From positions 1 through 40,386 of IMG/VR virus record IMGVR_UViG_3300030329_000760: a DNA stretch of 40,386 nucleotides, one strand, 5' to 3'. The stretch comes from a virus. Of the stretch, positions 1 through 40,386 are shown piece by piece; position 1 is the first letter of the stretch, and each line of letters begins with the position of its first letter. The notes under the pieces were generated by a model, which saw only the letters and a program-made list of their open reading frames with translations, did not search any database and was not told where the DNA came from. The translations under genes and the position numbers were made by a program.

Positions 1-100
1 AAGCCGCGCACAAGCAGTGGCAGGCAGAGCAGGCACAGTTGGGTGAAAGGGCTCGACAGGAAAAACTCAAATCCGAGATTGAGCACGACCAGTTAGCTCG
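1..100. repeat. Terminal overlap of the contig (left copy)
   Basis: The first 100 bases are the same as bases 40287-40386 except at position 99, where the left copy has c and the right copy has a. The overlap keeps one reading frame open through the join (gp14-like gene). It therefore reads as an assembly closure of a circular or terminally redundant molecule about 40,286 bp long. It does not show the physical ends of the virion DNA, which cannot be read from this contig. Confidence 0.9.
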
Positions 101-446
101 TAACGCTGCCGTTGGCATTGCTAAGACAAAGACTATGGGAACTGCTCAAGGACTCGCTGGACTCGATGAGCGTGTTATTGATTTTGCTATCCAAGCAGAG
201 CAGGCCGCTGGAATTGATAGAGAAGTTCTGGATATGAAGATGGCATCTCTCAATGAGGCTGCGGGACAATCTACGCAAAGGTTCCAAACAGCCCTTGACC
301 AAGCTCGATCAGCCACAAGCCCTGAGGCATTCCTTGGACTTGGTATGAATCTCGCTGGCGGGTTCTTTGATTCGTATCGTATGTTCGGTGCGCTTCCCTT
401 CGAAGATCCTGCTAAGTATTCTAAGCGCATCACAGGAATTGCATAA
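1..446 (+). CDS. Internal virion protein, gp14-like (C-terminal part)
   Basis: This is the 3' part of a gene whose 5' part lies at the other end of the window. Joined, it encodes about 233 aa, close to T7 gp14 (196 aa). T7 gp14 is an internal core protein ejected at infection that forms a channel in the outer membrane. The visible part is alanine- and glutamine-rich and helical, typical of the family, with an N-terminal stretch of repeated A/K/E/Q residues. Identification rests mainly on gene order (after the gp13-like gene, before gp15- and gp16-like genes) and composition, not on a motif. Its TAA stop overlaps the ATG of the next gene by one base, so translation is probably coupled. Confidence 0.8.
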   Translation, partial: AAHKQWQAEQAQLGERARQEKLKSEIEHDQLARNAAVGIAKTKTMGTAQGLAGLDERVIDFAIQAEQAAGIDREVLDMKMASLNEAAGQSTQRFQTALDQARSATSPEAFLGLGMNLAGGFFDSYRMFGALPFEDPAKYSKRITGIA

Positions 447-3400
447 TGGCATCAGAATACAGACAACTCGGAACCGCTCGCTTCCAGCCGCAGCAGCAGA
501 TCGGTGGGTGGAATTACCAAGCTACTCGTGACCTAGGGTCTGAGCAACTCCTCAAGGGCTTTGCTAACCTCTCCCAGAGTCTTACTCAGGCTGGGCAGCA
601 GTATGGTCAGGAAGAAATCAAGAAGGCTGTAGCGGAAGGTGAAGCTTGGCGCAAGCAGTCACAGAAGACATTCCGTGATGCCGTTGCCGCTGGTGAGATA
701 CACCCGTCCCAGAACCCCCACTTTGCCATTGGGGCTATGGCAGCCGATGGTGAGATGAATGCCCGTGCCATGACGAGTCAGTGGCTTAGTGAGTGGCAGC
801 AGGAGACAGCAAACCCTGACAGCGAAGCCGCCCGGACACAGGGTGGGTTTGAGGCATTCATGCAGGATAGGCTTACAACTTATGCTGAAGAGAATCCGTT
901 TGTAAGTCAGTATCAGTCGAATGCTTTCTACGATATTGCCCACAGAACGATCACGGGTAATTCGGTAAAGCAAAACGAAGATGCCTTGGCGCGAGACTTA
1001 GCGCACACATCACGCAGGCACACTGACAGTCTTCTTAGTATTGAGTTTTCTGCCGATGCCCCTGACGAGTCGCAGGCTGAACTACAAACCGCATACGATA
1101 AGTTGTATGAATCGGGCGCACTGACTCCAGAATTCAAGGCGATGTTTCTTGAGAGGGTGTACTTGACAGCCCTAAGTCCTGACTTAGATGTACACCCTAA
1201 AGAATATGTCGAGCGTTATCGTGGCTTGATGCAGAACGGGGCATCGCTCGGAGAAACGGAGGCGGGGCTACAAGCCTCCGCTAAGTATCGGGCTGCACTA
1301 GATGTGGTATCAAACAAGTGGGAAGGAAAACGAACTGCCGAAATTGAGAGATCTCATGCCCGTGGCCTTGTGACCCACGAGGACTTTGAACCTATTTCAA
1401 AAACCCAAATGGGTCAGTTGGAGCAGGTCATTCTTGTAGGCGGGGATGTCGAGGCGAAGATAGCGGAGATCGTGGAAAGCCACCAAATAGCCGGGGCGGC
1501 TGTTCTCGCAAGATACGGAAAGGATAGCAAAGAGTGGTTTGAGTATAAAGATAATATGGAGGCCCTAGAGCTTAAGATTATCACGACCCGACAGGATACC
1601 GAAGTTGTCGGGGCGGTTCTTGGTTCTTTTGATAGCCTTAGCAGTAAGACAGACTATGAAGCTCTGGGGGATGAGGTTGGGAATACGGAAAGGAACAACT
1701 ACCTGTGGGACAAGCACAGGAACGATCCCCAAGCTCTTGCCCAAATCCTCCAGCACTCTAAGTTCCCGCCGCTAGAGCGTCACTTCCTCGACCACGGAGA
1801 CATGGTGCGCGACGGTTACCAGAAAAAAACCTGGGTTCCCAGCGATGTCCCTGCTTCTTTAGTAGAGAACTTCAAACTATACGCCCAGCTTCGTAGCCAC
1901 GCCGCTACCCAAGGAAATCTCTTCCACAACAAGGACAACCTTGTGTCTCAGGTCTACGAGGCTGCGTGGATGGAACTGGGAACGGACCATGACGAGACTT
2001 CATATGCTGTTGCCCTTGCCACGGCACTGGGAGGTGATGCCATTAGACTTCCCTCAACTGGGTCGGCATCGTCTGGATCTGCACAGTTAACGAATGCGGA
2101 TGAAAAGGCACTCGCCAATACGGTTCCGGGCTGGTTCAATCTTCCACAAAGCGCAAAAAGCCACATTATTGATAAGGTACGGGAGTTAGCTCCTAAGATG
2201 CCAGTAGTCTCTAAGGAGCAGTTTGCCGCAGCAGTTAAAGAACTAGAAGATGCCGATTTCTTTAAGAACTATACCGATCATTATTCCTTCTCTGAGTTCC
2301 CTGCTGGTGTCCTGCCCGTCGATGAAGGCAAGCAGGAACAATTTCTTGGAGACTGGATGCGTGGTTCGTTTGCATCCGCAGCCAACGAAAAATACATCCA
2401 AAACATTGGTGCCCAACTATACTCACCCGAGGCAAAGGAATCCCTCCGAGAAGCTATGGGCCTCCCATTTGGCACGCTGATCACCGACAGCATGATGGAT
2501 CGACACTTTGCATGGAAAGTTCTCGGTGGTCACGGCACAGTTCCCAGTGACATGAAAGACGCTGCATTCGGTAGAGTGACTGACGGGCTCAAGAAAGGCC
2601 CTGCTGGTCAGATATTCCGTATGCTTGGTACTAGTAATTGGTTCTTGGAAGGCATCGGAATGGACTTTGCGGAATGGCAAGACATCATACGCCTTGAGGA
2701 TGAAGAGCAGTCATTGGCGTGGGTGGCACAGAATAGGGATAGATTTACGGATGGTCTTGCTGGTTTCTTTCTGGGTGATGAGCCCATCAGCCTAGAGGGA
2801 ATCATGCACCGAGCCCCGGCTGAAGCTCTTACATATCTCCGGGAACAGGAGTGGTATCAGGGATCAGAGAGCGCGGCCCATCTTAGCGGATGGCTTGACC
2901 CGGATAATATCTACATCCAGTACACTCCGGACGGAGGTGCCATGGTCTACACTCGGGATGATGAAGACTCTCCTTTTGAACGATATATGCCACACGGAAG
3001 TGCAGGAGCTATCTCTGGATTCCTCACACCAGACATGATTTCAACAGAAGTTGATAGGTTCCTACAACATGACCGTGAGACGGGGGGAATGAGATTGATG
3101 GGAAGGCCCATATCCGATGAAAGGGTGCGTGAAATGAAACATGGTGTGTCAAGCAGTGCCGAGGAAGCTGACAAGGGTTTTAATTTGCTTTGGCAGGCTT
3201 TTGGCAAAGCCACTGGACTTGAAGTTGGCCCCGCAAACCCGATGCAAAAGATTGAATCTATTCAGAACTGGGCCACTATGATACCACTACGGACACACAA
3301 TGTTGTGTATGATGCTATTGTCCCTGAGGATTCGCGTGAGCGTACTTCGTACTATCACCTTAGAGAGACAGTCTCGGGCGTGGACCCCAGCACCACAATG

Positions 3401-4315
3401 GCTGGTCGTGCGGATACTATACCTCCGCTCTCCGAGGCTCATGCACGGGAAAAACTATTTAGCGAAGAAGTGGCAGATGCAGGTGGGGAAAAGCTACCCC
3501 CGTCAAAAGAAGTATGGAAGGCCGACACCCCGAGTGAAAAGTCTGATTTTCCTTTGTTTACCTACGCCAGCACAACAGATCAGAAGTTTAAGTTTGACGA
3601 TGGTATAACCCGACCGTTTTTAGACCATGTCATCGAGATGCGTAAAAAGTATCATATACCCTCTGTGGGTGAGATGAACCGATTCATGCGGAACAATGTT
3701 GAGCGCAACATTCGAGAAAAGGGTGGCAACCTTGTCATGGTAACCCACAAAAGTGGCTTTCAAAGTCTAGAGGTCCAGCAAGTTAAAACGCAGAGTGAGG
3801 TCGCACAGGTCCTGTATGGGTGGACTGCCGAGGAGTTTGCTGCATGGGAGAAGGCTGGAAATATTGTTCGTGGTTCTTGGGAGGAACAGATCGGAGGTGG
3901 GCCGTATGAACAAATGGGTGTGTTCACAAGCAACGAGATCGCAGCCCACGAACGCATCCGCAAACCCAAGAAGCTCTCTGTCCGTGAGCAAATGAAGATA
4001 CGCGATGAGCTTCGTGAGGTCGCCGTCGATCCGGGAATCATTGAGCGTGGTGCTGACTTTTACCGAACCGAGGCTGGAGTAGTTACGGGGCTAGATGATC
4101 GCCTCCATCTGATGGATGAGGGAGAAGTCCTCCCGGAGCAAGAGCCCCCGACAGATGCCGAGCTTCTCCGCCCAAGAACTCCCGAGCACAGCGATGCTGA
4201 CCATGCACTCAGGCGTCGTAGGTCAGGTGCGGAAGTGGCTGCCGAGGAAGTCGAGGCTGAGATTGAGGATCGTGAAAAGCGCATTGCTGAGGAAGAGAAG
4301 GCTAAGAAAAAATAA
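446..4315 (+). CDS. Internal virion protein, gp15-like
   Basis: This encodes a 1,289-aa protein, much longer than T7 gp15 (747 aa). T7 gp15 is an internal core protein ejected into the periplasm, where with gp16 it forms the DNA-translocating conduit. The N-terminus (MASEYRQLGTARFQPQQQ) resembles gp15-type starts: an unstructured Q-rich lead followed by helices. No enzyme motif was recognised in the extra length. The C-terminal 100 residues are highly charged (E/K/R-rich) and probably coiled coil. It starts one base inside the preceding stop and ends two bases before the gp16-like gene, consistent with one late transcript. Family assignment is from size class, helical composition and order. 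Confidence 0.8.
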   Translation: MASEYRQLGTARFQPQQQIGGWNYQATRDLGSEQLLKGFANLSQSLTQAGQQYGQEEIKKAVAEGEAWRKQSQKTFRDAVAAGEIHPSQNPHFAIGAMAADGEMNARAMTSQWLSEWQQETANPDSEAARTQGGFEAFMQDRLTTYAEENPFVSQYQSNAFYDIAHRTITGNSVKQNEDALARDLAHTSRRHTDSLLSIEFSADAPDESQAELQTAYDKLYESGALTPEFKAMFLERVYLTALSPDLDVHPKEYVERYRGLMQNGASLGETEAGLQASAKYRAALDVVSNKWEGKRTAEIERSHARGLVTHEDFEPISKTQMGQLEQVILVGGDVEAKIAEIVESHQIAGAAVLARYGKDSKEWFEYKDNMEALELKIITTRQDTEVVGAVLGSFDSLSSKTDYEALGDEVGNTERNNYLWDKHRNDPQALAQILQHSKFPPLERHFLDHGDMVRDGYQKKTWVPSDVPASLVENFKLYAQLRSHAATQGNLFHNKDNLVSQVYEAAWMELGTDHDETSYAVALATALGGDAIRLPSTGSASSGSAQLTNADEKALANTVPGWFNLPQSAKSHIIDKVRELAPKMPVVSKEQFAAAVKELEDADFFKNYTDHYSFSEFPAGVLPVDEGKQEQFLGDWMRGSFASAANEKYIQNIGAQLYSPEAKESLREAMGLPFGTLITDSMMDRHFAWKVLGGHGTVPSDMKDAAFGRVTDGLKKGPAGQIFRMLGTSNWFLEGIGMDFAEWQDIIRLEDEEQSLAWVAQNRDRFTDGLAGFFLGDEPISLEGIMHRAPAEALTYLREQEWYQGSESAAHLSGWLDPDNIYIQYTPDGGAMVYTRDDEDSPFERYMPHGSAGAISGFLTPDMISTEVDRFLQHDRETGGMRLMGRPISDERVREMKHGVSSSAEEADKGFNLLWQAFGKATGLEVGPANPMQKIESIQNWATMIPLRTHNVVYDAIVPEDSRERTSYYHLRETVSGVDPSTTMAGRADTIPPLSEAHAREKLFSEEVADAGGEKLPPSKEVWKADTPSEKSDFPLFTYASTTDQKFKFDDGITRPFLDHVIEMRKKYHIPSVGEMNRFMRNNVERNIREKGGNLVMVTHKSGFQSLEVQQVKTQSEVAQVLYGWTAEEFAAWEKAGNIVRGSWEEQIGGGPYEQMGVFTSNEIAAHERIRKPKKLSVREQMKIRDELREVAVDPGIIERGADFYRTEAGVVTGLDDRLHLMDEGEVLPEQEPPTDAELLRPRTPEHSDADHALRRRRSGAEVAAEEVEAEIEDREKRIAEEEKAKKK

Positions 4316-4317
4316 AT

Positions 4318-7300
4318 ATGGCACAAGATCCCCAAAGATCTCCGGTTCCCTTTGAGTTCCCGGAAGCCCCTTCTACGCAAGAAGTCTACGAGCGTAAAAA
4401 CCTCGCATCTGCGCGTAGAGATGAGGTAGCCGCAACGGGCTTTGGCGATCTTGTTTCCAATGCAATAAGCGAGACATGGGCTCTTGCTCCTTGGTTTGCT
4501 GAGTCTCATTCCACCAACTTTGAGTTTGAACCCGGATGGTCTCCAACACCCGAGGAGATTCTACATATTCAAAAGACCCTGCCCGAAGCGGTGTGGGATG
4601 ATGCGATATACGCCAAGAATGCAGAGCACTCTCTGGCAATCCAGCAAGATGTTCAGGACAGACAACAGATGCAAGGGCTTTTGGCTGAACGCTTTGGTCC
4701 CGTGAGTTTGGTTGGGAGCTACATTGCCGCTGGTATTCTTGATCCTGTCAACATTGCTATGATGGCAGCCTCTGGACCCCTATATACTTCAATCGCACAG
4801 TCAGGGAAGTTTGCAGCGGGTGCTCGGTTTCTTCGTACGGGTGCTCTAGCGGGAACTGAGGCTGTGTCATGGGCAGCGTTGCGTGCATCTGCCGGGGATG
4901 TTCTTCTCGATGAGTCAGACATCCTTACCATTGGAGGATTCGGTGCTGTCCTTGGTGGTGCCTTCGGGACAATCTTTGGTAAGTATGCTCCTGAAGTTGC
5001 TGACAAAGCCAATGCAATTAAGTTTGCTACGGATGGTGCAACAATCAGTGAAAAAGCATTCTTGGCAACGCGGCGGGGCTCAACGACGAGTACCGGGCAG
5101 AGAGGATGGCTAGTCCCGCGCCACTTAGATGACGAGCCTTTTATCAAGTTCCGTCCCCCCGCCCTGTATGATGAGAACCAGCGAGCTTACGGATATGTTT
5201 CGGTATTAGGTACTCCGGGTAGAGGCACCGTTGGGATCAACATTGCTAAGAGTCCGTTTGAAGAGATGTCGTTTTTGCAGGGCGGGATTGTCCAGTATAA
5301 AAATAAGAGCATCCGAATGGCTGGGCACATCGTCATGGAGGACGGTAATCTTGTTGTCAAGTTCAATGTAAACAGCATTCGCACGAAGGGTACGGTAGAC
5401 ATATTTGAGCTACGCAAAATTGAGGAGATGGTCAACAAGACAATGCGTGACTTCCTTGATGACATGGATGCTCATGGTCTTGGTGATTTCCTTCGTCGCA
5501 CGGGAGCAGATGATCCGACGCCCGGTCGCCCCGCCCCTCTCCTTCTAGAGGATCGTCCGACGCTTCGCCCTGAAGTTCTTCCTGACGAACCTCTCGCCAT
5601 GCTTCCTCGTGCTGGTCAGGTTCTTGATGGCGAAGGCAACGCTAGAATTCCGGGTGACTCTGCCATCACCATTGAAGCCCGTGTCGATAAGATGATCCAA
5701 GATCATGGGATAGAAGTTTTGGATCGTTTTGGCTTCCAGCAGATGGTCTACGCCCATCTCGACAGTCGGCAAGCTTTCATCAACATTCTTCGAGATATCT
5801 CTGAGAATCGTCACCTAGGAAAAGAGTTCATTGACAGCCTTGAAGACTTCCGTCCCCTAGCCAAGCTGCGTGCTGACGATCTTGAGAGGTCTGATGTTTT
5901 CTCATTGCTTAGGTGGACAAAGCACAAGCTGAGAGATTCCGTACACGCTTCGGCAGCAAAGCGGGAGGCTGCCCGAGTTATCGCTGATGTTCCTGCGGGA
6001 CAACACTTTAAGGGTGGTGTCCTTGAAGAAGCATACAGGATATCCCGAGATCCCAAAACAGATGTACACCTCGTCTGGATGTCCCCAGAGGAGTTCAGTG
6101 GCTTTGCATTGCCTCTTTCGCCCGGAGTCTTGGGGGATAAGGGGGAGTCCGTAGAGAGCCTTGTAGAGCTTCTGAAGGGCGGTACAAAGCTAGATGAAAT
6201 ACCCACGCTGACTATTGATCGTCCAATCACCCCGGCGAAGAAAGGGACATACGAAGTTCTTAGACACAATGGAAGACATCGAGCAGCGGCATTTAAGGAG
6301 TTAGGGATCACAGAGATACCAGTGCTACTTAAGGTGGATGTGGATCGAGACCCTCTGCTAGTGGGTCCCCTTAACTTAAAAGGATCTTCATTATCTAGCC
6401 TGCCGACACACAGACACACAGACACAGGAGACATAGAAATGAGCCTGCCGCTCGTCCTACGCAATCAGGTCAAAGATGAACAAAGGGCTGCTGAGGCTGT
6501 CGGACAAGTGTACAAAAAGTCGATCCCGCAGAGTGATCACCCTTTCCCTATTCGCCAGAGTCCCAGCATTACATTTGCCTCCATAGACGAAGCAACGGCG
6601 GCATTGAGGCGTGATGCAATCTTAGCCAAAGGACCTAAGCTTACGATCTCTGCCAGCAAGGCTTCCCCCAAAGCTACTGCCCCCAAAGCTACTGCCCCCA
6701 AAGCTGGGGAAAGCGCAGTGGTGTACCACGGTGGCAAAGGTCGTGTGGAGTTGACCCCCGAAAAACTTACGGATGGATTAGGAACCCATGTCGGCACAGA
6801 GAAAGCTGGGATCGAGCGGCTGCGAAACCTTGCCGAGAGGGGAGAAGATGTAAGTAAGCACCGAGTTCTAGCCTACGAGGTAACATATACAAAACCACTG
6901 GATATCGGGGAAGACCTTGGCGTCTGGACTGCCGATAAACTGGGCAAAAGACTAGTCCAGCTTGGTGTACTTACCGAGACTCAGATTAAAAAAATCCTAC
7001 AGAAAGAGGTCGTTGACCGAGTAAAAGTTGGGGCTATCCGCAAACTACTACTGGATAAAGATATCGATGCGCTCTCGTATATAAATAAAGCAGAGGATGC
7101 GGGGTCTCGGTCAAGCATTGTTTTAGATCCTGAGAAATCTTTAGTTGTCGTACGCGGACAAGCGAAAACGCGAAACATCCAACCACATCTTGGCGAAGCT
7201 GCTGCCCCCAAAGCTACTGCCTCTGAACTTTACTATCATGGAACAACGACCGATCTGGCTAACGCTATAAAGGCAGGTGGCGGTCTTCCCGGAAAAGGTG

Positions 7301-10300
7301 GGGATGTTTGGTTGTCACCGAGTAAACAGTTCGCCTCTGATTTTGTGATGAAACAACGCTTGGGCGGTATGCTTGGGGCAGAAGTAGACCCAAAAGATGT
7401 GACTGTTCTTTCCGTGAGGGCTACGCCAAAAAATATATTTGACTTCCGCCGTCCCGAGCACATTCGACGAATGTTAGCCGAAGAATTGCGAACGGTTGAG
7501 GAGCGAGTCGGACCCTCAAGTGTCCGAGATATCGTCCTTAAGACTGAGCGGGACAAGTTACAGGCACTTATTGACAGTAGCGATTCGCAGGTTCTAGCAC
7601 ATGGCAAAGAGAACTACGCAAGCTACGAGCGTGTTGGTGTTTACAGGGATATGATGCGTCGTGTAGGGTTTGATGCCTCGTATGAAATACAGGCTGATGC
7701 TCCGGGCGTGGTCAATCTTCGGTTGTTTGACCCGAGCAACCAATTAACGGCTGCCCCCAAAGCTCCCAGAAGAATCGCCACAGAGTACACGGCAACAATC
7801 TCTGATGATGCTCACAAGCTATTCAACAGGGAGAATGCTGACTTTAATTTCCCCATCCCCAAGGAAGTTCGTGTCAAAGTACGGGCAAAAGAAGAAGGAC
7901 TAAACGCGGAGGGAGGCAAGTACGATATGTATATGTGGGGCGAGGAGGTCCCGCTGTTTGCCAAAACCAAAAAGGAGTTGCGCGAAGAAATCCACACGGC
8001 CATGGAGACTCCTATACTGATTCCTAAATTGGCAAAGCACTTCCGTGAAGACAAGCTGATTGGCCCTGAGATTCCCGAAGTTCCTGCGTTGCTTGCCCTG
8101 TCGCGTGCTTCTCAGCCTGACGAATTGTCAGGGTTTACGACAATGCGTGGCAACAAGGAACTGACTAACGCCGAGATGCATAGACTTATCCACGCGTCTG
8201 ACCCAGCTCTTCGTCCCTATGGGGAGGTAATGACTTGGTATCACGGGACAAGAAACGAAGGCTTTGATTTACCTTCGGGGCAACCGGAACATAGCGGAGA
8301 TGTCTTTGCATCTCCCAACAGAGACTGGTCCGTTAAGTGGGCCAAAGTCCTGCCTACTTCTGACGATGTCCGCGTCATCGAAATGGTCATTACTCCAAAG
8401 AATGTTTTTGATGGTAATAATCCTGACCATGTCAGAAAATTCGTAGAGGCCCAACTTCCCCGTGCTCGTGCCGATGTCAAGAACATGGAGCGTAAACTTG
8501 CAGAGGCCGTGAAGGCTTCTGATCCGATGGCAGTCCTTCATCGAGACGCAGTGCAAGCATCTCAGAGCATCCTAGACCGTCTTCTTCGCTCGCTGGAGAG
8601 CGACGAAGCTCTTAGGAAATATGGTACTGAGAACCTTACCTGGTGGGGTGCCATTGAGGATGCACGGTCTCAAATTCATGCACTAGGTTTTGATGCTGCA
8701 TTTGAATCGGAGGCCGTTGGAGGTCTTACCGCACAGAACATTAGGTTGTTTGATCCTGAGAACCAGATCCATATAGCCAAGAAAGCGAAAGAGCCTTTGA
8801 TGCCTACAGAGCTAGTGGCTGTCAAGCAGGGACATCTCTTAAAGCTCGATGAACTTGAGACAATCATCAGCGTAGTCGAGACGAAGCATCCTGAGTACGC
8901 TCTGACTCCTGCGTGGCAGGGGTTCTTGGATTCTGTGGCAGGACATCGTCAGTCTGCACGCCGACCTCAATGGCACCGTAGCGTTGACCCCGAAGATATC
9001 ACGGTTGATATCCCCCCGATCAAGAAGCAACCGAAGAAGAAACCTTTCGAGGGTGTCAGCGAAGAGGATGCTGCCAAGTTCCGAGCGCAAGCTGCGAAGT
9101 TTGATGAGCTTGCCGAAGATCTCCAGCCCGGTGACCGCATCCTGCAAATCGGGGATGTGATCTTCATTCACAACGCACGCACTGGGCGGGGCATCAGCTT
9201 GCAGGATCTCGTTGATGAGATCAACAGGAGTGCTGACGATGTCGTTGCAGAGACCGCACGCCAAGAGAACCGAGTATTCAACCAGCGCAACCTCGATGCA
9301 TTCAGAAACGCAGCCTCTCGCGGTGGTGATGATGTAGCTAAGTTAGACTTCGATGCTCCGTTCAAAGAAGCTGGGGTACATGGTCCCACGCTTGGTGGTC
9401 CCGGTAATCGTGGTTGGAACAGCCGCAAGACGCAACTACAGAACACCATCAGTGATGCATTCAACTGGCTGGGGCTTCATGGCTTCGGTAACCAAGCGGG
9501 TGCGGAGACGAGGGCAGGGAAGATTGTCACCGTCATCGAGGATGTTGATAGTTGGCTAAGGCACGGTCTTGCTATTGATCGTGATAACCTAAGTGTCACG
9601 CTTGCAGCGAAGAACAGGAAAGCACACAAGAGTCTATATAAGGAGTGGGCATCAGAAACAAAGCAGTCTTGGCCCGACCGGGCCGTGGGAAGGGCAGAAG
9701 CGGATTTCCGTCGTGGGGTCGCACGCTTCTTACGCAACGACGAGCTACTCAGTGCAGATCCCAGCACCCTTAGTAAAGCTGACCAACTCCTACAGAAGGC
9801 AGCCCAGTCGTACTCAGACACTTACGCCGACATCCTTACATGGCTCGTTAAGCATGACCCCCTTGGTCCGTGGGCAGACATTGCCAAGAACAGGAACCGT
9901 AACTACTTCCCCCGCATCTGGAGCGAGAACGGACACGCTGCACTTGCGAGAGAGTTTGGTGAAGAGCAGGTACAGGAGCTTATTGCTACTGCTCTTAAGA
10001 ACGGTTCCGTGAACGGTGAAAGACCCATGAGCATGGGGCAGGCAATGCGCTTTGCTGAACTCTACATGAAGAAGGTTGGAGGAAATACCTTCCAGATGTC
10101 ATGGCTTAACCACCCCAAGTGGGGGCGTAAGGATCCCAAGGAATTCATGCAGATGCTCATGGATGAACTAGGCGTATCTCAGGATGAAGCCGCAAGGTTT
10201 ACGGCACTGTTCTCCACGAAGGTGGATGATGGCACGCACGGAAAGTACCGGGTGCGCCTTGATGAAACAACCTCAGTAACGCTGACAGCAAAGGACGGGA

Positions 10301-11793
10301 CTCAGCGCAGTGTTTCTTTTGATGAGTTGCTCAACAATGATGTCCGTACAGTCACCGATACCTACCTGCACAGCGTCCTGAGCGTCGCTGGAGAGCGCGA
10401 GATTATGCGTCTCTTCTCTAAGAAGCTTGGTGTCGAGGGAGTGTTGAACAGCATTGAAGATATCCGCCCCCACCTTATCGAGGACCTTGTCTCTAAGGGC
10501 GCAAAGCTACGGGATGCCGAGGAGATGTTTGACGATCTTGCCAGAGAGATCACGGGGACGCGCCACTCCGACTCAGTAGTGTACGCTAGGAATATGCGAG
10601 CACTCCGAGACGCTAACTATACTCTAGGTGCTGGCTCAGGATTTGGTCTGGCCGCATTAGGTGATGCCTTCAACTCATTTGCATCGCACGGTATTCGCAA
10701 TGCTCTTCAATCAATTGGTATTCTAAGGAAGATGACCAAGAGTGGCGCACGCTTGGACATTGACGATGACCTTAAATTCATCGCAGAGGCTGCCGCGCTT
10801 ACTGACAACAAGCTCAATGCAATGAAGATGAACCCGGTCATTGATGAGCTTGGGGATCTTGCTGGGACGGGTGGTAGAACAGCCAAGCTTCTGCGGCAGG
10901 CAGCCACAACGATGTCAGATGTCTCAGGTATCAACGCTGTCACAAAGTTTGGTGAGAACTTAGCCATGAAGGTTCACGCCCTCCAGTACATCCGCATGAT
11001 GTTGGATGGTGAAATGCCCAACAGCACACGCATGGCTCAGATGGGGTACACAGAGGAAGCATGGCTTCGTGATGCAGCATACATGAGAAGGTATGCCAAG
11101 CGATACATGGGCGAGGATGGTGTTGAGACCATCAAGCCTAACTTTGGAGAGTGGGACGATCAGACCGGGGTCCGTCGTTTTATTACTGCGATTGAATCCG
11201 AAGTCACCTCACAAGTTGTGCGTGCAGATATGAATGACCTGCCCCGCCTCGCGCACAAGAGCGGCTTTGCTCATGCAACCTTCCAAATGTTCTCCCAGTT
11301 CAGAAGCTTTGGGATCACAGCGAACAGGTCCATGCTGGTGAGGAATGTAAAAGCAAATGATGCAAGGGCTTACATTACTTTCCTGTCTGCAATGGCAGGT
11401 GGTGCTCTTGTCTACACAATCAAGCAACGATTGCGCCACGGAGATGACGAGGAAGCTTTCCAAGAGGCCATGGAGTGGGACAATCTTGTCCAAGGCTCTA
11501 TCTCAATGTCCGCTATCGGAGCCACTACCGAGCTTGGAGATGCCGCAAAGGCTTTGCTAACTGGTGAGGGCATGACGGGACACCGATTTACTCCCGGAGA
11601 GGCTCTGCTCGGTGACATCCCTACAGCACGCACAGCGGACGCTATCTTTAGATCTGCTGGATTACCCTTCAAGGTAATGAGGGGTGAAGAAATTTCGTCC
11701 GGGGACTACCGGGCACTCCGAGACATTAGTCTCATTGGTAACCATCCCGTAGTAAAGGTGGGCGCAAATGCCCTACAAACAAGTGAGAACTAA
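4318..11793 (+). CDS. gp16-like ejection protein with three ART-like domains
   Basis: This encodes 2,491 aa, against 1,318 in T7 gp16, the largest internal core protein, which enters the cell envelope during ejection. The C-terminal part (about 1560-2491) has the gp16-type helical body and end. The T7 N-terminal lytic transglycosylase domain is not recognisable. Residues about 583-680 look ParB-like (WMSPEEF, then HNGRHRAAAFKELG and IPV). Three ADP-ribosyltransferase-like modules of the phage polyvalent-protein kind follow. The first spans about 801-945 (YHGG near 802; Y921-I-N-K-A-E926-D-A-G-S930). The second spans about 970-1142 (YYHGT 972-976, GFDASYE ending E1123, RLFDPSNQ 1135-1142). The third spans about 1305-1485 (WYHGT 1307-1311, GFDAAFE ending E1463, RLFDPENQ). 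Modules 2 and 3 also share TPKN(I/V)FD and are clearly paralogous. Catalytic competence is inferred, not shown. An early-type RBS lies in frame at residue 708. Confidence 0.88.
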   Translation: MAQDPQRSPVPFEFPEAPSTQEVYERKNLASARRDEVAATGFGDLVSNAISETWALAPWFAESHSTNFEFEPGWSPTPEEILHIQKTLPEAVWDDAIYAKNAEHSLAIQQDVQDRQQMQGLLAERFGPVSLVGSYIAAGILDPVNIAMMAASGPLYTSIAQSGKFAAGARFLRTGALAGTEAVSWAALRASAGDVLLDESDILTIGGFGAVLGGAFGTIFGKYAPEVADKANAIKFATDGATISEKAFLATRRGSTTSTGQRGWLVPRHLDDEPFIKFRPPALYDENQRAYGYVSVLGTPGRGTVGINIAKSPFEEMSFLQGGIVQYKNKSIRMAGHIVMEDGNLVVKFNVNSIRTKGTVDIFELRKIEEMVNKTMRDFLDDMDAHGLGDFLRRTGADDPTPGRPAPLLLEDRPTLRPEVLPDEPLAMLPRAGQVLDGEGNARIPGDSAITIEARVDKMIQDHGIEVLDRFGFQQMVYAHLDSRQAFINILRDISENRHLGKEFIDSLEDFRPLAKLRADDLERSDVFSLLRWTKHKLRDSVHASAAKREAARVIADVPAGQHFKGGVLEEAYRISRDPKTDVHLVWMSPEEFSGFALPLSPGVLGDKGESVESLVELLKGGTKLDEIPTLTIDRPITPAKKGTYEVLRHNGRHRAAAFKELGITEIPVLLKVDVDRDPLLVGPLNLKGSSLSSLPTHRHTDTGDIEMSLPLVLRNQVKDEQRAAEAVGQVYKKSIPQSDHPFPIRQSPSITFASIDEATAALRRDAILAKGPKLTISASKASPKATAPKATAPKAGESAVVYHGGKGRVELTPEKLTDGLGTHVGTEKAGIERLRNLAERGEDVSKHRVLAYEVTYTKPLDIGEDLGVWTADKLGKRLVQLGVLTETQIKKILQKEVVDRVKVGAIRKLLLDKDIDALSYINKAEDAGSRSSIVLDPEKSLVVVRGQAKTRNIQPHLGEAAAPKATASELYYHGTTTDLANAIKAGGGLPGKGGDVWLSPSKQFASDFVMKQRLGGMLGAEVDPKDVTVLSVRATPKNIFDFRRPEHIRRMLAEELRTVEERVGPSSVRDIVLKTERDKLQALIDSSDSQVLAHGKENYASYERVGVYRDMMRRVGFDASYEIQADAPGVVNLRLFDPSNQLTAAPKAPRRIATEYTATISDDAHKLFNRENADFNFPIPKEVRVKVRAKEEGLNAEGGKYDMYMWGEEVPLFAKTKKELREEIHTAMETPILIPKLAKHFREDKLIGPEIPEVPALLALSRASQPDELSGFTTMRGNKELTNAEMHRLIHASDPALRPYGEVMTWYHGTRNEGFDLPSGQPEHSGDVFASPNRDWSVKWAKVLPTSDDVRVIEMVITPKNVFDGNNPDHVRKFVEAQLPRARADVKNMERKLAEAVKASDPMAVLHRDAVQASQSILDRLLRSLESDEALRKYGTENLTWWGAIEDARSQIHALGFDAAFESEAVGGLTAQNIRLFDPENQIHIAKKAKEPLMPTELVAVKQGHLLKLDELETIISVVETKHPEYALTPAWQGFLDSVAGHRQSARRPQWHRSVDPEDITVDIPPIKKQPKKKPFEGVSEEDAAKFRAQAAKFDELAEDLQPGDRILQIGDVIFIHNARTGRGISLQDLVDEINRSADDVVAETARQENRVFNQRNLDAFRNAASRGGDDVAKLDFDAPFKEAGVHGPTLGGPGNRGWNSRKTQLQNTISDAFNWLGLHGFGNQAGAETRAGKIVTVIEDVDSWLRHGLAIDRDNLSVTLAAKNRKAHKSLYKEWASETKQSWPDRAVGRAEADFRRGVARFLRNDELLSADPSTLSKADQLLQKAAQSYSDTYADILTWLVKHDPLGPWADIAKNRNRNYFPRIWSENGHAALAREFGEEQVQELIATALKNGSVNGERPMSMGQAMRFAELYMKKVGGNTFQMSWLNHPKWGRKDPKEFMQMLMDELGVSQDEAARFTALFSTKVDDGTHGKYRVRLDETTSVTLTAKDGTQRSVSFDELLNNDVRTVTDTYLHSVLSVAGEREIMRLFSKKLGVEGVLNSIEDIRPHLIEDLVSKGAKLRDAEEMFDDLAREITGTRHSDSVVYARNMRALRDANYTLGAGSGFGLAALGDAFNSFASHGIRNALQSIGILRKMTKSGARLDIDDDLKFIAEAAALTDNKLNAMKMNPVIDELGDLAGTGGRTAKLLRQAATTMSDVSGINAVTKFGENLAMKVHALQYIRMMLDGEMPNSTRMAQMGYTEEAWLRDAAYMRRYAKRYMGEDGVETIKPNFGEWDDQTGVRRFITAIESEVTSQVVRADMNDLPRLAHKSGFAHATFQMFSQFRSFGITANRSMLVRNVKANDARAYITFLSAMAGGALVYTIKQRLRHGDDEEAFQEAMEWDNLVQGSISMSAIGATTELGDAAKALLTGEGMTGHRFTPGEALLGDIPTARTADAIFRSAGLPFKVMRGEEISSGDYRALRDISLIGNHPVVKVGANALQTSEN
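6401..6441 (+). promoter_or_regulatory. Early-gene-type leader and RBS inside gp16 coding sequence
   Basis: A CA-repeat stretch leads into CACAGGAG, then eight bases, then an ATG (6439) in frame with the gp16-like gene at Met708. The leader of the - strand gene starting at 29279 reads almost the same: both have AGACACA followed by ACACAGGAGACA(T/C)AGA, two bases and ATG. The leaders before the genes starting at 29591 and 30069 are similar CA-rich sequences with AGGAGG or AGGA. In gp16 it is translated as low-complexity THRHTDTGD, unlike its surroundings. Two readings are possible: a functional internal start giving a product of about 1,784 aa, or a relic of a captured gene. Confidence 0.65.
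6663..6710 (+). repeat. Short direct-repeat linkers flanking ART-like modules
   Basis: A 15-base unit, actgcccccaaagct, occurs twice in tandem here after a diverged first copy, encoding repeated APKAT linkers just before the first ART-like module. Near-identical units recur at 7200-7220 (gctgcccccaaagct, between modules 1 and 2) and 7750-7765 (gctgcccccaaagct, after module 2). The same short DNA word at three module borders is what recombination between linkers or duplication of a cassette would leave. Confidence 0.85.
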
Positions 11794-11794
11794 C

Positions 11795-12106
11795 ATGAAA
11801 AAACTCCTCATCTACATTCCTGCGGCTACTGCCGCTTCGTGCATCCTCCCTGCCTGTGCAACTGTTGGTAAGCTTCTTCCCGGTGGGGAAGAGCAAGCCG
11901 CAGAGATGGGCGACTCTATGCTGGCGAATGCCCCGGCTCTCGCAGAGCAGGGCGGCATGATCACCACGATGATGACTGGTAACCCTGAGCTTGGTGGTGC
12001 TGTCACTGCCCTTCTTACTGGTGCTGCTGGTCTCTTCGCAGCGAAGAAGATCAAAGAGAAGAAGGCTGCTAAGGCTGCCGCAGCCAGCGAGGAAACTGCT
12101 GCGTGA
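11795..12106 (+). CDS. Small lipoprotein-like membrane protein
   Basis: The ATG two bases after the gp16-like stop gives 103 aa; an upstream in-frame ATG inside gp16 is less likely. The start MKKLLIYIPAATAASCILPAC is a lipoprotein signal: two Lys, a hydrophobic stretch, then lipobox-like ILPAC. A second hydrophobic segment, rich in Ala and Gly (about residues 64-82), is followed by a Lys/Ala-rich tail. It opens the lysis-side cluster and overlaps the next gene by four bases (GTGA). It may be part of the lysis system or an envelope-modifying protein; no family was recognised. Confidence 0.75.
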   Translation: MKKLLIYIPAATAASCILPACATVGKLLPGGEEQAAEMGDSMLANAPALAEQGGMITTMMTGNPELGGAVTALLTGAAGLFAAKKIKEKKAAKAAAASEETAA

Positions 12107-12672
12107 TTCGTATGCTTGAGCACAGTGCTGCCGCTCCCTTTGTAGAGAAGTGGCACTACTCTAAGTGCGTACCTAAAGGGTCAAACACCTATTTTGGGTG
12201 GTACGACAACGACTCGCTTTATGCCGTGGCCGACTATGGGATTGGTGTAAATCCCTACCAAGCCTCGTACTTTTCACGCCTCTTAGATGTAGAGATTGCG
12301 GACAATCAGTTGGTGGAGTTGAAGCGTTTGGTTCGTTGTGAGCCACAAAACGCGAAGCTTCCGCTGACTAAATTCCTATCACGGTGCCACCGCACTCTTA
12401 AAAAGAACGGTGTCCGACTTGTCGTATCATTTAGTGATCCGCAGTACGGACACAATGGTGGGATCTACCGAGCCGCAAACTTTACACACGCTGGACACAC
12501 TCAAGCAGAGTATCACACAATAGATGAGGATGGCAACATCCGCCACCGCAGATATGCCTATCGCTATGCTAAGAGAAAGGGCATCTCAACCTCCCAAGCT
12601 AGGGAAGAGTTGGGGCTTCAGAGAATTAAGACTCTTCCTAAAGACCGATGGTACATCTGGATAAACAAATGA
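12103..12672 (+). CDS. Mom-like DNA adenine modification protein
   Basis: This encodes 189 aa resembling phage Mu Mom, a GNAT-fold enzyme that converts adenine in DNA to an N6-modified form and so protects DNA from restriction. Family features in order: W17-H-Y-S-K followed by P24 and G26; the E72-L-K-R-L block; S109-F-S-D112-P-x-x-G116-H-x-G-G-I-Y122-R-A-x-N126-F; then a Tyr/Arg-rich tail (HRRYAYRYAKR). GTG at 12103 is chosen because GAGG lies about ten bases upstream and the start overlaps the previous stop; ATG at 12112 is the alternative. It lies between a lipoprotein gene and a spanin gene, so it is expected to be expressed late, as mom is in Mu. No com-like partner gene was identified next to it. 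Confidence 0.8.
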   Translation: MIRMLEHSAAAPFVEKWHYSKCVPKGSNTYFGWYDNDSLYAVADYGIGVNPYQASYFSRLLDVEIADNQLVELKRLVRCEPQNAKLPLTKFLSRCHRTLKKNGVRLVVSFSDPQYGHNGGIYRAANFTHAGHTQAEYHTIDEDGNIRHRRYAYRYAKRKGISTSQAREELGLQRIKTLPKDRWYIWINK

Positions 12673-13049
12673 AACGGTTGTTACCCCTACTTCTCCTCTC
12701 TTCGTGTACCGTCACGGAAGTAGGAGACACGATACTTCCCGATGAGTTCACGCTAGGGCATGGGCGAGGGGAGCACATTCGGTATGAAGGAGAAACCGAA
12801 ACGACTTACGGTGCGTTCACATGGCATCTTCCGTCTCTTGCAGACGAGCCCATGTCGCGCAGTGAGCGTGCGGAAATTCGTGCGGCAGCCCTTGAGGCTG
12901 ATGCCCCGACAGAACCTGAAGTAAAGATGAACATCCGTGAGGGGGTTGAACCTCCCCCGGCAAGTGTGCTCTACATTGCAGCGGTTCTTCTTCTTATCTT
13001 CGTTCTGGCTGTGGCGTGGAAGTCACGGCGGAACAATCAATGGCACTAA
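12669..13049 (+). CDS. Probable unimolecular spanin (u-spanin)
   Basis: The ATG overlapping the Mom-like stop (ATGA) gives 126 aa. The N-terminus MKRLLPLLLLSSC is a short lipoprotein signal with the lipidated Cys at position 13. The C-terminal part has one hydrophobic transmembrane segment (about 98-116, SVLYIAAVLLLIFVLAVAW) and ends in a short basic tail. An outer-membrane lipid anchor at one end and an inner-membrane anchor at the other is the topology of u-spanins such as T1 gp11, which disrupt the outer membrane at the end of lysis. The middle is acidic and Pro-rich. Function is inferred from topology and the membrane-protein genes just downstream. Confidence 0.7.
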   Translation: MKRLLPLLLLSSCTVTEVGDTILPDEFTLGHGRGEHIRYEGETETTYGAFTWHLPSLADEPMSRSERAEIRAAALEADAPTEPEVKMNIREGVEPPPASVLYIAAVLLLIFVLAVAWKSRRNNQWH

Positions 13050-13408
13050 ACTGGCTACTCAAAAGGATACGACCTATGACTGAAGCAGAACAAACGCGAA
13101 GAGCGAATGTGATTGATACGCAAGCGGAGGTGATGCTTCGGGAAGTCGAGGCAAAGGCTCGCATGGCAGAAATGAGGGCCAAGCAGTCAGCGTCAGAGCT
13201 TGCTGCGCTTCACCTGAGCACATGGGCAGGGCTCTACATGACCTTGATGGTCACGATTTTCCTGTTTTCGTGCTTGTATTTGCCAGCAGAATCTTTAGGC
13301 ACCATCACGGGCCTCATCACTCTCGTGGTCACATCGCTGGCAGCGATTCTTAAGAGCATCGTTGACGGCAAAGAAGATAAAAAGAAAGGCGATGCAGGTG
13401 GTGAGTAG
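13040..13408 (+). CDS. Holin-like two-helix membrane protein
   Basis: Starting at the ATG that overlaps the spanin stop gives 122 aa; a start 12 codons later (MTEAEQ) is also possible. A charged, helical N-terminal half (about 13-60) is followed by two hydrophobic segments, LYMTLMVTIFLFSCLYL and TITGLITLVVTSLAAIL, and a Lys/Asp-rich tail. Size, two membrane segments and a charged C-terminus fit a holin that permeabilises the inner membrane. The assignment is by topology and position beside a u-spanin; no holin family signature was recognised. Confidence 0.6.
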   Translation: MALNWLLKRIRPMTEAEQTRRANVIDTQAEVMLREVEAKARMAEMRAKQSASELAALHLSTWAGLYMTLMVTIFLFSCLYLPAESLGTITGLITLVVTSLAAILKSIVDGKEDKKKGDAGGE

Positions 13409-13652
13409 TCAAGACATCCTACAACTCAGCAAGAAGCTGGACAATCTCCAGTCAACGGTCAATAGGATCGATGAGTCCCTCCGTGGTAACGGCAAGAAGG
13501 GACTGTTCACCGTTGTCGCTCTTCAACAGGAGAAGATCCATTCCCTTGAATCGTTTCGCCGGGAACAGGAGACGATGAAGCGGTGGATTATGTGCGGTGT
13601 GCTGGGTGCTGTCGGCACATTCGTATGGAATGTAGTGTCTAGCTACTCATAG
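13392..13652 (+). CDS. Coiled-coil protein with C-terminal membrane anchor (XhlA-like)
   Basis: ATG at 13392, inside the end of the holin-like gene, gives 86 aa; GTG codons at 13398 and 13401 are alternatives. Residues about 10-60 are a heptad-type coiled coil (LSKKLDNLQSTVNRIDESL), followed by a single C-terminal hydrophobic segment (WIMCGVLGAVGTFVWNVV). This is the layout of XhlA/hemolysin-type lysis accessory proteins. It is the last gene of the + strand lysis cluster, and its 3' end overlaps the convergent metallopeptidase gene by ten bases. Confidence 0.6.
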   Translation: MQVVSSQDILQLSKKLDNLQSTVNRIDESLRGNGKKGLFTVVALQQEKIHSLESFRREQETMKRWIMCGVLGAVGTFVWNVVSSYS

Positions 13653-13945
13653 GCAGCCCGGTAGCATCGTGCGTACATTATCCCCCACAAACTACCGTGC
13701 TCATGGTACTCATACACATACGGTGCAAGTAATCCATGCGCCCATTCATGGACGAGGACATCACACTGCATAGTCTCCGACATTTTCTTATCCACCACGA
13801 TGCTGATCTTCGTGGGTCCCTTCATTGACAACTTACAATAGCCCTGCAAACCGTCTCGGAGCTTACGCCTTGAGACCGTCACAGGAAACGGCAGCGGCAC
13901 GCTTGCTCTCAGATTGTAGAGTGTGTCTTTCCAGCGTAACTGCAT
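13643..13945 (-). CDS. Small zinc metallopeptidase-like protein (HExxH)
   Basis: This encodes 100 aa containing VHEWAHGLL, the HExxH zinc-binding motif, followed about 15 residues later by YHEHGSLWG, which offers a third ligand, and by MYARCYRAAYE at the end. Short phage proteins with HEWAH, a later H-G and a terminal Y-R are usually annotated as SprT-like or putative metallopeptidases. The substrate is unknown. It could serve in lysis, where no endolysin was recognised, but it lies on the replication strand. It is the last gene of the - strand block and starts at the stop of the metallophosphoesterase gene. Confidence 0.7.
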   Translation of the reverse strand: MQLRWKDTLYNLRASVPLPFPVTVSRRKLRDGLQGYCKLSMKGPTKISIVVDKKMSETMQCDVLVHEWAHGLLAPYVYEYHEHGSLWGIMYARCYRAAYE

Positions 13946-14937
13946 CAGTCGAGCCAGACAAGGCTATCCGCTACGGGTCCGTGCTTCTTGTTAAAGAAGA
14001 CTACCCGCTGGCACGGTCGCCCAGACTCCCCGATAATCTCTAGTGCGAAGTCGTTGTCGCTCTCGATTGTTCCGTTGGCGAAGAACACCTTGTCTTGGAT
14101 CACTCCCGTCATTGGACGGTGGAAGTGACCGAGGAAAATGTACTGCCAGTCCTCGGGCAGGCTACCGCTCCAGCCTGCAACCTTTCTGGCAAGTCCAGTC
14201 AGTGGGTATCCACCCAGTCCACCACCACCAGAGATCTGGTCACCATGAACAAGGAGAAGGTTATGGCCCTCGACATTGACGATACGGTAAAACGAATCAT
14301 GGTCAACATCCCAAGTAATTCGTTTGTCTTTAATGGCACTCGTCACCATAAGGCGAGTCACAACCGTAGAGATCATGTCAAAGTTTGTGCGAGGAGAAGC
14401 ACCAGCGTTCTTGGGTTGACTCCTCCCGTGGTTGCCGGGGACAGCAGTGACTGTCAGATGTCTGAAGTGGCTCGACATTTCAATGATAAAATCAGAGAGT
14501 ATCTTCGGAGCAACCTTGATAGCTTGGTCCCATAGGTCTGAGTCAACGGTCCAAGGCTGATGAGCAAAGATAGTCTCACCCTCAACAATGTCCCCGCCAA
14601 TCATAATGACGGCATTGTCTATCTTGGCACCAGACCTTCTGGTCTCGACAATCTTCTGTGTCTGAGCACAGAGCTTCTGCATCCGCTGCTTGGCGACCCT
14701 GCTGTCGAAGGTCGATGTCAGCTTCCCGATTTGTGTGTCACTAATGTGGATGACACAGGTCTCCGAGTGGATCTTGCGTCGATCTACTTCTTTCCTCTTG
14801 GGGGGAGTCCAGCGGAAGTTCTTTAGTGCATCGTCTACCCGTCGGAGAACGAGAGTCTCAATAGATTCACGATCATCCAACTGCCGGGAGAGGCGTCGGA
14901 TTTCTTTTTCTAACAGTGCTGTTTCATTCATCATCAT
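13945..14937 (-). CDS. Calcineurin-like metallophosphoesterase
   Basis: This encodes about 330 aa. An N-terminal helical region (about 1-70) precedes the metallophosphoesterase core. Its motifs in order are H-I-S-D-T-Q-I-G, G-G-D-I-V-E-G-E, G-N-H-G-R, L-V-H-G-D and G-H-F-H-R-P, the complete set of two-metal ligands. Related phage proteins are annotated as phosphoesterases or Mre11/SbcD-type nucleases; which of these applies cannot be decided here. The start lies in an ATGATGATGAATG run overlapping the previous stop, so any of four Met codons (14937 to 14928) may be used. Confidence 0.85.
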   Translation of the reverse strand: MMMNETALLEKEIRRLSRQLDDRESIETLVLRRVDDALKNFRWTPPKRKEVDRRKIHSETCVIHISDTQIGKLTSTFDSRVAKQRMQKLCAQTQKIVETRRSGAKIDNAVIMIGGDIVEGETIFAHQPWTVDSDLWDQAIKVAPKILSDFIIEMSSHFRHLTVTAVPGNHGRSQPKNAGASPRTNFDMISTVVTRLMVTSAIKDKRITWDVDHDSFYRIVNVEGHNLLLVHGDQISGGGGLGGYPLTGLARKVAGWSGSLPEDWQYIFLGHFHRPMTGVIQDKVFFANGTIESDNDFALEIIGESGRPCQRVVFFNKKHGPVADSLVWLD

Positions 14938-15193
14938 CTGAGTCCAGCCAGTCGGCAATGAACTCTGTCTTCAGTGGTTGGGAGAGGAGAGCAAAGGCAG
15001 CACGATTCAGCACGCGCACCTGTGCCCGAGTGGGGAGTTCTTCGCAGAGTTGTAGGAGTCTCTTGGCTATTAGTAAGCGTTCACCGAATTCATCTAACAA
15101 ATCTTCCAGTACCTTGTTTGTCATAACAAGGTTCGCCATGGTGACTGTTTCTTCGGGAACAGGATCCTCTTCGTTACTATCTAACGCATCCAT
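14924..15193 (-). CDS. Hypothetical acidic protein
   Basis: This encodes 89 aa, acidic at both ends (DSNEEDPVPEE near the start, DSDDDE at the end) with a Leu-rich helical middle (NKVLEDLLDEFGERLLIAKRL). No family was recognised. It overlaps the phosphoesterase start by about 14 bases and starts five bases from the divergent small terminase gene. A + strand frame over the same region is Ser-rich and repetitive, and looks like its shadow. Confidence 0.6.
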   Translation of the reverse strand: MDALDSNEEDPVPEETVTMANLVMTNKVLEDLLDEFGERLLIAKRLLQLCEELPTRAQVRVLNRAAFALLSQPLKTEFIADWLDSDDDE

Positions 15194-15198
15194 TTAAT

Positions 15199-15405
15199 AT
15201 GAAAGAAGACAAGCTAAACAAGCTCTGGGATCTGACGGTTGATCAACTTATCTACAGGCTTGAGTCTGGCGAAGCGACTTCGCAAGATATCAATGTAGCT
15301 AGGCAGATGCTGAGAGATCATGGGGTGAATGTTGAGGACATATCTGAAACTCCTATTGCTGATCTGTCAAGAGTCTTGCCGTTCAAAACAGGAACGGATG
15401 ACTAA
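15199..15405 (+). CDS. Terminase small subunit (gp18-like)
   Basis: This encodes 68 aa. The segment LESGEATSQDINVARQMLRDHG matches the pattern of small terminase subunits in marine and enteric podoviruses (SGEAT, then D-(I/L)-N-V-A-R-x-x-L-x-D-x-x-(I/V)). These proteins bind the packaging site and activate the large subunit. T7 gp18 is 89 aa, so this one is short. It is the only + strand gene between 13652 and 30884 and is convergent with the large subunit, their ends overlapping by four bases. No Shine-Dalgarno is visible before its ATG. Transcription would need read-through from the lysis genes or an unseen local promoter. Confidence 0.75.
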   Translation: MKEDKLNKLWDLTVDQLIYRLESGEATSQDINVARQMLRDHGVNVEDISETPIADLSRVLPFKTGTDD

Positions 15406-17042
15406 ACAGAGAACCATGTGGGGGGCTCACTGCCCTTCTCCATAATCGAGTCGAGTTCCTTCTGGAATTGTTCTTCTCTTCTCTCGTTGATAGCATCCCG
15501 TGCATCACGGGCCATGTACTCTGTCCAGTAGGCTACGCCCATAGTCAGGGCATCGAGCTTGTCATCGTGATCGAGGCATCCTCTCTCCCGGCTTAGGCGG
15601 CTCATCTGATGGGGCAGAGAATATTGGACCGCAACATCAGGGGGTCGCTCTAAAGTCTCCTCATAGTCCTTACGGATAGCCTGAGCGTTCACAACAAGAC
15701 GATGCTGGTTCATCACAGGTTCCAGCGTGTCTGCCATGCGTGCTTCCTTCATCCCCTTAGCGGTCGTTTCCTCGATAGTGACCGGGTATATCTCGCGTAG
15801 ATGCGGCTTAAGAAGTTCGGTGAACATTCCTCCTCCGTAGTTGCTTTCCGTAAGGATGAGGTTGACCTTGTGTTCCTTAGCCTTCGTCGCCAAGAGGCGC
15901 ATCGTCGTATCGGTGTAGCCTTCGGGGGTCCCACCCCAATCAAGTAGATAGAGAAAGCCATTAAGATACTTGACAATACAAAAAGCGGTTTCGTCAGTAC
16001 CTCGTCCGCTTGGGTCCACAGTGAGGACGGATCCTGTATAAGGGACCATCTCACCATGGAGTGATAGAGGTCGGCAGTATTTATCACGAGAGAATCCAGT
16101 GTTGGGTAGGTCTTCCCAGACTTCAGAGCTTTGCCAGACTACACGCTCTGGCCCAACCTCGGTGTCACAGTCCATGACAACAAGATCAGTGAGTCGAAGT
16201 GGGTGTCGGCTGAGATCAGATAGTCGTACATCTAGTTGATACTGTAGTTGGAACCCAGTCCGTCCGTAGCTGGCTTCTCGTTCAAGGAGTTCTTCGTCGG
16301 AGAACCTAGCTGGGTCGGTAGGGCTGCCGGGTTCTTGCTCCAGTGAAGAAACATAAGCGGCAAGTCTATCTCCATATACTCCCGGATCTTCAGGCACTCG
16401 CGCAGGATAGATTCTAACATCATACCCTCGCTCGGGTAGTTCGGTGTAGATGGATTCTTGTGATTGTGGTGTACCAAGGTAGACTACTTCTCCCGTCTCG
16501 GGAACAATGATCGCTTCAAATTCTTTAGTGGACTCAGAAAGCTTAGATCGAGCACCCACCGTAGCAGAGTTTCCAGGAACTTCCACATCGTCAGCGATAA
16601 TAAGGTCGGCACGACTACCAGTAAGCTGACCAGTAATGCCAACTGACTTGCAAGAAGGAGAGTGAGCAGCCTTAGCGGGTCCCACATCCCATGCGATCTT
16701 TGATGAGCGTTGCGATTCATCTGGGGCAAGGTGTTGAAGGATGGGCATCTCTCGAATGAGACGATGGCAGAAGGAGGAGAAATCATCAGCGCGGGATTTG
16801 GATGCGGAAACAACTAGGATCTTCTTGTCCGGGTCCATGAGTAGATTCCATAGACCAAAGGCAGAAGTAATCCAAGACTTGCCGACACCTCGGAAAGCTT
16901 GGACCATCCTGCGGCGTGGACCATGCTGGAGATACTCAGCAATATCATACTGCACAGGAGTAGGATCAGGAAGGCCAAGATGTTTCCATGTTATGAACAG
17001 GAAGTTACGAAAGTCTTTGAGTTCGTCGGGGACTTCATGCAT
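15402..17042 (-). CDS. Terminase large subunit (gp19-like)
   Basis: This encodes 546 aa (T7 gp19 is 586). The ATPase domain has Walker A at residues 51-57 (RGVGKSW) after a conserved PTPVQYDIAEYLQ lead, and Walker B as LIIADDVE. The nuclease domain is marked by TVDPSGRGTDETAF, with later acidic residues (LTESNYGGG and DHDDKLDAL). The protein packages DNA into proheads using ATP and cuts concatemers. It sits on the replication strand, opposite to both the small subunit and the structural genes. Its start overlaps the zinc-finger gene by eight bases. Confidence 0.95.
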   Translation of the reverse strand: MHEVPDELKDFRNFLFITWKHLGLPDPTPVQYDIAEYLQHGPRRRMVQAFRGVGKSWITSAFGLWNLLMDPDKKILVVSASKSRADDFSSFCHRLIREMPILQHLAPDESQRSSKIAWDVGPAKAAHSPSCKSVGITGQLTGSRADLIIADDVEVPGNSATVGARSKLSESTKEFEAIIVPETGEVVYLGTPQSQESIYTELPERGYDVRIYPARVPEDPGVYGDRLAAYVSSLEQEPGSPTDPARFSDEELLEREASYGRTGFQLQYQLDVRLSDLSRHPLRLTDLVVMDCDTEVGPERVVWQSSEVWEDLPNTGFSRDKYCRPLSLHGEMVPYTGSVLTVDPSGRGTDETAFCIVKYLNGFLYLLDWGGTPEGYTDTTMRLLATKAKEHKVNLILTESNYGGGMFTELLKPHLREIYPVTIEETTAKGMKEARMADTLEPVMNQHRLVVNAQAIRKDYEETLERPPDVAVQYSLPHQMSRLSRERGCLDHDDKLDALTMGVAYWTEYMARDARDAINERREEQFQKELDSIMEKGSEPPTWFSV

Positions 17043-17382
17043 TGCGTTGGTAGCCAGTTCGTTTGCGGTACGCTAAGTTGTCGCTGTTGTGACAACTCTT
17101 GCAGTAATGACTGAGTAGTGTCCTGCAATCATACCTGATGTAAAAGTCCTGCCAAGGTTTTACTTCATCACATAGGACGCACCACTTCTCAGGGATAGGC
17201 TGGATCTCTCCATTCTTATACTGCTGCTTTCGCTTTGCCCTGCGTTTCTTCTGCCGCTTCCTTACCTCCTCCTTGCAGCACCACTTGCATTGGCTGACGG
17301 GAGCGTCGCGGTCGCTGCGTTTATAGAACTCTTCGAGTAAGAATTCTTCTTTACACTTAGAGCATTGCTTTATCTCATCCAT
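17035..17382 (-). CDS. Double C4 zinc-finger protein
   Basis: This encodes 115 aa with two similar halves. Each holds two CxxC pairs: CSKC with CKWCC in the first half, CVLC with CKSC in the second. The segment between, RKRQKKRRAKRKQQYK, is strongly basic. Each half also shares a phrase of the type (L/V)xxFYxR. Similar small phage proteins are related to zinc-binding parts of HNH and endonuclease VII-like enzymes, but no catalytic HNH residues are visible. Nucleic-acid binding is likely; the role is unknown. It overlaps both neighbours by eight bases. Confidence 0.7.
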   Translation of the reverse strand: MDEIKQCSKCKEEFLLEEFYKRSDRDAPVSQCKWCCKEEVRKRQKKRRAKRKQQYKNGEIQPIPEKWCVLCDEVKPWQDFYIRYDCRTLLSHYCKSCHNSDNLAYRKRTGYQRNA

Positions 17383-17692
17383 CTTCTGTCCTCCTCTGGA
17401 CTACACACCCGTGTAGAAAAACTAAGTAATTGATCATGTCGATCACGCTATCCTCGAAGGACTCTTCACCTACTAAACCATCGTGGTTACAGTGGGTGAT
17501 GAGTCTTCCAAGTTTATCTGAGATCCGGGCGAGGATCCCGTTGGGTACGCTGCATATATCTAGGTCAGCTACTCGCCTGAAGTTTGTGTAGGCATCCCCA
17601 GTACCTGAGTAGTTCCGTACCTTGGTGGTGAGGATATCCTTAGCCATGCTTGTGAGCTTATCATGCAAGGCTAGTAGTTCCTGTGTGTTCAT
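17375..17692 (-). CDS. DUF1599-like protein (nucleotide modification associated domain 1)
   Basis: This encodes 105 aa. The pattern FRRVADL, GILARISDKLGRLI, EESFEDSVIDMINYLVFLHG resembles DUF1599 proteins, which have an ARxxDKLxRL helix and a D-(M/L)-I-N-Y-L helix. They are found in phages and were grouped by comparative genomics with DNA base modification genes. The fold is thought to be all-helical; no biochemical role is established. Its TGA overlaps the zinc-finger gene, and its start overlaps the exonuclease stop by four bases. The genome also has a Mom-like gene, so a part in nucleotide modification is conceivable but unproven. Confidence 0.55.
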   Translation of the reverse strand: MNTQELLALHDKLTSMAKDILTTKVRNYSGTGDAYTNFRRVADLDICSVPNGILARISDKLGRLITHCNHDGLVGEESFEDSVIDMINYLVFLHGCVVQRRTEDG

Positions 17693-18429
17693 GGAGTCCA
17701 GAGCTTGGGCTCTCCTGTAATAAAGTTGTACTCACCGGGGCGCAGGATCCTAGCAAGTCGAGCATTTAGCAGGGCTTCGTCTTCGGATAGCCCCGCATCC
17801 GCGTAAGCTTTCTTCACTGTGTCCCATGTTGCTCCATCTTTATCTAGGATCTTGTCTGACTTCTTATCCCCTACTCCGGGGATACCTTTGAACCCATCGA
17901 CATGATCACCCATCAGAGTTTGCTTGAGGTGCAGCCTGTCTGCTTCCTCAACAGAAACTCTGAACACACCTAGCTCCCGCTTCCGGGGCTTGTAATGAAA
18001 GCCCGGTACGGTGAGTAGATCTTTATCATCTGAACAGATGATAGATGTATGAGAGGAGAACATACCCATAAGATCATCGGCCTCCAATCCATTGACCAGT
18101 ACACTTGGGTACTTTTTCATAAGGATCTGTTTCACTTCTGGGACACACACTGGGCGTCGCACATTCTGTCGGTTGAGTTTGTACTCAGGAAAGATGTCGT
18201 GCCTGAATGTATGCGTGTCGCTCCAGCACAAGATGTACGAGAGCGGGTTGAGTTCTTCAAAGATCCCAACGAGTAGCCCATCGAACACACGAAGAACTTC
18301 GTGATCGTCTACTACTCTGATAGCATCATCGCCAAAGTCATATGTATCCTCGCAACTAAATGCTGCGCGGTGGTACACAATGTCGGCGTCTATTAGTAAT
18401 TGAAATGTCGGGTCAGTGTTCTCGTTCAT
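17689..18429 (-). CDS. 5'-3' exonuclease (gp6-like, FEN family)
   Basis: This encodes 246 aa. Acidic metal-binding motifs of the PIN/FEN nucleases are present in order: LLIDADIVYHRAAF near the N-terminus, GLEADDLMG, ICSDDKDLLT, and the helix-hairpin-helix MGDHVDGFKGIPGVGDKKS. T7 gp6, the functional equivalent, removes RNA primers, degrades host DNA and aids concatemer formation. T7 gp6 is about 300 aa, so this is a compact version. It starts on the last base of the DNA polymerase gene, in a tightly coupled replication operon. Confidence 0.92.
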   Translation of the reverse strand: MNENTDPTFQLLIDADIVYHRAAFSCEDTYDFGDDAIRVVDDHEVLRVFDGLLVGIFEELNPLSYILCWSDTHTFRHDIFPEYKLNRQNVRRPVCVPEVKQILMKKYPSVLVNGLEADDLMGMFSSHTSIICSDDKDLLTVPGFHYKPRKRELGVFRVSVEEADRLHLKQTLMGDHVDGFKGIPGVGDKKSDKILDKDGATWDTVKKAYADAGLSEDEALLNARLARILRPGEYNFITGEPKLWTP

Positions 18430-20219
18430 TAGTGAATCTCACTCCAGTTAAGTCCTATCTGTGCATCCCCGTCCATCGGACAGCGAAGATTATATTGGCT
18501 AGTGGTCTGCTGGAAGGCGCGGATCGCCGCAAGGCACACATCCTTCACATTGTGATCGGGGGTCTCGATGATCATCTCATCGTGGATGAAGCCCACAATG
18601 TGTGTGTCATCCCACCTATTTGAAATGATCTCGAAATCTAGGTTGAGTGCTGCGCGTTTCGATACACAGGCACCAGCACTCTGGATCAATAGGTTTACTG
18701 CTGCGTGCTCAGACCGAGGGCGCAGTGTCCTCCCGTCTAAGCCCCGCAGTTTCCCGTAGTCAGATGCCTGCTTCTTTACTCTGTTGATCAGCCTCCGCAT
18801 GGCGGGACGCTCCTCAAACAATCGAGTAACAAGAGCACTGGCTCTCCTCATGGGGATGTCCAGCATCGCTGCGATCTTGCGTGAGCTTGCGCCATAGATC
18901 AGGGCAAAGAATGTGTTCTTCGCTGTCTGTCTATCGCACTCCATCATGTCAGCATTTGCTTGGTGGATATCACCACGAAGAACAACATCAGCAAAATCTC
19001 CATCGTCATACTTCGCCATGTAATGTGCAAAGCATCTGACCTCCAGAGATTTAGCGTCACATCCTACAAGTATCTTCCCATCGTCAGCGACAAACAGGGA
19101 CCGACACTCCTTACCAAACGGTAGTCGTGTACTCGGTACTTGCTGAAGGTTGGGGTCCACACAGGATGTGCGACCTGAGTACGCACCGAGAGTTCTGATC
19201 TGGGGATGCAGTCTCCCCCGCCTCTCCAGCGAGAGCCACCCCCTTCGATCTCCCGCCAGCATGGAGAAGATCTTCTGCACTCGGTAGAGATCTGCGATCA
19301 TAGCTGCTTCAGGTATGTCTGGGATCTGACCAAGGATAGATTCATCTACCTTCACCTGCCCCGTCGCAGTCTTAGCCGAAGGCTCCCAGCCCCGAGTGAC
19401 TAAGAACTCAGCCACCTGTGGTCGAGACATAGGATTGAATCTCTCCTCCTTCACCTTGAGTGGTCCGGGGACTAGCTCCTTACGGATTCCACTCGGCGCA
19501 TCAGACTTGCGGACGAACTGCACATCCGTCACGGGATCAATCCAGTACTGTGGTGTCTTCATCTCTGTCCGCTTCGGAGGAACAAGATCAACGAGAGCCT
19601 CTAGGATTTCTCCCTTCTTCTCATCCAGTTGCTTGAACAGATCTATGGCAGCGGGACGGTCGAAGGCAATCCCAACCTCCTCCATGCGAAAGGCTAGGGC
19701 AGCGAACTGCGTCTCCATAATAACTGCGTCCTTACCAAGGGATTGCTCTCGCAGTATAGACCAGAGCTTACTGGTCACGCGCACATCTTGGATGCAGTAC
19801 TCACGCATATCCTCAGAGAACATGGTGAAGTCTTCGTGATCTCCCTTGTGCATCTTCAGTCTATGACCAAAGGCACGGAGAGAATACTTACCCCACTCAT
19901 GCTTCGGGATCTTCTGCCGTTCAGCATCCTTCTTCAGTAGATCGGGGAATGCCATGCGAGCTTGGAGGAATGTGTCCTGTATGTTCGTACCTACCTCTGG
20001 CCTCCAGCCGCAGAGCTTTCTCAAGAGTGGCAGATCATAGCGGATGATGTTGTGTCCAATAAGATTGGTCGCACGGTTCAGCCAATCCAGTGCCTCGTCT
20101 ACTTGAGATGCTTCGTAGCACACAGGCTCGTCACCATTCTCAGACACAGCGATGCAGTGAATCTTGGTCGCATCCTCAAGGAAGCCATCGGCTTCTATGT
20201 CGAATACTATATCCCTCAT
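18429..20219 (-). CDS. DNA polymerase, family A (gp5-like)
   Basis: This encodes 596 aa (T7 gp5 is 704). The N-terminal 3'-5' exonuclease has D7 and E9 in FDIEADG, HNIIRYDLPLL, and YCIQDVRVT. The polymerase domain has motif A at about 386-395 (GCDAKSLEVR), motif B/O-helix from R430 through K434 to Y442-G (RQTAKNTFFALIYG), and motif C H546-D547-E548. The O-helix position equivalent to E. coli Pol I residue 762 (T7 Y526) is F438. The thumb region between exonuclease and palm seems shorter than in T7, so whether host thioredoxin is bound is uncertain. It overlaps the primase-helicase stop by four bases. Confidence 0.95.
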   Translation of the reverse strand: MRDIVFDIEADGFLEDATKIHCIAVSENGDEPVCYEASQVDEALDWLNRATNLIGHNIIRYDLPLLRKLCGWRPEVGTNIQDTFLQARMAFPDLLKKDAERQKIPKHEWGKYSLRAFGHRLKMHKGDHEDFTMFSEDMREYCIQDVRVTSKLWSILREQSLGKDAVIMETQFAALAFRMEEVGIAFDRPAAIDLFKQLDEKKGEILEALVDLVPPKRTEMKTPQYWIDPVTDVQFVRKSDAPSGIRKELVPGPLKVKEERFNPMSRPQVAEFLVTRGWEPSAKTATGQVKVDESILGQIPDIPEAAMIADLYRVQKIFSMLAGDRRGWLSLERRGRLHPQIRTLGAYSGRTSCVDPNLQQVPSTRLPFGKECRSLFVADDGKILVGCDAKSLEVRCFAHYMAKYDDGDFADVVLRGDIHQANADMMECDRQTAKNTFFALIYGASSRKIAAMLDIPMRRASALVTRLFEERPAMRRLINRVKKQASDYGKLRGLDGRTLRPRSEHAAVNLLIQSAGACVSKRAALNLDFEIISNRWDDTHIVGFIHDEMIIETPDHNVKDVCLAAIRAFQQTTSQYNLRCPMDGDAQIGLNWSEIH

Positions 20220-21841
20220 GCATCTTCCTCGAACGGATCCTCTTCATCTTGGTGATTGTGGAGGCGTCCAGTCTCAGGGTGGTAGCGCAGGAATCCACTC
20301 GGCCCTGTCTCTCCGCTGTATCTGTTCTTCAGAATCCTGATGTGCATCAGGTTCTTCTCATCTCCGTCCGCCTGCTGGCTACGCTCCAGGGCACACACAA
20401 TATCACTGAGTTGTGCGATGCCGTGAGATCCACGGAGATGTGCAAGAGATACAGCGCCTCCCTCTTCGTGCGGCCTGCCGTCTGCCCTACGCAGGTGAGA
20501 TACCAAGATCATGGCACAGCCTGTCTCCTCCACTAATGCACGGAGCTTTGTCATCGTTGCATCAATTGCCGTTCGCTCCTGCGTCTCAGCAAATTCACTG
20601 ACAACAATGGACAGGTGATCCAAGAAGATCAGCTTGCAATCGAGAGCCTTGATTGCGTAACGGACTTTGGTGATCAGCTTCTCTGAGTGGAGAGAACCGA
20701 AGTGATCAAACAATACGAGGTTGCCGTTACCTACAGATTCTTGGTAGGCAGACTTCATCGTCTCATCTGAGATCTCCTTGAAGTTCTCCTCCAATTCAAA
20801 CAGCGGCATCCCTAGATGCAGAGCCATGAAGTGGAGTGCAGTCTTACGCACGCTCTCCTCCAGCGCAAAGTATCCGATCTTCCATTCTTGCTGTGCGAAC
20901 TGATACGCAATCTCTCTACACACCTGAGACTTGCCGATGCCTGTCCCTGCTGTGAGAGTCACGAGTTCTCCTAGCCTGAGCCCCCGTGTCTTGGTCTGCA
21001 TATTCACCCACGGATACTGGATGGATACAGTCTCGGGTACATTACTGATAACATCCCAGAGATCCTCACCCTTCACCAGTCCGCCGGGGATGTACTCCCG
21101 TGCATTCCAGACAGCACGCTTCAGTTCATCCCTGTCATTAGACAGGAGAACTTCATTCGCATCCTTCTTAGATAGCGTAGCGATGAACGCTTTGCCGGGA
21201 GGAAGGAGGAAGGCACAGTCTTCTGCTGCTTTTCTTCCGGGACTATCCTGATCAAACATCAGGACTACCTTCTCGAATCCACACAGCCACTCTAGATTCC
21301 TCTTGAATACAGAGGCCGCAGACTGAGCGCCATTAGGTACGGAGACTGTGGGCCATCGGCAGCCATGCGTCTCCGCATAACTCATGGCATCTATCTCTCC
21401 CTCGGTAATCACTAGCATCTTTCCGCTAGAAAATTTTTGTTGCCCAAAAAAGGTTCCGGGCTGTGGGCCACGCCACATGAACTTCTTGTTCGCCTGTCGT
21501 ATCTTGATCCCAGCGGGGGAACCATCAGCGTTGAAGTATTGTGCGAAGTGTGCGTGATCTCCGTTGTGTTTCCCGACAGAGTATTCATAGAAGAAGCAAG
21601 TCTCCTTTGAGATCGCACGCTTCTCCAGTCTTTTGAAATCTCCCTGTGGTTTTATCGTCGGTGTTTCCTCTGTCACTTCTTTTGTCTCTCCTCCATAAGC
21701 TTGACATGAGAAGCAGTATGTATGTCCATCATCATAGATAGCATTGGCATCACTGCTCCCACATTTACTGCACGATGTGTGCCCTACGAATGACGAGTCG
21801 GAACCCTTGCTCGACTCGCTTAGATACTTTTTCTTGATCAG
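20216..21841 (-). CDS. Primase-helicase (gp4-like), extended to include the zinc domain
   Basis: The first conventional start (GTG at 21676) gives 486 aa beginning after the zinc finger. In the same frame upstream the DNA encodes GHTSCSKCGSSDANA and DDGHTYCFSCQAYGG, clearly the T7 gp4 Cys4 zinc-binding domain. The first in-frame stop upstream is at 21854-21859. Between it and the zinc domain there is no ATG, GTG or TTG. An AGGAG (21849-21853) sits seven bases before a CTG at 21841, chosen here as start (541 aa; T7 gp4 is 566). Further motifs are TOPRIM VITEGEIDA and FDQDSPGRKA, Walker A AGTGIGKS, LIFLDHLSIVVSE, and GSHGIAQLSDIVCALER with the arginine finger. The acidic C-terminal tail includes a Phe. 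It synthesises primers and unwinds DNA. Confidence 0.88.
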   Translation of the reverse strand: MIKKKYLSESSKGSDSSFVGHTSCSKCGSSDANAIYDDGHTYCFSCQAYGGETKEVTEETPTIKPQGDFKRLEKRAISKETCFFYEYSVGKHNGDHAHFAQYFNADGSPAGIKIRQANKKFMWRGPQPGTFFGQQKFSSGKMLVITEGEIDAMSYAETHGCRWPTVSVPNGAQSAASVFKRNLEWLCGFEKVVLMFDQDSPGRKAAEDCAFLLPPGKAFIATLSKKDANEVLLSNDRDELKRAVWNAREYIPGGLVKGEDLWDVISNVPETVSIQYPWVNMQTKTRGLRLGELVTLTAGTGIGKSQVCREIAYQFAQQEWKIGYFALEESVRKTALHFMALHLGMPLFELEENFKEISDETMKSAYQESVGNGNLVLFDHFGSLHSEKLITKVRYAIKALDCKLIFLDHLSIVVSEFAETQERTAIDATMTKLRALVEETGCAMILVSHLRRADGRPHEEGGAVSLAHLRGSHGIAQLSDIVCALERSQQADGDEKNLMHIRILKNRYSGETGPSGFLRYHPETGRLHNHQDEEDPFEEDA

Positions 21842-22121
21842 GTCTAAACTCCTCTATCACTGAAGGATTGTCATCCTCCAGAATTCCGCACTGAACCAGT
21901 GCATCTCCTAGTAACTTGAACGACCCGCACGCATTATCCCAGTCCATGAGCCGGATACTGCGGCGGGTGTATTCTACGATCACGGGTCCCTCGATAGGTT
22001 GGCAATCGTAGTTGTCTTGTATGTGCTGCACTAACGCAGCCTGTAGTTTCTTCCGCACAGCCCAGTGCATACGCAGCAGTTTGTTGATGCCGGGAAGAAT
22101 GAAGTCTGTATCTATGATCAT
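21765..22121 (-). CDS. RusA-like Holliday junction resolvase
   Basis: This encodes 118 aa. The core D-W-D-N, then K-L-L-G-D-A-L-V-Q-C-G-I-L-E-D-D-N-P-S-V, matches RusA-family endonucleases, whose conserved Asp residues bind metal and which start with a short strand and PG(x)N segment (here LPGINKLLRMHW). In T7 the resolvase job is done by endonuclease I (gp3), which is not seen here, so this protein probably replaces it in debranching DNA before packaging and degrading host DNA. Its 3' part overlaps the zinc-domain coding of the primase-helicase by about 77 bases in another frame. Confidence 0.75.
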   Translation of the reverse strand: MIIDTDFILPGINKLLRMHWAVRKKLQAALVQHIQDNYDCQPIEGPVIVEYTRRSIRLMDWDNACGSFKLLGDALVQCGILEDDNPSVIEEFRPDQEKVSKRVEQGFRLVIRRAHIVQ

Positions 22122-22130
22122 AAGATAAAC

Positions 22131-22168
22131 GAGGGGATGGAGGTCGATCCACTGACCCCCACCCCCTC
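22131..22168 (-). terminator. Strong RNA hairpin between two replication modules
   Basis: On the - strand the RNA would fold into a 15-pair stem (22168-22154 with 22145-22131) around an 8-base loop. Two of its pairs are G-U; the same bases on the + strand would be A-C mismatches, so the structure is complete only in the transcribed strand. It follows the 71-aa gene and precedes the RusA-like gene by nine bases. The U-run after it is weak (GUUUAUCUU), so it may be an attenuating terminator or an RNase III-type processing site. Confidence 0.6.
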
Positions 22169-22192
22169 AAGGAAACACAGAAAGTTATCTGA

Positions 22193-22408
22193 TTATTTAG
22201 ACACCTCAGATTGTGGTGCTGGGGACACTTCTTCACGCTCCGGGAGTAATGAGGAAACTCCCAGAACTTCTGCAATCTTGGAGGCACACATATCTTCTGT
22301 GTGTCCGTGCTCTTCCAAGATCTTTTCAATCGCTTGCATCTTTTCTTCCATGTTAGCGAGCATGGTGATGTTGCTCAGTTCTTCTTTTAGTTCTAATGTA
22401 TCGTCCAT
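22193..22408 (-). CDS. Hypothetical acidic helical protein
   Basis: This encodes 71 aa. It is acidic and helical throughout (LELKEELSNI, EEKMQAIEKILEEHG), with a C-terminal Pro/Ser/Glu-rich tail. No family was recognised. It lies between SSB and the resolvase gene, 47 bases after the SSB stop, in the DNA-metabolism operon, so a small replication accessory or host-modifying protein is possible. Confidence 0.6.
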   Translation of the reverse strand: MDDTLELKEELSNITMLANMEEKMQAIEKILEEHGHTEDMCASKIAEVLGVSSLLPEREEVSPAPQSEVSK

Positions 22409-22455
22409 AATGTAGGTGAGCAGTTTAGCCTCGTGCTCAGGAGGGGGAGGAGATG

Positions 22456-23106
22456 TTAGTCGAAGTAGTTATCTTCTGAATCGTTAGACTCAGCCTCGTT
22501 CTTCTTAGTTTCCGCACCGTCAGCGAAGACATCCTCGTAGAACTTGTCGCCAGATTCTCCAGCAACATACTTCTTGAGTTCGAGAACTTTCACTGCCTTG
22601 AGTTGGAGCGTCACGCCCAACCCCACAGGACCGGGCACATAGTACGGAGTGATGGCTGCTGCAATCTCAATGAGACTGCCGTTGCCCACATTATAGTCCG
22701 CAGTATCCCAGTCAATCTTCTTACCATCCACATAGGTGGGAATGGGAGGAGTCGCAGGCTTGTTCCCGTTCGCACGGAAGGCTCGCTTCTTAGTTTTCAA
22801 CTGGACATAACCAGCAGGAATATTATCCGGGTCATCGTCGTGAGTTTTCCAAGGACGCGAGTTGGCAAGAGCCATGCGCTTGTCCTCCTCACCACACAGT
22901 GCGAGGATTTTCTCCTGCACACCACGGCACTGATCCATGATCGGCTGTGCCTCCTCTTCTGTGACGATCACATCGCAGAGGTGGTGCTCTTTCTCTGTGT
23001 CTCCCTTGAAACCTTTGGCAGTTTTCAGGGAAGCCCACATTGCTTTGCCTCTCGGCAGAATCAAGTTGACTGCATGATCACGAGGATCAAATAATCTTTT
23101 GTTCAT
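22456..23106 (-). CDS. Single-stranded DNA-binding protein (gp2.5-like)
   Basis: This encodes 216 aa (T7 gp2.5 is 232). The C-terminal tail is strongly acidic and ends with an aromatic residue next to Asp (NDSEDNYFD). That is the signature of T7 gp2.5, whose acidic tail and Phe contact polymerase and helicase. The body has the length and basic/aromatic content of the OB-fold domain, including PWKTHDDDPDNIPAGYVQLKTK-type segments as in related podovirus SSBs. The leader is A/T-rich with no clear Shine-Dalgarno within 15 bases of the ATG. It is the first gene after RNA polymerase and has its own non-coding leader. Confidence 0.85.
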   Translation of the reverse strand: MNKRLFDPRDHAVNLILPRGKAMWASLKTAKGFKGDTEKEHHLCDVIVTEEEAQPIMDQCRGVQEKILALCGEEDKRMALANSRPWKTHDDDPDNIPAGYVQLKTKKRAFRANGNKPATPPIPTYVDGKKIDWDTADYNVGNGSLIEIAAAITPYYVPGPVGLGVTLQLKAVKVLELKKYVAGESGDKFYEDVFADGAETKKNEAESNDSEDNYFD

Positions 23107-23231
23107 AATTAAAAATAATATAAAGAGAAGAAGTTAGTGAATCTAGCTAGGCTAGAACGGACCCTAATGACCCTTAAGATCTTTAGGGATTCTTTTGTTT
23201 TCTTTTTTCTTAGCTTTCATTGAAGCTTCAT
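23107..23231 (-). promoter_or_regulatory. Intergenic leader of SSB with terminator- or promoter-like element
   Basis: This is 125 bases without a gene between RNA polymerase and SSB. At 23171-23188 lies an almost perfect inverted repeat (cccttaagatctttaggg, one T-T mismatch). On the + strand a T-rich run follows it, as in a Rho-independent terminator. On the - strand it reads CCCTAAAGATCTTAAGGGTCA, whose TAAGGG end resembles a phage RNA polymerase start. A related sequence occurs at 30667-30690. Its function as SSB promoter, terminator, or both is inferred from position. Confidence 0.45.
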
Positions 23232-25550
23232 TCAAGAGAACAAGTATTGGCTGAGGTCTATTGGGGCCTCACTATTGACATCGGTAGGTACTCGGGGACC
23301 TTTCCACCTATCTCCGAAAAACTTGGGAGTCCCAATAGTGGGAATCTTTAGCCTGAGTAGCTCACTATGCATTTCATTGATAGCCCAGATGAACGCACCT
23401 TCTAGATGTAGTTGCATCTGATCTACATTGGCAGCTAAGACTCCTATGGAATCATGGATCGCACAGATTGGTCTTGGGTCTTTACCATCTTTTAGTCCTG
23501 AAGAATAAACGACAGCACGAGACAACAAAGAGGAATCAATACTATGTGTAAAGTTAGGAACGAATGAAGATGAAAGCTTCCTATAATCTGGTGTCTTTCT
23601 GTCTATCTTATATGAGTACAGATGTCCTTTGATTGCTGTCTGTATTCTGTTTGTCTTTTGTTTGGTGTATCTCTGTGTTACTTTGACACCAGCAGGAGAT
23701 CTCCAAGAGAATGTAGGTTCCCCTAGTTCTTTCGTCTGCTCATAGACAGCCTGCTCTGCCATGTGTTGGAACTTCACGATGCTCCATAGGATATCTATCG
23801 AAGATTTGTAGAGTCTATCAGCGAGCCATACAGATGTGTCAGAAGGGATGTGAGGTATCTCTCTTGTTATCTTGAAAGCAGCGTGTAGTTTCCCACCATA
23901 TGGGATGAGCATCATAACTTTCTTTGCTGTCTTCCTGTCTACTGGGTGCCTGCGTAGCCACGCTGCCGCAGAATCCTCAGAGGTTAGAGCCTCATCGTTT
24001 ACTTGGTCGGCTAACTCTTGGTATATATCCCGTGGATCTGTGTCCTCATCCATGGGTGCGATGACATTGGATGCCTTCATAAGTTCCTGATCCCACAAGA
24101 GCGCCGAGTATATCTGTATCCCCTGTGATGAGGCATCAATGAAGACAGGTAGGTGTGATACATACCCAGCCCCATGATCTATATACTCTATGATCTCACG
24201 GGCAGCGGCTAAGAATCTGAATGGTTCCTTGGCCTGCTCTAAGAATCCGATGTTCTCGTGGGGGTTCTCAACCAGCGCACGCATCTGATCCAAGAGTCCA
24301 CGCATACGATCCACACGATGCTGATAGGACAGACGAGAAAGGCCAAAGCAATTAGCGGCATGAATGAACAGCCACCTCTCATTGCTCGGATGAATCTCCT
24401 CACCCTTGGAAAATTTCCAGATACTTCTGATCCAGTCTGGACCTTGATAAGAGAGTATGTTTGCCGTGGGGTATAGACGCCCACGAAAATCTGCTTCGAC
24501 TTCAAAGAATACCTCCTTGTCTTTGTATTGTTGCAGCAGTCCTATGTGTGATAGCAGGGCTGATCTCTTTGCTCTCCATATTGCACGGTCAGCGTATGTC
24601 TTTGCCCTAGATTTTCTTACCTCATGTACCTGATCTTCCGTGGCCCCCTCTAGATATGGGGCAAGTGCAGGTTCTCTGTGTCCCGGCAGCCCCAGAGTTC
24701 CTGAACCCTGACGGGATAAGCTATGGATAAATTCTAGTTGCGGTACATTTACCCTGAATCCTGTATGGTTCAGCCTGTTGGCTGCCTTCAGAATGAGGGA
24801 GTCCTCGCATACTACAGACTCAGGTATCTGTCTACCACGCTGTGGTTTCAGTAGAGTCTCAGCCTTGGCTGGTATTGGCTCAAGATGTGGGAGGGCTACA
24901 GGATTATAGTGCGCCTCATTCTCAAGCTCATGCTGGACCCACTCGATTAGATTTGTGTGGGCCATGACAAGTGTCTGTGTCTTGTGCTTACTTGTCTTGA
25001 TCTTCTGTGTATCTAGGAAATTCTTTATCTGTAGTGCGTGAGATAAGAACAGATCACCGATACAATTCCTAGCTAATGCTGGGATGTACTGTACATTCCT
25101 ACCATATTTCTTTTTGATATACTGTGCTAAGTATATGTAACGACGGGAGGTTACGCTCCCCTTGTGCATGGATTTATTGATGTGCTCTATGGTATCGGGA
25201 TCTTCTTGTAGGATTCCCCATTCGTAAGAGATTACCTGCCCGATCTTCCCCGCCATAGATTGGTAGGATGTTGGTCTTGAGAAATTATTAACAAGAGCCG
25301 ACACGGCGAGAGCGCAGCATTTCTCTATACCTACATCTTTTATGTATGGTATCCCGGCAAGATTCTTACCGGGTCTGCCGCGCTTCACCTGTGCCGACGC
25401 TATGTATTCACAGATAACAGGGAACAGAGCAGATGTAACTCCGCTGACAATCTTGCGATATGGTGGCAGGGCTAGGGCTATCGCATTGTGTGCGATCCCT
25501 CGCTCCTGTATTGCAAGAAGCCTGCTCAGTTTTATCTGCTCTCCGTCCAC
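23232..25550 (-). CDS. Single-subunit DNA-dependent RNA polymerase (gp1-like)
   Basis: This encodes 772 aa (T7 gp1 is 883). Catalytic motifs are all present: FEVEADFRGRLYP, motif A FIDASSQGIQ with D472, motif B from R539 through K543 to Y551 (RKTAKKVMMLIPYGG), SFVPNFTHSIDSS, and motif C IHDSIG with D700 (H699-D-S). D472, K543, Y551 and D700 correspond to T7 D537, K631, Y639 and D812. The N-terminal promoter-contact domain is shorter than in T7. GTG is the first usable start: TAA lies two codons upstream and AGGA seven bases upstream. It transcribes phage genes and defines the virus as Autographivirus-like. Confidence 0.96.
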   Translation of the reverse strand: MDGEQIKLSRLLAIQERGIAHNAIALALPPYRKIVSGVTSALFPVICEYIASAQVKRGRPGKNLAGIPYIKDVGIEKCCALAVSALVNNFSRPTSYQSMAGKIGQVISYEWGILQEDPDTIEHINKSMHKGSVTSRRYIYLAQYIKKKYGRNVQYIPALARNCIGDLFLSHALQIKNFLDTQKIKTSKHKTQTLVMAHTNLIEWVQHELENEAHYNPVALPHLEPIPAKAETLLKPQRGRQIPESVVCEDSLILKAANRLNHTGFRVNVPQLEFIHSLSRQGSGTLGLPGHREPALAPYLEGATEDQVHEVRKSRAKTYADRAIWRAKRSALLSHIGLLQQYKDKEVFFEVEADFRGRLYPTANILSYQGPDWIRSIWKFSKGEEIHPSNERWLFIHAANCFGLSRLSYQHRVDRMRGLLDQMRALVENPHENIGFLEQAKEPFRFLAAAREIIEYIDHGAGYVSHLPVFIDASSQGIQIYSALLWDQELMKASNVIAPMDEDTDPRDIYQELADQVNDEALTSEDSAAAWLRRHPVDRKTAKKVMMLIPYGGKLHAAFKITREIPHIPSDTSVWLADRLYKSSIDILWSIVKFQHMAEQAVYEQTKELGEPTFSWRSPAGVKVTQRYTKQKTNRIQTAIKGHLYSYKIDRKTPDYRKLSSSFVPNFTHSIDSSLLSRAVVYSSGLKDGKDPRPICAIHDSIGVLAANVDQMQLHLEGAFIWAINEMHSELLRLKIPTIGTPKFFGDRWKGPRVPTDVNSEAPIDLSQYLFS

Positions 25551-25558
25551 TACTTATC

Positions 25559-25786
25559 CTAGAAATTAGCCGAGGGTTGTCCCACTTCTCCAGAAGAAAA
25601 CCCATCGCCTTCTAGTTTATCTACTGATTTTTGGAGTTTCTTAGTACGCTCTTCCACAGCGATCAGTCGTGTGTCCTCCTCTAATGCAGTCACACGGTCG
25701 ATAAGTTTATCGACAACGCGCACGACAGTAGTCATTGACTCGATAATATTTATCCGCGCTTGGATATTTTCGATAGATTCCTTCAT
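25559..25786 (-). CDS. Small coiled-coil protein
   Basis: This encodes 75 aa. Heptad-like hydrophobic spacing runs through residues 5-60 (IENIQARINIIESMTTVV, VVDKLIDRVTALEEDTRLI), indicating a coiled coil, with a Gly/Ser/Asn-rich end. No family was recognised. Its TAG lies in the ribosome-binding region of the RNA polymerase gene, so the two are probably co-translated. Confidence 0.6.
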   Translation of the reverse strand: MKESIENIQARINIIESMTTVVRVVDKLIDRVTALEEDTRLIAVEERTKKLQKSVDKLEGDGFSSGEVGQPSANF

Positions 25787-26052
25787 GCTTGCTCCTCCTT
25801 AGTAGTCTGCATCCCACACTGCTCCCATAGAATCTCATGGATGCAGCGGGTAGCAGTGGTGTGTGTCACCTTATGCGTCTCCCTAAAATCATCGACCAGA
25901 TTTCTAATAGATTCTTCGTGCGAACAGCTCGCGCCAAGCCAGTTGTACTCATCCTTGTAGTGAGCGACAATATCTTTATGCTGTCCGTCCCGCAGTTCTT
26001 CTAGAAGACTGGGCTCGGCGTTAGCTATCTCTTTATTTTCGTTGATGTTCAT
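25783..26052 (-). CDS. Hypothetical early protein
   Basis: This encodes 89 aa, soluble, acidic and predicted helical, with two His/Cys-containing segments (GASCSHEESIRNLVDDF and TRCIHEILWEQCGMQ) but no regular zinc motif. No family was recognised. It overlaps the genes on both sides by three or four bases, in a string of translationally coupled early genes. Confidence 0.6.
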   Translation of the reverse strand: MNINENKEIANAEPSLLEELRDGQHKDIVAHYKDEYNWLGASCSHEESIRNLVDDFRETHKVTHTTATRCIHEILWEQCGMQTTKEEQA

Positions 26053-26219
26053 CAGTCATCCCTCCCTAGGGTAGTGAGTGTGTAGCCTAAACTGTCGTCC
26101 TCAATAAGTTCTTGTAGATACTTGATGATCTCCTCCTTGGTTGGAGGTGCGCTGAAGAGAAGTCGTATCTTAACTTCAGTCGTAGGATCTTCGAGGTCTG
26201 TACCGTGGGCGTATTTCAT
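26052..26219 (-). CDS. Small hypothetical protein (55 aa)
   Basis: ATG at 26219 opens a 55-codon frame that exactly fills the space between its neighbours: it starts three bases after the DUF932-like stop and ends in TGATG, sharing one base with the next start. The product begins MKYAHGTDLEDPTTEVKIRL, continues with PPTKEEIIKYLQELIEDD, and ends TTLGRDD. A strand followed by a helix is likely. The perfect fit and coupled stop/start support a real gene. Function unknown. Confidence 0.65.
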   Translation of the reverse strand: MKYAHGTDLEDPTTEVKIRLLFSAPPTKEEIIKYLQELIEDDSLGYTLTTLGRDD

Positions 26220-26221
26220 TG

Positions 26222-26986
26222 TTAGTTTGCTAGGGCTACCTCATTAGCCAGAGTAAAGAGGTCAGAGTTTACCGTGTCGAGAGAATCTATAGCATTGATA
26301 GCACGCACTCGGCGCTGCTTTCCATTTGCTGAGGTAGCATGGTATCCACCACGCACCAGATATTCTTGTGTCCTATTGAAGACAGTCCATAGATCATGGC
26401 CCCTATCTTCTGCACGCTGTGGCATATCGAAGGCGATCAGTTCTCCCTCACTCATATGCTTAGATCGTAAGCGTGCAGCTTTATCATAGAAACTCATGCG
26501 ATCCTCGAAGGACATCTGCATATCTCCCCACATCATTGGGATTAGCACGGATCTTTTGACCTGCATCCCATAGCCTGCGATCATGTCAATCATATCTAAG
26601 GGATTCTGTGATAGCTCAGAGTCATGCCGCACACGCACAGTTCCATAGTCTTCTGTCTGCACAGTCAGACCATTACTACACACCAGCCTGAATAATCCAG
26701 CCTGTAATGTGAGAGAGCATGAACCATCGTGAGAATTAGTCACGATAATCTCAGGTGTATTATCACCTATTGCGTCCCCTCCCTCTGTATATCTCAGCAT
26801 ATGCTTACGATACAGGGGGTCTACATTCTTCCTAGAATTTACGGTGTGTCCGACCCGTGCATTCCACCCCATAGATCCTAGGATATCATGGATATCTTTG
26901 GTAGATATGTGGTTGTATCTCGTGGATACAGTAGGCGCTGAGTCTGTAGCTAACAGAGCAGGTACATTATATGTTGTGTTAATCAT
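26222..26986 (-). CDS. DUF932/DUF945-like protein
   Basis: This encodes 254 aa. Phrases typical of the family are present: TNSHDGSCSLTLQAGLFRLVCSNGL and, near the C-terminus, DLWTVFNRTQEYLVRGG (family pattern: N-R-x-Q-E-x-x-x-x-G-G). Such proteins are common on plasmids and phages, for instance E. coli YfjQ-type proteins, and lack an established biochemical role. It lies in the early half of the - strand arm, between the gp88-like gene and a 55-aa gene, so early host takeover or DNA-related function is plausible but not shown. Confidence 0.75.
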   Translation of the reverse strand: MINTTYNVPALLATDSAPTVSTRYNHISTKDIHDILGSMGWNARVGHTVNSRKNVDPLYRKHMLRYTEGGDAIGDNTPEIIVTNSHDGSCSLTLQAGLFRLVCSNGLTVQTEDYGTVRVRHDSELSQNPLDMIDMIAGYGMQVKRSVLIPMMWGDMQMSFEDRMSFYDKAARLRSKHMSEGELIAFDMPQRAEDRGHDLWTVFNRTQEYLVRGGYHATSANGKQRRVRAINAIDSLDTVNSDLFTLANEVALAN

Positions 26987-26994
26987 CTGGTTTC

Positions 26995-27687
26995 CTAGTG
27001 TTTGTGATAGCCTACCTTAGCAGCAGGCGTCCAGCATTTGCGGCAGTCACCGCACGAGTTATCCTGCTCAGGCGCAGGACATTCCTCATATTCCTCGTCG
27101 AAGTAATCGACAGTAGAATCTGAGAGACGGGGGTGCAGGATAGATATAGACGCTGGTCTTTTTCTTCCTACTTGATTCGCTGATAATCTGATGCAGATAT
27201 TATCAGGGATATGTGGGCTAGTGAATAGGTATTCTTTGACCATACCTATCTCTCTAGTGGGTAGCCAGAACTGTATCTCTGGTACACGGCGTGCAATCTT
27301 TACGATATCAGCGAGCATCTCGACTGACTGTATATCTCCAGAGTCTAGCCACCTGAAGTATCTCTTATCTTCTGGTAGTCCTAGATCTAGGTGACCCCGG
27401 AAGAACCGGACGAAATTATCTACCCATTTAGATCTAGTCTCTGCATTTGTGCTGAGTGTACTCAGTCTCCGAGTCTGCGCTGCCACTACATTAGGATAGT
27501 TATAGTTCCCCTTGTCTGCGTAGCAGTCAGAACATACGGTGCCTTTAGTAAATTTCAGGACAGCGCCTAGCTTGCAGTCATCAGAATTCAGGGACCATGA
27601 AAGCCACGGCATCTTGGATGCGTCACTCATTCCCCCTAGATTTTCGTCTGCGATTTCCTTCAGATATTTTTTAGTTAGTCTCTTCAT
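26995..27687 (-). CDS. Phage gp88-like cysteine-containing protein
   Basis: This encodes 230 aa. The sequence resembles a phage family often labelled gp88-like. Its features are SKMPWLSWSL, KGTVCSDCYADKGNYNYPNV, an AAQTRRL segment, KRYFRWLDSGDIQSVEML, and FWLPTREIGMVKEY, with a C-terminal cysteine cluster (C-P-A-P, then C-G-D-C-R-K-C). The cysteines may bind metal or an iron-sulfur cluster. No function is established for the family as far as I know. It overlaps the upstream gene by 17 bases. Confidence 0.65.
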   Translation of the reverse strand: MKRLTKKYLKEIADENLGGMSDASKMPWLSWSLNSDDCKLGAVLKFTKGTVCSDCYADKGNYNYPNVVAAQTRRLSTLSTNAETRSKWVDNFVRFFRGHLDLGLPEDKRYFRWLDSGDIQSVEMLADIVKIARRVPEIQFWLPTREIGMVKEYLFTSPHIPDNICIRLSANQVGRKRPASISILHPRLSDSTVDYFDEEYEECPAPEQDNSCGDCRKCWTPAAKVGYHKH

Positions 27688-27997
27688 CTTCGAGGCTCAT
27701 CTCATCATTGTCTTTGTGGTCTAGATAGTTCTCCAGTTCCGCCCTACTTTCTTCCGCTGATTTATACTCGTGAACCACCAACCATTCCCACGAACCGTTA
27801 CGATCTACAAAAGCTACCCAATCTTCAGGCTCCCAGAACATTGTGAGAACAGGAGGCGCAGGGAATTTAGGCTGTAGTATTAGGCGCACACCCTCGATAA
27901 TTCTCTCCGGGGATCCTCCCTTAAATGCTCGGAGTTTTTCCGCCTGATTCGCGGGTCGTGTCAGGGTGTGGTCGCGTTTGTACATTTCGTAATCCAT
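27671..27997 (-). CDS. Hypothetical early protein
   Basis: This encodes 108 aa, predicted alpha/beta, with a Trp-rich centre (MFWEPEDWVAFVDRNGSWEW) and an acidic C-terminus (DNDEMSLEDEETN). No family was recognised. The start is preceded by CACAGAGGAAAAGATCAA, a purine-rich ribosome-binding site in a CA-containing leader like those of other early genes. Its end overlaps the gp88-like gene by 17 bases. Confidence 0.6.
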   Translation of the reverse strand: MDYEMYKRDHTLTRPANQAEKLRAFKGGSPERIIEGVRLILQPKFPAPPVLTMFWEPEDWVAFVDRNGSWEWLVVHEYKSAEESRAELENYLDHKDNDEMSLEDEETN

Positions 27998-28030
27998 TTG
28001 ATCTTTTCCTCTGTGGTTTTATCGTGTGTT

Positions 28031-28267
28031 TTATTGGTGATTAAGTAGAAGGTACTCTATGATCTCGTAGTTATTTTCTCTGAGTTCTCTGATCTGAATA
28101 TGCAGATCGTCAATCTCCTTCTCTCGTCGTGATTCGCACCATGCCAGCAGAATAATTGCAGCAATTGCCATGAGCATGGCTGTCACTACACCAGCGAACG
28201 GATCTCCCTTGCTAAAGAGATCACCGAAGCGTGTGAATTTTTCTTTTAGTTTGTGCAGGTATTTCAT
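28031..28267 (-). CDS. Small membrane protein with coiled-coil tail
   Basis: This encodes 78 aa. A basic N-terminus (KYLHKLKEKFTRF) is followed by one transmembrane segment (about 25-44, GVVTAMLMAIAAIILLAWC) and a charged coiled-coil tail (REKEIDDLHIQIRELRENN). This is the shape of an inner-membrane early protein. Similar layouts occur in i-spanins and in superinfection-exclusion proteins, but its place among early genes makes a spanin less likely. Function unknown. Confidence 0.6.
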   Translation of the reverse strand: MKYLHKLKEKFTRFGDLFSKGDPFAGVVTAMLMAIAAIILLAWCESRREKEIDDLHIQIRELRENNYEIIEYLLLNHQ

Positions 28268-28386
28268 TTGATTGTCTTGTTAGGGTCTTGGTTTCTGTGC
28301 TGCCATACCACGAGAGCATGGCGAAAAGCTTTACGCCTGCTGTATCCAACAGAGCGTAAAGCTAGGTATAATCTGAGAAGCATCAT
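28264..28386 (-). CDS. Small basic protein (40 aa)
   Basis: A 40-codon frame fills the gap between two genes. Its ATGATG overlaps the upstream TGA, and its own TGA overlaps the downstream ATG (AAATGAAA). The product is very basic (LRLYLALRSVGYSRRKAFRH, ending NQDPNKTIK). Coupling at both ends supports translation. A nucleic-acid or host-protein binding peptide is conceivable; no family was recognised. Confidence 0.55.
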   Translation of the reverse strand: MMLLRLYLALRSVGYSRRKAFRHALVVWQHRNQDPNKTIK

Positions 28387-28667
28387 TCGAAATCTCCCTG
28401 ACCAGGATTTACAAGATGCTCTATGAATTCCTGCGCCTCCTCGCTGGGTTCAATATCATTTTCTCCTGATACCTCGGCAGAAAGACAGAGGCGCACGATT
28501 TCTTTTGCTTCCTCGTAATTCTCGTCCCCATCTAGGATGGTATTCAGCAGAGGCTCGAAGTATTCCGTAAAGAAATCGTCGGGATTTTCTATGATGCATC
28601 GTGCATTCTCACCCCAGTTTCCCGAAATAAAATGGACACCATTTATTCTAGCGTGGTACATTCTCAT
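28383..28667 (-). CDS. Hypothetical acidic early protein
   Basis: This encodes 94 aa. The first third looks beta-rich (MYHARINGVHFISGNWGE); the rest is acidic and helical (DDFFTEYFEPLL, DENYEEAKEIVRLCLSAEV). Strong negative charge is common in phage early proteins that mimic DNA or bind host enzymes, but nothing specific is recognised. It overlaps both neighbours by four bases. Confidence 0.6.
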   Translation of the reverse strand: MRMYHARINGVHFISGNWGENARCIIENPDDFFTEYFEPLLNTILDGDENYEEAKEIVRLCLSAEVSGENDIEPSEEAQEFIEHLVNPGQGDFE

Positions 28668-28912
28668 GTGTTTACTCCTGTAGCGTTCTCCATTTTCTTA
28701 AAATAATCCACAACATCTGCGGCTTCGGATGTTGTGAGCTCAAATTCCTCTGCGATTCCACCGATGACACGCTCCCATCCGCCATGACCTTCCTTAAAAA
28801 ATGCATCCCAATGCAGCATTCCGCGAATAAAAGCAAAGCATTCTGGAAGGTGCTGCTGTAGCCATCGGTCATGCGGGGTGCGTGGATGCAGTAATGAATC
28901 TTGGTCTATCAT
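28664..28912 (-). CDS. Hypothetical early protein
   Basis: This encodes 82 aa, soluble, with aromatic and His residues at the start (HPRTPHDRWLQQHLPECFAF) and a helical end containing TTSEAADVVDYFKKME. No family was recognised. It starts ten bases after the stop of a 31-aa membrane peptide gene, with GAGGAAAA as ribosome-binding site, and its stop overlaps the next start. Confidence 0.6.
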   Translation of the reverse strand: MIDQDSLLHPRTPHDRWLQQHLPECFAFIRGMLHWDAFFKEGHGGWERVIGGIAEEFELTTSEAADVVDYFKKMENATGVNT

Positions 28913-28922
28913 TTGATTTTCC

Positions 28923-29018
28923 TCAGACGATCAGCGTGATGATAAAAAGAATAGCGAAGAAGAGGATGCTTGCGCCCTCCTCTCGTAAGATTTCTAGGAT
29001 GATGTTCAGTAGGCTCAT
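28923..29018 (-). CDS. Single-span membrane peptide (31 aa)
   Basis: The frame starts directly after the preceding TAG (TAGATG) and encodes 31 aa: a short amphipathic start (MSLLNIILEILREEG) and one hydrophobic span of about 15 residues (ILFFAILFIITLIV) reaching the C-terminus. Upstream purines (AGAAGAGGAAAAATAG) give a ribosome-binding site. Small membrane peptides of this kind occur in early regions of T7-like phages. It could act on the host envelope; its role is not known. Confidence 0.6.
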   Translation of the reverse strand: MSLLNIILEILREEGASILFFAILFIITLIV

Positions 29019-29279
29019 CTATTTTTCCTCTTCTGTCTCCTCTGGGGTGTACTTGGGCTCCCTGTCTACCGGGAAAGATCTCAAGTATGCTTCGCGCCAA
29101 GCTAGGGTTGCTTTTTTCGTGGTACGCTTCGCCCTCTCCTGCATAATCCACGCGTCTAAGCGCTCTAGATTCTTGACCCCATCACGGCCCATTGTCTCCT
29201 CAACATCTCCAGCCTCTATTATCCCGACAATCTCCGACATTGTGTTGAGCAGTGATTCCGTTAGATTTATTCTCGGCAT
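29019..29279 (-). CDS. Hypothetical early protein
   Basis: This encodes 86 aa, largely helical, with a basic centre (MQERAKRTTKKATLAWREAYL) and an acidic tail (PEETEEEK). No family was recognised. It is preceded by the CA-rich leader AGACACAAACACAGGAGACA, whose AGGAG lies ten bases before the ATG. An almost identical leader is found inside the gp16-like gene. Confidence 0.65.
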   Translation of the reverse strand: MPRINLTESLLNTMSEIVGIIEAGDVEETMGRDGVKNLERLDAWIMQERAKRTTKKATLAWREAYLRSFPVDREPKYTPEETEEEK

Positions 29280-29308
29280 GGTCTGTGTCTCCTGTGTTTG
29301 TGTCTGGG

Positions 29309-29400
29309 TTACTTGGAATATTTGAGGGCCTCGAAGGCTGCCTTAATCTCGCGCATCTGCGCTTCGGTGTACCGATTGAATAGGGACGGATAAATCTCAT
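29309..29400 (-). other. Small coding frame without a usable start
   Basis: Between the genes at 29019-29279 and 29397-29591, one frame reads HEIYPSLFNRYTEAQMREIK then AAFEALKYSK and a TAA just before the next leader. It looks protein-like and fits the compact spacing. However, the ATG placed correctly after AGGAGG (seven bases) is in the neighbouring frame, which yields a Pro/Arg/Asn-rich sequence that runs into the next gene. A one-base change, a frameshift, or a non-standard start would be needed. Confidence 0.35.
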
Positions 29401-29591
29401 GCTTGGACCTCCTCTAAGGTCACATCGTCCTCTAGCCCATCTATCGCCTCGACAGGGTGCGGCCCGTCCACAAGGGAATCCGAGAGCCCCTCACTTAGTT
29501 TCTCAAGGGCAGCCGCCTCGTCCTTGGCCTCGACCTCATAGGTGTAGGCCACCCATTCGGCTACGATGTGTGTGATTTTGTACTTGCTCAT
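29397..29591 (-). CDS. Hypothetical early protein (possible membrane-free beta/alpha)
   Basis: This encodes 64 aa: a beta-strand start (SKYKITHIVAEWVAYTYEVEA) and a helix (DEAAALEKLSEGLSD), with an acidic C-terminus. The pattern is reminiscent of small phage proteins that begin with a strand ending Y-x-V-x-A followed by D-E-x-x-A; their function is unknown. The leader is CA-rich with AGGAGG nine bases before the ATG. Confidence 0.6.
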   Translation of the reverse strand: MSKYKITHIVAEWVAYTYEVEAKDEAAALEKLSEGLSDSLVDGPHPVEAIDGLEDDVTLEEVQA

Positions 29592-29754
29592 GCTGAGACC
29601 TCCTGTGTCTGTGTTTGTGTGTCTGTGTTAGGGGCGGGGCTTGGGACCCGCTCAGCGGTTTAGACCCTCTCTGTCTCTGCGTGGTCTTGTGTGCGTGGCG
29701 ATGGAAACCACAAGACCCGGCACGATCCAGAGAGGATCCCCTCACCGACCTAGA
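29592..29754 (-). promoter_or_regulatory. Short non-coding stretch with CA-rich leader and hairpin
   Basis: No gene is seen here. Next to the downstream gene is a CA-repeat leader (CAGACACACAAACACAGACA followed by CAGGAGG). Further upstream lies a perfect 9-base inverted repeat, ggtcttgtg at 29683-29691 and cacaagacc at 29709-29717, separated by 17 bases. It could terminate or be processed in the early transcript. No U-run follows it on the - strand. Confidence 0.45.
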
Positions 29755-30069
29755 TCAGCCCTGAGTTTCGATCACATACTGGCGCAGGGAGTCCTTAGCC
29801 ATGATGTGAGCCTGGATAGCCGTGTTAAGGTCCGCATCGTCAAGCTCTGCTCGCTGAGACTCAAGAAGGTCCAGTTTGACACGAGTAGCCTGAATCTGAG
29901 CGTCGAGACGAGCAGGGCCAGATTTGGCGAAGCTCTTCGCCGCGCTCGCCTCTTCTACGGAAATGATCTTGTCCATGAGCTGCCAGTCCCGAGTTTCCTG
30001 AGCGTAGGCGCGCTGGGCTTTGAGGGAGAAGTTGATGGTGCCGTTCTGGTTCGTAGGAGTTTGTGACAT
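29755..30069 (-). CDS. First early gene, hypothetical helical protein
   Basis: ATG at 30069 gives 104 aa; the longer open frame upstream looks non-coding (Pro/Arg/His-rich). The ATG is preceded by CACAACCACAGGAACGACAG, a CA-rich leader with AGGA like other early genes. The protein is helical with probable coiled coil (LDAQIQATRVKLDLLESQRAELD) and a Gln-rich start. No family was recognised. As the first gene of the - strand arm it is a candidate for the earliest host-takeover function. Confidence 0.6.
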   Translation of the reverse strand: MSQTPTNQNGTINFSLKAQRAYAQETRDWQLMDKIISVEEASAAKSFAKSGPARLDAQIQATRVKLDLLESQRAELDDADLNTAIQAHIMAKDSLRQYVIETQG

Positions 30070-30111
30070 TCTGTCGTTCCTGTGGTTGTGCTCCCTGAGG
30101 AGCGGGTGAGT

Positions 30112-30127
30112 GCGGGGTCGGCCCCGC
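30112..30127. promoter_or_regulatory. GC hairpin in the early leader
   Basis: gcggggtcggccccgc is an inverted repeat of six G/C pairs closing a four-base loop, located in the leader about 45 bases before the first early gene. It would form in either strand. It may stabilise the 5' end of early mRNA or slow transcription. Confidence 0.45.
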
Positions 30128-30197
30128 TGGATTTCTGAACACACCCTCTTAGCCGTACCGGGCTCCAATTCGAACCCTTGCAGTTGATTCTTTTTGC

Positions 30198-30279
30198 GGT
30201 CCTAAGTGTCTGTCAGATAAGCGCTTAGGACGGCGGTCCTGAAACGGTCGTAAGTGCCTGTCAATAAAGGACTTAGCGT
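30198..30279. repeat. Two imperfect 34-base direct repeats with internal hairpins
   Basis: ggtcctaagtgtctgtca with a downstream cttagga, and ggtcgtaagtgcctgtca with a downstream cttagcg, start 48 bases apart. The first unit is also an inverted repeat (gtcctaagtg and cgcttaggac around 13 bases). Such paired units are typical of protein-binding sites at origins or operators. Confidence 0.6.
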
Positions 30280-30423
30280 TTCATCCGTTCCGAGGGTCCT
30301 AGGACCTTACCGGCGCGGTGCTCTCTGAGGGCCTCACAGGGCGTCTCAGCGGGTGCCCTAACAGGACCCTAACAACAAGTCTGTGGGGGTGCCCTAATAT
30401 ACTCCTGCGTATACTGTGACCGC

Positions 30424-30511
30424 CCTAGGATGTCGCATACTCCCTCGACGCGCACAATGGGATTTCCTAGGGGCCTAGGATGTCGCATATCGTCCCCCTA
30501 GGATGTCGCAT
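30424..30511. repeat. Three exact copies of CCTAGGATGTCGCAT
   Basis: Copies lie at 30424-30438, 30474-30488 and 30497-30511. On the - strand each reads ATGCGACATCCTAGG followed by GC-rich sequence. CGAC, four bases, then TAGG is similar in layout to a phage RNA polymerase promoter (T7: CGAC, four bases, TATAGGG). They could be tandem promoters for the early genes or binding sites for another factor. Confidence 0.6.
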
Positions 30512-30675
30512 CGTGGTCATTGCGAGTTCCTAGGCGCTCCCACGGGCGACGCGATGGGGGCACGGGGGGATCGCCGCCGCCACGCGCAGGATTCTCCCCT
30601 CATAAATTTTTGTGCCCAAATCATTTCCCGGTGCTGCCCCCATATCCCAGACAGTCCACTCGTGACCCCTTAGGG

Positions 30676-30740
30676 ATCTTTAAGGATCCTATAAGTCCTT
30701 TGTTCTTTTTATTCTTCTTGTATCTTTAAGGATCCTTATA
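30676..30740. repeat. Two copies of ATCTTTAAGGATCCT
   Basis: ATCTTTAAGGATCCT followed by ATA (first copy) or TATA (second copy) occurs at 30676-30693 and 30722-30740. The second copy contains the palindrome taaggatcctta. A related ATCTTTAGGGATTCT lies at 23179-23193, before SSB. Recurrence in the two main non-coding stretches suggests a shared regulatory site. Confidence 0.55.
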
Positions 30741-30742
30741 TA

Positions 30743-30762
30743 CCTTATATAGTGTCGAAAAA
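30743..30762 (-). promoter_or_regulatory. T7-like phage RNA polymerase promoter candidate
   Basis: On the - strand the sequence is TTTTTCGACACTATATAAGG. Aligned without gaps to the T7 consensus TAATACGACTCACTATAGGG it matches at 14 of 20 positions, including CGAC and TATA in the right places and GG at the start. It points into the control region toward the early genes. Only one copy this close to T7 was found by eye. Confidence 0.5.
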
Positions 30763-30883
30763 GAAACAAGAAACAAGGGCTTCCCTAACCCTCTGTCGTT
30801 TCCTGTCTTACCGTCGTGCCCCCAGAATCTCCCAAAACTTTTAGCACTTTATCTGTCGAATACAGGAGCCTCCTGGGTTATAT

Positions 30884-31123
30884 ATGGAGGATATGTTCTC
30901 GCTACGAGAAAAACGGGAGAAGATCCTCTTTTACGACTACCTTGGGATGCCCCCAGAAGAGATTGCTCAGTACCTTAACCTGAGCCTTCGCACAATCCAG
31001 ACAACCTTACGAGAGCCCGTGTTGAAGCACCGTACAGTCTTCTTCGTCGGCTACATGGACACGAGTCCAGAGATCATCAACAAAATAACCAACACGGTTC
31101 AGGACCAAAAAAACCATGGCTGA
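30884..31123 (+). CDS. Small helix-turn-helix-like protein
   Basis: This encodes 79 aa. Residues about 8-42 (REKREKILFYDYLGMPPEEI, AQYLNLSLRTIQTTLREP) have the spacing of a helix-turn-helix as in sigma-region-4 or packaging proteins. The leader has AGGAG followed by CTCCT, a small hairpin that could hide the ribosome-binding site, then TATATATG. As first gene of the late arm it may be a regulator or a DNA-binding packaging accessory. No family was recognised. Confidence 0.6.
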   Translation: MEDMFSLREKREKILFYDYLGMPPEEIAQYLNLSLRTIQTTLREPVLKHRTVFFVGYMDTSPEIINKITNTVQDQKNHG

Positions 31124-31529
31124 TAAGAACTATCTCAAGCAAACTCAAGGAGACGCTGACTCTGCTGAGGCCCTTAAGCATACACGGGTTATCGGATTTA
31201 GCCTCACCAATGGGGAGGTCAGTGACTACTTCTACCCCGGAAACGCTCGGAGCATCACTTGGATTTCCTCCACAGGGTCTAGCAAGACTGACGGGGTGGC
31301 AGCCATGATGCGACAGGCGGCTGCAAGTGCCTCGCACGAAGGCGACGGAGCCTCTAGCGGGACCGCAGCTTCCAATGTTGCTTTCTTCCTTGATGACGCC
31401 CCGAACACCGTAGCTTACGGAGGGACAGCCGTTGGCTTTCTTGCCGGAACCCACATTCCCCATGAGATGGCCCTGAAAAACCTCCACGGTTCTAGCACGG
31501 CCGCCGTCACTGTCTACATCAACTACTAA
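31116..31529 (+). CDS. Hypothetical virion-associated protein
   Basis: This encodes 137 aa: a Gln/Asp start, then Gly/Ser/Ala/Thr-rich sequence with beta character (TVAYGGTAVGFLAGTHI) and an end in TAAVTVYINY. The composition resembles small head-decoration or fibre-like proteins. It lies just before the portal cluster and overlaps the previous gene by eight bases. Role unknown; a virion protein is the most likely reading from position. Confidence 0.65.
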   Translation: MADKNYLKQTQGDADSAEALKHTRVIGFSLTNGEVSDYFYPGNARSITWISSTGSSKTDGVAAMMRQAAASASHEGDGASSGTAASNVAFFLDDAPNTVAYGGTAVGFLAGTHIPHEMALKNLHGSSTAAVTVYINY

Positions 31530-31531
31530 GC

Positions 31532-31732
31532 TTGGACTTTCCCGGAATCTCTCTCACGCTCCTTACACACCTCGACGAGTTAATTCCTGAGCGATGCCCA
31601 GCACCGTCCGATTCTGCAACGGAGGTGATGTTCTATGCAGGTCAGCGGCAGGTTGTCAGGATGCTCATCGAGAAGTACAAAGACGATAACAACCTAGGTC
31701 CTGAAGATGATTGGAGACGCCCTCATGCCTAA
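31532..31732 (+). CDS. Small conserved protein upstream of the portal
   Basis: This encodes up to 66 aa. LTHLDELIPERCPAPSDSATEVMFYAGQRQVVRML follows a pattern (L-D-E-x-x-P-E-R-C-P, later Y-A-G-x-R-x-x-V) that I associate with small genes near the portal in marine podoviruses, role unknown. The start is uncertain: TTG at 31532 has no clear ribosome-binding site, and no ATG or GTG occurs before the conserved part. It overlaps the next gene by eight bases. Confidence 0.6.
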   Translation: MDFPGISLTLLTHLDELIPERCPAPSDSATEVMFYAGQRQVVRMLIEKYKDDNNLGPEDDWRRPHA

Positions 31733-31904
31733 CCTTTACGCGAGCCCCACACGCAAGAAAAAGAAAAAGAAGAAGGCAGGGCTCCGTCCCGGCACACGAA
31801 AGTCTCTTATGAGCAAAACTAGGCGTCCTCAGAACAGTCCTCTAATGAATGCTGGGTTTGTTACAGATCTCTACAGACCATCTACTCCTAGGATCGGCTA
31901 CTGA
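31725..31904 (+). CDS. Small very basic protein
   Basis: ATG at 31725 gives 59 aa; an in-frame ATG 18 bases earlier is possible. The sequence contains RKKKKKKKAGLRPGTRKS and further Arg/Lys, so it probably binds nucleic acid or membranes. The adenine-rich codon run (aagaaaaagaaaaagaagaag) is also slippage-prone. Its stop shares a base with the next start. Confidence 0.55.
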   Translation: MPNLYASPTRKKKKKKKAGLRPGTRKSLMSKTRRPQNSPLMNAGFVTDLYRPSTPRIGY

Positions 31905-32083
31905 TGTGCAGCAAACCCAAGGTCCCCGCCCAGCCTAAAGCGGTGTGGGATGTGTCACAAGCCCGAGCAGCCAAGATCAGGATGTCGGATTGGCTTAAAG
32001 GTAGACTGACTTCTGGTCCTGCTACAAGCCTCAATCCCTCCGTTACGATCACGCCCCCGCCCCCCACTAGTCCCCCGACTTGA
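31904..32083 (+). CDS. Small proline-rich protein before portal
   Basis: This encodes 59 aa starting MCSKPKVPAQPKAVW and ending in a Pro/Thr run (TITPPPPTSPPT). Short Cys-containing, Pro-rich proteins often sit before or among head genes in podoviruses, role unknown. The ATG overlaps the upstream TGA and the TGA shares a base with the portal ATG (TGATG), which supports real translation. Confidence 0.6.
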   Translation: MCSKPKVPAQPKAVWDVSQARAAKIRMSDWLKGRLTSGPATSLNPSVTITPPPPTSPPT

Positions 32084-33624
32084 TGTATAAATCAGCAGAA
32101 ACAATATACGAGCGTGGGGTAGAGGAGCGTTGGCAGTACATCCAGCGTGCCGAGGATTCTGCTAAGTTTACGATCCCTGCGCTCATGCCTCCCCAGCATG
32201 GGAACGGGGACATCAAGCACAACAGGCTCTACCAGCCCTACCAATCCATGGGCTCCCGTGGAGTCAATGCGCTCTCGTCTAACCTGCTGATCAGCCTCCT
32301 CCCCCCTAACCAGTCTTTCTTCCGTCTGGTTATTGATGACGCTGCCATCGCGCAGTTGGGAGGCCCTGAAGTTCAGTCTGAGGTAGAGGCTTCGCTTTCC
32401 CAGATTGAGCGAATCGTACAGAAAGAAGTTGAAGTCATGGCTTTCCGCCCGGTCATCCACGAAGCTCTACGACTTCTGGTTGTCACGGGCAATGCTCTTG
32501 TACACATGGACAAAGACGGGGAGCTACGGTGCTTCCGTCTGGATAGCTACATCGTCAGGCGCAGACCTAACGGTAAAGTAGACACGATTATCCTCAAAGA
32601 GCAGGTATACATTGATGCTCTGTCTGAGGAGATGCAAGCTCTCCTGATCCCCGAGGTGGGTGGAGGAGACCGAGACAAGGTCGTGGATCTCTACACTTGC
32701 GTCCACTGGGATCCTGCGAAAAAGAAGTTCCACACTTACCAGATGATCAAGAACATCACTGTTCCGGGATCTGAGGCAAGCTACCCCGAAGCGGAACTTC
32801 CCTACCTTGCTCTTCGATTCACTCGCGTTCAAGGAGAGAACTACGGACGCTCGTTTGTTGAGGAGCATATTGGTGACATTAGAAGCCTTGAAGGCTTGTC
32901 TCAGGCTATCCTTGAGGCAAGTGCCGCAAGTGCTAAGGCTCTTTTCCTTGTCAATCCTAACGGAACTACAAAAGCCAAAGTTCTCGCTGAAAGCGGTAAT
33001 GGTGCGATTGTTCAAGGAAACGCAGCCGATGTCACCACCCTACAGGTCGCCAAGGCAGCAGATCTTTCTGTTGCTTTCCAGACTATCAACCTCATCAAAG
33101 AGCGGCTCGGCAAAGCTTTCCTCATCACCAGCGATCTCTTCCGAGACGCCGAGCGTGTGACAGCCACAGAGATTCAGGCAGTCATCCGCCAAGTGGAGAA
33201 ATCCCTCGGTGGTCTGTACAGCCTCCTCTCCAATGAGTTCCAACTTCCGCTCATTAGCTTGATCCTTAAGTCCCTTGCCCGTCGCCGCAAGATCCCGAAG
33301 CTTCCCAAGGAAGTCTCTCCCACGATTGTGGTGGGCATGGACGCTATCGGCAGGGCAGCGGAGCTTGAGAAGCTGGATATGCTACTTACGGGACTCGGAC
33401 AACTCTTTGGCCCTGAGTCGTTAGCTCAGGTTGTAAATGTAAACGAGTACCTCTCTCGCAGGGCTGCAAGCCTTGGCGTGAATACTGCTGGTCTAATCAA
33501 GACCGAAGAAGAATTAATGGCCGAGCAACAAGCTCAGATGGCTCAGATGGCTGCACAACAAGTTGCCCAACAGGGTACTAAGGCAGTCATTGATCAAGCA
33601 ACCCAACAACCCCCACAAGAATAA
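32083..33624 (+). CDS. Portal protein (head-tail connector, gp8-like)
   Basis: This encodes 513 aa (T7 gp8 is 536). The N-terminus YERGVEERWQYIQRAEDSAKFTIPALMP and the segment GSRGVNALSSNLLISLLPPNQSFFRL are typical of T7-group portals. A Gln/Ala-rich C-terminal tail is also typical (AQMAQMAAQQVAQQ). Twelve copies form the ring through which DNA is packaged and ejected. The ATG shares a base with the previous stop; a TTG three bases earlier is not needed. Confidence 0.95.
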   Translation: MYKSAETIYERGVEERWQYIQRAEDSAKFTIPALMPPQHGNGDIKHNRLYQPYQSMGSRGVNALSSNLLISLLPPNQSFFRLVIDDAAIAQLGGPEVQSEVEASLSQIERIVQKEVEVMAFRPVIHEALRLLVVTGNALVHMDKDGELRCFRLDSYIVRRRPNGKVDTIILKEQVYIDALSEEMQALLIPEVGGGDRDKVVDLYTCVHWDPAKKKFHTYQMIKNITVPGSEASYPEAELPYLALRFTRVQGENYGRSFVEEHIGDIRSLEGLSQAILEASAASAKALFLVNPNGTTKAKVLAESGNGAIVQGNAADVTTLQVAKAADLSVAFQTINLIKERLGKAFLITSDLFRDAERVTATEIQAVIRQVEKSLGGLYSLLSNEFQLPLISLILKSLARRRKIPKLPKEVSPTIVVGMDAIGRAAELEKLDMLLTGLGQLFGPESLAQVVNVNEYLSRRAASLGVNTAGLIKTEEELMAEQQAQMAQMAAQQVAQQGTKAVIDQATQQPPQE

Positions 33625-33627
33625 ACA

Positions 33628-34392
33628 ATGTCCGAAGAATTTACGCCTGCCTCGGCTGACGAAACTCCCGCCTACTCTCCTGAGCAACAGGCTCAGTACA
33701 ACATTGATCCGCAAGGTAACCCTCTGGGTGAACAACCTGCTCCCGAGCAACCCGCTGAAGATCTTATCCTTGGTAAGTTTAAGAGCGTAGAAGACCTAGC
33801 TAAGAGTTACCAAGAGCTTGAGGCAGCGCAGTCTGGAAAGAAAGTAAATTCTCTGAAGGCTTCGGACGCGGAGAACGCTGGGGCAACTCCGCTCACAAAC
33901 ACGCTTGAAACTGCGGGAGATTACTACGCCGAGAACGGTGAGCTTAGTGAAGAGCACTACGAGAGCCTCGATAAGCTCGGCCTCAAGAAAGAATATGTAG
34001 ACAACTATGTCCGTGGCGTCCAAGCGCAGCAACAGCAACTACAAGAACAACTCATGGGCGTTGCTGGTGGCGAGGAAGAGTACGGACAGATGATGGTGTG
34101 GATGAACGAGAACCTCAGTGCTGAAGAGGTTGAGGCATATGATCGTGTGGTTGGATCTGGCGATGTTGATCAGATCACCATGCTGATTCAGGGTATGTCC
34201 GCTCGCTTCAAGTCCGCTAACGGCGGTGGACCTGCTACGCAACTCCAAGGACAAACGGTTCCCGACACTGCCGGATTCCGTAGCAAAGGCGAAATCATGG
34301 CAGCGATGAGCGATCCTCGGTATGAGAGTGACTCGGCATACCGAGAGGATGTGTCTCGTAAGATGTCCATGACACCCGACACCGTCTGGTAA
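33628..34392 (+). CDS. Scaffold / capsid assembly protein (gp9-like)
   Basis: This encodes 254 aa (T7 gp9 is 307), acidic and rich in Glu, Gln and Ala. It has an unstructured N-terminus (ASADETPAYSPEQQAQY), the conserved-looking GKFKSVEDLAKSYQELEA segment common to podovirus scaffolds, and a helical centre with a Gln run. It directs capsid shell formation and is lost on maturation. It sits between portal and major capsid genes as in T7, three bases after the portal stop. Confidence 0.92.
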   Translation: MSEEFTPASADETPAYSPEQQAQYNIDPQGNPLGEQPAPEQPAEDLILGKFKSVEDLAKSYQELEAAQSGKKVNSLKASDAENAGATPLTNTLETAGDYYAENGELSEEHYESLDKLGLKKEYVDNYVRGVQAQQQQLQEQLMGVAGGEEEYGQMMVWMNENLSAEEVEAYDRVVGSGDVDQITMLIQGMSARFKSANGGGPATQLQGQTVPDTAGFRSKGEIMAAMSDPRYESDSAYREDVSRKMSMTPDTVW

Positions 34393-34398
34393 CAAAAC

Positions 34399-34468
34399 AA
34401 AGGTTCTGAGAGAAGGCCGCCCTGCGGGGTGACAACCTCCTATGGCAGAACCTTTTATTTCTCTTTTT
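34399..34468 (+). terminator. Rho-independent terminator-like hairpin before the capsid gene
   Basis: aaaggttctg (34399-34408) pairs perfectly with cagaaccttt (34446-34455), enclosing 37 bases that include a second GC-rich hairpin; TTTATTTCTCTTTTT follows. This is a complete intrinsic-terminator form on the + strand, between scaffold and capsid genes. In T7 the main terminator lies after the capsid gene, so here it may lower upstream read-through or act as a processing site that leaves a stable capsid mRNA. Confidence 0.65.
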
Positions 34469-34494
34469 AGTTTTATGTAAATGCCAAAATCCAT

Positions 34495-34500
34495 AGGAGG
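34495..34500 (+). promoter_or_regulatory. Strong ribosome-binding site of the capsid gene
   Basis: AGGAGG lies six bases before the capsid ATG, a full-consensus Shine-Dalgarno in an A/T-rich leader. It is among the best ribosome-binding sites in the window and fits the need for high capsid output. Confidence 0.85.
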
Positions 34501-34506
34501 ATTACC

Positions 34507-35598
34507 ATGGCTTACACTCCCTCAGTTGGCGGGATGACCACATTTAATGATCAAGCCGCCCGATCATTGTTTCTTAAAGTCTTTAGTGGCGAGGTGATGA
34601 GCGCATATGAACGCGCAATCAAAGTCTCCCCGCTTCTGACCACTCGTACCATTACTTCTGGAAAGTCTGCTCAGTTCCCCACCACTGGTGTGGCATCTGC
34701 GCGTTATTTCCAAAGCGGTGATGATCTTTTTACGGGGACGAATGGCGACAGTCACGACTACATTTCTACCATTAAGCAGTCCGAGCGAATCATTTACATC
34801 GATGATCTCTTGACGGCATCTTGCTTTATCGATCAGCTTGATGAAGCCATGAGCCATTACGATTATCGCTCTGCATTCGCCAAGGAGCTTGGTGCGGCAC
34901 TTGCCCGTCACCAAGACAACTACGCTCTCTACACGCTGTTCTCATCTAGCCAAGATGTTGGCGATGTCAGCGGTGAGCAAACTCCGGGTGCTGCTGGTGG
35001 TACGGTCACAGACGCGGATTTCCTTACCTCGGCAACGAGCGCAATGGACACCATCTACGACCTTGCCAAAACCTTTGACGAGAAGGATATTCCGGCAGAA
35101 GACAGGTTCCTCGTGATGCCCCCGGTCGCGTACTACAACCTTGTCAAAGCTGGTGTTCTTAGCGTTGGTGGGCACATCACTAACGAGAGCCGCGCAGTCT
35201 CAGAAAATGGCCCCCGTGCTGCGGATGCTCCGATGAACATCGGTGGATTCAACATTGTTGTTTCCAATGTCGATGGCTTTATCAGTGCTAATGACGCAAC
35301 CGATGCTACCTTTAATGATGACACCAAGAGTTCTGCGACGGGCGAAGTTGCTGGTATGCGAAACTTGGCTGCCGCAGGTGATGCTCCCACGGGAGCCGCT
35401 GGTGTTAGCGCAATTGCTGACCAAAGGCTTCAGGCTGTGGCTTTCCACAAGTCGGCGGCTGGCGTTGTCAAGCTTAAGGACATCACTATGGAGTCTGAGT
35501 ACATCATCGAAAAGCAAGGCACACTCATGGTTGCCAAGCTTGCTCAGGGCATGGGTGCTCTCCGCAACGATGCGGTCACCTGCGTCCTTGATGCCTAA
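34507..35598 (+). CDS. Major capsid protein (gp10-like)
   Basis: This encodes 363 aa (T7 gp10A is 345). The sequence is typical of T7-group HK97-fold capsids: FNDQAARSLFLKVFSGEVMSAYERA near the start, a GKSAQFP segment, and late ADQRLQAVAFHKSAAGVVKL followed by MESEYIIEKQGTLMVAKLAQG. A Gly/Ala/Asp-rich stretch in the middle (about 155-175 and 255-300) is likely surface loop. It is flanked by a terminator-like hairpin on one side and another hairpin after its stop. No gp10B-type frameshift signal was seen at the end. Confidence 0.95.
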   Translation: MAYTPSVGGMTTFNDQAARSLFLKVFSGEVMSAYERAIKVSPLLTTRTITSGKSAQFPTTGVASARYFQSGDDLFTGTNGDSHDYISTIKQSERIIYIDDLLTASCFIDQLDEAMSHYDYRSAFAKELGAALARHQDNYALYTLFSSSQDVGDVSGEQTPGAAGGTVTDADFLTSATSAMDTIYDLAKTFDEKDIPAEDRFLVMPPVAYYNLVKAGVLSVGGHITNESRAVSENGPRAADAPMNIGGFNIVVSNVDGFISANDATDATFNDDTKSSATGEVAGMRNLAAAGDAPTGAAGVSAIADQRLQAVAFHKSAAGVVKLKDITMESEYIIEKQGTLMVAKLAQGMGALRNDAVTCVLDA

Positions 35599-35615
35599 GT
35601 CTGACTGACTGATAC

Positions 35616-35642
35616 GGGGGGCATCCCTAGTGGGTGTCCCCC
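35616..35642 (+). terminator. GC-rich hairpin after the capsid gene
   Basis: ggggggcatccc, a TAGT loop, and gggtgtccccc form an 11-pair stem with one bulged T and one G-U pair, 18 bases after the capsid stop. No T-run follows. It could be a pause site, a factor-dependent terminator or an mRNA 3' stabiliser, comparable in position to the T7 late terminator. Confidence 0.55.
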
Positions 35643-35675
35643 ATCCCTACATCTCTACTACACACATTATCTGCT

Positions 35676-36329
35676 ATGGCTGAAACAACGATTACACGAG
35701 CAACAAAGGTAGATGCAGTCAACCGAGTGCTTGCCACTATCGGTGTGGCTCCAGTCGCTTCGTTGGCGGGGACCCTGTCCCTCACAGTCGAGCTTGCTCA
35801 GACAGCAATTGATAATGTTAGTAGAGACCTTCAATCAACTCCTTGGGGTTTCAATACCGAGAAGGATGTTGAGTTCACATCAGAAGGAGATGGATCGATT
35901 ACCCTTGGTGGGTCTTTGTATGATGGTGTTTACATCAGTAGTTTTGACATTGAAGAGCCCACATCCCTTGACCCGATCATCAAAACTACGGGTGGTGTAC
36001 AAAAGATCTGGGACCGAGAGTCCAAAAGTTTCACTGCGTTCGGGGCTAGTGCCACGGTAAAAGCCACTGTCACATATTACCTGCAATGGGAGGATCTCCC
36101 CGAAGCAGTCAAGGCTTATGTGATGGCTCGCGCTGCCCGTGAGTACCAACTCCAGATGGTGGGCAATCCCCAGATGGATCAGATGCTGGTCACACAAATG
36201 CTGCTCGCCCAGCAGAACCTAACTGAGTTCGAGGCTGCTCAGTTCGACTACACGATCTTCGATAACTATGATGTCTTCCGAAGTATCGAGCGAGCCTATG
36301 GAGCCTCTGTCCTCGTGGATCGTAGCTGA
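35676..36329 (+). CDS. Tail tubular protein A (gp11-like)
   Basis: ATG at 35676 gives 217 aa (T7 gp11 is 196). The start ITRATKVDAVNRVLATIG is characteristic: such proteins begin with a helix containing (A/V)-(N/L)-x-(I/V/M)-L-x-x-I-G. Further on are QSTPWGFNTEKDVEF and YVMARAAREYQLQMVG, also typical of gp11. It forms the upper tail ring that joins portal to nozzle. A longer frame starting at a TTG is unlikely. The stop shares a base with the next start. Confidence 0.92.
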   Translation: MAETTITRATKVDAVNRVLATIGVAPVASLAGTLSLTVELAQTAIDNVSRDLQSTPWGFNTEKDVEFTSEGDGSITLGGSLYDGVYISSFDIEEPTSLDPIIKTTGGVQKIWDRESKSFTAFGASATVKATVTYYLQWEDLPEAVKAYVMARAAREYQLQMVGNPQMDQMLVTQMLLAQQNLTEFEAAQFDYTIFDNYDVFRSIERAYGASVLVDRS

Positions 36330-39300
36330 TGGCATCTGTTAGCTATCCTGTCTCAAACATTACTGCTGGCGTTAGTACGCAGGAGTATAGCTTGCGTATG
36401 GATGGACAAGCATCGGCCCAGAGCAATGTGCTCAACAGTCCTCGCTACGGACTTTGCAAGCGTCCCAACAGCCAGTACCTATGTCTGTTAGAGGGTGATA
36501 GTAACTGGGCTGCGCCAATGATGTTCCCTTTGGTTTACGGGAGTGCTGAAAAGATTTATGTATCTCAAGACGGTGTCAACCCCAGAGTGATCTCCGCCTC
36601 AGATGGGTCGATCCAACCGCTGTGTTTGTTCCCTTCTTCTAGCACGGTGGGATCGTCTGCTTATGCTCAATACGCAAACGCAGGCACGGCAGCCTTCCCG
36701 AACAAGATGAAGTATGTCCGGGTGGGCGATGTCACATTTGTGGCGAACACCAATGTGCAGCCTGCAATGAAGTCTACTGCATGGGCTGGGTACACGAACT
36801 CATCGACGAGCATTACCCAAGGTGATGGAGCAGGAACTCTTACTGCTGGGGCCATCACAAATGATGATGTGTGGGCTGCGTGGATTAAAAAGATTGACCC
36901 CAATGTCCGTGCGGAGTACACGATTGCTTGGTCCCAAGATGTTGGTGGAACTGTAACTGAGTACAGTGAAACCGTGATGCGGCGAAAAGAGGATACTGAG
37001 GATAATGCGGCCCAAGATGACTATACAACGGGCGATTACACTGCTGTCAACGCCCTTGAAGACGATTCGGCAGCCAACGCACTCCATTTGGCAGGGAAAC
37101 TAGCGTACCAAGTTGGTGCCGTACAGACTACGGGAACAAGCGATTGGATGATGCAGGCAACATCTTTGAGCCCCGTCTCCTATGCCTCTAGTTCTGCTGA
37201 CAAACTTGCCGATCTCCGTAAGGGTACTTCGTCCATTATTGGTCGCTATACAAACCAAGAAGGTGATGCTCCCGGAACACTTACATCTGTCTCCGCATCA
37301 TCTAGCGTGGCTAACTATAAGCCAAAAACTAACTGGAAGGCTGGGACAGAGCTTGAAGATCACATCGGCATGGCCTGGAAAACTGTCGATAATATCGCGG
37401 AGCTTCCCCCGCTTTCGTGGGTAGACCACACTCTCAAGGTTGCGGATGAAGAAGAGAACCCCTTTGGGTTCTATATGCGTTTTGTTTCTGATGCCGTCAC
37501 CCCTACGGCATATAGCCACACCAAAGACTCTTCTAATGCCTACCCAGTTTTTGATTCGAGTGACTCCCTAACCAAGTCAGGTCACTGGGAAGAGCACTGC
37601 GGTGTTGGCGTTCTTACTGATGTAGACTCTACAACGATGCCCCACATGGTGGTCCGTAGACCTGACGGGTCCTTTGCTTTCATGGAAGCACAGGGCAGCT
37701 TTGTAGTTAACAGTGCTACGGATGGTGTAGTTTTTACGGGTAATGGTAGTGGTGATGATGACTACTTTGTTGTATCTAACTTTGATGGCGGGTTCAATGA
37801 TGGCTCTCCGACCACGATCCCGACAGGCGAGGTCGCCCCGATTTCGGCGTCTCCTCTAGTTGTCGGGGATACAATTGAATTTTCTTTAGGCACTTCGGGT
37901 TTCCCGACTGCCGACATTTCTGTAGATACTACATACTACATTGTCTCGGCAAACTATGTTAGCGCAGCGTGGCGTTACCAGATTTCTGAAACTAAGGGTG
38001 GTACACCATTAACATGGACTGGAGCTACAGCCGCTGATTGTCAGGTCACCCTGACTACCTACAAAGATCTCAAGTATGCTCCGCGTCAAGCTGGCGACGA
38101 TGACACAAATGCGCTCCCGGACTTCTTTACGAACCCCATTGCTGGTCTTTGCAGCTATCAGGATCGCCTTGGCATCTACACGGAAAACGAGATTACGCTG
38201 TCAGGGACTGACGATGCGTTTAACTTTTTCCGATCAACCGTCCGAGACTTGCTGGACTCTGATCGCCTAAAGGTTCGCCCATCTCAAGCTGACAACGAAA
38301 GCATCCAGCAGATCGTGCCGTTTAAGACTGGGCTGATCGTGATCACAAACCGTAAGCAGTTAATGATCTACGGGCAAAACGGGGCACTAGCCCCCAGCAC
38401 GGTGACGGTGATTGAAGCCTCTTCGGCTGAGACGGACATTTATACAACTCCCGTTGTGGTCAATGACTCGTTATATCTCGCCCACTCTACCACGAATGGT
38501 GGCGGAATGTACGAGATGTACCCTGAGTCACAGACAGGGTTTGCCGTGCGAGATGTCAGTCAGCAAATCCCCGGCTTCCTTCCCGAAGGGCCTCGCTCGT
38601 TACAGGCTTCGTCCAAGCACAATATGCTGTTCTGGCTTGATGATGGTACTGGGCAAAACGCCGAAGCGATTGACCAAGAAAATTTATATGTCTACACATG
38701 GGATGTGGGTGGTCCCAAAAAGCAGCAGTCTGCTTGGACAAAATGGGAGTTTAACTCAAACCAAAGTGGCGCGGTCCCCGACTACAAGATACACAACATT
38801 ATGTGTCTAGGTGACAGGCTGTATATGCTCGTGGAAATTGATAGTTGTGTGACCCTTGATTACATTGATCTTGATATATCCACACCGCAAGCCATTGACA
38901 CAACGACAAAAGCGGCTTTCAGCACGCTACTTCTGGATAAGTTGACCCCAAAGTCTGCATTTACCCAGGTTATTTCGTGGGTCGGTGGAACGAAAAGCCA
39001 GCTTGATCTTCCGTGGGAAATGCCTGCCGTTGGTGATGATGGTAATATTGATGATGATATTGTTATTGTTGTGTCTAATACTACCGGGTCGGATATTGCG
39101 CCGTTTGATCGAAATACGACAACAATTTATGACACTTCAAACAGCACCATTACCCACAACGACCACGCGGACGAGGGTAGGCATCAAATTTTTCTCAATA
39201 GCGTCAATATATCTAATACAGACCTTTCGGTTTGGGTGGGATTTAAGTACACAATGTCCCACACCCTTGGTTCGTTCTCTCCTGTAATTGGTGAGCGAGC

Positions 39301-39571
39301 AGTCCGTGGTCGTAATGTATTTGTTCGTGGTGGTCGGATGACCTACTCAAAGCTAAACACGCTTGCAATCGCTACAGACGCAAGCCGCACACAGACAATC
39401 TCTGCTGGTGGTACAGCATCCAAGAGCGGCGAAGAGTTCTTTGCCATACACCAGCACATCAATGACTTGAGCGTCACGCTCACGAATGACACACCTTGGC
39501 AATCTATGATCCAAGGGCTCACATATGATCTAAACATTCAAGAAGGGATGAACCAACCAGTATGGCGTTAA
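36329..39571 (+). CDS. Tail tubular protein B / nozzle (gp12-like)
   Basis: This encodes 1,080 aa against 794 for T7 gp12, which forms the tail nozzle. The N-terminus (VSNITAGVSTQEYSLRMDGQ, then CKRPNSQYL) is the classical gp12 start. Later family phrases include DRLGIYTENEITLSGTDDAFNFF, RKQLMIYG, and near the C-terminus GLTYDLNIQEGMNQPVWR. Part of the extra length is at residues about 471-580, an inserted beta-rich segment (VVGDTIEF, TTYYIVSANY, RYQISETKGGTPL) of the kind found repeatedly in phage tail proteins. No separate tail fibre gene is seen, so added domains here could contact the host. Confidence 0.92.
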   Translation: MASVSYPVSNITAGVSTQEYSLRMDGQASAQSNVLNSPRYGLCKRPNSQYLCLLEGDSNWAAPMMFPLVYGSAEKIYVSQDGVNPRVISASDGSIQPLCLFPSSSTVGSSAYAQYANAGTAAFPNKMKYVRVGDVTFVANTNVQPAMKSTAWAGYTNSSTSITQGDGAGTLTAGAITNDDVWAAWIKKIDPNVRAEYTIAWSQDVGGTVTEYSETVMRRKEDTEDNAAQDDYTTGDYTAVNALEDDSAANALHLAGKLAYQVGAVQTTGTSDWMMQATSLSPVSYASSSADKLADLRKGTSSIIGRYTNQEGDAPGTLTSVSASSSVANYKPKTNWKAGTELEDHIGMAWKTVDNIAELPPLSWVDHTLKVADEEENPFGFYMRFVSDAVTPTAYSHTKDSSNAYPVFDSSDSLTKSGHWEEHCGVGVLTDVDSTTMPHMVVRRPDGSFAFMEAQGSFVVNSATDGVVFTGNGSGDDDYFVVSNFDGGFNDGSPTTIPTGEVAPISASPLVVGDTIEFSLGTSGFPTADISVDTTYYIVSANYVSAAWRYQISETKGGTPLTWTGATAADCQVTLTTYKDLKYAPRQAGDDDTNALPDFFTNPIAGLCSYQDRLGIYTENEITLSGTDDAFNFFRSTVRDLLDSDRLKVRPSQADNESIQQIVPFKTGLIVITNRKQLMIYGQNGALAPSTVTVIEASSAETDIYTTPVVVNDSLYLAHSTTNGGGMYEMYPESQTGFAVRDVSQQIPGFLPEGPRSLQASSKHNMLFWLDDGTGQNAEAIDQENLYVYTWDVGGPKKQQSAWTKWEFNSNQSGAVPDYKIHNIMCLGDRLYMLVEIDSCVTLDYIDLDISTPQAIDTTTKAAFSTLLLDKLTPKSAFTQVISWVGGTKSQLDLPWEMPAVGDDGNIDDDIVIVVSNTTGSDIAPFDRNTTTIYDTSNSTITHNDHADEGRHQIFLNSVNISNTDLSVWVGFKYTMSHTLGSFSPVIGERAVRGRNVFVRGGRMTYSKLNTLAIATDASRTQTISAGGTASKSGEEFFAIHQHINDLSVTLTNDTPWQSMIQGLTYDLNIQEGMNQPVWR

Positions 39572-40029
39572 AGGCAGTAGTACGAGAGTCTGAGAAGGGG
39601 GACGGGTACGAACTCGGCCCGAACCTTCGTCAGGCTGATAAGGATGAGATCTTCGCCTGCACGGGCGTAGAGGATCCTGCACAGAACCTAGAGTCCGGGC
39701 TATGGCAAAGCGACACTTGCTGGACCGTGACACTGGACGAGGAGCCTATTGCTATCTTTGGCGTGACCAGTGATGAGGATGATACTGCTAATGTTTGGAT
39801 GCTTGGATCTGATAAGATCGAGGATATCCGCTGGCAGTTCCTGCGTGAGAGCAAGACATGGCTAAAGAAAATCTCGAAGGATTATGCTATGCTATGGGCC
39901 TTTGCTGATGCTCGCAACACCAAGCACACCGACTGGTACAAATGGCTTGGCTTTGAGATCGCTGGCACTAAACCATTTGGTCCTATGAATCTTCCCTTCC
40001 ATCGCATCGTGTATCTAACGGGAGAGTAA
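39562..40029 (+). CDS. Internal virion protein, gp13-like, GNAT-type fold
   Basis: This encodes 155 aa (T7 gp13 is 138). A GNAT-like alpha/beta pattern is visible: EPIAIFGVT strand, WMLGSDKI, then a YKWLGFEI strand end and HRIVYLTGE. The family counterpart in T7 is required for virion assembly or stability and is near-absent from mature particles. Acetyltransferase activity is not implied. It overlaps the end of the nozzle gene by ten bases and ends two bases before the gp14-like start. Confidence 0.75.
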   Translation: MALKAVVRESEKGDGYELGPNLRQADKDEIFACTGVEDPAQNLESGLWQSDTCWTVTLDEEPIAIFGVTSDEDDTANVWMLGSDKIEDIRWQFLRESKTWLKKISKDYAMLWAFADARNTKHTDWYKWLGFEIAGTKPFGPMNLPFHRIVYLTGE

Positions 40030-40030
40030 T

Positions 40031-40386
40031 ATGTGTTTCGGACCCTTTGCCACAATCGCTACAGCACTTAAGACTGCATCCGCAGCATCCGCAACCGCAG
40101 CAGTTCCGACAGCAGTGACCGCTATTGGTGCCCCGCTAGGCCCCGCCATGTCTCTCGCTTCCGGCGCATCCGCAGTATCCACAGCCCAACTAACGACTGC
40201 TCTTTCGTCGGCAGCTTGGATTAGCAGTGCCGTAGGCAATCTAGCTGGCTTTGCCGCAAATGTCAAGATGGCTAAGGCGATGGGGGAAGCCGCGCACAAG
40301 CAGTGGCAGGCAGAGCAGGCACAGTTGGGTGAAAGGGCTCGACAGGAAAAACTCAAATCCGAGATTGAGCACGACCAGTTAGCTAG
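40031..40386 (+). CDS. Internal virion protein, gp14-like (N-terminal part)
   Basis: This is the first 118 codons of the gene that continues at position 101 across the contig join; the joined product is about 233 aa. The start MCFGPFATIATALKTASAAS is followed by a long Ala/Ser/Gly-rich, moderately hydrophobic region that may insert in membranes, then a charged helix. This is compatible with T7 gp14, which forms the outer-membrane pore for DNA entry. In this copy codon 118-119 differs by one base from the left copy (Arg to Ser after the join). Confidence 0.8.
   Translation, partial: MCFGPFATIATALKTASAASATAAVPTAVTAIGAPLGPAMSLASGASAVSTAQLTTALSSAAWISSAVGNLAGFAANVKMAKAMGEAAHKQWQAEQAQLGERARQEKLKSEIEHDQLA
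40287..40386. repeat. Terminal overlap of the contig (right copy)
   Basis: This is the right copy of the 100-base overlap with the start of the window, 99 of 100 bases the same. The single difference is two bases from the end of the contig, which suggests a read error or a strain variant at the assembly edge. Confidence 0.9.

Follow-up and report, generated by a model that had tools for sequence, protein, structure and literature searches.

A gp16-like ejection protein of a T7-like phage carries a ParB-like domain, one ADP-ribosyltransferase module by homology and two probable ones

The gp16-like protein of this phage is likely to be a polyvalent ejection protein, in which a gp16 core and a conserved N-terminal domain serve as carriers for a ParB-like domain together with one secure and two probable ADP-ribosyltransferase (ART) modules, which would be delivered into the host cell and modify a host target. 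This is the polyvalent-protein strategy of Iyer et al. 2017 on a T7 gp16 chassis. The evidence that carries this reading consists of 1) a continuous open reading frame (ORF), 2) its gp16 core, 3) the relationship of module 1 to ARTs, 4) the homology between modules 2 and 3, and 5) the replacement of this payload in near relatives.

The phage is T7-like. The window, i.e., the whole stretch of 40,386 nucleotides that was analyzed, is the whole virus record, and since its ends share a 100-bp direct overlap (99% identity), the genome is closed with a size of ~40.3 kb. Its terminase relatives are T7-like phages, and it also encodes a phage RNA polymerase, a primase-helicase, a DNA polymerase, an exonuclease, and the terminase. 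The T7 order is kept, with portal, scaffold, capsid, two tail proteins, and an internal virion protein matching phrog_308 (39562 to 40029, + strand), which precedes the ejection genes when the contig ends are joined. Over this join, the gp14 position is occupied by an ORF, after which come a 1,289-aa ORF in the gp15 position (446 to 4315, + strand) and then the 2,491-aa gp16-like ORF. The 1,289-aa ORF, which has no significant family match, is by its position a probable gp15-type ejection protein, and only 2 bp separate it from the gp16-like gene downstream.

The gp16-like gene (4318 to 11793, + strand) is a single continuous ORF in which several unrelated effector domains, ParB-like and ART, are joined to a gp16 core in one structural-locus polypeptide. 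The core corresponds to residues 1603-2470 (9124 to 11727, + strand), the only part of the protein that matches phrog_342 (T7 gp16), with an E-value of 3e-78 over profile positions 428-1206, and it is 31-33% identical to the relatives. Profile positions 1-427, the lytic transglycosylase end, are unmatched, and a Pfam scan of the protein gave no match there either. The gp16 identity proposed in the sequence-only reading thus holds for residues 1603-2470 but not for the N-terminal transglycosylase end. Membership of the T7 gp16 family is supported both by this C-terminal core and by the position of the gene, which follows gp15 in the ejection operon; together with the T7 gene order and the closed genome, this bears out the placement of the modules inside a T7-type ejection protein. 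Five named T7-like phages whose terminases are related to that of the window have a gp16 of 1,210-1,334 aa, so the excess of ~1,200 residues that had been noticed is real. It is unlikely that the protein is a fusion created by assembly error because the frame is unbroken and the layout is the same in the relatives. When solved structures were searched by sequence with the gp16 core, the sole match was to an allophycocyanin and is irrelevant.

Upstream of the modules, the protein has two domains that it shares with its relatives. The N-terminal domain (residues 14-283; 4357 to 5166, + strand) is common to gp16 of the nearest relatives, with 30% identity to L088 (E-value of 2e-22). The second (residues 564-679; 6007 to 6354, + strand), a ParB/sulfiredoxin-like domain that contains GRHRAAAFKELGITEIPVLL, is 50-51% identical to the relatives. 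It is a real domain, with homologues recurring in 22 viral loci, while its name as a ParB/Srx domain of the DdrB-like type is weakly supported by profile matches (phrog_723 with an E-value of 0.18, and PF02195 with an E-value of 0.089 in 1 of 10 homologues). In L103, a giant phage protein (at least 3,606 aa) that is unrelated to this one, a homologue of this domain adjoins an ART that matches PF18760 above threshold (E-value of 3e-10), which is independent evidence that the ParB-like domain and ARTs travel together. Neither the ParB-like domain nor the exchange of the insert between near relatives featured in the sequence-only reading, which also made no mention of the published polyvalent proteins with multiple ARTs.

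The three modules follow, all on the + strand: module 1 at residues ~801-945 (6718 to 7152), module 2 at ~971-1150 (7228 to 7767), and module 3 at ~1306-1490 (8233 to 8787). Their motifs sit where they had been placed from the sequence, and their counts exclude chance. The ORF has exactly three YHG(G/T) motifs, at residues 803, 973, and 1308, when 0.011 are expected from composition, and Y-x-N-x-x-E-D-x-G-S occurs once, at residue 921, when 4e-5 are expected. Two motifs each occur twice, far above chance: GFDA(S/A)(Y/F)E at residues 1117 and 1457, and RLFDPxNQ at residues 1135 and 1476. Modules 2 and 3 also have TPKN(I/V)FD in common (residues 1036 and 1359). Of the aligned His, Tyr/Ser, and Glu that an ART might display, the strand-1 His of Tox-ART-HYD2 is present in all three modules (His804, His974, and His1309) and a candidate for the Glu in module 1 (Glu926, in Tyr921-x-Asn923-x-x-Glu926), but the strand-2 Tyr of Tox-ART-HYD2 is found in none, its place being taken by His824/Val825 in module 1, Trp998 in module 2, and Phe1330 in module 3. 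Since RPP1, the prototype of the HYD clade, itself has a Phe in strand 2 (GLFFT), this Tyr is not a strict test.

Module 1 can be securely assigned to the ARTs by homology, on the basis of sequence models and a predicted fold. Its closest match, found by tblastn, is a stand-alone Variovorax plasmid protein (36% identity, E-value of 1e-6), which in turn matches PF18760 (ART-PolyVal) with an E-value of 2.9e-5 and 25.3 bits, below the curated cut-off of 31.2 bits. The strand-1 His and the Y-x-N-x-x-E motif are also present in members from Tenacibaculum phage pT24, Rctr197k, and Roseomonas. Among 11 aligned ARTs, 7 share the Y-x-N-x-x-E motif of module 1 (Glu926), and PF18760 is matched by 7 of the 11, with a best E-value of 1.9e-20. 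Because an hhalign comparison of two profiles that both hold the same Variovorax protein is inflated, we relied on independent models instead. A model built from four ARTs, from which the window and all Variovorax proteins were excluded, scored module 1 at 39.9 bits, a score reached by none of 2,000 shuffles. A model built from nine ARTs, which omits the two closest Variovorax homologues and holds a third, distant Variovorax ART, scored it at 55.4 bits, again with 0/2,000 shuffles. The AlphaFold model of module 1, computed from three sequences, has a pLDDT of 68 and a pTM of 0.65. The first Foldseek matches were the anti-CRISPR protein 6kyf, which we take to be an AcrIF11-type ART, the cyanophage A4 pre-ejectosome, and MbcT. 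Nearly all of the top 50 VIA matches were to members of the ART superfamily or to the ejectosome domain of A4, with Z scores of 4-7 and a best match of 6.9 over 124 residues. The predicted fold thus matches almost only ARTs, as the sequence-only reading would have it, and since the Z scores are moderate, it is the sequence evidence that carries the ART assignment. A match of module 1 to a c-di-GMP motif was rejected (18.2 of 38 bits).

A pairwise alignment of ~190 residues (29% identity, E-value of 3e-21) shows that modules 2 and 3 are homologous, and judging from profile comparisons, both are probably ART-like. Their joint profile matched an ART profile with a probability of 83.6-92.2%, when 300 column shuffles gave at most 17% (0/300 comparable), in a match that covers only the N-terminal half of the fold, from strand 1 to strand 3. 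With the independent ART model, module 3 alone scored 16.7 bits (0/2,000 shuffles) and module 2 scored 5.8 bits (2/2,000). The structure model of module 2 is poor (pLDDT of 57) and has no clear fold match; its structural matches are noise, with MbcT (Z = 3.5) and Tpt1 (Z = 3.4) appearing among unrelated proteins. The catalytic acids are candidates only: Glu1123 or a neighbor in module 2, and Glu1463 or a neighbor in module 3. In scans of Pfam, NCBIfam, and PHROGs, no module in the window was above threshold for any ART model, including PF18760, so the profile searches against ART-PolyVal that had been suggested gave no direct match for any of the three. The ART identity proposed for the whole series therefore stands for module 1, through the models (39.9-55.4 bits) and the fold, and is only probable for modules 2 and 3, through their N-terminal halves. 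By BLASTP, module 1 does not align with modules 2 and 3, with which it has only the motif frame in common. The description as three tandem modules is accordingly correct at the family level but not in the sense of recent duplicates, and a recent triplication of a single module was rejected because of the divergence, to 29% identity or less. Searches for close homologues of module 2 or 3 returned none, whether among viral contigs, among phages, or in 398 genomes; they comprised exact-peptide scans of the viral contigs (with module 3, the whole protein, or modules 2 and 3), a search for the DNA pattern GFDA-x16-FDPxNQ, tblastn of both modules against phages, and a scan of the 398 genomes with modules 2 and 3.

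These properties bear on how many of the modules might be enzymes. It is possible, if short of probable, that module 1 alone is or was an active ART, and that the ART folds of modules 2 and 3 have decayed or been repurposed, to bind a target, NAD+, or a capsid partner. In both, the strand-2 aromatic residue is not a Tyr, the acid cannot be assigned, and only the N-terminal half matches ART profiles, all of which would fit such a loss. Against it, the His, GFDA..E, and LFDPxNQ have been kept in both modules despite divergence to 29% identity, which suggests a constrained site.

The terminases of the nearest phages are 90% identical to that of the window, but their gp16 cores are only 31-33% identical. 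We could read the insert in the two nearest relatives (L006/L088 and L007/L087), while the third (L008/L086) ends within gp16. Both have retained the gp16 core along with the N-terminus (30% identity) and the ParB-like domain (51%), but the ARTs are absent and a different insert, with a HELGH (zincin-type) motif, is found in the same place. The payload has therefore been replaced between near relatives, which makes the ejection protein look like an exchangeable delivery vehicle. From these three relatives, we infer that a gp16 evolving fast next to a nearly unchanged terminase is as expected of cargo under conflict. A fuller version of this scenario, which we put forward only tentatively, is that the peptidoglycan-cutting end of gp16 has gone and that effector cassettes are swapped between conserved ends (three active ARTs here and a metallopeptidase in the near relatives), which would act in the cytoplasm before phage transcription. 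The insert might instead be a structural spacer or a packaging element of the capsid core, its ART folds being relics with no enzymatic role, and an ART-like domain that is ordered in the solved cyanophage A4 pre-ejectosome is compatible with a structural part. We consider this unlikely because an unrelated sequence with a metallopeptidase motif in the same place would be odd for a specific structural part, and because the five named T7-like phages manage without any such insert.

If the protein is a polyvalent ejection protein as we propose, the following mechanism can be envisaged. T7 gp16 forms a tetramer in the capsid core (PMC11784390; PMC11440229), and by analogy a few copies of the gp16-like protein would be present in the capsid core here. 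The protein would be ejected ahead of the DNA into the cytoplasm, placing a handful of catalytic domains there. Module 1, and perhaps modules 2 and 3, would then use NAD+ to ADP-ribosylate a macromolecule of the host, most likely a protein, for example a component of transcription, translation, or defense, and this modification would precede the start of phage transcription. Since T7 gp16 reaches, and extends into, the cytoplasm through the envelope during ejection (PMC11784390) and T4 Alt provides a precedent (PMC5512222), we infer by analogy an Alt-like role, acting before phage gene expression. It is improbable that the ART fold acts here as in DarT or KptA/RES, on a nucleic acid or a nucleotide and in concert with the ParB-like domain: although the ParB-like domain neighbors the modules and module 2 weakly resembles an RNA 2'-phosphotransferase (NF002014 with an E-value of 0.038; Tpt1 with Z = 3.4), the match to Tpt1 does not rise above noise and module 1 belongs with ART-PolyVal, a family predicted to modify proteins (PMC5512222).

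The choice of carrier is what makes this protein of wider interest. T7 gp16 is the best-studied conduit of a short-tailed phage to the cytoplasm, and should it be able to transport effector enzymes, T7-like phages would possess a pretranscriptional arm like that of T4 with Alt. The swapping of cargo among close relatives would be a natural experiment on the purpose of the first proteins to enter the cell, and a chain with fixed ends, a variable middle, and ART modules is testable, since the channel structure is known from T7. The missing transglycosylase, next to an ORF in the gp15 position with no family match, raises the question of how the cell wall is opened.

Several components of this design are already known. 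ARTs are found in only 3% of podoviruses (PMC9503650). Polyvalent proteins with multiple ARTs (one with 12 copies), their ParB-like and zincin partners, and N4-type carriers of ejected ARTs have been described, and Iyer et al. 2017 proposed that the ARTs in polyvalent proteins are injected, with T4 Alt as a model (PMC5512222). The protein studied here resembles polyvalent Tox-ART-HYD2/ART-PolyVal proteins such as the vRNAP of Roseovarius Plymouth podovirus 1, i.e., large structural-locus proteins with ART copies and partner domains, and it shares with the polyvalent proteins of that study the predicted injection and the same YHGT...GxD frame. It differs in that the carrier is a T7 gp16 core instead of an N4 vRNAP, MuF, or DarB-type protein; neither "gp16" nor "internal virion" appears in the main text of PMC5512222. 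For podophages, an ejection protein with an ART-like domain is in effect also known already, from cyanophage A4 (A-4L), where A4L_27 (PDB 9k3a, chain B) has one inside the capsid. Residues 1419-1602 of A4L_27 match the model of module 1 (Z = 6.6) and display a YHGT at residue 1425 and ART motifs, but this is a single domain near the C-terminus, A4 belongs to another family (Saffermanviridae), and sequence similarity between A4L_27 and the gp16-like protein was not detectable. In the open-access literature, we did not find described a T7 gp16 core as a carrier, three ART-type modules in such a protein, or an exchange of cargo among near T7-like relatives. With T4 Alt, the protein shares the concept of a virion-borne ART, but Alt is a separate head protein from another ART family. 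Finally, it is like T7 gp16 (phrog_342) in its C-terminal ~870 residues, gene order, and role as an ejection protein, and unlike it in that the lytic transglycosylase at the N-terminus is unmatched and that ~1,200 residues, including the ParB-like and ART domains, are additional.

Within the fast-evolving gp16-like protein, conservation is highest in a ParB/sulfiredoxin-like domain of the insert (residues 564-679, window 6007-6354). Its counterparts in relatives are 51% identical, and 22 further viral loci contain such a domain. At one of these loci, L103 (2-10819), the domain is found together with DUF7178 and a PF18760 ADP-ribosyltransferase (ART) in a phage protein of at least 3,606 residues, which is a giant polyvalent protein separate from the gp16-like protein of the window.

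Soon downstream of the ejection genes lies a gene for a Mom-family DNA modification protein (12103-12672; PF25680, E = 6e-30), for which an antirestriction role is possible. Adjacent DUF932 (PF06067) and GP88 (PF17338) genes are found on the minus strand at 26222-27687. The contig ends overlap directly over 100 bp with 99% identity (1-100 and 40287-40386), which makes this a closed genome that the assembly presents in circularly permuted form, and the join lies within an ORF at the gp14 position.

The gp16-like protein of the near relative L088 (4595-12664, about 2,690 residues) carries, at the position of the ART cargo, an HELGH motif that suggests a zincin metallopeptidase, a cargo for which a Pfam search returned no match. 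In Pelagibacter phage HTVC309P (30909-33386), the gp16 core appears to be split between two neighboring ORFs. Finally, in Anabaena phage A-4L, the ejection protein A4L_27 (20116-25269), annotated solely as "tail protein," contains an ART-like domain at residues ~1420-1610 that has no Pfam match, and its structure has been determined by cryo-EM (9k3a).
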